Of a stretch of 64,000 nt of DNA, positions 1 to 64,000 are shown piece after piece. This DNA comes from Tubiluchus corallicola (taxonomy: Eukaryota > Priapulida > Priapulimorpha > Priapulimorphida > Tubiluchidae). How positions within the stretch are numbered: position 1 is the stretch's first letter; every line of letters starts with the position of its first letter. The notes beneath the pieces are model-generated. The model did no database searches. It worked only from the letters and a program-made list of their open reading frames with translations, and was not told the origin of the DNA. The stretch spans positions 151,501 to 215,500 of the forward strand of contig JAQGDQ010000294.1 in the NCBI GenBank assembly GCA_030141605.1. The letters are read 5' to 3'. Position numbers and translations under genes: made by a program.

Positions 1-729
1 TGACAAAAACAATGTACCTGCCTATGCTACCTTCCTATAAAAAAATCTCCAACAACATAATTGTGTAGCTTGTATCGTTTAATCTGAAAACAAATAAGAT
101 AATTTTATATAATTTTGCTCAGTTTTACGGCGAAATCTAAACCAAATTGATCTAATTAACTTTAACAAAATTTTACGCAAATTATAAAATCTAATCTCTA
201 GTCTAATTAATCTAATCTTTTCAATAAACAAAGGTTCAAGATTTAAGAAATTAATAAATCAACTTACATGGTGATCTTCTATAAGTGTAATTATGAAATT
301 ATAACAACAAATCAATGAATGACGCTAAACGATCTGTAACTAAAGTGTGTGAATAGCTGAGCGACTCCAATCTACAGGTCAGTTTACAGTTTAAAACGAA
401 ACAAATTTATAACAGAAAAGAGGGGGGCAATACAAGTATAAATCAGCACACCTCCTCTAGGCATGTTTTCTAGTGAGATGGCTCTTCTCTAACGAGACAG
501 CAGCTTAAATTACTCTTTTTATCAGTAGCGTATTTTGTTGCATAATAGTGGAACAAGTTAGTTGCGTAACAGTGGGATAGATAAGAGGAAGATAAACCGA
601 TAATAGATTACATAATCACCTAGCGTCAGGACATGGCCACAAGCAGCCCTTAATCACGGCAAACTCACTGCCCTACACAAAATTTGCAATGATTTCGTAG
701 AGGCTGCTGACAACGACGAAATACAGAAG
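1..729. other. 5' flank of METTL7 copy 1, no gene seen
   Basis: AT-rich DNA with no open frame or RNA gene that I can support. A 5' untranslated exon of the gene starting at 730 could lie here, but no convincing promoter element was found. Confidence 0.4.
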
Positions 730-3700
730 ATGGTGCCGTGTCCATACAAACTCGTGAGGAGCTCGTGGTTTAAAATTTCTGCTGTATCTATCGGCGGAGC
801 TGCCACCTTCTGGTGGATTGTGAAACAAAAGAACTCCAATACGTTTAAAGAAAACTTGGCAAAGTCTAAAGCAGAATATTATGATTACTACAACATGTTG
901 GAAGACGAACGCAAGAAGAAACTGTTTAATAAAGTAAATTCCACGAGTAAACCGAAAATTCTGGAGATCAATGCAGTGGGAGCGAATTTTTCTTATTACC
1001 CCAGCCAAAGTCTGATATACTGTGTACAGCCAAGACGTGAGTTTCATCCACACTTGTGGAATAATGTGGAGCGCAGTGGATGCACAGGCCGAGTGGAACT
1101 TCTTCAACAATTTCCAGAGAATATGGACGGCGTGGAAGAGAATAGCGTGGATGCAGTAGTTTCCACGCATGCGCTGTGCTCCGTGGATGACGTGGAAGCC
1201 ACACTCGCCGAAATCAAAAGAGTTCTTAAACCTGTAACGTATTTTTACATTATTTCCAAGTTCACTTTAATATCTAGAATTTGGACAAGCTAGTGGTTAG
1301 AAATTGGACTAAAAATTCTAAATAAGGAAGGCATCAGGACTATTACCCATTAACTGAAACGCTTCGTTCAAAGTTCAAACTCGTGGGTTCCAAAAAGCTT
1401 TTCCATGTATAGTTAAAAAGAACACAACTTCATTAAAAACTTTTACATTAAAAAGCTAAAATCATGACAAACGTTCCGACAGGCTACTGCTGTGGTAAAT
1501 TTATCATCAGTGGTAAATTTACAAACATACAACCAGTTTATATAGGCAGAGCCAACAGTATAAAACATTACGCACTAATTATGTAGTTAACAGAAGCCAA
1601 ATAGGTAATGAATAAACAGGCCAGTAAAGAAATTGATACAGTAACTTAAGCATTAATGCAACTTGGGCACTAATTTGGCTTCTGTTAACGCATAATACGC
1701 TATGCCTATATAAACTGTTTGTAAATTTACCACTTATCATGACTGCAGCAGCCTGTCGAGACGTTTGGCATGACTTTAACCTTTAACTTTTTAATGTAAA
1801 ATTTTTAATAAAGTTGTGTCGTTTTTAACTATAAAAAGGGCAGGTAGATTAGACAACATGGGAATCCTATAAACACAAGGGAATTCCCACTATTTGTACT
1901 TCCAGAAATTAGAAAAATAATTCTTAAGTACTGATCTGCACGAGTCTGCACTAATCCCAAATTAACAAGAAATTTCATCAACAAGTTTAAGCTGGTAATT
2001 AATTAAAAATGAGGAAAGCTTCAAAACTTATTTTCAAATCAGCACTTTCATATTAGCCATTTTTAACGAACACAGAAAAAAAACAGCTTCACGCATCAAT
2101 TAAAGAAATCCGGCTTTATTTGTAATGACCGGTTAACGTAGATCTAATTACTATCAAATATAACCTGCGTAATAATAAAACTATGAACTGACAGTGGACG
2201 TCATACTGTGTCCTGAAAATAACTTTTAATGCTTATTGCCCTAATTAAGCAAGGAGAATATAGCCGTGACGTCAATAGCAGCGCGACTATAATTCTGTAA
2301 TCTGTTATGTCCAATAATTATCAGCGGGCTTGTTTATAAAGCGTATTTTTACAGATTATCCAAGATATTAACCTAAGAAACCATAAATAAGACAGCAGAG
2401 ATCATGTATAATGACGCACGTTATAAATCAAATGTTGCTATTTATAAAAATTGATCAGTTGCTATATATGTCTATATTTGGTGGGTTTTTTTTGTCTGTT
2501 CGTTTTTGTACTATTTAGAGAGGGCGTTGACGCAGCATCCGGATGCGTACCCGTTTCCAGCTGTGGAATAAATCTACAGGAACTAGCCGCAGAAAAAAAA
2601 TAACGCATACGCAGGCTGCATAAACGGGTGCATTGAAAACAATATAAATCCATTTTATCTATTCCGCAACCAATCTTTCCCCCAACGCATCCGCATCCGG
2701 ATGTTACGTAAACGCCACTTAAAGGAAGACAGAGGGATTTCTCATATACCACTCCATTTTCAAGTCCGATAAGAAGTATACATTTTAACACAATTAATAC
2801 TGCAAAAGCGTTTCTGATAATTAAATAACAGATTAAAAACTTATTTAACGGCGGGCGAACCAAACTTATTGATGACATCACAAACTAACATAATTTTCAA
2901 CAGCAAAAATATTCTACGAGCGTGTTGCACGTGTTTGCGAATGCGAAAATTGAAGTACAGGGCTATACTGTAAGAGATTCAGCGTATTGCACTAAAACTA
3001 GGCAAGTTTTAAGGTAACAACTCAATTTACCGCTGTGCTCATTCATAAGCTATCGAACATGTAGTGCGTCACAAACTAACACACCTGAACTGAGAGGAAC
3101 AGCACCTGTTTTTTGTGCAATGCGTTTCCAAAATGCAGGCATTAGTGCCAGTCTAACAAGAGAATGGCAGAACGCATGTAACAACGAAGAACTAGTGACG
3201 TGAACGAGAAACTGCGTTTGTGTGGTAATAATTCTTTCACGTAAGTCATTTTTGAAAAATAATATGTTTCCTTTCAGTATTTTAAAGAGTAGATTGTTTT
3301 GACAAACAGTTTAAGACTGGGTCCGGTTTTCTATTAACTTTAGAAACAAACGCTTAGTAGCCGACAGCTTATAAAATTATCTTCTATAAAATTTAGTTCA
3401 CCAGCAGGTCCGGATTATCCTATAGGCTGCAGCGTAAGGGGGACCTCAAGCTTTGGTAACACTCGGTTAAAAATCTGTTTTTTCACTAAATCTATTTTTT
3501 CACTAAGTATGTGTTGAAATATATGCTAATTAGGCTTGCAGTAGAAATGGTAGAATAGTGGTATTTCTTGAAAAATATTTTTATTGAATTTTCTAGTTCA
3601 TTTAAAAAACTGTCAATGAATTTATTTATAAACGTCGCTGAAATATATCACGAGTAAAAAGCATACAAAGCGGGCGGCTGAGAGGATAGCTCCATCTGAG

Positions 3701-4646
3701 GGGTCCCATAATATCATTAGCCTAGGGATCATTAGCCCAAAAGATCACAATCTGGCCCTGTTCACCTGTGCATTTACATGTTGGACTTTTCCTATTTCAC
3801 ACAGACATGAGTGCGCACGAGAGTGACGACAACAATAAAGAAATTAGATATATTAATTCATCTTGGGTGTTCTAATAGGCACAAGTCCTTTAAAGCAAAA
3901 CCGGTCCCAATCTTAAACTGTAGGCCAAAACAATCTACTCTTCAAAATATTGAAAAGGAAACATACTATTTTTTCAAAAATGACTTATGTGAAAGAATTA
4001 TTACCACACAAACACAATTTCGCGTTTGCTTCACTAATTCTTCACTGTTACATGCATTTCACCATTCGCTAGTTAAACGGCCACTAGCGCCTGCACTTCG
4101 GAAACGCACTGCACAAAGAACAGGTGCTGCATGTCCCAGTTCAGACGTGTTCGTTTATGACGTTCGGCACACGTTTGACAGCTCATGCGTGAGTAGGGCG
4201 GTAAATTTAAAATTTGAATTTTTATCTTAAAACTTACCTAGTTTTAGCACAACACACTGAATATATCATACAGTAGGATTGTACTTCAACGCCTTTGCAG
4301 TATTAACTGTGTTAAAATGTATAGTTTTTATCGGACTTGAAAATGTGGTAGTATATAAAAAATCATCCTGTCTTCCTTTAACTATTTCTTTTCTTATTTA
4401 AAACAGGAAGGGAAGTTTTTATTTATTGAACATGTAAAAGATCCCAAAAAGCTGAGCATAACAACTCTCATGCAGCATTTGTGCTTCTTTCCCTGGAGGT
4501 GGCTCACGCACTGCTCTCTGTTGGAGAAAACCGAAACTAAAATTGACAGAGCTGGATTCAGTCGAGTGGAAAGGGAATTTTTCTACACGGCAGCTAAACC
4601 ACGATTTCTGATTAGACCACACGTTATTGGAAATGCGACGAAATAA
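730..4646 (+). CDS. METTL7: METTL7-like (TMT1) methyltransferase, copy 1, degenerate SAM site
   Basis: Two coding exons, 730-1233 and 4407-4646, joined in phase 0 (donor CCT|GTAACG, acceptor TTAAAACAG), giving 247 aa; human METTL7A/B are about 244 aa. The family are membrane-bound (ER and lipid droplet) SAM-dependent thiol methyltransferases. A hydrophobic segment near residues 15-31 is the expected membrane anchor. The Rossmann core is recognisable (residues 76-168, with a Cys-Ser-Val strand and the Lys-Arg-Val-Leu-Lys-Pro end), and exon 2 has the usual Arg-Pro-His-Val-Ile-Gly tail. Odd: the glycine loop reads LEINAVGANF, one residue shorter and missing the first glycines of the LELGAGSGANF seen in copies 2 and 3, and the acidic residue after strand 2 (Asp-Pro-Asn-Pro in copies 2 and 3) is Gln-Pro-Arg-Arg. 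Both contact SAM in this fold, so activity is doubtful. The frame is otherwise open, arguing for a diverged gene rather than a dead one. Confidence 0.85.
1408..1833. mobile_element. MITE with long terminal inverted repeats (intron of METTL7 copy 1)
   Basis: The left end TATAGTTAAAAAGAACACAA returns as its reverse complement at the right end (ending AACTATA at 1833), and the pairing extends imperfectly well over 100 bases inward, through the motifs around GACAGGCTACTGCTG and the TTTATATAGGCA region. It has no coding capacity, so it is a non-autonomous DNA transposon. Superfamily not assigned. Confidence 0.7.
2518..2721. mobile_element. Short MITE, ends with GGCGTTNACG and CATCCGGATGCG
   Basis: About 200 bases with inverted ends of about 28 bases: the left end holds GGCGTTGACGCAGCATCCGG and the right end, read in reverse complement, GGCGTTTACGTAACATCCGG. 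A second copy in the opposite orientation is at 51254-51440. The interior (TTTTCAATGCACCCGTTTAT on the opposite strand) is conserved between the two. It sits at the edge of the repeat that starts at 2722. Confidence 0.65.
2722..3350 (+). repeat. Interspersed repeat family A, copy 1 (left arm of a large inverted pair)
   Basis: Begins AAAGGAAGACAGAGGGATTT and includes TTTTCAAGTCCGATAA and TTTTAACACAATTAATACTG. Related copies are at 3880-4395 (inverted, same intron), 18345-18690 (inverted, METTL7 copy 4 intron) and 33612-34160 (same orientation, DPH1 intron). No open frame of note. Confidence 0.7.
3880..4395 (-). repeat. Interspersed repeat family A, copy 2 (inverted right arm)
   Basis: Reverse complement matches 2722-3350 over most of its length (for example the run ending GAAGAGTAGATTGTTTTG against AAGAGTAGATTGTTTTGACA), with a block missing in the middle. 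With copy 1 it makes a hairpin-capable inverted pair that ends just before the exon 2 acceptor of METTL7 copy 1 at 4406. Confidence 0.7.
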
Positions 4647-4859
4647 AGATTATAAAATTTTAGTTAATCTTGAAAAAATGTGACTCATTTTGCCATACTT
4701 GGCAAACCTAGTATTGCCGTAATCGCGTTCATAATCAATTTTGAACAGCTTGAGAGCTATTAAGAGCAGTCCTATCAAATGCAATGAAATTCTTTTACAG
4801 AGTGATAGGAGGGCTGTTTGGGGCAAGGCAATTATTGCAAACAAATCGTCCAAAATAGC

Positions 4860-5029
4860 ATCATTTAAAGCAAGCAATAAATCTTTGGAACTCACTACCG
4901 GTCGAAATTAAAAGAACTGAATCACTAGCAAAATTCAAAACGTTAATTAGAAAACACACAATGGAAAGATTCGAATATCCAACCCATCAAAATGATAATA
5001 TCAGCGCGAGTCCTAACATCCTAACCTAA
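4860..5029 (+). pseudogene. LINE reverse transcriptase ORF, extreme C-terminal remnant
   Basis: One frame reads through the residues QAINLWNSLPVEIKRTESLA, then KFKTLIRK, and stops at 5027-5029. The pattern N-x-W-N-x-L-P followed by S-x-x-x-F-K is the conserved tail of many non-LTR retrotransposon ORF2 proteins. Upstream codons back to about 4700 show only weak similarity in broken frames. It is a 5'-truncated dead copy between METTL7 copies 1 and 2. Confidence 0.6.
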
Positions 5030-5489
5030 CTAAAAAAGCAAAGTTATGTGTATTCAGTTGCTCATTAAATTAAGTGCATCCTGTAATATTTGAACGTCTT
5101 TGTAATGCTTAGGTTGTATAGTATCTGTAATGTTTTATATTTGTGGTGTTTATTTGAACCTGTATACATGAAATATGGTCTATTGCTTTATATATGAGCA
5201 CAAATTACTGTTCGAATGTTCAGTTGTACCGATAAGTGTTTATATTACCTCTATGATACGTATTATTTTATGAGATTGTATTTGTAAAAGTGTGCTTTAG
5301 TTTTTTTCAGATAGGAGTATTTTGCTGTAGCTTAAGTCATTTTTTACTTTATTACTTGTGTTTTTATGCACCCCTACTGCAATCGTAGCTTTAATTTTTT
5401 TGCACCAGACACATTTGCCTATTAGCAATGTAGCCCAGGCAATCACTGAAGGATAATTCTCATTGTATAATGTATACCATCATTATTTT

Positions 5490-5592
5490 ATGGCAAATAA
5501 AGTTATATATATTATATACATATATATTATACACACACACACATATATACAATACACATACATATATTATATAAATATATATATATATAAGT
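5490..5592. repeat. AT/ATAC-rich microsatellite
   Basis: Alternating TATATA, ACACAC and ATACAT runs, giving a Tyr/Ile-rich spurious open frame. The rest of 5030-6230 is AT-rich DNA in which I see nothing. Confidence 0.7.
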
Positions 5593-6229
5593 GTAAAGTA
5601 AATCTTTCTGCTGCGATTCTTTCACACTTTACCTACGCATTTTGTATCATAGCTAGGATTTACATAAAATGCGTAAAGTGACTGGCAAATTGTAAAATGA
5701 ACAAAATTTGCACTGAGTCGAACTTTTCGTACATACTTTGTAACTTTGCACATAACCTTCATTGTATAGTATGCCTAAAACGGAGCATACTAAGCTAAGT
5801 CACAGCTTATATGATAGTACTGCAATATAGCCGTGACATCACAGTATTACTATTGTTTAAACTGTGACTAAGCAAGCCCTTCAAGTAACTCGGTGAGTTT
5901 TACTGCTAATGGATGCTTTTACTGCTAATTTTACTGCTTACTGACAAGCACCCCAAAAATTTATCTGTCCCCATTTTTTTCAATGCGTAGAGAATCCTAT
6001 CGTTGGTGGTCATTCGAAGTATGGTGGTCAGTAGGCTTAGTACACCCATGTGCTAAGTGGCTGATAAGTAATTGTATCCAACGGCAGTTGTATTCATAAG
6101 CAGTGAATACAAAAAAGTTTTTAACGCGCAATAGTCAATCTCCATATTAACTTTTGTTTAAAAAATATCAAAATAGTAATCGTATATATGTTAGTCAAAC
6201 ACTTTTCCATACTTGTGCTTTTTCTTAAT

Positions 6230-6330
6230 AGTTCTTTGGTGCGCCAGCAAAAGGAGCGGTCAGATCTAGCCTGCGCCAGCGAGAACGTCATCAATATGGC
6301 GGCGTCCCCTTAGTTACAGGCGAGTGAGAA
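6230..6330 (+). promoter_or_regulatory. Candidate promoter / first untranslated exon of METTL7 copy 2
   Basis: A locally GC-rich patch contains CAATATGGCGGCGTCCCC, a close match to the YY1 site (AANATGGCGGC) that in animals often lies just downstream of transcription starts. A possible donor GA|GTGAGA follows. The coding exon at 7645 is preceded by a good acceptor (TTTTTTGCAATAG ending 7625), so a 5' UTR intron joining the two fits. Inference from motifs only. Confidence 0.3.
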
Positions 6331-6965
6331 CTTTTTGTAATTTGGCGTATAGCTGCTTCTAAGATAACCAGATTGATTTAAACTATACTATACACATTAC
6401 AATTTTTTGTAAGCGTGGTACCGCTAACTATGTACGTTGGCTAGAAAAAGATACAAGTTTTCATTAATACCGACACGACGTAGTAAGCAGTACTAGGCAC
6501 GCAAGCTAAGTTTACCGGCCACAAGGACCGGTCTACAGATCGAATTTCGGGCGAGGACCGGCGTTAAATTCGCACCCTGCGTAGTCCACTGTCAACTGTT
6601 TTGGGAATCATTTGTATTCGTGCAAATTCATACATTACTGATGTATTAGAAAAAAGAAATCCCAGCAACGTATACGGCAGATCCATTTAAAGGACATGGG
6701 CTCTTCATAGGCTGGAACCAAAACACGTATGTAGATGCATTATCACACCACACAATAGCATGGGTCCATATGTCACCCGTGAAACTTTTGTGCTAATCCT
6801 TAACTTTCAACAAAAAAATTAATTTCAGCGCGCAAGTTCCGTGGGAGCCAAAAAATCGGACATAAGGAATAATGCTATGAGACAATACCTACTATGAAGC
6901 AACCAAAGAGGGAATATGAAATGGAAATTCTTTAAAGTAATGATAAAATGCATCCACATTTAAAC

Positions 6966-7272
6966 AGAATAGTAACTGTTACTGGGCAAAACCTGGCTAA
7001 CAAACAGAACAGTAACTGTTACTAGGCAAAACCTTGATAACAAACAGAATAGTAACTGTTACTGGGCAAAACCTGGCTAAAAGAATAGTAACTGTTACTG
7101 GGCAAAACATGGCTAACAAACAGAATAGTAACTGTTACTGGGCAAAACCTGGCTAACAGAATAGTAACAGTTACTGGGCAAAACCTGGCTAACAGAATAG
7201 TAACTGTTACTGGGCAAAACCTGGCTAACAAACAGAATAGTAACTGTTAGTGGGCAAAACCTGGCTAACAAT
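6966..7272. repeat. Minisatellite, about 8 units of 33-42 bases
   Basis: Each unit carries AGTAACTGTTACTGGGCAAA then ACCTGGCTAAC, with unit length set by whether an extra AACA block is present. The units contain the small palindrome AGTAACTGTTACT. It produces a repetitive but meaningless open frame on the minus strand. Confidence 0.85.
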
Positions 7273-7644
7273 AAAATGCAGTAATGTATTCTTTTAACTA
7301 GTCAGCTCATAACTGCAGCCTGCAACTGCCATCAATGACTGATTTTATAAGTTTTTATATGACATTTTTACATAACGTTCTTGCATAACTGAGTAAAATT
7401 ATATACAATTGTTAGATGTTTTGTGAAACTCGCAGCTCAAACCATTTATCTTCATTAGGACAACTAGCCCTCACAAAAACCTGCAACAGGTAGAACTTCC
7501 TTGGGGGAATAACGACCAAGGTGAAAGTGAAATTAGAAAGTTATTGCAAATGTGTTTCCAACTAAATGGACAGAATGGTTATAATTGATAGACGAATGTA
7601 AGCTAAATAACGTTTTTTGCAATAGGTTCCACTAAAACACCACT

Positions 7645-9084
7645 ATGATGCAAGACTGGATAAGTTGGGCAGGTTGGATAGTCAGAAGTGTGATAGTCAT
7701 CTTTTTCGTCTTGTTTCTGTGGCGGAAACTACTTAAAAACAAAATATACGCATTTATTTTGGACAGATATTCTGCTAAAAGCAGCAATGAGGGCCCGCAA
7801 AGAAAAGCTAAAGAAAAAATATTTTCTGCATTCTCCTCATTGGTAAAACATGGGAAACCATTGCACATTCTGGAACTAGGTGCTGGGTCAGGTGCCAATT
7901 TCGAATACTTTCCTGCCAACTGCATAGTAACATGTATAGATCCAAACCCCGAGTGTCACGAATGCCTGAAGAAAAACCACGACTTGTTTCCACATATCGC
8001 CAAAGTTGACTTCATAGTAACAAGTGCAGAAAATATGAACATAGAATCAGAAAGTGTAGACGCAGTGGTGGCAACAAAAGTGCTGTGCTCAGTGACGCCC
8101 TTGAAAAAAGTGCTGAGCGAAGTAAAGAGAGTATTAAAACCAGTAAGTTATTTTCCTGGACTATATAGTAGTATCTATATAAAGCAGTGGTTCTCAAAGT
8201 AGGGGTAAATTACCCCCCGGGGGTAATATGGTTTTTTTTTTGGGGGGGGGGGTAACGGGCACCCCTCTGAAAATTTTTAAAACTTCGCTCAGAATGCATT
8301 TTACGTAGTTTTCTTGAAGAGACTCTTCTAATAATTACTCGAACGAACCTGCTCACTCAGTAATGAGCAGGTTCAGTAATTGTAATTCTTGTTTTGGCAA
8401 CAATACAACAACAATACCTGGAAATTTATTTATGTCACGAGCAAACATAAATAATTTTGCTTTCTTGTGGCATATACGTGTGTTTACTTTTTGAGTTGGA
8501 GAAGTAGTACTAGGTGGGGGGTAATGGACACGACCGGGTTTCCCGATTTGGGTAACGGTCCGAGAAAGTTTGGGAACCACTGATATAAAGTATGGAAATA
8601 TTTATATCTAATAGTGCAACTGAATTGAATATTTCATTAGTGTCTCAGGGTTTTAACTTTTATTGACAGTTTGGGCCTTGCTGTGATCAGCAGACCATAG
8701 CTAACATTATTGTGCTGTTGCTGTCTAGCAAATTCAAAATTCAACTCGCATCAGTGACATTGTATAATTACCTAATGTGCTGTCTAATGGCCAACACCAT
8801 GTACTCAAAAAAAGGTTATTATTTTCCATACAAGTGTTCTTTCGTTGCAGGGTGGAAAGTTTTTTTATCTGGAACATGTCGGAGAGGATCGATGGAACAT
8901 CATATCCATTTTACAATATATCTTTTACCTGCCCTGGTGGTATACGTGGGAGTGCAATGTTATACGGCAAACTGGACAATATATACAGGCAGCAGGGTTT
9001 TCCAATATTGAGCAGACGCGTTTTACAAGCGAAACCAAACTTCTGATTGTACGACCTCGCATAGCAGGAATAGCAACAAAATAA
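7645..9084 (+). CDS. METTL7: METTL7-like (TMT1) methyltransferase, copy 2
   Basis: Exons 7645-8142 and 8851-9084 join in phase 0 (donor CCA|GTAAGT, acceptor TTCGTTGCAG), giving 243 aa, the family length. The N-terminal hydrophobic helix (about residues 12-27) is the expected membrane anchor. The SAM-binding core is complete: LELGAGSGANF at about 77-87, the acidic Asp of Asp-Pro-Asn-Pro at about 99, Ala-Glu-Asn-Met at about 128-131, and a Val-Leu-Cys-Ser-Val strand. The C-terminal Arg-Pro-Arg-Ile-Ala-Gly motif matches the Arg-Pro-His-Ile of relatives. Expected activity is SAM-dependent methylation of small thiols, including sulfide, at the ER or lipid-droplet surface (known for the human proteins; inferred here). 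It has an ATG ATG start; the first was taken. Its intron carries a hAT-type MITE (8185-8582). Closest neighbour is copy 3. Confidence 0.9.
8185..8582. mobile_element. hAT-type MITE with perfect 8-bp target duplication
   Basis: Ends are CAGTGGTTCTCAAAG and, reverse-complemented, CAGTGGTTCCCAAAC, typical hAT termini. ATATAAAG flanks both sides (8177-8184 and 8583-8590), the 8-bp duplication expected of hAT. Interior is non-coding with G and T runs. Lies in the intron of METTL7 copy 2. Confidence 0.9.
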
Positions 9085-11472
9085 CATCAACAGTGCAGAC
9101 ACTGTCGCTGATATGTGATATACATGAAATAAGGCAAGACTCCAAGATGTGTGACGTGTGATCCGTAATGCGTATACAACAGTTTGTATTTAAACATGTA
9201 GAAGTGTTTCCATGTATATGTAATGCATCATCCATAATGCGTGATCCGTATTCATACTAACGTGATTACTATTGTCCGATTACACATGATGCAGCAGGAA
9301 ACCGCTGACTGGCGACCAATTCGAGTTAGGCGAGTTTTGGTCACTTCAGGACTTATAAACAATAATATTTGAGTTTTTGAGAGGGGAAGAAGTATGTAGT
9401 TATGTGTTGTGTATCTAACTGGAGTTTTTTCATTAAATCATGATTCGAATCATATTGTTTTCTCCCTTGCAAAATGCCGCGTACCCAAAACCTGTGCTTT
9501 CTTTTCCGTCTAATAGTACAATAATAAGCTAATGCTGCAACTGTAATTATCGTGGTTAAATTTCAACAGAGCATGGTTTCCAAAAATTATTGCTTGCAGT
9601 TTTCACGAATAGCGACCAAAGATGGCAGAAAGAGCACCGTGAGCTTTGTTAGTATGCATAGCGTTTACCGACAGTATACATGCATCATGCATTATGGATC
9701 GCAAATCACGCATCACGCATTACGTGCACATGGAGTCCCAGCTTTACACTGGCAAACCGAGCTTGGACAGAGATGGACACAGTTTAGTTTCAGCATTTAT
9801 GAACCTGACCATTATGGCTGTGACAACAACATTCGTTGTCTTTGTCTTATGTGTCAAGCAAATTATCGAAGAAGGCATATGACTGACTTTGATGTTTTGA
9901 GTGACTGCAAATGCCTCGACTTTTGTGCCGAATAAACACTGGCTTTACATCAGAACAGAGAAGTGTTGAAAACCCAGAAGTTGTGTATTAAATATCAAGT
10001 CAATGTAGTAACACTACCTACTGAAAAATATGGCCCAGTGTCATCTGTAAGATTAATACTCCATTTATAAAAAAAACTATACCAGTGTAGAGTTAGAACA
10101 CATTTTTTTATAAAATTTTGTTCATAAAGATTGAATGTGTTATTAAATTAAATGTAACAACTTATTTGTTTCAACAATATAAATATTCTTGCATTCATGT
10201 ATAAACAACGTATAGGAATTTTAATGAACAATACTGCTCCAGGATACCTTGAAGCACCTTGAAGTCAGTGTCAAGATATTAATCAAGGTCTTAGTTAAAT
10301 ATGCACAATGTACTGTTATAGAGCCAGAAAATCTTCGTAGGCTAGCGGATGTAGTTCTGTTGCACTATTTAGTGTGGATCAGTCCGCTGGAGTGCGGGAG
10401 TTTGGAGAAGAAAAAAGGCGGTAGAGTGTAGAATGTGGATTTAAGACAATTGTTTAATTTAATTTTAATTTTGAGTTACATCTCTTAACAGTTCGCGGGT
10501 CACTTCTTCTGGCGGAGGGACAAATTTTTACTTAAAATAGTTTTCCTTAAGTTTTTAGTGGAAAATAGTTTAGATGTATTCTTCTCTTTTCTAGCAAAGA
10601 TAGCAAAACTGTTTCACATTCTAATATTCACCAAAGTCGAAAGTTACAACGTAGTTATTACTTCTTTGGGGCGCGCGCATGCATACATCAGTTTGTCCCG
10701 ATGTGCTCAAATACTTCTGCTAATAAAACCACTAGCAGACTGCACAGCAGTAGAACATATATCTAGGGCTCTAGGCTTTTGTGCATAATTACACAGTTAT
10801 TTTGGGTGATCTAATTCCATAAATAGCATGCTGCTATGAAGAGAGATGCATTTATTTTTATGACATTGTTAATCACTGGCTCTGAGGTAACCTCCCATAG
10901 TCCCAGGTTACGGTACTAAAATCTCACATGCTATATAATATTTTAAAACTTTAAAGTGTTAACGGTGCTGACAGTTGATTTCAGAATCTGGCTTCAAATT
11001 ATAATTACCCTGTCAAGTGGTTTTCAAATTTTATGGGGCTTTACTCTTAACCTCCAGACCATTGCTGTAAACTCCCCTCCCCCAACTTTTCACCTCTGTT
11101 ACTGCAGATGTTTGGGATACCAGGATGAGGTGCATTACATTTATATGTGCAGCCTTTAAATTAGTACTTAAACACAGAGCACTAAATTAAAACCAATAGG
11201 TAAATGCTAGAACAAAAGTGTCAACCTGTCAAATATCAAACTCTGTTTCTCCAGAACAAGTTCTGTATTATTAAACCATTGAGTTTAACACCAAGTGTGA
11301 ATTAAGAAAAATATGAATAATGTGAAAGACGACTGAAAATGCTTAAATGAATAATTTTATGGCTTATGGCTACTTTAGATCTTTTCTCAACACACCTGAC
11401 CTATTATTATTGACAAGAAAAATGGACTGGTAAAATATTGCACTTTAAATCAAATTACATGCACACTACCAT
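9085..11472. other. Intergenic DNA between METTL7 copies 2 and 3, first part
   Basis: No gene supported. A short motif around ATCCATAATGCGTGATCCG and variants recurs in both orientations between about 9135 and 9735, possibly the arms of a decayed inverted-repeat element. Short open frames (for example around 9552-9935 and 10558-10788) have no recognisable protein pattern. Confidence 0.4.
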
Positions 11473-11818
11473 TAGGGTTGAGCATTCTCTACCAGAAAGC
11501 GAATTCGAATCGAACCGGACTTCAGTGTTTGGAATTCGAATTGAGATTGAAAGATTTTCGAACCACCAGTAAAAATTAGTCTTAACAAAGATCATGCATA
11601 TCACTCGATTTTGTTCTGCAAAAAAACGATTAGCAATTTGTTTAAAATTGTGCACAGAAATCACAGCTAAATTATGCCAATTACACGATGTTTCAATCGT
11701 TTTAATGATAAAGAACATTATGTGATTGAAGTGCTGAATCTATAGTTTTACGTTCGAATCGAGTTTGAACTAAAAAAAATCGTTCGAATTCGATTCGAAT
11801 GTTCGATGCTCACCCCTA
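11473..11818. mobile_element. MITE, termini TAGGGNTGAGCAT
   Basis: The left end TAGGGTTGAGCATTC and the right end (reverse complement TAGGGGTGAGCATCG) form inverted termini, followed inside by GAATTCGAATCG-type runs on both sides. The flanks (ACTACCAT and ACTACTAT) look like a decayed 8-bp duplication but do not sit perfectly at the ends. hAT-like by its termini. Confidence 0.6.
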
Positions 11819-11974
11819 CTACTATAATAAACGTACACGGTAGATTATAATTATAAAAGATGAATTAGTCATTAAATAAATATTTAATATTTTATTTTTT
11901 CTCAAACCACCAAACTTATGATTTTATTATCATTTATAAATTTATTTGTGGTTAGACGTCGATGTCCCTGGCTT

Positions 11975-12010
11975 GCTCGTTCTTGATCGTGTGCGCATGC
12001 GTCAATTTGG
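11975..12010 (+). promoter_or_regulatory. NRF1-like palindrome, candidate promoter of METTL7 copy 3
   Basis: GTGTGCGCATGCGTC matches the NRF1 palindrome (GCGCATGCGC) common in CpG promoters. METTL7 copy 3 begins at 12865, 24 bases after a clear splice acceptor (TTATAATTTTGTACAG ending 12840), so transcription probably starts upstream and a 5' UTR intron is removed. Motif-based inference only. Confidence 0.25.
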
Positions 12011-12864
12011 CTGATAACAAAATCCAATGCGCACAAGCTCACTGTTATTGCCTTTGATCTCAACAGTCGCCGGTAAAAATTAGGTTAAATCCGAATGTAC
12101 TTTCGACAGTGCAAATAGATAACTAATCAGATATTCCTCAATGTCACTGTGTTAACGAAACGAGGCTGCAGCAGAAAACTTTAGCGTGATTTCATACAAG
12201 AGTCACGTACAGTACCTTCAGCCACCAGCGACTGTAGCGAACAGAATATACGGCAAGTATTACCAGCATAATAATTAGTACTGCAGCATTGATATTTTCA
12301 TTTGAGATCTATATCAACCAGACTTTAAAGGAAGTGTAAATTGTTTTCGTATTATTTTTGTTGCCAGATGGCAACACCATGCAGCATTCGGCTTAAAGAG
12401 CTTAGTACGTGCAAAGAAGCCAGAAAGCTCTTTCGTGCAATAAAACAGCTTAGATGTTGTAAACACTGAAAATCAAGGTAAAGTAAGCTTGCAGCAGACT
12501 GATTTGTAAACAAAACCTGGTGTGTCCTTTTGCAGCACTTATAGTGTTTTATACGCCAGTACGAAGAGTGTACATACCTTATCAAGATGAAATAGAAAAT
12601 TTTGTCACATTGTTATTTGATTTATTTCCAGTTATTCAATTACAAATTGTTATAACATTGGGTAAATGAAATAATGACCTATTTTTGTATGCTAACTCCA
12701 GCTGAACTAATAATACGTAGCAATATACTTAGACACCTGTATTCGTGCTATCAAGTATCCGAAAATAAAAAATGCAACTTCTTATTGCAGATAGTTGCAA
12801 CTTTTTTATTAACACTTATATTTCTTATAATTTTGTACAGGCAGAAACAGATTTGGTAGTCAAC

Positions 12865-14595
12865 ATGGCCGAACAAGATGCAGTATTGTCAAGATGGGTT
12901 AGTCCCATATTTTTCATTATCATACTAATCCTATTTCTATGGAAACTAGGGATGCCAGTTTTTGTTAAACTCAGAAACAAAATATACGCCTACATTATGG
13001 ACAAAATTAGCAAACCTTACAACAAAGGTTTCCTAAAGCACACAAAACAAAAGTTATTCTCGGAATTAACATCACTAGAACATCCAGATAAACATCTACT
13101 GATTCTGGAGTTAGGTGCTGGGAGTGGTGCGAATTTTGAGTTCTTTCCCCCCGACTGCATAGTAACGTGCCTCGATCCAAATCCAGAGTACCAAGAATAC
13201 TTGAGGAAAAACCACGACCTCTTTCCACATATTGCCGAAGTAGACTTTGTGGTAGGAAGTGCAGAAAACATGAACATAGAATCGGAAAGTGTGGATGCCG
13301 TTGTAGCAACATTGATGATGTGCTCCGTTAAGCACTTGGAAAAGGTACTTAGTGAAGTCAAAAGAGTGTTAAAGCCGGTAAGTCCATGTTTAAATGCATG
13401 TGTAAATGTTTAGTTAAAATTAACAACACATTAACTAACCTAGCCGTAATTACAAGAATGACCCAGCAAGAATTAGTCGAGTGCTAAGTTTCTCATATTA
13501 GCTAAAGATGTTTCACAAAAGCATCAGCAGACAAATAATAACTGCATGGCTACAACTTAGTGGCTGAAGTTCATGCAAAGCCAAATCTTGGACGTAAGTG
13601 GATGGATGAGAGCTACGAAAATTGCCTCAGGATGGATGAATCTATCATACTATCTATGGCTATCTGCCTTGGTCAGAAGTGCTGTACATGAATCAGTGTG
13701 GCTTAAACACCGACTCAGTATCTCGTCCCTTCTATAATTTAAGTGTTCGTGCCACCTGGTTGTTCCATAGCCATTCCAGTGTGTGCTACTAATTCACCAC
13801 GTTATTCATTTTATTCATCTTATTGGCAGTACAAAATAATTTAAACTTTTCCTTTAGTTAGCGAAGAGTATCCCACAAATGTTCTGATTATTTTTTCAAA
13901 GTTTACGCAATGTTGTAAATGCACAAGGTAAACTTGTTTCACACGACTTGCCGACAAAATGGCTGCACCTAAAGGCCATAGCAGGAATTTGAATTTACAA
14001 GTTTTATACATGTGTAGCATTACTGTTAATGTACATGTCTCAAAAAGGCTAATACACATGTTAGTACGCGATAATACACATGTCAATAACTTCATGTCAA
14101 AAAGGCAGCATGTAACTGATATAAAATTTCAAGACAAATTTTTAAGCTTGATTTATGAAGTGTTTTCTTGTGTTGTTAACTGAACATTTTCAACAAAATT
14201 CTTAGAGTAATACCCATTGTTATGATTAAATTGTATTCTGTTTATTTTAGATTCATGCAAGTTGCAGCACTGCAAATAGCAGGCTTTAAAGCAAATGTGG
14301 AAAACTCATTAGCCAAGTTTTTAAGGCATGTGAATTAATCTTATTTGTCTCTGACTTGCAGGGTGGAAAATTTTTGTATTTGGAACATGTTGGAGATGAA
14401 ACGTGGAGCTTTGTAGCAGTATTGCAATACATTTTATATTTGCCGTGGTGGTTTTTATGTGAATGCAATCTTATACGACGGACTGGACAATATGTACGAG
14501 CAGCAGGTTTCTCCAATGTCGAGGAAAAGTCATTCAATTTGAAAACTAGAATTTTGTTCGTCAAACCACATATAGCAGGAGTAGCTACCAGATAA
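12865..14595 (+). CDS. METTL7: METTL7-like (TMT1) methyltransferase, copy 3
   Basis: Exons 12865-13377 and 14362-14595 join in phase 0 (donor CCG|GTAAGT, acceptor TCTGACTTGCAG): 248 aa. The ATG at 12865 (context CAACATGG) was preferred over an in-frame ATG at 12772 because an acceptor sits between them and because the protein then opens like copy 2, with a hydrophobic anchor at about residues 13-26. SAM-binding motifs are intact: LELGAGSGANF, Asp-Pro-Asn-Pro, Ala-Glu-Asn-Met, and the Arg-Pro-His-Ile-Ala-Gly-Val-Ala end. It shares long identical stretches with copy 2 (Asn-Lys-Ile-Tyr-Ala; NHDLFPHIA; ENMNIESESVDAVVAT), so this pair is the youngest duplication in the array. Expected role: membrane-bound small-thiol methyltransferase. 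Confidence 0.9.
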
Positions 14596-14617
14596 TTAAG
14601 AACTGTGAGTGAACGAT

Positions 14618-15091
14618 TACCGTATATGCTCGCATATAAGCCGAATTTAGAACCATAAAATACAATACTGAAATCAGGGGGTCGACTTATATGCGCATGA
14701 AACAAAATGAACACAAGGATAGACACTAATGCCAATTTTCCAGCCACACATTTTCATCGCTATCTGACTCTGGGTTTTCAAAAGTATGTTATTGATCAAA
14801 GAAAGGCTGGTGACAAAATATTTTCTTCTTTAATCATATCAAAATGTATAATTTCTTCTATTTCTTCTAGTATGTAACATAAAAGTAAGCATTTTACATC
14901 TTTATAGTAAAAAATTTCTATGAACCAAAAATACCCAATTAACAAAATGTGACAAAAAGGGATCAATTTTGTTGATTGGGTTTGGAGTAAAATTAGACAA
15001 GTTGATGGTCGGCTTATATACGGGTTTTTGCAAAAACTGGCCATTTTAAAGCAGTTTTAGGGGGTCGGCTTATATGCGAGTATATACGGTA
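14618..15091. mobile_element. Mariner-like MITE, ends TACCGTATATGCTCGC
   Basis: The left end TACCGTATATGCTCGCATAT is mirrored at the right end (GCGAGTATATACGGTA), and TATAAGCCGA-type motifs repeat inside. The terminal TA on both sides fits a TA target. It starts 22 bases after the stop codon of METTL7 copy 3, so it probably lies in that gene's 3' UTR. Confidence 0.75.
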
Positions 15092-15203
15092 TGTTAAATT
15101 GTTTTAAATATATATACTATTGTGTATGTAAAGTAGCAAAAAATAGTGAAATACCATCAATTACATATTCTAGTTTTTTGTTAGGACTTATATGCTTTGC
15201 ATT

Positions 15204-15365
15204 TTATAAAGTTCTAAGAAGCTGGGAAAAATGCAGTCAGCTCTCCCCAAAGTTTGAGCCCAAATATTTTACCTTCTGTTTACCTTATAAAGTTCTAAGA
15301 AGCTGGGAAAAATGCAGTCAGCTCTCCCCAAAGTTTGAGCCCAAATATTTTACCTTCTGTTTACC
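15204..15365. repeat. Perfect-looking 81-bp tandem duplication
   Basis: Two adjacent copies of a unit beginning TTATAAAGTTCTAAGAAGCT and ending CTTCTGTTTACC. They look identical by eye, implying a recent local duplication. Confidence 0.85.
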
Positions 15366-16683
15366 TAAATAGAAATTTACCTAGCAGCTTGTACTTTTGA
15401 AAAAAAAATAACTCAAAGGAAAATGGAGTTAACAATACTGAAAGCAAGAAAAAACTGATGGTACCCAGCAAAACCAGGTTGCATAGTAGTACAATGCACA
15501 CCACTTGATGGCACAGCAAACAAACTCAAAATTCGTTTGGAAATAACAGTCGGTCTTATTTTTTCCTATTACCAGTAACATGAATCAGTATTACGGAAGA
15601 AACAACTTTCGTTAGGAACTTTTTAACATAAAGATAGTAAAAGCGTTATGAAGCATGTTGAATTTACAATCTAGCTGTCATTTTTTGTTGTGATAGCCTT
15701 TACAAACAGGAACTAGTTTTTTCTTTTTATTTATAGACATGGCATACAACATGAAAATAACTAATTATGTACACACATAGAAACACGTAATGAAACAGAC
15801 CTGTAGAAAAAACATAGGCAATAAAAATAATAAATAAAAGAAGGCTTAATAGGATACATAGATAAACTGTTCTTCATTAACAGGTTGGCGTAAGTAGGCT
15901 TGGGGATGTAACAGGTGTGTATGGTGTACACAGTAACAGTGTACATAATAGATGTCTGTCACTGGGAAATATTGTACTTTCGTATTTTTGACTGGCTTCC
16001 AATCAAACACAAACTTTGTAAAATTAATGTGAAATTTACATTTGAGATCCCAGAAATTAATTAAGTGTCAACATCCTATTTGACTTGAAGTTTTTTAGTT
16101 CAGAACTTGTACAGATATACCAAAGGAAACTTGAACCAGTCTGAAAGTGTTAAACCGTGCATAGAGAACAACACTCCAATCATTTAGACGCACAGTCATA
16201 TAGTGTTACAAATGGAATTCATCTCCCTTTAACATAGAATACTGCTGTTTTTAATTAAGCCCAGGAAAAAATTTCTTTTCCCAACAGCAAAACACTGATC
16301 ATTATATTTTTATATAAACTATTACCAGCAATAATGAATTAACTTCATATTTTAGGTTATCTGCAAAATACCTTTTCCTACTGGTGGAAACTTTGTGCTG
16401 AGCAATGAATTCCAAAGTGGCTAATAGGTGTCAGCACGTTGCAACATTGAGCAACCAGCTGACTACCAAACAGCACACTGTACAGCCACAGTTGTTTACA
16501 ATACAATTCAGTGAATCCACGTGCTCAAAATGTATTCCGCGGCGTGTAGTGATGATATTATTGACTGCTCGTTTGGTTATAATTATGCAGGCTAGCCAGT
16601 GTCATTTAATGCAATAATTTATTGTATCCAAGTGCAACAAGCATAGTGATTAACTTTAGTATCAGTGTAAGCCCACCACAAAC
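15366..16683. other. Intergenic DNA between METTL7 copies 3 and 4
   Basis: AT-rich; I see no gene, RNA or clear repeat. The promoter and any 5' UTR exon of METTL7 copy 4 would lie here, but nothing distinctive marks them. Confidence 0.4.
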
Positions 16684-19089
16684 ATGTGTTTAAGTTGGAC
16701 GTGTCTTTCAGCATTCATTTTCATATTGTTAACAGTGATAGCTCTAAAAATCAACGTAATCATTGCCAGTTTTAAATCCATGTTCCATGCGAACTTGAGC
16801 AAAGAATGGATGCAGCGAAGAGCTAATAACTACAATAAAACAATGCACGATCACAAAACTTCGCTGTTTTCGGAAATCACAGTGATGGCTGGTCAGAAAG
16901 AACAGCTGGACATACTGGAGATCGGAGTGGGCACGGGTGCCAATTTCAAGTACTATCCGGAAAACAGTAATCTCGTCTGCACCGACTCAAACTCAGAATG
17001 CGAGAAATATCTGGCAGACATCAAGTACAGCTATCCGCATTTGTGTGAAGTGAAATTTATACATCAGAAAGTTGGTGATGACATTACTGGATCTTTGTCA
17101 GCAGAAAGCATGGATATAGTAGTTGGCACCCAAGTATTGTGTGGGGCCTATGATGTTGCCAAAGCTCTCAGTGCTATCAAAAGTGTACTTAGACCAGTAA
17201 GTAATGTCAAAAGAAAATTTTAAAACGTCTACAAATTGTACTTCTTAGTCACTTTCAGAAGCACTATTTGTACAGTCTACATCACGAATCATTTCTCCAG
17301 GGATTTATCCTACAGGGTCAAAGATGGATGCATGTTTAAAGGACAAGAAAAGGGGTACTTGGAGAAGGTTTCAGAAAAATCGCCTCAAAAATTATACTTC
17401 TTTACAGTAAATTTATGCTTGTATCGTGCTCACGTTAAAAGGAATCATTTTTGTTCTCATTTTAAATCTCATGCAATACTGTTCCGAAGTTGTCATTACG
17501 TTATGTCACCTACGCAAACGTAAATCAGAGGAAGAAAGGGCACTGTTCTGACCGCACAGTTACATGACATCACCTACGCACAACGTATATCAGAGGAAGA
17601 AAGGAAATGTTAAATTATGTCCCAAAAACCTTTCCATGAAAATCAGTACTACTTAACATTTCACTTACCTGTAATATAAGAAAATTTCACAGCAATTTTA
17701 TGTGTATATCGTACTCACGTTGAAAGGATTTCTTGTTTGTTTTCATTTTAAATCTCCCATAATACTGTTCTGACCGCACAGTTACCTGACATCACCTATG
17801 CACAACGTAGATCAGAGGAAGAAAGGAAATGTTAAACTATGTCCCAAAAAACTTTCCGTGCAAATCTATGTTACTTTGCATTTCGCTTACCTGCTGGAAA
17901 GATTTATGTAACTAGAAATGATAATTCAAAATGTTCGTGCCAATTGGAAAAATGTCGCTGGCTTACCCTCCAGGGTGCACCACTCACTAACCAAAAACGT
18001 ATTTTTAATCTTATTGACAAGATACAGCAATTTAAAATTTTACTTCGTTAGTACCATGCATATGCTACGCATGCTCTGGAAACTTCACGTATTGTTGTCC
18101 AAACTTCTTTCAAATGACCTACCGTTAAAATGGCTGCACCTAACGTCATCGCAGCAGTTTAAACTTACAAGTTTTATACAGCGTTACTGCCTATGCAAGC
18201 CCTGTAGTATGCAGTATGCAAGTGGTATAAAATTTGAAAACATTACAGATTTAAAGAGCAAAAACATGTTAGATGGACATTATAATGCCTGCACCTCAAG
18301 AATGTGTTGCCCAAAAAACAGATGCTGTACTTCTCATATCAGAGTTGTTCAGTTGTGATGTAGTGCACATGTTTGAGAGCTTGTGTGAGCACAGAGGGAA
18401 ACTTAAAATTTGCGAATTTTTATATGTCACACTGAATGTTGTACAGTAGCACTCTACTTCAATTTTCAGTTTCACAAACATGTGCAATACACTCGTAGAA
18501 TGTTTGTGCTCTTGAAAATTATATTCAGTTGTGATGTCATAACTCGTTGGGCTCGCCATTAATTAATTCTTTAACCTATTATTTAATTATCAGGAATGCT
18601 TTGGCATTATTACAGCTGTTAAAATGTATATTTTTACCATACTTGAAAATAGGATAGGATATGCAAAATCATCCTGTTTTCATTTAATTGGCTTAATTAC
18701 AAACTTTGAAAATCGCTTGACACTCAGCAATCAGGAACAAAATTCTAGCTATAAATACTAGACTAGCATGCAGTACGTTACAATCAAAAAGTGTGCCTGA
18801 CTGCTGTCAAGGCCAATGTTAAAGTGAAATCATATAGAGAAGTTGGTTTTTTCAGGGTGGAAAATTCCTCTACATGGAGCACGTAATGGCAGAACCGTTT
18901 ACACTACTGTGGATCAGTCAACATGTCTGTGAAATATTCTGGAGATTTACTTGTCATTGTTCATTATTATCTTACACTGGAGTTGCTATACAGAACGCTT
19001 CGTTTACAAGTGTAAAACAGAAATATTTCTATGCTGACCTGAGACAACCTTTAGTCAGACCTCATATAATGGGTGTTGCCATAAAATAG
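16684..19089 (+). CDS. METTL7: METTL7-like (TMT1) methyltransferase, copy 4
   Basis: Exons 16684-17196 and 18856-19089 join in phase 0 (donor CCA|GTAAGT, acceptor TGGTTTTTTCAG): 248 aa. An N-terminal hydrophobic segment (about residues 5-28) is the anchor. The glycine loop LEIGVGTGANF is the closest of the four to the vertebrate form, and the acidic residue after strand 2 is kept (Thr-Asp-Ser-Asn), though Asp-Pro-Asn-Pro is otherwise changed. The C-terminus keeps Arg-Pro-His-Ile-Met-Gly-Val-Ala. It is the most diverged of the three copies with complete SAM motifs. A poly(A) signal follows at 19236. Expected to be active; substrate unknown. Confidence 0.88.
17430..17900. repeat. Tandem-like repeat, about 223-bp period, in METTL7 copy 4 intron
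   Basis: CTGTTCTGACCGCACAGTTA occurs at about 17542 and 17765, each followed by CATCACCTA, CAGAGGAAGAAAGGAAATGT and a Met-Ser-Gln-Lys-like frame start; a third, decayed copy of the block ends near 17540. No coding role seen. Confidence 0.7.
18345..18690 (-). repeat. Interspersed repeat family A, copy 3 (inverted, partial)
   Basis: Shares GTTAAAATGTATA, ACTTGAAAAT and AAAATCATCCTGT-type blocks with 3880-4395 in the same order. Just upstream, AAAATGGCTGCACCTAA (about 18126) and the similar block at about 13957 mark another short shared repeat. Confidence 0.5.
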
Positions 19090-19235
19090 TGGAAAGTCAT
19101 AAATATCATTTTGATAAGATTGTCCGTCAACTGAACACTTCCATCTGCAGTCGCAGAAACCCCGGCAGTCTTGAAAATGCTAGCATCAAGCAGATTCGAG
19201 GAAATCAAAATGACCATCTACACGGCCATTGTAAA

Positions 19236-19241
19236 AATAAA
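19236..19241 (+). terminator. Poly(A) signal AATAAA after METTL7 copy 4
   Basis: AATAAA lies about 150 bases after the stop codon at 19089, a plausible 3' end signal. Confidence 0.45.
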
Positions 19242-20840
19242 ACATTTGGCACATACAGCCAGTGCGAAGTCTGGCTTGTCAATACTGCAATGTGCTCGTG
19301 CAACAGACAGTTCAACTTCCTACTAGGTTGGAATTTCAAATTAATTAGTTAAGAAACTTGGGCTTAGTCTTAAGCCAGGCTACATTGCAATCTGTATCTT
19401 AATTATAAACCAGACTTTCAATATCAACACTTGCCCGTAACCTTACATATATATATATATATAAATATGTATAAATATACATATATATTTAAAGACTACA
19501 GTTAACTTTCACATGCATTTAAATTATTTCTAAAACAGATTTTAAACTAATTAGGTTTGACGGTTGACTAATAGGACTTAATAGCGCTAATTAGAATTAA
19601 CAGATTATTTTTGGTTCACATCAACAAAGGTGGTGTTTGAAAGCTCAGGAAGATAAAAACAATTTATGTATTAATTCCATTTTCGTGCAAATGACCAGGG
19701 AATGTGTATGTCTACCGTAAGTTTACAGTAGCTAATATTGTTCTACTGGATAGTAGTGCAGAAGACAGGAATTATGCTAATAAGACCAGAAAATGACACA
19801 AATTCTCACATCCCCTGCTTCAGTAACACAACTGTGGGTTTAAGCAATTTTATCAAACTTGAAAAATCTGAAATTTAACAAAATTATTGACAACAGGATT
19901 TTTTGAGCTCGAGAAATAGAAAATTAACAACTCACCCCCTGTGAGTCAGTCATGTCGAATTTGTGGTGGGTTCACTCGTTTGTCAGTTGTAAAGCAGTTA
20001 GCACAATTTGCAGCATCCAATGCGAAATTCTACATTAAAATAAGCAAAATTATCTATTTTAATAGACTGATTGATCTACAGAGTTGCAAGCACTTATGCA
20101 CTTAAGCATATCTACTATACTCTACGAATACGAATATGGTGACATTGTGTTACTTTGCTTTGACATTTTATTTGCGATGGAGCAGGCTTGCAAAAACAAT
20201 AACAACCAAAACAATAATTGTCTATACATTGCAATATGTTATTGACTGAAGAAAAGACATTGCAATAATGTATTGTGAGTGTGCACAATGTTCATCGAGC
20301 TAAAATCGCTAATAACTGTACATTTAATGTAAGTTAATTACTTCAGTGATCAGCAAAAATTAATAATCAAAAATCAAACATCAAAAATTAACAATAACCA
20401 ATGCTACTTAGTGTTACATAGTTTTATTTGGTGATTCTGTGTATTTATAAATAAAGTTACAAAATGTCACATTTTCATCTCACATTATTGTGTATGGTGC
20501 AGCAGAGTTGAGAGAAAACATCTTGATAAAAAAACAAACATCAAAGATGGAATATATTTAAAAAGCACATGCACAGGCCTTACAGTGTGCAAAAGACTTA
20601 CAACAATAACTATCGCACACAGCCGCTATATTGCATGACATTACATTGCTATTATTGCAATAATTGGTGGCCCAAAAATAATTTACTACAATTGATAGTA
20701 TCTAACTTTCACGAACAATATTGTCAACACAATATTCCAAGCCTGAATACGAGGTCCACAGGCTACAATGAATAGGCCTATACAATCAAAACTTGGAAAA
20801 AGATTCAACTCAGCAAAAACTAGGTCGTTTTTGAAGACCT

Positions 20841-20946
20841 GGGTCCATGTTTCACAAAGCTGTCAACGTCGTTATTAATTGAACAATTGTTAAGTGAACG
20901 TAATAACGACGTTGTTAAGTTAGTGACGGCTTTGAGAAACTGGGCC
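20841..20946. mobile_element. Small palindromic MITE, ends GGCCCAGTTTCTCAAAGC
   Basis: The left end GGGTCCATGTTTCACAAAGC and the right end (reverse complement GGCCCAGTTTCTCAAAGCCG) are inverted repeats; the inner arms share AACGTCGTTATTA. Short non-autonomous element. Confidence 0.7.
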
Positions 20947-22408
20947 TTGGTATGGAAGGATTGAGTTTTTTATATCTACAACAGTAAAGGCCATTTACTA
21001 ATCTGGTCCAACATTTGCAAGTTTACATCCAATTACTCCGGTTAACGGTAAACTTTTACTTTTACTCAGTATTTAATGACTTAATGTGTTACAAATTATG
21101 AAGTTATGAAACATTATTTACCTACATGTATGCTAAAAATGTAAATCAGGCACTCGTGAGTAAAAATAAATGGCGAACATGTTTTAAAAAGTTAATCAGT
21201 CACGAACTAGGAGTCGGGCTCTAAAACTTTGCGTGTGTTCATCACAGGTGCTGAAATATTTTTGAATATATTTTCAAGCAAATCTGAGATGGTCAGCTGA
21301 AAACCACCTGGCGATTTGATGCACATGGCTTCATAATGACTAACAGACAACGTGAATTTATATTATCAATTTAGTATGAAATTTTAGCATGATTATGTGA
21401 AACTGAGGACTCAGTACTCAATCTGGTCAACGATAGCACGATTACAATACAGTAAAGCTATATACTTAAACAGGCAGACAGACCACAACTCCTGCATTGC
21501 ACATCAGATTCAAGCATTTTAGCCAACAAGCCTTTTCATAGTTTCATTCGAGATGGTCGTGAAAAGGTCAAAATTAAGTGTACCAGACAACGCATTTGTG
21601 TACACTTGATAATGCCTCGCAGCCCAACCTGTTGTAATAGTAAGAGTTTTAACATGTTTTGACAGCTAGCTGGAACGTTACTTATTTCATTTTTTTTGTT
21701 TCCAAGCAAGATCCTGCTAGTAAATCCCTCTATACACAGACTACTGCATAATTAAGCAAAGTTCACGTAAAGAAACTGAAGTTACTGCACCGATGTGGGC
21801 AGATGGCTTTGCTTTACCCATACGTCATGCAATGACTGTAGCTAAGATGCGTTGCTGTGGCACACTTAACCTTTGACCCACAGCAACTGCGTGTATGCAC
21901 AACAAAACTTAAAAAGGCTTATTACATGCGCAAATCTGGAAATCGAGCATTTGTGCATTTTATCTCCTTAAAGTTTATTGGTAAAAGATTTGACATTTTC
22001 CCAAATGTTGCCCGTTGTTTTCCGAGAAGTGTAACGGTGAAACAGAACAGCCATTTCAGAACTGAATAATTCGCTGCAGCTAGACATTAAGTTTTGGTCG
22101 AAACGTCCACAGAACACATATTCATATCCACAGCCCTTAAAGTTAACTTTAATACAGCCACAACGGCACTTTTCTTTATTGAGGGTTTGACCTGAAAGCT
22201 TTTCAGAAACTGAAGAATGTCTAAAATACCCAAGTTTTTATCCAAAAACATATAATTTTTAGTCCAATTTAATCCATAAATTTCCATTTCCATGTACTCA
22301 ATATTGGATGAAGCCAGAAATCAATGTAACAGCTTCACGTACCTAAAACGTCCAGACACGGGCTGTGCTATCAGCTTTACAACGGGGGTGGGCTGATTGC
22401 GAGTTTAA

Positions 22409-22512
22409 AAATACATAAATAAATAAGTGAATGAATAGATAAGTGCATGGATGAATAAATGAACGAGTGAATGAATGGATGAATGAATGAATGAATGAAC
22501 GAGCGAACGAAC
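22409..22512. repeat. Degenerate GAAT/GAAC tetranucleotide microsatellite
   Basis: Runs of ATGAATGAATGAATGAACGA with variants AAATAAAT and GATGAATA. Confidence 0.8.
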
Positions 22513-25503
22513 TAGTCGTTTATGTGATTTATCTTAATTTATATATTGCTGCTGCATGATAAGTGTATAGGTCACAAGGTTCACAATCTTTCATTAACAA
22601 TAAGATCTTAATAGGCCCAATAACTATTTTGTAAAAATAATTTTTATCAATTTTATGATATAATAACTATGCTACAAACTGGTGTAACCTCTTGAAATAA
22701 TGAAGACGACATAGAAGTGTTTTTGGTTTGGTAAGTATACTATGCACTTCAATATTCATTTTTGAGTACTCATTATACACTGGTAACAAAATTTGAATCA
22801 CGAAACTATGTGCTATTTAATACACACTTCAGGGGCCAATACTATATGATAAACACTAGTTTGAGACTAGTAGGAAATGTTAAAACTAGTGTTAGTTAAT
22901 GTTCACGCACAGTTTGGCAGATAAGACGAACAAAAAACATAAACAACTTGCCATTAGCTGAAAACTTGTTATTATGCACATTGCACAAGTGGGTCATTTG
23001 TACGTACAAAAAGCGGAGACTGCCTGCAGATCAAGAAGCTTCTTGGTAAGAGCAAAGATTCAGTATTAAATGTGGGAAAATCACGATCAATGCTTTGAAA
23101 TCAATGCATGAAATTTTAAAGATGTACATAATTACACCGTGGGTATATTTGCCCTAAAATTATGACTACGTAGATGAAAATTGCTAGTTTTAAAATAATT
23201 CATAATTTTAGTTTATTACAAATTTTATGCTGCGGGAACTTATTTGCTAAAACTTACAGAAAGCATGTAAAACAGGCCAAATGAAAAGTATAAAAATAAA
23301 ATCTTGCCAGATGCAGGATCCCACTTAAGAAAGTAGATGGTCTAAGATAGAACCAGTTATGAAATTTAGTTTGCCTCAACTTATGTAATTACTAGCATTG
23401 TTATACTGTACATCACAGCGATATCTCAAAATCAGTGAGTTTGAATAACTAATATTAATTTAAATCTATTTATTTTAAATTAACACGCTTATATTTACTT
23501 AATATGAGAGACTGCTCTAATTTCGTTTTCAATTACACTCACCTCGCACTACTCAAATTATTTTATTTAAAGTTTATTAATGTGTTTGATATTGTACTTT
23601 TTGATGTGTGAAATAAAATTCATAGTTCATACTCATAGTTCAATTAAAGTCTTATAGTTATAAAACTTTTAACTGCATAAAATACAATGCTTTACAGAGC
23701 TCTGTCACAAATACGCGAGAAACGCTACGTACGGCGTCCCACATGGCACATACCTCAGCTGCAGTACTACCATAGACATATCCCATAATACGCATTATAA
23801 TACCGAGAAGCCTCAATCATTTTGTCAATAATCCCTTTGTTAGTTTCGTAAAAATTTGGTAATCACTACTATTCGCAATACGTACCTATAATAGCTTCGG
23901 CTAAATTTACTTTCCAACCATAACTTCTATTTTGCCTTAAAACACGAGCAATTGTTCACTTTTTGCGAATATATTGATGAACTTCGCGCCATTTGTTTGA
24001 CATCTCGCGAAAATCACAACGCACCGCTGCGAGCGCGATTTTTCGAACGACACATCGACGGCGCGGTATATCCTAGTCTTACAAGTCTTGGACGACAAGC
24101 CTTAAACGGAAATGGTGCTGACAAGCCACTGGCATTATAGTGCCTAATTTTTTGTTAGATTAATTGCTACCTTTACTTGTCTTGAAAGCAATAAAGGTTT
24201 GCACCAATACTTTTACTGCAAGTCACAATAATCTATTTGAATTTTTTGTCATTACGATGGTAACTACCAAACCATACAGCAGCGTTTTACTACTTCTTTG
24301 GATTTTTTAAAACTCATTATAATAATTACAGATATTAATACTTATTTTGCTAGCTCAAACCTAATAAAAAAGCCTACTAACAACTTAGCTCTTTCACGAT
24401 TTTTTTGCAAATTTTACTTCTGCACAAATCTCCATGACTTCTTACCTAACTGCAGTTATGTGTATGTATAGTAAATGTTTGCTGTGACCATAATTACCAC
24501 AAAAAAAAGTTGGACTAGAACTATAAAATTATAAAACTTTTTATTACACAGGAGTTGAGTGGTACATGCATGGACTGCATAAGTGCTGTAAGATCTGTAT
24601 TTCAGGAAGAGGTAGCCTAGAAGGTTTTTGTTCAATGTTATAGATTCACAGAACATTTTTAATAATTGGACATTGCATTGCAAATGCAGAAAATAATAAC
24701 AATACATTTTATCTGCAGCAAAAGCTACTGCAGAAAGAAGGACTATACAGCCAATGTCAGCAGGATCTAGACTAATCAAACATAAAAAATGTAACAGTTT
24801 TCTAATCTCACAGCAAAAAAGGAGATAACAAATGAAAATCATTTGCTGGAAACTAGATTTTTTCGCCTGGAAGCAAGAAAAGGCACTTGTTTAGATAGAA
24901 AGCAACATCTCAAATCCTCTAAGAAAAAAGTGAAATTAGTGCTAAAAATCACAAATTCCATCCAACAGATATGTCATAATATGGCTTTGCAAAGAAAATT
25001 GGTATCAGACTAGCAGACCTAAGACAATGGTGCTAAAAGTGCATCTCTATTAACAATGTGCAGAAAAGAGCTGCTCTTCTAGAAATAAAATTTTGGTAAA
25101 ACTTCTACCAATATGAGGTAAAAAGATACAGTCAATGAAAAAAAACATCCACAATCAGCATGGTGACAGAAATCACCCAGAGCAAGTATGGAACTCTGTT
25201 GTCTTCAATCCACTCACTGGCCAGACACCATTGCCAATCTTCGCCATCAAACAAACAAATTTCTGAGGAATATTCGGTCGCATCCAATTAGCTCAAACTG
25301 TACAGACATGTTCTTCTGCATCTTCACTCTGGGGGTACCAGCATCCATTTGGTAAGTAAGAGAGCATTTCCAAGACCAACCTGTAAATCACACTACTTCC
25401 TACATGCCCATATCAATAACTGGCACATTTCCTTCTCAAGACAGAAGAACTTCATCAATAATTTGGTAATCCACCTAAAGAGATCGGTCATCGATTCAAA
25501 TGA

Positions 25504-38467
<12,964 letters not shown>

Positions 38468-39503
38468 CTAATAGCAAAACATGCATTATTAGTTTCGAAA
38501 ATTTTATACTTTAGCAAAATATCTGATGACTGCACACTTTTCAGTTTATCAGTGCTGAATATAAATATGCTCTATAGGGTGCATTAAGTATTTACCAGTT
38601 TGTAATTACATGAAGCTTGTACAGATTGGCAGTTTATAAAAATAGTTGACACAAAAATGATATCTCACTGGATCACAATTTGTCGGTGGAGCTGCAAAGT
38701 GCAACTGTTACACGGAAAGTGAGATTTATGTGGGATGACATGACAGGATCAATATTAAACATTATTCAGTTTATGATCATCATGTGCCCGTTATGTGTAT
38801 TGTAGACATTGCGCAGCCAGAATTCGAAAATAAAAGAAAACTCCCCTCAATACATGTAAGCACAGCAATAATCCACCAAAAAACTAGACACTGCTATGCC
38901 AGTGGCTTGTCAGCACCACTTCCAATTTCATTGTGCAGTTGATGATCAATGTAAGCCACCACCACAGTAACTAAATCAGAGAAATGGAAAACCAAAAAAT
39001 GATGACCTTCAATGTAAAAAAGACTAAGTAGATGGTAACTAAAATGATCAAAAAAAGAAATATTGAAGAATTAGGGAAGGCGGTGCAATACTGGTACAGA
39101 GAAATGCGCCAGGAAAAACAGAAACATTTTACGAAGAGCAACCACACAAAGTTACAATAAAGAAAGGTTCTTTCTTAACATCCACTAATGACGAGAAAAC
39201 GATAACACGGAATACAACAATGTTCAAGAAGATATCGCACAACCCAGATGAGATACAGAATGACACAACAAGCATAGACGATCGTACAAATGTAAACAAG
39301 GATGATGCATCAGGTAAAACACGCAGTACAGTTGACAGGACGAGTCCAATAAAGAGTGATAATAGTAGACCCATAAGAAACAGACATATATCTGAAAAGT
39401 TTAGATTACATAATTTATTGAACAGAAACTATAACACTTAAAGTATCCTAGAAAAAATCGTATAATGCACATATGCATATAAATTATAAAGAGTAGTTAC
39501 CAA
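38468..39503. other. DPH1 upstream region, no gene seen
   Basis: AT-rich. A 73-codon open frame at 39220-39441 ends in basic residues (RPIRNRHISEKFRLHN) a little like the tail of LTR-element Pol proteins, but too weak to call. The DPH1 promoter must lie near the left edge; no clear motif. Confidence 0.35.
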
Positions 39504-39939
39504 GTACGATGACCAAGCTATACAAATCAATGGTTTGCCCTATATTGGATTATGGTGATGTGATATGGAGCTCAAATCGTCAAGACATGGTAAGGAAAAT
39601 TTAAAGTATACAACGTCGAGCTACTAGACTCTTACCTGCTGTTTCTCATTTATTATATGTTGCAACTCTGAAGTATAGACGCAAAGACAAGTTTTAATTC
39701 AAACATTTCGTATCCTTAAAGGTACAGAAACCATCAACAGCGAAATATTTTTCCATCGACAGACATACCATGGTATCAGAGATCAGTTCTACAAAGTCAA
39801 GAAGAGAACAGTTCCCCAAAGGTGGAGTAGGAGGTTCACATTTGCAAGGCAAATAATTAATGAATTGAACACGCTGCCTAACACTGTAGTTCAAGCCTCC
39901 AATCCTGCCCACTTAAAGGTTCGTCTCGACAGACACTGA
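39504..39939 (+). pseudogene. LINE reverse transcriptase, C-terminal remnant with stops and frameshift
   Basis: Frame pieces read KLYKSMVCPILDYGDVIWSS (RT thumb region motif P-x-L-x-Y-x-x-x-x-W), then SIQRRATRLLP, then after a frame change FFHRQTYHGIRDQFYKVKKR and a N-x-L-P-N-T-V-V tail ending at 39937-39939. This layout is the C-terminus of CR1/Jockey-like LINE ORF2. In-frame TAA codons at about 39602 and 39693 make it dead. The 40.0-40.8 kb that follows holds nothing I recognise. Confidence 0.75.
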
Positions 39940-40801
39940 AAATGCAATCCTGAAAAATATATAGATCCCAGGTTGCCACAATAGATACAGGAAGTCTTGT
40001 GCCACACTTCGCGATCACAATGTTGTGGCGAATCAGCTAAGTATTTGCGAGAAACGTAGGGAACAACAATTTTACAATGTGAAATTATTTGGCAAGTGGG
40101 CGGAAGAGTTGGGACTACTTTTTTAGCAGACAGAAAGAAAACCGCTTTTCTGTTAAATTTTTTACAGAATTTGGTGTTATTTTGTATCTTTATGAGTTTT
40201 AATAAAAGCGTTTAGAGTTCTTATTAATCCATGTGTCTGATGCATCTGTTTTCGCCTGCCTGCGTTTGTTGTTTGCAGGTTGTCTGTTTTGTTTGAAACA
40301 AGCGCTTACCTGGATATCAGAGGAGGACGCCCATTCCCCCCTCGCAAAGGTAAAGTTTTTTGTTAAATTTAGTCATCAATGACCAATGGTAGAAGTGCTA
40401 CGCAGAACGCAAAAGAGGGGCATTTTCTACAAGTGTGGCCACCTATTTTCTTCATTTTTATTTTTAATAAAGTAAACAAAGAAAAGTGGAGAGGTCCATA
40501 CGCTGTTTATTTTCGACCTCTATCCTTCGACAGTAACGGTTACATTACATATTTAATTATACTACTACTATATTACCAGATCATAGATGTAATACAACTC
40601 AAGACGTAAATGCGCAAGTTTGTCGGTTGTTCAAATTCTACAATTTTGCATTGATACCATGTAAATGTATGATAGCTACTACTGACTTTGAAGGTTTGAA
40701 TCGGTTGTAATTGTAGTTACAAATTTAGAACCGAGTTCAGAATTGTTGAATTACCAATTATTGCTATTTAATCCTCTTTACAACCAAGACGTTATACTAG
40801 T

Positions 40802-41223
40802 TGTTAAGCACATACACGTTTCCCTACCTATTAAATGTGGTCTTGCCCCTTTAACTGTCATCAGTCATGTGACCAGGTAGTTGGCCAGGTAGACATTACC
40901 TGACATGCAATTCAATTGATATGATGTGAATGTTGTTGTTGATTTCTTATTGTTTTTTCTTGCAAGTTATAAGTGCCAAAACTCAGGGAGACCACATGTA
41001 AGTGTCTAATTATGTTTATTGAACTACTTTATGCTATTAGAACAATTTAGCTGTCATTTTTTTGTACAATTGTAGACGATAATCACGTTAGCTAATTTCG
41101 TAATGTACCTTTATCAAACTTACCTTTTTCATTGAAAACTTATTGCTGTAATTTATTATTACAGATAAAACGACAATTGCTGCATGTTAAACATTTGATG
41201 TTCTGGAGTTTAAATGTAGTACA
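40802..41223 (+). repeat. 5' LTR of the BEL/Pao element
   Basis: Begins TGTTAAGCACATACACG and ends AAATGTAGTACA. Differs from the 3' LTR by one extra T in a T run near 41060. Preceded by CTAGT. Confidence 0.95.
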
Positions 41224-41484
41224 GTTTTATATGCCTCGCCGGGAGTTTCATGTTGCCATTAAGCAGTGACCTTGGTTCAGGTGCAGGAAGTTTGACATGC
41301 TTACCTGATAGCTTTGCTCATTATGGGCTTCTACAGCGTAGCTGGTTTCTACAGGTAAAGCTGCATGAACTCTGTGAACTTGGACGCGTCAGCTAATGGG
41401 CAATAGATGGCGCTTCGGTCTTGAAAGGTGATCCTAAAATTTTTGCAAAAATTGACACTAAGAGCAATTTAATTTCAATTGAAA

Positions 41485-44400
41485 ATGGCATCAGTGTTAT
41501 TCACTAAAAGCGAACTGGAAAATAAAGTAGTTGAGAAGCTGATGCAAATTCTTCGTAGTATGTCTTTGTCGGTTTCTGGCAACAAGGCAAATTTAGTGCA
41601 ACGAATTTTGAAGCAACAGGAAACCGGTCCTTGTATACCAGGCGCTCCAGATGAATCAGCTGATTTATCGCCACCCTCAATAGCAACTGACCAACCCATG
41701 CAAGAGAAACGTAGGAGCAAAAAGTCCACCAAATCCTCGAGTGTGACGTCATCGAAGAAGAGTGCCAAGCTAAGAAACCAAGAGCTCATGATTAAAGAAC
41801 AAGAACTCAAACTCCAAGCGATGAGAATACGACATGAATGCATGCAGAATGAGTGTAGTTCTGAAGATGAACGTGATGAAGACAGCTTTGGTTCTGCAGC
41901 TGATGTTGAGACCAGGTTAGTGGACCATGGAACATCAGACTCAAAGGTCAAAGCATGGCTAAGGTCAAGGTCAACATACACGGATCCGACAGTTAAACAT
42001 ACACAAACTACATGCGAAAGCGATGAGAATTACTTGTCTGAGGCCTTTGTTACTTTAGCAACTACTGATAAGTATGCGTTGGGAGCACTTGTTCTTGCTT
42101 CTAGTTTGCGTCGCACAGGAACAATGAGATGCTTAGTCATCATGGTAACAGAGGGTATTTCTTGTGATATTATGACACTTTTGAGAAATGCATTTGATTT
42201 GGTTGAACATGTCAGTATTATTGATAGTCATGAGTTTAAAAGGTTACAATTGTTAGGAAGACCAGAACTTAATGTGAGTTTTACTAAGCTACATTGTTGG
42301 AGGTTGACACAATTTAGCAAATGTGTTTTTGTAGATTCTGATACAATTGTATTAGATAATGTTGATGACATGTTTAGATTTAAAGAGCTTTCAGCTGCCC
42401 CTGATGTAGGCTGGCCAGATTGCTTTAACTGTGGTGTGTTTGTTTACAAGCCAAGTATTGATATGTATAATAAGTTAATGTTGTATGCTAAATCAGAATC
42501 CTGTACTTTTGATGGTGGGGACCAAGGATTATTGAATCAGTTTTTTAAAGACTGGTCAACTAGTTATGAAAAACATTTGCCATTCACTTATAATGCTGTC
42601 ATTCAGGGTCGGTACGGATATTTACCAGCTTTAATGCAATTTGGGAAAAATGTAAAAATTGCTCATTTTTTAGGTCAACATAAACCATGGCACTATATTG
42701 AACACGATTCGCATACAGCTCACGTGGCGCCACCTGTTGGCAAAAAAGGTTATGAATTCGACATAATGAACAAGTGGATACAGATCTTTGATACTGACGT
42801 TAGGCCACTGCTGGAAAACAAAAATATTCGTTTGCCTATGCAGCATCCAAGTTCTGGAAATCAGTGTCTGAATGCATCAGCGTCTGCTTTTATTCCACTA
42901 GCGCATGGCAGTAATGTACCGCGCGAGAATAGGCATGGTTTTAATTCTACTCAACCTACCATTTGTACTGATAATTTAAGCGACATGCCTAATCAATGCC
43001 ATCCACAGAGCAATGACATGGCTATGATCATGAACATCATGCTTGAAGCACAACGTCAACATACCAACATGTACAAAGCAATGCAACTTCCAATAGCAGA
43101 GTTGGACAAATTTGATGGTAGCGTTCTAAACTTTTGGCAATTCATGAGACGTTTTGAAGCCAACGTCGAGAGCTACACACAAGATGAGGCTGCGAGGTTT
43201 CAGAGATTAATGCAATTTTGCACTGGAAAAGCCAAAAAAGTTGTGGAAAGTTGTAGCTACATGGATCCCAGTCGAGCATACAAGCATGCAAAGCAGTTAC
43301 TCGTCGACAGGTTCGGCTCCTCGTTTATGGTTACTCAGGCTTGGATGTCAAAAATAATCGAGTTTGACCAAATCAAGGCCAATGACAACGAGAAGCTGCG
43401 AGAATTTGCTGACTTACTTTTAAGCTGTGTCGAGACGTTGAAAGCAATGAATAATCTCAGCGAAATTAATACACAGACAAGTCTCGTTCAGATTGTTAAA
43501 AAACTGCCATACAAATTCCATGATAAATGGAAAGACGTGGTGTCCAGGATAGCAAAACATGAAATCAGAAACCCATGTATTTATGATTTGCTAACATTCA
43601 TTCAGGAAAATGCTGAAAAAATGAACCACCCTGTGTATGGTAGCCTCGGCGATTGGGAAAAACCTAAACGAAGCATCTCTGCCAAAAATTATGCCACCTC
43701 TGCTAAAGCACCTCAAGTTCAAGCAAACAATGGCAAGGCGAAAACAAATCAAGAAAAGCCGCAAACCAAAAGCGCCCAATTTTGCAAGAAAGTTTGCATA
43801 TTTTGCAACTCAAATGAACATTCTTCTCTTGGACAGTGTGAAGCCTTTGCAGCTATGGACACCCCAGCTAAGTTGATGTTCGTGCGTAAGGAACGCTTCT
43901 GCTTTAATTGTTTGGCGAAAGGAAAACATAGAGCAGCTAGATGTTTCAAACCGTCTTGTAGTGTTAATGAATGCAACAAGAAGCATTCGGCTTTATTGCA
44001 CGATGCAGTCTGGAGGCTGAGCAGTTCTTCTTCAGATGTTAATAGGCTTGCCAGGGATGAGCAGCAAAGAAAAGACGAGACTGAAGCTACAAGCTGTGCA
44101 AATAGGGGCAGTTCTAAAGGAAAGAAGATAGCATTGCCTATGGTCAAAGTTCAAGTACATGTACATGGAAGAAAGCCAGTTGAAGCCATGGCTCTGTTAG
44201 ACCCTGGATCTACAAACACGTTTTGTTCCAGGAAGCTGTTTGACAGCATAGGTGCTGAAGGAAAAGAGGATGTTCTTACCCTAACCACAATCGAGAAACG
44301 CCAAAGTAAAGCAGACACTTTAGTTACAAGTTTCGTTGTTACGGACAGCATTGGTGAAAACAGAATCATGTTGCCTCATGTTTTTGTTCGACAGTCACTG

Positions 44401-44988
44401 ATGCTAGATACAGAATGCTTGGCATCAGTCGCAGATGTTCAAAAATGGCCGCACTTGAAAGAGATAGCGTCATCGTTAGTTGAGTATCACGGACACGATG
44501 AAGACCTAAGCTTACTAATCGGTCTTGACGTACCTGATGCCTTGGCCCCTCTGCAAGTTAGACGTGGTCCTGTAAACGCTCCTTATGCTGTTAAGACGAA
44601 GCTGGGATGGACGTTGAATGGGCCTATAGCGGGTGGCAAAGTACGCAACGTGTCAGTAAATAATTACGTTATGGTCAAAGAGTCGAAACGCTGGAAATTC
44701 GGACCTAGATTCCTGATGCTACCAGAAGATGATTGGCCTCGAACTGATATGACTTCGCAGAAGGATTTATTACAAGGTGACAAAGAAGTGAAGCACTCTC
44801 CAGTTGTTAATACCATAACAGCGACGACAATGGATGACACACAGCGACAGCGTAATATCATAAATGACTTGATGGATTGTTATTCTTCATTCTACAAGTT
44901 GAAGAAAAGTGTTGCATGGTTTCTTCGGTTCAAAACAGTATTAAAGAACAAGTTGCCAAAGAGACTTCGAGCTTTCCAAACAAACTGA
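41485..44988 (+). CDS. Gag-GT8(glycogenin)-protease polyprotein of the BEL/Pao element
   Basis: Uninterrupted 1167-codon frame from the ATG at 41485. Residues 8-43 resemble a SAP motif and 94-123 a coiled coil, as in BEL Gag N-termini. Residues about 184-444 are a complete glycogenin-type GT8 domain: FVTLATTDKYALGALVLASS start, TKLHCW, the metal-binding Asp284-Ser-Asp286, ELSAAPDVGWPDCFN, DGGDQG (about 343-348), Tyr377 in RYGYLPA where the self-glucosylated Tyr195 of human glycogenin-1 lies, and Lys400 in HFLGQHKPW. Gag resumes near 533 (LPIAELDKFDGSVLNFWQF, DUF1759), zinc knuckles at about 771-787 and 806-820, and a protease motif LLDPGST with Asp906. At about 1060-1068 the frame passes directly into KRWKFGPRFL, a motif normally after RNase H, so RT/RNase H were lost in frame. 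Glycogenin makes UDP-glucose-dependent oligoglucose primers on itself; whether this copy is active is unknown. Confidence 0.93.
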   Translation: MASVLFTKSELENKVVEKLMQILRSMSLSVSGNKANLVQRILKQQETGPCIPGAPDESADLSPPSIATDQPMQEKRRSKKSTKSSSVTSSKKSAKLRNQELMIKEQELKLQAMRIRHECMQNECSSEDERDEDSFGSAADVETRLVDHGTSDSKVKAWLRSRSTYTDPTVKHTQTTCESDENYLSEAFVTLATTDKYALGALVLASSLRRTGTMRCLVIMVTEGISCDIMTLLRNAFDLVEHVSIIDSHEFKRLQLLGRPELNVSFTKLHCWRLTQFSKCVFVDSDTIVLDNVDDMFRFKELSAAPDVGWPDCFNCGVFVYKPSIDMYNKLMLYAKSESCTFDGGDQGLLNQFFKDWSTSYEKHLPFTYNAVIQGRYGYLPALMQFGKNVKIAHFLGQHKPWHYIEHDSHTAHVAPPVGKKGYEFDIMNKWIQIFDTDVRPLLENKNIRLPMQHPSSGNQCLNASASAFIPLAHGSNVPRENRHGFNSTQPTICTDNLSDMPNQCHPQSNDMAMIMNIMLEAQRQHTNMYKAMQLPIAELDKFDGSVLNFWQFMRRFEANVESYTQDEAARFQRLMQFCTGKAKKVVESCSYMDPSRAYKHAKQLLVDRFGSSFMVTQAWMSKIIEFDQIKANDNEKLREFADLLLSCVETLKAMNNLSEINTQTSLVQIVKKLPYKFHDKWKDVVSRIAKHEIRNPCIYDLLTFIQENAEKMNHPVYGSLGDWEKPKRSISAKNYATSAKAPQVQANNGKAKTNQEKPQTKSAQFCKKVCIFCNSNEHSSLGQCEAFAAMDTPAKLMFVRKERFCFNCLAKGKHRAARCFKPSCSVNECNKKHSALLHDAVWRLSSSSSDVNRLARDEQQRKDETEATSCANRGSSKGKKIALPMVKVQVHVHGRKPVEAMALLDPGSTNTFCSRKLFDSIGAEGKEDVLTLTTIEKRQSKADTLVTSFVVTDSIGENRIMLPHVFVRQSLMLDTECLASVADVQKWPHLKEIASSLVEYHGHDEDLSLLIGLDVPDALAPLQVRRGPVNAPYAVKTKLGWTLNGPIAGGKVRNVSVNNYVMVKESKRWKFGPRFLMLPEDDWPRTDMTSQKDLLQGDKEVKHSPVVNTITATTMDDTQRQRNIINDLMDCYSSFYKLKKSVAWFLRFKTVLKNKLPKRLRAFQTN

Positions 44989-46346
44989 CTGTTGCAGAAC
45001 TCGACTATGCAGAAGAAGAAATAATCAAGTATGTGCAGAAAGAGAGTTTGCCGAAAGAATATAAAGACTTAAGCACTAGTCAGAACTTTATTAAGTCTAG
45101 TTGTCTGGCGAAACTTGATCCATTCCTATGTGAAAAGCAACTTATTCGTGTAGGTGGCCGAATAAGGCATGCTGATGTCAACTATAATGCTAGGCATCCT
45201 GTTGTTTTACCAAAAGGACATAAATTATCACGTTTAGTCATCCAAGATTTCCACACTACGCATGGACATGCCGGCAAACAGCATGTAATGTCTTTGATCC
45301 GCCAGAAGTTTTGGATTGTTGGAATGCGTGGTATGGTACGCAAGCTTTTAGCTGAGTGCAGACAATGTAGATTGAATAGAGCAACGCCACTGCACCAGAA
45401 GATGGCTGACTTGCCTGTAGACAGATTGCAAAGCTCTGGAGTGTTTGCTACTGTGGGCACTGTTTGCTTTGGTCCAATTATGGTAAAATGTGGTCGCTCA
45501 GAAGTTAAACGTTACGGCATCCTTTTTACATGTATGGCTAGCAGAAGCATCCATCTTGAAGTTTTGTTCACGATGACAACTGATTCGTTCATAAAAGCAC
45601 TAGATAGGTTTTGCTCCAGAAGAGGTAAACCTGACAAACTAATGTCTGATTGTGGAAGTAATTTTCTGGGAGCAAACAAAGAGCTTCAAAAGTCTGTAGA
45701 ATCTTGGAACACCAATGTTGTCACAGAAAACTTACTTCAAAAACATATTGATTGGGACTTTTGTCCTCCTCGGGCATCTCATATGGGAGGAGCTTGGGAA
45801 GCACTAATTAAAAGTGTTAAAAAAGTTCTGCACTCAGTGGCTCAAGAGCAGGTACTTGATGATGAGGGTTTGAGCACCTTATTCTGTATTGTCGAGAACA
45901 TAGTCAATACAAGACCTCTGACCACAGCGTCTGATGATCCGAATGATTATGATTCTTTAACACCTAACCACTTCCTTCTGATGGGCAGAAATGCTCCTCC
46001 AATACTTCCACTGGGTCAGTTTTCTGCAGGAGATGTTTATAGGAAAAAGTGGCGACAGATACAATATCTTTCTAATGTATTTTGGAATCGCTGGAAATTA
46101 GAGTATTTGCCGATGCTCCAACAACGTTCAAAATGGCACAAAGAAAAACAGAATCTCAAGGAGGATGACGTTGTTCTAATTATGGATACAACTCCAAGAA
46201 ATTGTTGGCTGCTTGGACGTGTTGTAAAAACCCACGTCAGTAAGGATGGTCTGGTGAGGAGTGTCACCTTGAAAACCAAAGAGGGGTTTCTTAAACGTCC
46301 TATACACAAGTTGTGTTTCATTGAAGGTCAGATGATGAACGTGTGA
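44877..46346 (+). pseudogene. BEL/Pao integrase ORF, shifted one frame and missing a catalytic Asp
   Basis: The recognisable integrase begins around LTVAELDYAEEEIIKYVQ (about 44989) in the frame one base behind ORF1; ORF1 stops at 44988 within a 112-base overlap. An H2C2 module (His-x-x-x-His region then ECRQCRL), a DDE core (KRYGILFTCMASRSIHLEV, MSDCGSNFLGAN, SHMGGAWEALIKS) and a C-terminal domain ending at 46346 are visible. The second Asp and the Glu of the triad are present, but where BEL integrases have Asp in the V-G-x-D-x-F-G-P motif this copy has Val (45462-45464). No standard minus-one slippery heptamer was seen in the overlap, so the shift is more likely a mutation than programmed. 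Annotated as defective. Confidence 0.85.
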
Positions 46347-46396
46347 TTGCTTTTTTGTTAGGTGATAAATGCTCGTGGAGACATTTATGGGGGCGG

Positions 46397-46817
46397 TGTT
46401 AAGCACATACACGTTTCCCTACCTATTAAATGTGGTCTTGCCCCTTTAACTGTCATCAGTCATGTGACCAGGTAGTTGGCCAGGTAGACATTACCTGACA
46501 TGCAATTCAATTGATATGATGTGAATGTTGTTGTTGATTTCTTATTGTTTTTTCTTGCAAGTTATAAGTGCCAAAACTCAGGGAGACCACATGTAAGTGT
46601 CTAATTATGTTTATTGAACTACTTTATGCTATTAGAACAATTTAGCTGTCATTTTTTGTACAATTGTAGACGATAATCACGTTAGCTAATTTCGTAATGT
46701 ACCTTTATCAAACTTACCTTTTTCATTGAAAACTTATTGCTGTAATTTATTATTACAGATAAAACGACAATTGCTGCATGTTAAACATTTGATGTTCTGG
46801 AGTTTAAATGTAGTACA
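46397..46817 (+). repeat. 3' LTR of the BEL/Pao element
   Basis: Same sequence as 40802-41223 apart from one T fewer in a T run. Preceded by a G-rich tract and followed by the target duplication CTAGT. Confidence 0.95.
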
Positions 46818-46822
46818 CTAGT

Positions 46823-48884
46823 TAGAGAGCCTGTTTTCTTAGCATCATTCAGTTAACTCAGACGGGGACTTAAGTTGACAAAATCTAAATCACCAGTGAA
46901 TACTGAAAATACATATACTACTACTACTGAGTACTAGATATACATACGGGTATAATCTTAATCTTGTTAAGACCAATTCTAAGTTGGGAAGGGATGTACT
47001 GTCGCTAGTATGCATGCACCTCGCTCTCTTCCACCTTGGCTGCTCTCTATTATTGTTTGCAAATTAATCTATTTACTTATACATTATTGAGTGTTACGAA
47101 CGACGTTATCCACGCAGACTTCCACAATTGACAGTTCCTCGGACCGTAGCATGACAGTTTGAGCAATGCGAAAAATCTTTGACGTCGGTGCTGTTATCTT
47201 TTGGACAAAAGACGAAGCAAAAATCTGTAGTACATGTAGTTACGTTACTTACTTGCATTTTCACCCCAGTGTTTACTGTTTAGTAGTTATGTTTACAATG
47301 CGCGTTGCTGAAGATGATGGAAAATTGTGGAAAAATTGAAATTTTTCATTTTAGCTGGGTAAGCCACCTGGCAATTATGTAATTTTCCACTGTTTTCTTG
47401 GTATAATCATAATATGAGTGGCCTGCACTAATGACAAAAATAGCATGAAATGTATTTATTTATCTCCTGCATGCTTAATAGTACCCACAAACATTCAGAT
47501 ATTTTTAAAATATAATAAAATATATATATGGTTGGAAAAAATAATAATGTTAAAAATAAATAGTGAAATATAATGTATAACAACAATTAAACAAAATATC
47601 ACTTTTCTGTTTAGGTCTGTTGCGTATTGACATAATAGGTATATAATACCTTTTATCAGTTTTGTGGACTCTCTTTACAATATCTGCATTTTTTGGCAAA
47701 CGTCATTTCTACCAGAAAAGATAGACCTCTTCAACATCGTAAACCTGAACTAAGTGGCTTACCTGACTCACTTCTGTCATGGCCTTAAGTAAAATGACTT
47801 ATTTTTGTTAAAATGTCGTAACGGTTTCATTACTTGAAAAGTGAGAACTATATCAGCAAAGTGTATAAAGAGGATATCAGTGCATAAATTGAGTTGAATG
47901 TGACTGATCTAGTGACTATCGACAGTCAAAAAAGATTTATACCATTGTTTTGGCGCAGTGGAAGACTGGCGGGTGCTTCGAAGGGCAGATTTCTTTTATT
48001 TTAGAATTCCAATGCCTACAATTATAAGTAAGGGTCTCCCTAGTTTGATGGACTTGTGAACGTAATTTTGGACGCGATGGGCATAATTTCGCGCGCCCAT
48101 TCACAAAATAATTTAATGCAAGTAATATACCTATGTAATTGTTGACTCAGTGGGTTTTTATGTATAATGCCAGTTAGACGTTGGTTTAAACGTGATGGAC
48201 TTCATATGAAGTGCAAATCAATTTGATTAGTTTTTGCCACGTGGTTTTTTAACTACGTCCATTAAGTTAAGGACAGGAATGCGTGGCATCAACAAGTGCG
48301 TCATGCCATCTTTTTTAGAAAGTAGCAGCACCGAAACGAAAAAATGTGGATGCTTCGTAGACTTTTTGGCCTTTTTCAAATGGAAATTTGTAGTTTAGTA
48401 GATTTAATTTCATAAAGTAATTATTGACAGTCCTTGTGCTTTAATACTACAAAATTTGCCCTGGAAGTTTAAAAGTATACATTCTTCGAACATGCCTTAC
48501 ACCAACGATCTCAGAGAGTCCCAACTAAAAGGCCCGACTTTGGATATCATTGACCTCAGCCATTCTTCACTTTCAATGATGCATTCCCCTGATGCTGAGG
48601 ACTGTACATAATTATAAAGACGAAAATTTGACAATTGCCCACTACAGTATGTATTTTGCTTTGCAAATCAGTGAACAATTTGATTTCGACCTCCATAAGT
48701 CGTAACAAATTATAACAAATTACATTTGCTTGCATCACATTCAAATTTTAAAACAAGTTACTGTTTCTCGACTTTCTATATACCAAATGCTGTTTATAGG
48801 ACATTTGTAGGATAAATACGAAATAAGTAATAAACGAAGTACTTTCTTTTTCAGAGATGACAAGAGTATGAGTGTCCCTTAGAG
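46823..48884. other. PRIMPOL upstream region
   Basis: AT-rich DNA without a supported gene. A pyrimidine-rich splice acceptor (ACTTTCTTTTTCAG, ending 48854) lies 30 bases before the PRIMPOL ATG, so an untranslated first exon should be somewhere here; its position is not evident. Confidence 0.4.
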
Positions 48885-50534
48885 ATGAGTATTGAAGGCA
48901 TTCCTGGAAAAACCTTTTATGCAAAACACAACAAAATGAGTCTTCCTTGTGAAAAACGGGAAAGCAAGCTTTTAAAGCTAGAGAAATGTACTGAAATGAT
49001 GAGAAAAGAGCCCATCTTCAAGAGCTATGTTCCACAGTTGGCAAGGCATGATCCTCCGTTTTGTTGGAAGAGATTTTATCGACAGCAAGCTGCCTTTGAC
49101 TATATAAAATCCAGCCGCAGCAAAACTCTGCATGTATTTGCTTTTGAGAATGAAACTGGAGATGGTTCCAGGCAATATCTTGTAACATCCTATCAACAAT
49201 TCTGGCATACCTACAGTCAAATGGCACCTGATGATCGTCGTTATTACGAGATAATAGAAACTGGTAAAAAGTGTCATTTATACTTTGATTTGGAGTTTGA
49301 GAAAAGTTTAAATCCTGCCAGTGATGGAGCAAGAATGGTGGAGAGTTTTATTCTCTTTGTCTGTAGTCAGCTGAAAAAGCTGTGGGATATAGACTGTGGT
49401 AGGCAGCATGTTGTTGATTTAGATTCAACAACCGACTCAAAGTTCAGTCGACATTTGATTTTCAATCTACCAGGAAAAATTGCCTTTGAAAACAATTTTC
49501 ACGTTGGAGATTTTGTGAAATTAATAAGTTCAGCCTTGAAAGCTGCTAGAGAAGTGTCTGTTACATCTTTTTCTGTACCAGAATCAAGCATTGATGCAGT
49601 GATACAGTCTTACATAGATTCAAAAAGTCACATGTATATGATTGACCGAATTCATGCAGCCACATTGGACACCAGTATAGAATTATTTGAAGATTCGTGC
49701 ATATTGTCTGAGAGCACAGAGAAAACGTGTGTAAATGATACAACAACCATTTGCCGTTTGAATGCAAGTACTGATTTGATTAGTCCATCTGTCAACTCAT
49801 TTTGTAACAGGCATCAGCGAGTCTATCGTCACCGCCATCATCATCGCCTGACTGTAGATGAACTTTCTTCTTTGTTTGTTAAAGACAAAAATGATGAATT
49901 TCGATTGTTCTGTGACGAGGGTGTTTACACCCGGAACAGAAACTTTAGAATATTTCTTTCGCAGAAATCTGGAAAAAACAATCCTTTAGTGATATCCAAG
50001 GAGAACAAATTTCATCCGCAGAAGCTTCCTGGATGCTCAGATGATGGTGCATTCTTCTTGAGTACACTGGTGTCAAATGTTAGTTTGTCGCCTGACACCG
50101 AGATTCTAATTTGCCGAAAACGGCAGCAGATGGCAGAAGAGTTTGATGCGTCGTCAAGACTACCGGTTGCACATGACGTGCATCACGTTAGTTATGAAAG
50201 TTCGCCATTTCCTAGGATCGATGATTTTGTTTCGTCTGTTGTGAAAAACGAAGAAGGACGGGGTTGCATCAGAAACTGGACATACTTTGAAAAATCTGGG
50301 CTTATATCTTACGATATAACTGGAAATCGTTATTGTGATCATATTAAGCGACAACACAAGAGCAACAATATCATCATTGTTGTTGATTTGAAGAGATGCA
50401 TTTACTATCAAAAGTGCCACGATCCTGATTGCAGATCAGTTAACTTTAAATCACAAGAACATGCCATTCCATGTGCCGTATTTGATGTGTCTTCTGATTC
50501 AGCAGACAAAGGGTTTGTTCATGTGCAGAGTTGA
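48885..50534 (+). CDS. PRIMPOL: Primase-polymerase PrimPol, single coding exon, short C-terminus
   Basis: 549 aa in one open exon (human 560 aa). PrimPol is an archaeo-eukaryotic primase (AEP) that reprimes stalled replication forks in nucleus and mitochondria. Visible: the KSYVPQLARHDPPFCWKRFY N-terminus; AEP motif I LYFDLEFEK with Asp135 and Glu137; motif II DSTTDSKFSRHLIF; motif III CDEGVYTRNRNFR with Asp344; and the zinc module Cys484, His491, Cys511, Cys516 in YCDHIKRQHKSNN...YQKCHDPDC. A Ser/Asn-rich insert at about 265-320 contains a His-rich stretch (YRHRHHHR). Odd: the protein stops about 33 residues after the last zinc ligand, so the RPA-binding tail of vertebrate PrimPol is missing, and no intron interrupts the coding sequence, whereas vertebrate genes have many. 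The ATG at 48885 follows an in-frame-free 5' stretch; a second ATG at 48936 is possible. Poly(A) signals at about 51089 and 51111. Confidence 0.92.
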   Translation: MSIEGIPGKTFYAKHNKMSLPCEKRESKLLKLEKCTEMMRKEPIFKSYVPQLARHDPPFCWKRFYRQQAAFDYIKSSRSKTLHVFAFENETGDGSRQYLVTSYQQFWHTYSQMAPDDRRYYEIIETGKKCHLYFDLEFEKSLNPASDGARMVESFILFVCSQLKKLWDIDCGRQHVVDLDSTTDSKFSRHLIFNLPGKIAFENNFHVGDFVKLISSALKAAREVSVTSFSVPESSIDAVIQSYIDSKSHMYMIDRIHAATLDTSIELFEDSCILSESTEKTCVNDTTTICRLNASTDLISPSVNSFCNRHQRVYRHRHHHRLTVDELSSLFVKDKNDEFRLFCDEGVYTRNRNFRIFLSQKSGKNNPLVISKENKFHPQKLPGCSDDGAFFLSTLVSNVSLSPDTEILICRKRQQMAEEFDASSRLPVAHDVHHVSYESSPFPRIDDFVSSVVKNEEGRGCIRNWTYFEKSGLISYDITGNRYCDHIKRQHKSNNIIIVVDLKRCIYYQKCHDPDCRSVNFKSQEHAIPCAVFDVSSDSADKGFVHVQS

Positions 50535-52459
50535 CACTAGACCAGAAGCAGAAGCTTTGTTTGCTTTATGCTTTGTTTTAAAATTATTTGTTAAATGCGT
50601 ATAGTTTATCGTGATTAATTTCGCACTAATGTATAATGCATTTTTGAAATGTAACCATCTTCATTGCTGAAGTCTTTTAGTTTTATGTAGTTAAATTTTT
50701 AGTCTATTCGATGCAACATTTCTACACTTTTCTACATGTAAGTAGATGTAAGATTTTTTTGACTTCCCTAAAAAATTTTTATGTTACTTGCTAGGTTTAT
50801 TTTGTAAAACAGATATTATCTGATTTGCATTGTGTTCAGAAATTTTGATTAGTTAGTCACATGGATGACTGTGATAGTTTTCATAACAGATTTTTAATAA
50901 TTATTAATTGGTGTTTGGTACTTGTAGTACATTATAAAATCTTGTTGTGTATTAGACCTGTTACTTATATTGTATAGCAAGTTGTCAGAATTATAAGAAA
51001 GCAACAAAATTCATTTACTGTTATTTGTAATAATGTGTAGCAAAAAAATTACTGCTGTCACAGTTGGCAAATCATACATAATGTGGTAAATAAAGGAATC
51101 GTGAAACTTCAATAAAAAAATTCTGGTTATATTGAAGACAGGACCACACAAGTCATAAATGATGTGTTTGAATTACTGTACTTTCTACTCAGTTGATCTT
51201 TTTTAGTTAATTACCGAGTTTAATTACTTGTCTCTTTAAAGTAGTATTTATGTTGCTGATGGATGCGTTTTGCAGGTGCGGAATAGATTACTGAGTCAGT
51301 TTATATTGTTTTCAATGCACCCGTTTATGCAGCCAGTGCATGCATTATTCTTTTTCTGCAGCTATTTCCTATTGATTTTTTTCCACAAACCATTCCGCAG
51401 GTGGAACGCATGTACATACTACATAAACTCCACTTTTAATAGCATTTCTATGCTACTTTTATGTTTAAGACGACTGTAAGTCTTTTTAAATTTCTATAAA
51501 ACTAGTTTTTTCTTTTAAAATTATGCCAGCACTCAGGTCCGTCATAAGGTAATTTTGCTAAAACTGAGTGCTTCTCTAAATGTTATCAAGAGATTGTTTC
51601 TAGGGCTATTCAAAAGGCACTATCATCTGCTATGGCAGTCCCTGTATGAAATGTCTCTAAGCATTGCTTTGCTTTATTATTACTGTCTGGCACTCTGCAT
51701 GTCGAGCGGCTTACTTAGACTTGAACCCATCACCTTATCAACGATAATTCTCCAAGCAGAATTGCCAGACCAGCAGGACTGTTTTAATCAGATTTGGATT
51801 TATCTACAGACTTGATCAGAGGCTCATGGTAAAGAGCAATATAGCAGATAGAATTGTCCAACAGCGGTGCGTAGACCCACCTTTTGAGTCGCCAAATTTG
51901 CGAATCCAGTAGGGTCTGCAAAGAACAAATCTGTGACTTTTTGAAATCCACAGACCAGAGCACAGCACTTACTGATCCATTCCCATCCACTTATTGACCA
52001 CACTCAGCATTGCTTAACTTACTAAGCACATTAGGTGATAACGGTTATCACCTAAACAGTTCTCTCTCGCTTGAATGAATTCGTAGTGTTAACACTCATT
52101 TTATATTTCCAAAAAATTCTGTCATATTTAGGTAGCAGGTAATTTTCTATTAATGGAGTGCTAACAGCTCAGGATTAAGTTATAAAATTACTTACATTAA
52201 GTTATAAAAGACAGACAACGCAATGCCTATCAAGATACACCATTCTCATGTCCTCACTGCAGGAGGAGGTTCTCAGCAAAAATCGGGCTTATAAGCCACC
52301 TCCGTACCCATCCTATGGTGTCAGAATGAAGTCATGGTCCTCTTCGACTATGAAGGACGAACTACAAGTTATAAAATAATACGACTCCGCAATTGTGAAG
52401 ACAGCATTACAAAGTCCAACCTGTTATGCGTTGCGAGAAGGTTATAAAGGGATTAAAAA
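50535..52459. other. Interval between PRIMPOL and tRNA-Ala
   Basis: PRIMPOL 3' UTR with AATAAA at about 51089 and 51111, then a copy of the short MITE at 51254-51440. 51.5-52.4 kb shows no supported gene; several 60-90 codon open frames lack any family pattern. Confidence 0.45.
51254..51440 (-). mobile_element. Second copy of the short MITE found at 2518-2721
   Basis: Shares GTGCGGAATAGAT, TTTATATTGTTTTCAATGCA, CCCGTTTATGCAGCC and TTTTTCTGC in the same order as the reverse complement of 2518-2721. Its termini are more decayed. Confidence 0.7.
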
Positions 52460-52531
52460 TGGAGATGCGGGGTATCGAACCCCGGGCCTTTCGCATGCAA
52501 AGCGAACGCTCTACCACTGAGCTACATCCCC
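52460..52531 (-). tRNA. tRNA-Ala-TGC: tRNA-Ala (UGC)
   Basis: The minus strand folds as a full 72-nt tRNA. The 7-bp acceptor stem GGGGATG/CATCTCC contains the G3-U70 wobble that identifies alanine tRNAs, with A as discriminator. D arm GCTC/GAGC, anticodon stem TTCGC/GCGAA with loop TTTGCAT (anticodon TGC), T arm CGGGG/CCCCG with loop TTCGATA. A-box TAGCTCAGTGG and B-box GGTTCGATACC are canonical, so it should be transcribed by RNA polymerase III. CCA is not encoded and there is no intron. A TTTT-type terminator run lies downstream on the minus strand in AT-rich DNA. Confidence 0.96.
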
Positions 52532-54490
52532 GATCACTGTTTAACATTCTCCACAGCGGTTGATATGTGGGTCACAGTATTGTGGCGCTACCTTCAATAA
52601 GAAATATAAAATTATTTCATTACAATGTACAAAATTATAATAATTCTAAACTTTCATTGTATCCGTTGGCGCGTATTACATTCTCTGATAAAAACAGTGC
52701 TAGTTATTTGCGAATCATGAACTTTTTGCTTGCTAGTCGGCTTTTAGTCTATAGCAGGGGCCTATAACTATTGTTCTTCATTCAATTCATACTTATGACC
52801 CTGATTATAACACAGAATAATCATTTTATGATCTTAACGAGCAATGAAAAAAATCAAAAAATCCAAAATAAACTGCATTATTTTCATGTGAAAGGAACAA
52901 AGAGATTATTTCAATACATAGAATTTAAAACGAGTTATACACAAACGAGTATGGTGATAAACTGTTGTTTCTCATCGTTCAAAAGCATAGATGACTAGGA
53001 ATTTGGATTTAACTTTCATTTGTTATATATTTATAAAAATAATATTATTGGTGTTTAATTTTTTCTTGTTGCTTTCTCTCTTAAAAACCTGCCTAATTCA
53101 ACATTATCCCTCTCCAAATTATTGATACATTTGCAGTTCTGTAAACGTTTGAAAAATACAGGTCTGCATTAATGTTACTTTTTACAAGTGAAATTTCAAT
53201 TGATACTTTTGTGTCATGAGCCTGTTCTTTTTATTCCATATTCCATAAACCATTACACATAAAATCAATACACTTAAATTTATTGTAATTAGACAATTAT
53301 AATCAAATGACCAATCTCGAAAAGACAAATGTACGCCATCTTTTTTCCATAGTGGGACTGCTATATATGCCTACTATATGGCTTATTTATGTAACGTTTA
53401 CACTGTTTGCTAAAAAATGCTATCTTAGTTTTCAGCAAGTTGCATAAATCCATGTGACTTATACAAACTATATATTATGTTTAAGCTGATCAGTGCGTCA
53501 GAATTATAATACTTTGCTAATATGTAACTGCACATAGCCACTATAAAAGAAGTTTCAAAAAACAATAAAATTTATACAGAAGTCACATATTAAATTAGTG
53601 CAACTAATTTTCGTTCTTTTCAATTTATGTAGTGCAAACTCATTTCTTTTTTGTTACAAAAATGAATACAAAAATACAAATTTTGCATGCGAAAACTTAA
53701 ATCTTAAAGTAAACTTAGTTTTACAACTAGGCGTTACATACAGACCATTCTGCCTTGCAGATTTTCAAACCACTAGTCATCATACGGATTGCACAGTTAG
53801 CTCATTCTAAGAATATGTATATATTCCAAGAAATTATTACCCAATAAGTATATATTTTGCAGGAAATGAACTTTAAGTTTTAAAACATCTTAAGCATTTT
53901 CACTTATAATTACTCATATCATTAAAGCTTGAAATAAATTTATGCAGTTTTTGGTGCTAAACTGCTTCGCTGACTGTCATATCACATAAAGGCCCCGTCA
54001 CACCGAACAACAACCATGAAAACTTCACACAAAACAATGAATTTCTTGATTTTGAAGATGGTCAGATCTCCGAAGATCGTGGACCTGGGCAAAGTAAAAA
54101 AGAATTGCCTGATTTGCCTCTTCTGCACTACACTGGTTTCTTCCTCGCGGTCATACAATTCCTATGAACGTAGTCACATCGTACTAAAAGTGTTGTGCAA
54201 ACGTGAACAGACAAATCCAAAATCATAGCCTGACACAAGTGAGATGATACTACACGTACGACAATTTTAGTACAACAGAGTAAAACTCATAGTACGACTA
54301 CAACATTCATACCACACCCATAATGTGCTTCCATGGTGATCTGCTTCTTCCACGATCTCGTGACGATGAATGACCTTGAACATAATCAAAGTTTTTCTGC
54401 AAACATGAAGATCTTCTAGGCTATGATAATACGTCCCTAATCCTTGCCATTTCAACAACGCTTCTGCAAAGATGTAAAAGACTTCACTGA
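52519..54490 (+). repeat. Segmental duplication, copy 1
   Basis: From inside the tRNA-Ala gene rightwards this block matches 62269-64000 in the same orientation, with scattered substitutions and indels. Copy 1 holds two blocks missing from copy 2: about 60 bases near 53335-53395 and about 160 bases near 54131-54293. It includes short open frames of no recognisable function and the left end of a MITE. Confidence 0.92.
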
Positions 54491-54547
54491 CGGAAACTTA
54501 GCCAATTTCTAAAGTTGCACCAAATTCTCCAGTTGGTGTGACGGGTT
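53991..54547. mobile_element. MITE, ends GGCCCCGTCACACC
   Basis: GGCCCCGTCACACCGAACAA at the left is answered at the right by GGTGTGACGGG; CCCGTCACACC is an exact 11-base inverted match. Non-coding interior with purine tracts. The duplicated copy starts at about 63677 with its right end beyond the window. Confidence 0.7.
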
Positions 54548-55455
54548 TTAAGCTAAAAATGCTTATTACGCATACAAAATAACAAGCAATGATAGTGTGA
54601 CAATGTTTACTAAAAGCAGACCTCCAAAAATAAAACGAAATGGTGATAATGCAAGGTTCTTGCTCTAACAAGTAGACAAGTTACCAGAATCATAGTAGAC
54701 ACATCACAGCATTTAATGTAATAATTGAGAAAATGCAATTTACAATTAACAGTGTTTCGTTACTTTTATACTACAGAAATGGGGTAAATATAACTGATAA
54801 AACACAATTAGGCTTGAATGATATACATTTCACTAACGTCACTGCAAATATCATCAAAAAAATTTGTTTTAACTTTAAGTTAAAGACAATCACATTATAT
54901 AAGAAAATGTTGAAAGACCTTGCAGTCTTAAAATAATTATTTTTATTTCTTACACAAACTTTTACCGCAACGGGCTTCATCAGGTGAAAAATTTCAGAAA
55001 ACATGTTAAAAACAGTATATACCAGCATTAGAAACAGAAATAGCAGCTAAACGTCACTGGTTTAAGATACAAAAGATAGAGAAAAATTTTGCGCGTTATA
55101 TTTGAATAAATACGGTTCTTAACTGTATAGATCATTTATTGCGCAAACATTTCTGCAAACTGCTAATGATGCATCTCATATTTCAATTGTTAAAAAAAAA
55201 TTGTACATACTCAAAAAAATAGTCCACACAGTAGAGATTGATACCTAGCATGCACGCAGTAGTTACGAGCAGAAATATATTTAAACTCCTATAGAAAAAC
55301 GTGGAGTCACTCCGATACCGTGACAGATACAAACTAAAATTCTAACGGAGAAACTAAAATATTCCGATGCACGCTACTAGACATTTTAATAAAATTCTGA
55401 TCAAAAAGACGCGAAGCTGTGCAATGGAATAGGCTCGATGTCTGTCAATCGCACG

Positions 55456-55458
<3 letters not shown>
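54548..55458. other. Intergenic DNA, nothing recognised
   Basis: AT-rich, with one 67-codon frame (54733-54936) and its antisense shadow; no family pattern. Confidence 0.4.
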
Positions 55459-55530
<72 letters not shown>

Positions 55531-55587
55531 TCTGTCTCTCTCTCTCTACCTCTCGTTCTGTCTCTCTCTCCTCTCTCTACCTCTCGT

Positions 55588-55682
<95 letters not shown>
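55459..55682. repeat. Long CT microsatellite
   Basis: About 220 bases of CTCTCT with a few CCTCT, GTCT and ACCTCTCGTT interruptions. Polypyrimidine strand with potential for triplex (H-DNA) structure. Confidence 0.97.
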
Positions 55683-55683
<1 letters not shown>

Positions 55684-55687
55684 CCTC

Positions 55688-55866
<179 letters not shown>

Positions 55867-56483
55867 ACTGACACCTACCAGGGGTAACAAATAGTTTTTT
55901 TGCGCCAGAAAAAATGCTAATGAGTGGTTGTATGCCAAGGAGAATGCAAATTTATATTCAAAGTCACCCATGATCCAGTACCAATATGACAGGCAATAGT
56001 ACGTGAATAAGCGACAGGTAGAAATACGTTAATGCATCTATGAATAATGCATCTTTTCTGCGTGAAGCAGCTTGTGCAGGATTACGCGACATATTTTATT
56101 TTCTATAATACAAAACTGCTGCCATTCACTCGTTAATAAGGATAGCATGGTGATACTACAGTGTGTGTTGTGTTTACCAGCGTATAGAAGTCTCAAAGTT
56201 TTTACGAGCCTCAGATGAACACAAGTTGTGATATAGGAATCAAACAAAACTCCCTTTGGCGCTGCAGTGGTTGAGGCAAATGTTGTGGTAATGCAGGTAG
56301 AACAAAATTACTATTGTAAAAGTGTTTTAGCGGTTGTGAAAAAATAATCGAAATGCGAAAACGTGGTACACCCATGTGTATTCAGTATATATTTGTAAGT
56401 AGTTTCTCTTTTGATAATATTGGAGTTAATTGAACAACCGTTCCCAAAAATGTGCGCAACATCATGCTGCGCTCGTTCTGGGT

Positions 56484-56690
56484 TGAGTGGCCGAATGGTC
56501 TAGATTTTAGGCTGCAACCACATAGTCTCGAGTTCGAATCTAGCGGCTGCAATCGCCAGAACATGTGCCCTACATCTTATTCGTTGTTTCTGCGTGCGCC
56601 CGTGCCGTGTTGTAATTGTAAGTCGATAAATAGCCCTTACTGGTAATGTTGGCTATCAAACAAGCGACGGTAAATTAAAGTAAAAACAAT
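56484..56690 (+). mobile_element. tRNA-derived SINE-like unit
   Basis: GAGTGGCCGAATGGTCTA is an A-box like that of Leu/Ser tRNAs and GAGTTCGAATCT about 45 bases on is a B-box. The acceptor ends do not pair as in a true tRNA. The 3' part (TGTAATTGTAAGTCGATAAA) resembles the LINE-derived tail of some SINE families. Ends around the A-rich AATTAAAGTAAAAACAA. Confidence 0.55.
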
Positions 56691-56774
56691 TAATTTTGTT
56701 GTATAGTGGATAGTGCGTTGTATTGGTTGTGTGTAAGCTGCTTATTGATGCTTGAGGGATGGCAAAGCTATGAA

Positions 56775-57010
56775 AAGTCTGATTATAAAACGGCACGTTT
56801 ATTAAACATCAACACAATAAATATAACTGATAGCAATGCCAAAAACCCCTGATCTAACGGCTCTCTGTACGCTCCGGCTCCCAGACTCAATCTCAGACTA
56901 ATTTCTTGAGCTGATGGCCCCGCACGCCTTATATATCGTGCGCGGAGCGCCGGCTCCTCAATTTCTCCTCTCCTTAACTGGCTTCATCATACCATCATCT
57001 ATCAATATAA
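56775..57010 (-). promoter_or_regulatory. LTR-like promoter and poly(A) unit, possible solo LTR
   Basis: On the minus strand a TATA box (CGATATATAAGGCG) is followed about 130 bases later by AATAAACGTGCCG and a T-rich stretch, the spacing of promoter and poly(A) signal in a retroelement LTR (U3-R-U5). The block is GC-richer than its surroundings. LTR ends were not identified, so it could instead be a host promoter. Confidence 0.35.
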
Positions 57011-58455
57011 TTATTTATCATAATCTGCTGCTTTTAACGTAATTTAACAGGTTCTCTTTACTCTTCTCTTCCTAATAAAGAATTTATCATCTTGGGGCTG
57101 GCTAATTTAAATCTACATGTGTTATACAGTTGATCACATACATTGTACGATGACAAAATTAAATATTCAGCGTAAACACTCAATAGCTAGCATGGTGATA
57201 GTATTCCTTTAAATACACAGCATTGGCTGTTATAATTCAATCGCAAATACAATATAGTCTCCAAACTAAAGCATATTATGGACATCTGAATGTAAGGATG
57301 AATAGGTTGGTGCGGATATGCCAATCTCAAAATATTAATTATGTTAAAGGTTATAGATTCCAAAATATTATACGTGTTAAAATATGACATGTGTGGAAAT
57401 ATTATACGTGTTGAAGCAAATATTACCACTTGTAATAAAGGGAATTGGAATGGAGAAAAATTATGATCAATGTCATATAAAAATGGAGGGGAGGCGTCAT
57501 TCGAAGGCTCAGGAGGAAGTATTTGCGAATTAGGTCGTAATTAATCTCATATGAGTCGTGGAGTTCCTGAAGCAATTTAGAGATGCTCTCGTCTATGTCT
57601 TGATCATAACTGTATAATAAGATAAAATAAAATGAATAGGGAAGTATAGTCAAAACAAAATTTCTATAGTTAATTTCACGTTGATTCAGATACTGATCAA
57701 TTATCAATTCTAGTTATGTGCTTCAAAACCATATAAGTAGTTAACACTGTAAAGTTGCTGATTGAACATGATTGCGGTGATTACCGTGTAAAAACCTTAA
57801 TTGGGTTCTAGACATCGCAAAAATTACTGTAGTTTAAATAGATTATAAACTTTTAGGAAGTAAACTGTTTAAATCAAAACTCTCAGAAAGCATTGTTGCT
57901 GTGTATGGAGCTAAATTTATGCAATTAACTAACGCATTGTATAGAAAAAACTGATTGGTTAGAATTGCTTCAAGTATCTAGAATCATGAAGTAATAATTT
58001 GTGGTTTCAGTCTTCTTAAATCTAATTTTTATTTGTCTAAATAGTAATAACCTTTAGCACGTTCTTAAGCACTTTTTGTGATCTGTTGTTTTAAAAAGTT
58101 GCAGGTCTATCGCGCAGTTCAACACTGATTTTTGCCGTTTCTTTGCCTGGACTGGGCGCATCCACACACGTTTGTAATATTGGTTACATATATGTTTGTA
58201 ACCCTGTTGTTATCACCCATCATTTGCACCTGCATTGTACTATGTTATTTTCTATCACACTGTTTTCATTTACTAACATGGACTGCACCGTTCGAGTACA
58301 TAATAAAAAATAAATTAATTTGCCTTGTTGCATCATCTCACATAACAGTCACACTTGGTTATAACGCCAAATTCATTTAAAGCCCAACTTTTTTGCAATC
58401 CCAATGTATGCAATAAAGAGAGGATTACGATGCCCTGTTATGATAATGATGAAGA
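57011..58455. other. Intergenic DNA, nothing recognised
   Basis: AT-rich DNA with short open frames (about 57187-57429, 57423-57707, 58132-58380) rich in hydrophobic residues as expected by chance in AT-rich sequence. Confidence 0.4.
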
Positions 58456-58610
58456 GGGTAGACATAGACATAGAACATTTATTTTGTCCAATTAGTTAAA
58501 CATCAAAAGCTTTTTTAAACATTAAGTAATTATAATCACGAAGCAGGGCAGGGAAGGGCCATAGGGTCATCTAGTCTCCTGCCCTTATAAATAGATTAGT
58601 ATATTAAAAA
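58456..58610 (-). mobile_element. 3' end of a LINE (tail TATGTC repeats)
   Basis: On the minus strand, CTATTTATAAGGGCAGGAGA leads to GACAAAATAAATGTTCTATG and ends in TCTATGTCTA repeats. A 3' UTR with AATAAA-like sequence and a short tandem tail is typical of some 5'-truncated non-LTR elements. No coding part remains. Confidence 0.5.
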
Positions 58611-59166
58611 TTAACGGTGATGCTGCAGATAACAAAAACAAAAGCAAATAAGAAAAAATAATAATAAAAACAGTATAAATGATACAAATTATCCAAAAAG
58701 AACTGAAAACAAAAAATAATAAAGTTATATACCTAAATCTAAACAAACCAATACAATTATTAAGTGATTAGGATTATTATATGTAGTAGTTTGAAATGAG
58801 ATCTTATTAACAGGGGAATTCGACCAAGGTTAGTGAGTAAAGTTAAAAACTGAGAGTATGGAAAAATAAGTATCAAAAAAGTGTAATATAGAAAAATTTA
58901 CGAGAAAAAGTAAGTATGAGAAAGAACAAGAATTACTTAGGAGATGAGGAGAAAAAAGAAAAGAAAGAAAGAAGTTGCTAGCTTGCTTATTAGTCTTACA
59001 AGTTATGTACTACAGGCATATCCATTTAGCAAGTTTTTGTGTATTTTTTGGAAGCAGAAAATAAGCTACTATAAGGGTATGAGGACAAAAAATAGCAGGG
59101 CTTCAATCTATTAAGTGTGCAAATGGAACTAAACTCAGTTAATATTGTTCTTTTCAGGAGAAGTTA

Positions 59167-60654
59167 ATGAGTCCTGGCTGCTTGCTATTTATCATTCTTA
59201 CTCTGTCCCTTTATTTGATCATTCGCAGAACAACAGTGTACACCCACAACAAATACAGGGGATATGTCGTCTTCTCTGCAGAAACCTTCTACGAAGGCGT
59301 TGCACCACCGGCAGCTGTTGATAACGAAGAGGCGCAGACAAAATGCAGAACTAAAAAGCCCGGTCCAGAAGAATTGCTCATCAACAACACTTACTGGCAG
59401 ATGGATGAGAGTGAGACAAACTTCTTCTTCAGTGCTTATTGGGATGGCAGAGAGATTAGTGTAGGTGGAGGAAAAGTATACCATGAAAAGGCTAATATTA
59501 TAAGAGTATTTGGCATGAGAGATGTTACACAGGGCAAGCCTAATTTGTTTTGCTATCTTTGGTACGGTGATCACGTGACTGTAGCCAATGTGAATGAGGA
59601 AATTATATGGTTCAATCAGCCAGGTCATATAGACATAGCAAATAAACGATCACAGTACCACCCATATCTCTATAACTGTCCAGTGAAAACTGCTGAGATT
59701 CCAGCCTACATCTCGTTGTCGACATCTTGGTGCAAAATTCCCACAAACTTACTGGAAGTAAAAGCCAGAAATTACACACAGCCCCGGAGAGATTTTGCTA
59801 TATGCGTGAAAGGTCTAAATTATGAAGATGACGTCTCCATAAAATTGATCGAATGGATCGAGATCAATAGAATATTAGGCGCAAAGAAAATTTTCTTCTA
59901 CAAGTACAGCATCAACCCAGCTGTCCAAAAGCTTTTAGACTATTATACCGACCAAGGAGTAGTTGAAGTACACACGTCAACACTTCCGGGACACCAGCCA
60001 AACAATCCCACTAATCGGACAAGATTTCTCGAAGTAAAGGTGTTGCAGACATGGATGGATGAAGTACTCATATATAATGACTGTTTCTATAATCACATGA
60101 AGGAATACAACTATATCATTCCACTAGACATTGATGAAGTTTTAGTGCCAACAAAGCACAGGACTTGGCAAGAAATGCTTCCTTGGGTGATCAAAACTAA
60201 TGTATACAAGGATCCTAACTCAAAATATAACACCATTGTAAAAAGATGCGGATCATACGAATTCAGGAACGTTTTCTTTTTGCCACAAATAAATAAAGAA
60301 CCTATTGACACTGTTCCAAAATATCTAACAACACTTCAGTATATAAAAAGAGTCAAAGAAACCTCAATATTAGGATTAAACATGAAAGGATTCTTTAACA
60401 CAGACTATGTGATTCTAGTCCACAATCACACACCCTTTAAGGTATTCTCCTATGTATGGAGCTGGTGCAGTGTTCAAGAACGCCAAGGGTTGTTGCATCA
60501 TTACCGTGACAAGTGCCCTACTGACGACTACACTCATCGCTGCAAAAATCTCAATGTAACCATAACAGACATGACAATGTGGCGATACACCGACGAACTA
60601 ACACAAAGAACAGAGAAAGCGATGAATGACTTAAGTATTCCAATACCAAAATGA
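59167..60654 (+). CDS. Family 92 glycosyltransferase (GT92, DUF23), type II membrane protein
   Basis: 495 aa in a single coding exon; a splice acceptor TTGTTCTTTTCAG ends at 59157, 9 bases before the ATG, so at least one 5' UTR intron is expected. GT92 enzymes (for example nematode GALT-1) add galactose to N-glycan core fucose or related acceptors in the Golgi. A signal-anchor helix spans about residues 4-20 with Arg-Arg after it. The GT92 core starts near 210 (RDFAICVKGLNYED), with LIEWIEINRILGAKKIFFYK, the metal-binding Asp321-Ile-Asp323 in IPLDIDEVLVP, and the C-terminal HNHTPFKVFSY region. Several N-x-S/T sites and paired cysteines fit a secretory-pathway protein. Length is normal for the family. 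The donor and acceptor specificity cannot be read from sequence. A poly(A) signal overlaps the 3' end at 60659. Confidence 0.92.
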   Translation: MSPGCLLFIILTLSLYLIIRRTTVYTHNKYRGYVVFSAETFYEGVAPPAAVDNEEAQTKCRTKKPGPEELLINNTYWQMDESETNFFFSAYWDGREISVGGGKVYHEKANIIRVFGMRDVTQGKPNLFCYLWYGDHVTVANVNEEIIWFNQPGHIDIANKRSQYHPYLYNCPVKTAEIPAYISLSTSWCKIPTNLLEVKARNYTQPRRDFAICVKGLNYEDDVSIKLIEWIEINRILGAKKIFFYKYSINPAVQKLLDYYTDQGVVEVHTSTLPGHQPNNPTNRTRFLEVKVLQTWMDEVLIYNDCFYNHMKEYNYIIPLDIDEVLVPTKHRTWQEMLPWVIKTNVYKDPNSKYNTIVKRCGSYEFRNVFFLPQINKEPIDTVPKYLTTLQYIKRVKETSILGLNMKGFFNTDYVILVHNHTPFKVFSYVWSWCSVQERQGLLHHYRDKCPTDDYTHRCKNLNVTITDMTMWRYTDELTQRTEKAMNDLSIPIPK

Positions 60655-60658
60655 GAAG

Positions 60659-60664
60659 AATAAA
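60659..60664 (+). terminator. Poly(A) signal AATAAA just after the GT92 stop
   Basis: AATAAA begins 5 bases after the stop codon, unusually close; another AATAAA is at about 60805. The later one gives a more usual 3' UTR. Confidence 0.35.
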
Positions 60665-62268
60665 TATTAGCAATCCTATTCATTCCCGCATGGGTCATGG
60701 TTTTCTGTCTTGAGCTTCTGCATACTCAGAATGTGAAGAACAAATATCAAAGAAATTCGTGTATTCGTGCATGCAGTATTTCGAGCATTGGATATCTGGA
60801 AGCAACAATAAAGGGCACGTGGCTGCATAGCTCCAGCGTGATAAATTCAAGTCTTCTTAAATTTCTTAAAACAATTTTGTTATGTTTATAAGTAGTTGTG
60901 CTGTTTTAAGTTGAATGTTACTTAGATTAAATTTATTTAGATGTTTAAACTTAAATTATTGTAAAGTTGAGGAGGGTTTATATTTAGTAGATTTTTTAAA
61001 AGATTTTCAGAAAACCATGGTTTTTCATTATTTTGTAGATATAACTAAAAGGATTTAAAAAAAGTTATAATTACTGATTTTTAAAAAAATTATAAATACT
61101 GGTTTTTAAAATTAAGTTCTTGACAGAATTTTTTGATCAGTTGAGAAATAATTGCTACTTAAATGTAACTTAAAAGGGCAGGAAAATCGGATGTTAAAGT
61201 CAGATTACAAGTTATTTCAGAGAAAAAAATTCGTTAAACAGAGCAGAGTTGTTTTGTTTAGTTTTTTTTAAGCGTTTTCATAATTTTTTTACCAAAATTA
61301 CAATTTAACTGTAATACAGGGTTAAAAGTTCATATAGAGTTTTGAAATGCAGAACAAAATTGAAGTTATAAATACAATTACTTACAACATCAGATGTTCA
61401 GAGATTCCTAGCACCTGCCATTTTCTTTGTTAGTTTCCCTCCAAACCTTAGGATTGAGCTGCCAGGGGGAGTTGAGCTAAATTAATTTTTTATATATACT
61501 TGTATTTTATATTACTTTAATAACTATAACGACTTTAAATTTAATAATGTCTGTTTATAGAAAATCTTTTTTATACGATGTTGGCTAAAATTATTGGTTG
61601 GAAATAATTATTTTAAAACGTGCTAGCTCTCTATTGTGAGCTTACTTCTGCTATAGAGTGTCTGTTAATGAGTGCATGTTGTAGTACAGTGCTATGAGTA
61701 TTATTGTAAAAGTTGTGTTTTATGCAATGGCATGTGTGTTTGTGTAAGCCGGAATTGTTTGAATCATGTTATGTGTGTTTTGTTCTATGTTATTGGCAAT
61801 GTGCCATTTTGTTGTTTGTCTGAAGTGCAATTAAGTACTGTAAAGTTCGTATGGTTGAAATATGTGTTTTGTGGTTCTGTTTGTAAGGTTTTGTTTTTGT
61901 AAAAAATTTTTATATAAAATTTTTATATTTCCAGACTTTTTAAAAATTAAAATTTTTTTAATTTTTTTTAATAAAAGTGTTAATATTTATACATTATTAA
62001 TAATATTATCAGAATTACTAATACTCATCAATTATTAGTAAAAAAATGTTTCCATACATTATTAGTGAAAAAAATTAATTTTTCATATTTTGAAAGGGTG
62101 ATAAGAGATTAGAGTTGGTTGTAGTTAAAAGGAATGTTAGTAGAAAAGGAATAAAGTAAGTCAGCAAACCTTGAAGCGACAGGGGTGTGAACCAAAATTT
62201 TTTGTTTATAAAACTAATGTAAAAATTGGTCCTTGAAATGCGATAACCAAAAAGGTTACGCTGAGTGA
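60665..62268. other. AT-rich interval, no gene seen
   Basis: T-rich and A-rich tracts throughout. Around 61960-62095 a TTATTAATAAT/ATTATTAGTAAAAAAAT motif recurs in both orientations. No coding pattern recognised. Confidence 0.4.
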
Positions 62269-64000
62269 GAGCTACATCCCCGATTACTGTTTAACATTCT
62301 CCACAGAGCTTGATATGTGGTGCTACCGTCAATGAGAAATATAAAATTATTTCAACACAGTGTACAAAATTATAATATTTCTAAACTTTCAGTGTATCCA
62401 ATAGCGCGTATTACATTCTCTGATAAAAACAGTGCTAGTTATTTGCAAATCATGAACTTTTTGCCTGCTAGTCGGCTTTTAGTCTATAGCAGGGGCCTAT
62501 AACTATTGTTCTTCATTCAATTCATTCTTATGACACTATAATTATAACACAGAATAATAATTTTTATGATTCTTAATGAGCAATGAAAAAAATCAAAAAT
62601 TCCAAAATGAACTGGATTATTTTCATGTGAAAGGAACAAAGAGATTACTTAAATACATAGAATTTAAAACGAGTTATACACAAACGAGCATGGTGATAAA
62701 CTGTTGTTTCTCATCGTTCAAAAGTATAGATGATTAGGAATTTGGATTTAACTTTCATTTGTTATATATTTATAAAAATAATATTATTGGTGTTTAATTT
62801 TTTCTTGTTGCTTTCTCTCTTAAAGACCTGCCTAAATCAACATTATCCCTCCCCAAATTACTGATACATTTGCAGTTCTGTAAACAATTGAAAAAATACA
62901 GGTCTGCATTAATTTTACTTTTTAAAAGTGAAATTTTAATTGATACTTTTGTGACACGAGACTGTTCTTTTTATTCCATAATCCATAACCAATAATACAC
63001 AAAATGAATACACTTAAATTTATTGTAATTAGACAATTATAATCAATCATTCTTGAAAAGACAAATGTACGTCATGTAACTTTTACACTGTTTGCTAAAA
63101 ATGCTATCTTAGTTTTCAGCAAGTTGCATAAATCCATGTGACTTATACAAACTATATATTATGTTTAAGCTGATCAGTGCGTCACAATTATAATACTCTG
63201 CTAATATGTGACTACACATAGCCACTATAAAAGAAGTTTCAAAAAAACAATAAAATTTATACAGAAGTCACATATTAAATTAGTGCAACTAATTTTCGTA
63301 CTTTTCAATTTATGTAGTGCAAACTCATTTCTTTTTTTGTTACAAAAATGAATACAAAAATACAAATTTTGCATGCGAAAACTTAAATCTTAAAGTAAAC
63401 TTAGTTTTACAACTAGGCGTTACATACGGACCACTGTCTTGCAGATTTTCAAACCACTAGTCATCATACGGATTGCACAGTTAGCTCACTCTACGAATAT
63501 GTATATATTCCAAGAAATTATTAGCCAATTGTATATATTTTGTAGGAAATAAACTTTAAGTTTTAAAACATCTTAAGCATTTTCACTTATAATTACTCAC
63601 ATCATTAAAGCTTGAAAAAAAATTATGCAGTTTTTTAGTGCTAAACTGCTTTGCTGACTGTCATATCACATAAAGGCCCCGTCACACCGAACAACAACCA
63701 TGAAAACTTCACACAAAACAATGAATTTCTTGATTTTGAAGATGGTCAGATCTCCGAAGATCGTGGACCTTGGGCAAAGTAAAAAAGAATTGCCTCTTCT
63801 GCACTACGACTACAACATTCATACCACACCCATAATGTGCTTCTATGGTGATCTGCTTCTTCCACGATCTTGTGACGATGAATGACCTTGAACATAATCA
63901 AAGTTTTTCTGCAAACATGAAGATCTTCTAGGCTATGATAATATGTCCCTAATCCTTGCCATTTCAACAACGCTTCTGCTAAGATCTAGAAGATTTCACT
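62269..64000 (+). repeat. Segmental duplication, copy 2 (runs off the window)
   Basis: Matches 52519-54490. Its left end keeps only GAGCTACATCCCCG, the 5' dozen or so bases of the tRNA-Ala (minus strand), so the copy begins inside the tRNA gene and carries just a tRNA fragment. It lacks the two blocks named under copy 1 and continues to the window edge. Confidence 0.92.

What the first reader, a model, noticed from the sequence alone, without database searches (positions are those of the whole stretch)
42034..42816. A full glycogenin catalytic domain captured inside a retrotransposon Gag-protease ORF
ORF1 of the BEL/Pao element (41485-44988) reads without a stop from Gag N-terminus, through about 260 residues of glycogenin-like GT8, into Gag DUF1759, zinc knuckles and protease. 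Seen directly: continuous frame, LTRs and target duplication outside, and conserved GT8 motifs (Asp284-Ser-Asp286, DGGDQG, Lys400, and Tyr377 aligned with the self-glucosylated Tyr). Known: animal glycogenin genes have introns, so the intron-free segment points to capture of an mRNA. Inference: either a passenger, or the element uses self-glucosylation, UDP-glucose binding or glycogen association in its particle. I know of no BEL element described with such cargo.
Basis: partly seen in the sequence, partly recalled or inferred. Interest (0 to 1): 0.92.

Follow-up and report, generated by a model that had tools for sequence, protein, structure and literature searches.

The report
Glycogenin enzyme inside retrotransposon capsid protein
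An old family of mobile genetic elements in this animal genome has built a sugar-attaching enzyme domain, of the kind that starts glycogen, into the protein that forms its particles, and has kept that domain's key residues while the family split into very different branches.

Summary
ORF1 (41485-44988) is open and contains a complete glycogenin-type GT8 domain (42034-42816) between a SAP/coiled-coil Gag N-terminus and the DUF1759 capsid domain; LTRs and a 5-bp target duplication lie outside. The window's own genome changes the picture: GT8 sits at this Gag position in at least six element subfamilies. Their GT8 domains are only 46-61% identical, about as conserved as the capsid (38-65%), and the two sets of identities are correlated. 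Long single-frame Gag-GT8-Pol copies exist. Of 28 loci fetched, 21 gave a near-complete GT8; all 21 keep the self-glucosylated tyrosine, 19 keep D-x-D. dN/dS pooled over six pairs is 0.38. Element GT8s group together (83/97); the host's own glycogenin lies in at least five exons. So this is a long-kept part of an old BEL/Pao lineage, not a one-off passenger. A sister family lacks GT8 at the matching site. Best reading: an active glycosyltransferase that glucosylates Gag. Catalysis is inferred, not tested. I found no published description; other species could not be checked fairly.

The parts
40797..40801 (.). left copy of target-site duplication CTAGT
   Evidence: sequence
40802..41223 (+). 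5' LTR (TGTT...TACA)
   Evidence: same LTR in sister copies at 94-99%
41485..44988 (+). ORF1: Gag with GT8, then protease
41545..41613 (+). SAP domain, residues 21-43
   Evidence: Pfam; also in GT8-bearing L015, L018 and, under the cut-off, L013, and in GT8-less L065
41944..41961 (+). KVxxWL motif, residues 154-159, the last aligned Gag feature before GT8
   Evidence: alignment: matches TRDWV in two GT8-less sisters, where only a short linker follows
42034..42816 (+). glycogenin-type GT8 catalytic domain, residues 184-444
43090..43689 (+). capsid (CA) region with DUF1759, residues 536-735
   Evidence: Pfam; alignment; all-helical high-confidence part of the model
43795..44001 (+). Cys/His zinc-knuckle region, residues 771-839
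   Evidence: invariant Cys/His columns
44065..44679 (+). retropepsin-like protease region, residues 861-1065
   Evidence: weak Pfam match; alignment; tblastn
44679..44684 (+). junction of the internal deletion that removed RT and RNase H (6-nt overlap)
   Evidence: flanks match one sister copy about 1.7 kb apart
44991..46343 (+). integrase part of Pol (H2C2, rve under its cut-off, DUF5641) in another frame
   Evidence: 98% to a sister copy
46388..46396 (+). polypurine tract
   Evidence: sequence
46397..46817 (+). 3' LTR
46818..46822 (.). right copy of target-site duplication CTAGT

Best explanation
A BEL/Pao lineage with a SAP-coiled-coil Gag took in the catalytic domain of a glycogenin, most likely from a spliced mRNA by template switching, into the loose linker before the capsid domain. 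It kept the domain while splitting into at least six subfamilies. Shown: same position, retained catalytic residues, selection against protein change, absence in one sister family. Supported but not firm: one origin of all element GT8s. Inferred: the domain binds Mn and UDP-glucose and glucosylates the conserved Gag tyrosine (Tyr377) between paired Gag chains, so particles carry short glucose chains or are held together as glycogenin-like dimers. The window copy is a young, internally deleted member that needed enzymes from relatives to move.
For: GT8 lies upstream of CA in 28 of 28 loci, L004-L031 (L004 is the window copy; 20 of 28 also have a hit to the Gag N-terminus before GT8; the loci came from a query that held GT8). 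In a CA-only search I cross-matched 83 of 151 CA matches: GT8 lies within 3 kb upstream in 29 of 31 with CA identity 48% or more, 8 of 19 at 41-47%, 0 of 33 at 40% or less. Six subfamilies: GT8 46-61%, CA 38-65% identical, r 0.90, 17 of 720 permutations as high. Sites invariant in 124 cellular glycogenins: 40-46 of 47 kept in 21 copies, Tyr in 21 of 21, D-x-D in 19 of 21; these columns are also the fixed ones among subfamilies (36 of 47 against 40 of 214, P 6e-14). Pooled dN/dS 0.38 over six disjoint pairs, P 1.9e-5 against neutrality. Twelve element GT8s one group, 83/97. Host gene in at least five blocks. Pol pieces of two copies with unbroken frames over 2,200 codons are stop-free and match BEL Pol at 44-48% from before the RT YVDD motif to the end. 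Best PDB fold matches are glycogenins.
Against: No activity, expression or particle data. GT8 is under weaker constraint than CA at short range (0.38 against 0.19); one close pair (L005, L006) has three amino-acid changes and no silent one. The window GT8 keeps fewer of the 90%-conserved cellular sites (89 of 101) than any of 124 cellular enzymes (these were hits of searches with this same element). One subfamily has E-x-D (L024, L025); single copies changed other key residues (L009, FDGG to FVGG; window, FNSG to FNCG). In the window copy the C-terminal glycogen-synthase-binding tail is absent. A GT8-less sister family shows the element type can do without it, and the CA tree rejects one clade of GT8 bearers (AU P 0.0025), so one loss, a second gain, or exchange between families is needed. 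A tree without the mixture model did not join L024 and L025 to the other 20 element GT8s.
Confidence: 0.62

Rival explanations
1. Scaffold: GT8 is kept as a dimerising or UDP-sugar-binding module that helps Gag assemble; catalysis is not used.
For: Glycogenin is a homodimer (recalled). GT8 is joined to CA by a low-confidence, probably loose linker in the model. Some copies carry active-site changes.
Against: Metal, sugar-nucleotide and acceptor sites stay mostly fixed across subfamilies while about half of all residues change; a scaffold does not need the acceptor tyrosine.
Confidence: 0.2
2. Targeting or modification of others: the domain glucosylates host proteins or docks Gag on glycogen or glycogen-making complexes.
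For: Retained GT8 active site.
Against: The glycogen-synthase-binding tail of glycogenin is missing in the window copy; the conserved tyrosine points to self-modification.
Confidence: 0.12
3. Passive passenger: captured cargo carried along without use.
For: GT8-less sisters exist; the window copy is defective; GT8 is less constrained than CA.
Against: dN/dS below 1 in 25 of 25 close pairs where it could be computed (27 printed); divergence about as slow as CA; catalytic residues kept.
Confidence: 0.05
4. Independent captures of glycogenin into Gag in two or more subfamilies, or transfer of GT8 between families.
For: CA tree puts the L024 family with GT8-less sisters and rejects one clade of GT8 bearers. 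A tree without the mixture model put L024 and L025 GT8 away from the rest, near the host gene.
Against: Same position just after the KVxxW motif; the GT8 tree with the mixture model joins all 12 element rows (83/97, not a starred branch). Joining the host gene to them is not rejected either (AU P 0.2).
Confidence: 0.2

Closest known systems
Maize Bs1 LTR retrotransposon
   Same: Host gene pieces inside an LTR element (passages of PMC13317346 and PMC5408686); the window copy, too, lacks RT (for Bs1 that point is recalled)
   Different: The passages say the Bs1 segments are not full-length; here a whole catalytic domain is shared by several subfamilies, with long Gag-Pol frames still present
Orchid Ty3/Gypsy elements with an AlkB-type m6A demethylase (PMC9289625; abstract and two sections read)
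   Same: LTR retrotransposon lineage that fixed a host-type enzyme domain; activity shown there in vitro
   Different: separate ORF, other superfamily, plant, RNA demethylase; here the enzyme is fused inside Gag and is a glycosyltransferase
Bdelloid rotifer LTR elements with GDSL esterase, DEDDy exonuclease or dUTPase (PMC5408684, abstract only)
   Same: animal retroelements carrying accessory enzymes
   Different: esterase and exonuclease are ORF3 products; the abstract names no enzyme in Gag and no glycosyltransferase
LTR-mediated retroposition in animals (Tan et al. 2016, not held; seen only as cited in passages of PMC5408686)
   Same: template switching between element RNA and host mRNA is the likely route of capture
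   Different: there it makes retrocopies of host genes; a lasting element domain is not mentioned in the passages seen
Animal glycogenin
   Same: GT8 fold, metal site, acceptor tyrosine
   Different: window copy lacks the glycogen-synthase-binding C-terminus; embedded in Gag

Membership tests
BEL/Pao LTR retrotransposon | two LTRs, short target duplication, polypurine tract | tested here: met
BEL/Pao LTR retrotransposon | DUF1759 Gag and a Pol with integrase and DUF5641 | tested here: met
   window copy
BEL/Pao LTR retrotransposon | reverse transcriptase before integrase | tested here: not met
   not met by the window copy; met by relatives in the same genome: RVT_1 matches under the cut-off but 44-48% identity to BEL Pol across a YVDD motif. 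So the copy is a deleted member of the family
BEL/Pao LTR retrotransposon | tRNA primer-binding site after the 5' LTR | tested here: inconclusive
   41224-41260 read by eye; not matched to a host tRNA
Glycogenin (GT8, self-glucosylating) | GT8 fold and full-length catalytic-domain match | tested here: met
Glycogenin (GT8, self-glucosylating) | D-x-D metal motif and acceptor tyrosine | tested here: met
   Tyr in 21 of 21 copies, D-x-D in 19 of 21, E-x-D in 2; 7 of 28 loci had split frames or partial GT8 and were not scored
Glycogenin (GT8, self-glucosylating) | C-terminal glycogen-synthase-binding motif | tested here: not met
   absent after residue 444 by alignment, and not found by pattern in six frames of the window; other subfamilies not tested
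Glycogenin (GT8, self-glucosylating) | self-glucosylation activity | not testable with these tools
   needs enzyme assay
Bs1-like single transduction event | host segment confined to one non-autonomous element family | tested here: not met
   GT8 in at least six subfamilies, some with long Gag-Pol frames

The most novel reading that the evidence does not exclude
A retroelement whose particle protein is itself a sugar-polymer-starting enzyme: Gag dimers glucosylate a tyrosine in their own shell, so assembly, stability or visibility of the particle depends on the cell's UDP-glucose. This would be a glycosylated capsid made by the capsid.
Probability: 0.4. Interest if true: 0.95.

Novelty: new variant of a known kind. 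Interest (0 to 1): 0.88.

Why it matters
Domain capture by retrotransposons is known, in the cases I saw as add-on ORFs or partial host segments. Here a metabolic enzyme was built into the capsid precursor and kept through deep diversification. It gives a testable case of a capsid that may modify itself, links a mobile element to carbohydrate metabolism, and offers a natural experiment: GT8-bearing and GT8-less sister families in one genome.

Tried and rejected
CpG depletion: a 498-bp CpG-free stretch in GT8 (42112-42610) looked like a mark of recent capture of a methylated host gene. Other subfamilies do not share it and some have depleted CA instead, so I dropped it. Recent single capture: rejected. 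A first tree with one GT8 alone put it on a long branch near flatworms; weak, superseded. Viral contigs: the GT8 and integrase pieces found no relatives; the profile found 3 loci at 26-28%, not followed. Protein database: by the Pfam column, no Gag-GT8 fusion among the 120 listed of 651 hits, nor among 29 Gag-based hits. Of those 29, 23 were also compared with GT8 by BLAST, best E 0.033 (P0133), none credible; the 6 with short or no CA match were not. But candidates were limited to 642-2042 aa, so Gag-Pol proteins of about 2,200 aa could not appear: presence in other species is untested. Literature: listings showed no description of a glycogenin or other glycosyltransferase inside Gag; only the papers named were opened, in the parts named (PMC3118150 in passages too). 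Host taxon: not identified. The own-genome search did not complete; it answered.

Full report
WHAT IS IN THE WINDOW. The stretch 40797-46822 is an LTR element with CTAGT on both sides, LTRs of 422 and 421 nt that differ by one T, and a polypurine tract. ORF1, 41485-44988, is open over 1167 codons, against 72 and 120 stops in the other forward frames. In order it holds a SAP domain (21-43), a charged stretch that aligns with the coiled coil of relatives, a KVxxWL motif (154-159), GT8 (184-444), a linker, DUF1759 (543-686), Cys/His knuckles and a protease region. GT8 aligns over nearly its whole length with solved glycogenins, and Foldseek ranks glycogenins first for its model (mean pLDDT 76, TM-score about 0.8 by query length). 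A model of residues 151-735 has a well-predicted all-helical CA, a GT8 part of mixed confidence, and a low-confidence linker between; overall pTM is 0.44, so relative placement is unknown.

Alignment with relatives shows that RT and RNase H are absent. Against a sister copy in the same genome, the two sides of 44679-44684 lie about 1.7 kb apart, and the integrase part is in another frame. So the copy itself is defective and must have moved with help from relatives (inference). Its near-identical LTRs suggest recent insertion.

THE SAME GENOME. The window lies in an unnamed assembly of 343.5 Mb. ORF1 gave 54 matches from the 40 of 510 candidates that were scored: besides itself, seven loci at 92-98% identity, fragments of another near copy, and many at 36-64%. 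In 28 of 28 loci taken from that list (one is the window copy) GT8 lies upstream of CA; 20 of the 28 also show the Gag N-terminus before it by this search. As the query held GT8, I repeated the search with CA alone (151 matches). Of 83 CA matches cross-matched with the GT8 search, 29 of 31 with CA identity of 48% or more have GT8 within 3 kb upstream; the other two carry stops and are partial. At 41-47% it is 8 of 19, at 40% or less 0 of 33. Search counts are lower bounds. Two places have unbroken frames over 2,200 codons. Their Pol pieces carry Peptidase_A17, H2C2 and DUF5641, with RVT_1 (and in one rve) only under the curated cut-offs; all pieces are stop-free and match BEL Pol at 44-48% from before a YVDD motif to the end. 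GT8 is thus part of full-length Gag-Pol, not only of deleted copies.

SELECTION. Among one representative from each of six subfamilies, GT8 identities are 46-61% and CA identities 38-65%, correlated at 0.90 (17 of 720 permutations as high). GT8 thus seems to have travelled with the capsid. Sites invariant in 124 cellular glycogenins are kept at 40-46 of 47 in 21 copies; the acceptor tyrosine in 21 of 21; D-x-D in 19 of 21, the other two reading E-x-D. Among the six representatives 36 of those 47 columns are identical, against 40 of the 214 others. dN/dS was below 1 in 25 of 25 close GT8 pairs where it could be computed; two more pairs had no silent change, one identical, one with three amino-acid changes. 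Six disjoint pairs, chosen after seeing that table, give 0.38 for GT8 (P 1.9e-5) and 0.19 for CA. Against my reading: GT8 is less constrained than CA, the window GT8 keeps fewer of the 90%-conserved cellular sites (89 of 101) than any cellular enzyme compared, and single copies have changed key residues.

ORIGIN. The host's own glycogenin lies in at least five coding blocks over about 5 kb, with GT/AG near their edges (a loose check), so the intron-free domain most likely came from an mRNA. A nearby host gene, PRIMPOL-like, is also intron-free, so lack of introns alone would not prove this. With a mixture model 12 element GT8s form one group (83/97, not a starred branch); the host gene is not shown to be their sister, though that is not rejected (AU P 0.2). 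Without the mixture model 20 of 22 element rows grouped and L024, L025 stood apart. GT8-less elements in the same genome (L065-L067) have a matching SAP (scanned in L065), coiled coil and W motif, then a short linker and CA. They are sister to the GT8-bearing L024 family, and the CA tree rejects one clade of all GT8 bearers (AU P 0.0025). One gain before the split and one loss fits the GT8 tree and the matching insertion place; a second gain or exchange between families remains possible.

HOW IT MAY WORK. Established for glycogenin (recalled): dimers bind Mn and UDP-glucose and add glucose to a tyrosine of the partner chain. The element keeps the metal, nucleotide and acceptor sites; the window copy lacks the tail that recruits glycogen synthase. 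I therefore infer self-glucosylation of Gag with short glucose chains, in or before the particle. I put about 0.9 on the evolutionary part (old, selected, shared domain) and about 0.6 on catalysis being the selected function.

NOVELTY. Retroelements with accessory enzymes are known (PMC9289625, PMC5408684), and so is host-mRNA capture by LTR elements (passages of PMC13317346, PMC5408686). My searches found no glycosyltransferase in Gag (listings). I call it a new variant of a known kind, at the far end.

Noticed in passing
window 48885-50534: PRIMPOL-like gene in one open frame of 549 codons (primase/polymerase chain in PDB, E 2e-67): intron-free genes occur here, so lack of introns alone does not prove retro-capture.
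   Followed up: partly
window 59143-60651: GT92-family glycosyltransferase in one open frame.
   Followed up: no
window 616-17220: four methyltransferase-domain ORFs on the + strand, perhaps a tandem family.
   Followed up: no
window 42112-42610: 498-bp CpG-free stretch within GT8, same length in 5 of the 6 scored copies of this subfamily and in no other subfamily scored; cause unknown.
   Followed up: partly
L065 (GT8-less) and L013, L015, L018: SAP domain at the Gag N-terminus with and without GT8, apparently an older second addition to this Gag.
   Followed up: partly
L024, L025: most divergent GT8 family, E-x-D in place of D-x-D; might differ in metal use.
   Followed up: no
G000:C2318:606-2567: glycogenin-like exon matches on both strands of another contig than the C2137 host gene: second gene, allele or fragment.
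   Followed up: no
G000:C1796, C2016, C2136, C2140, C2209: five contigs show the same match pattern, either recent copies or redundant assembly.
   Followed up: no
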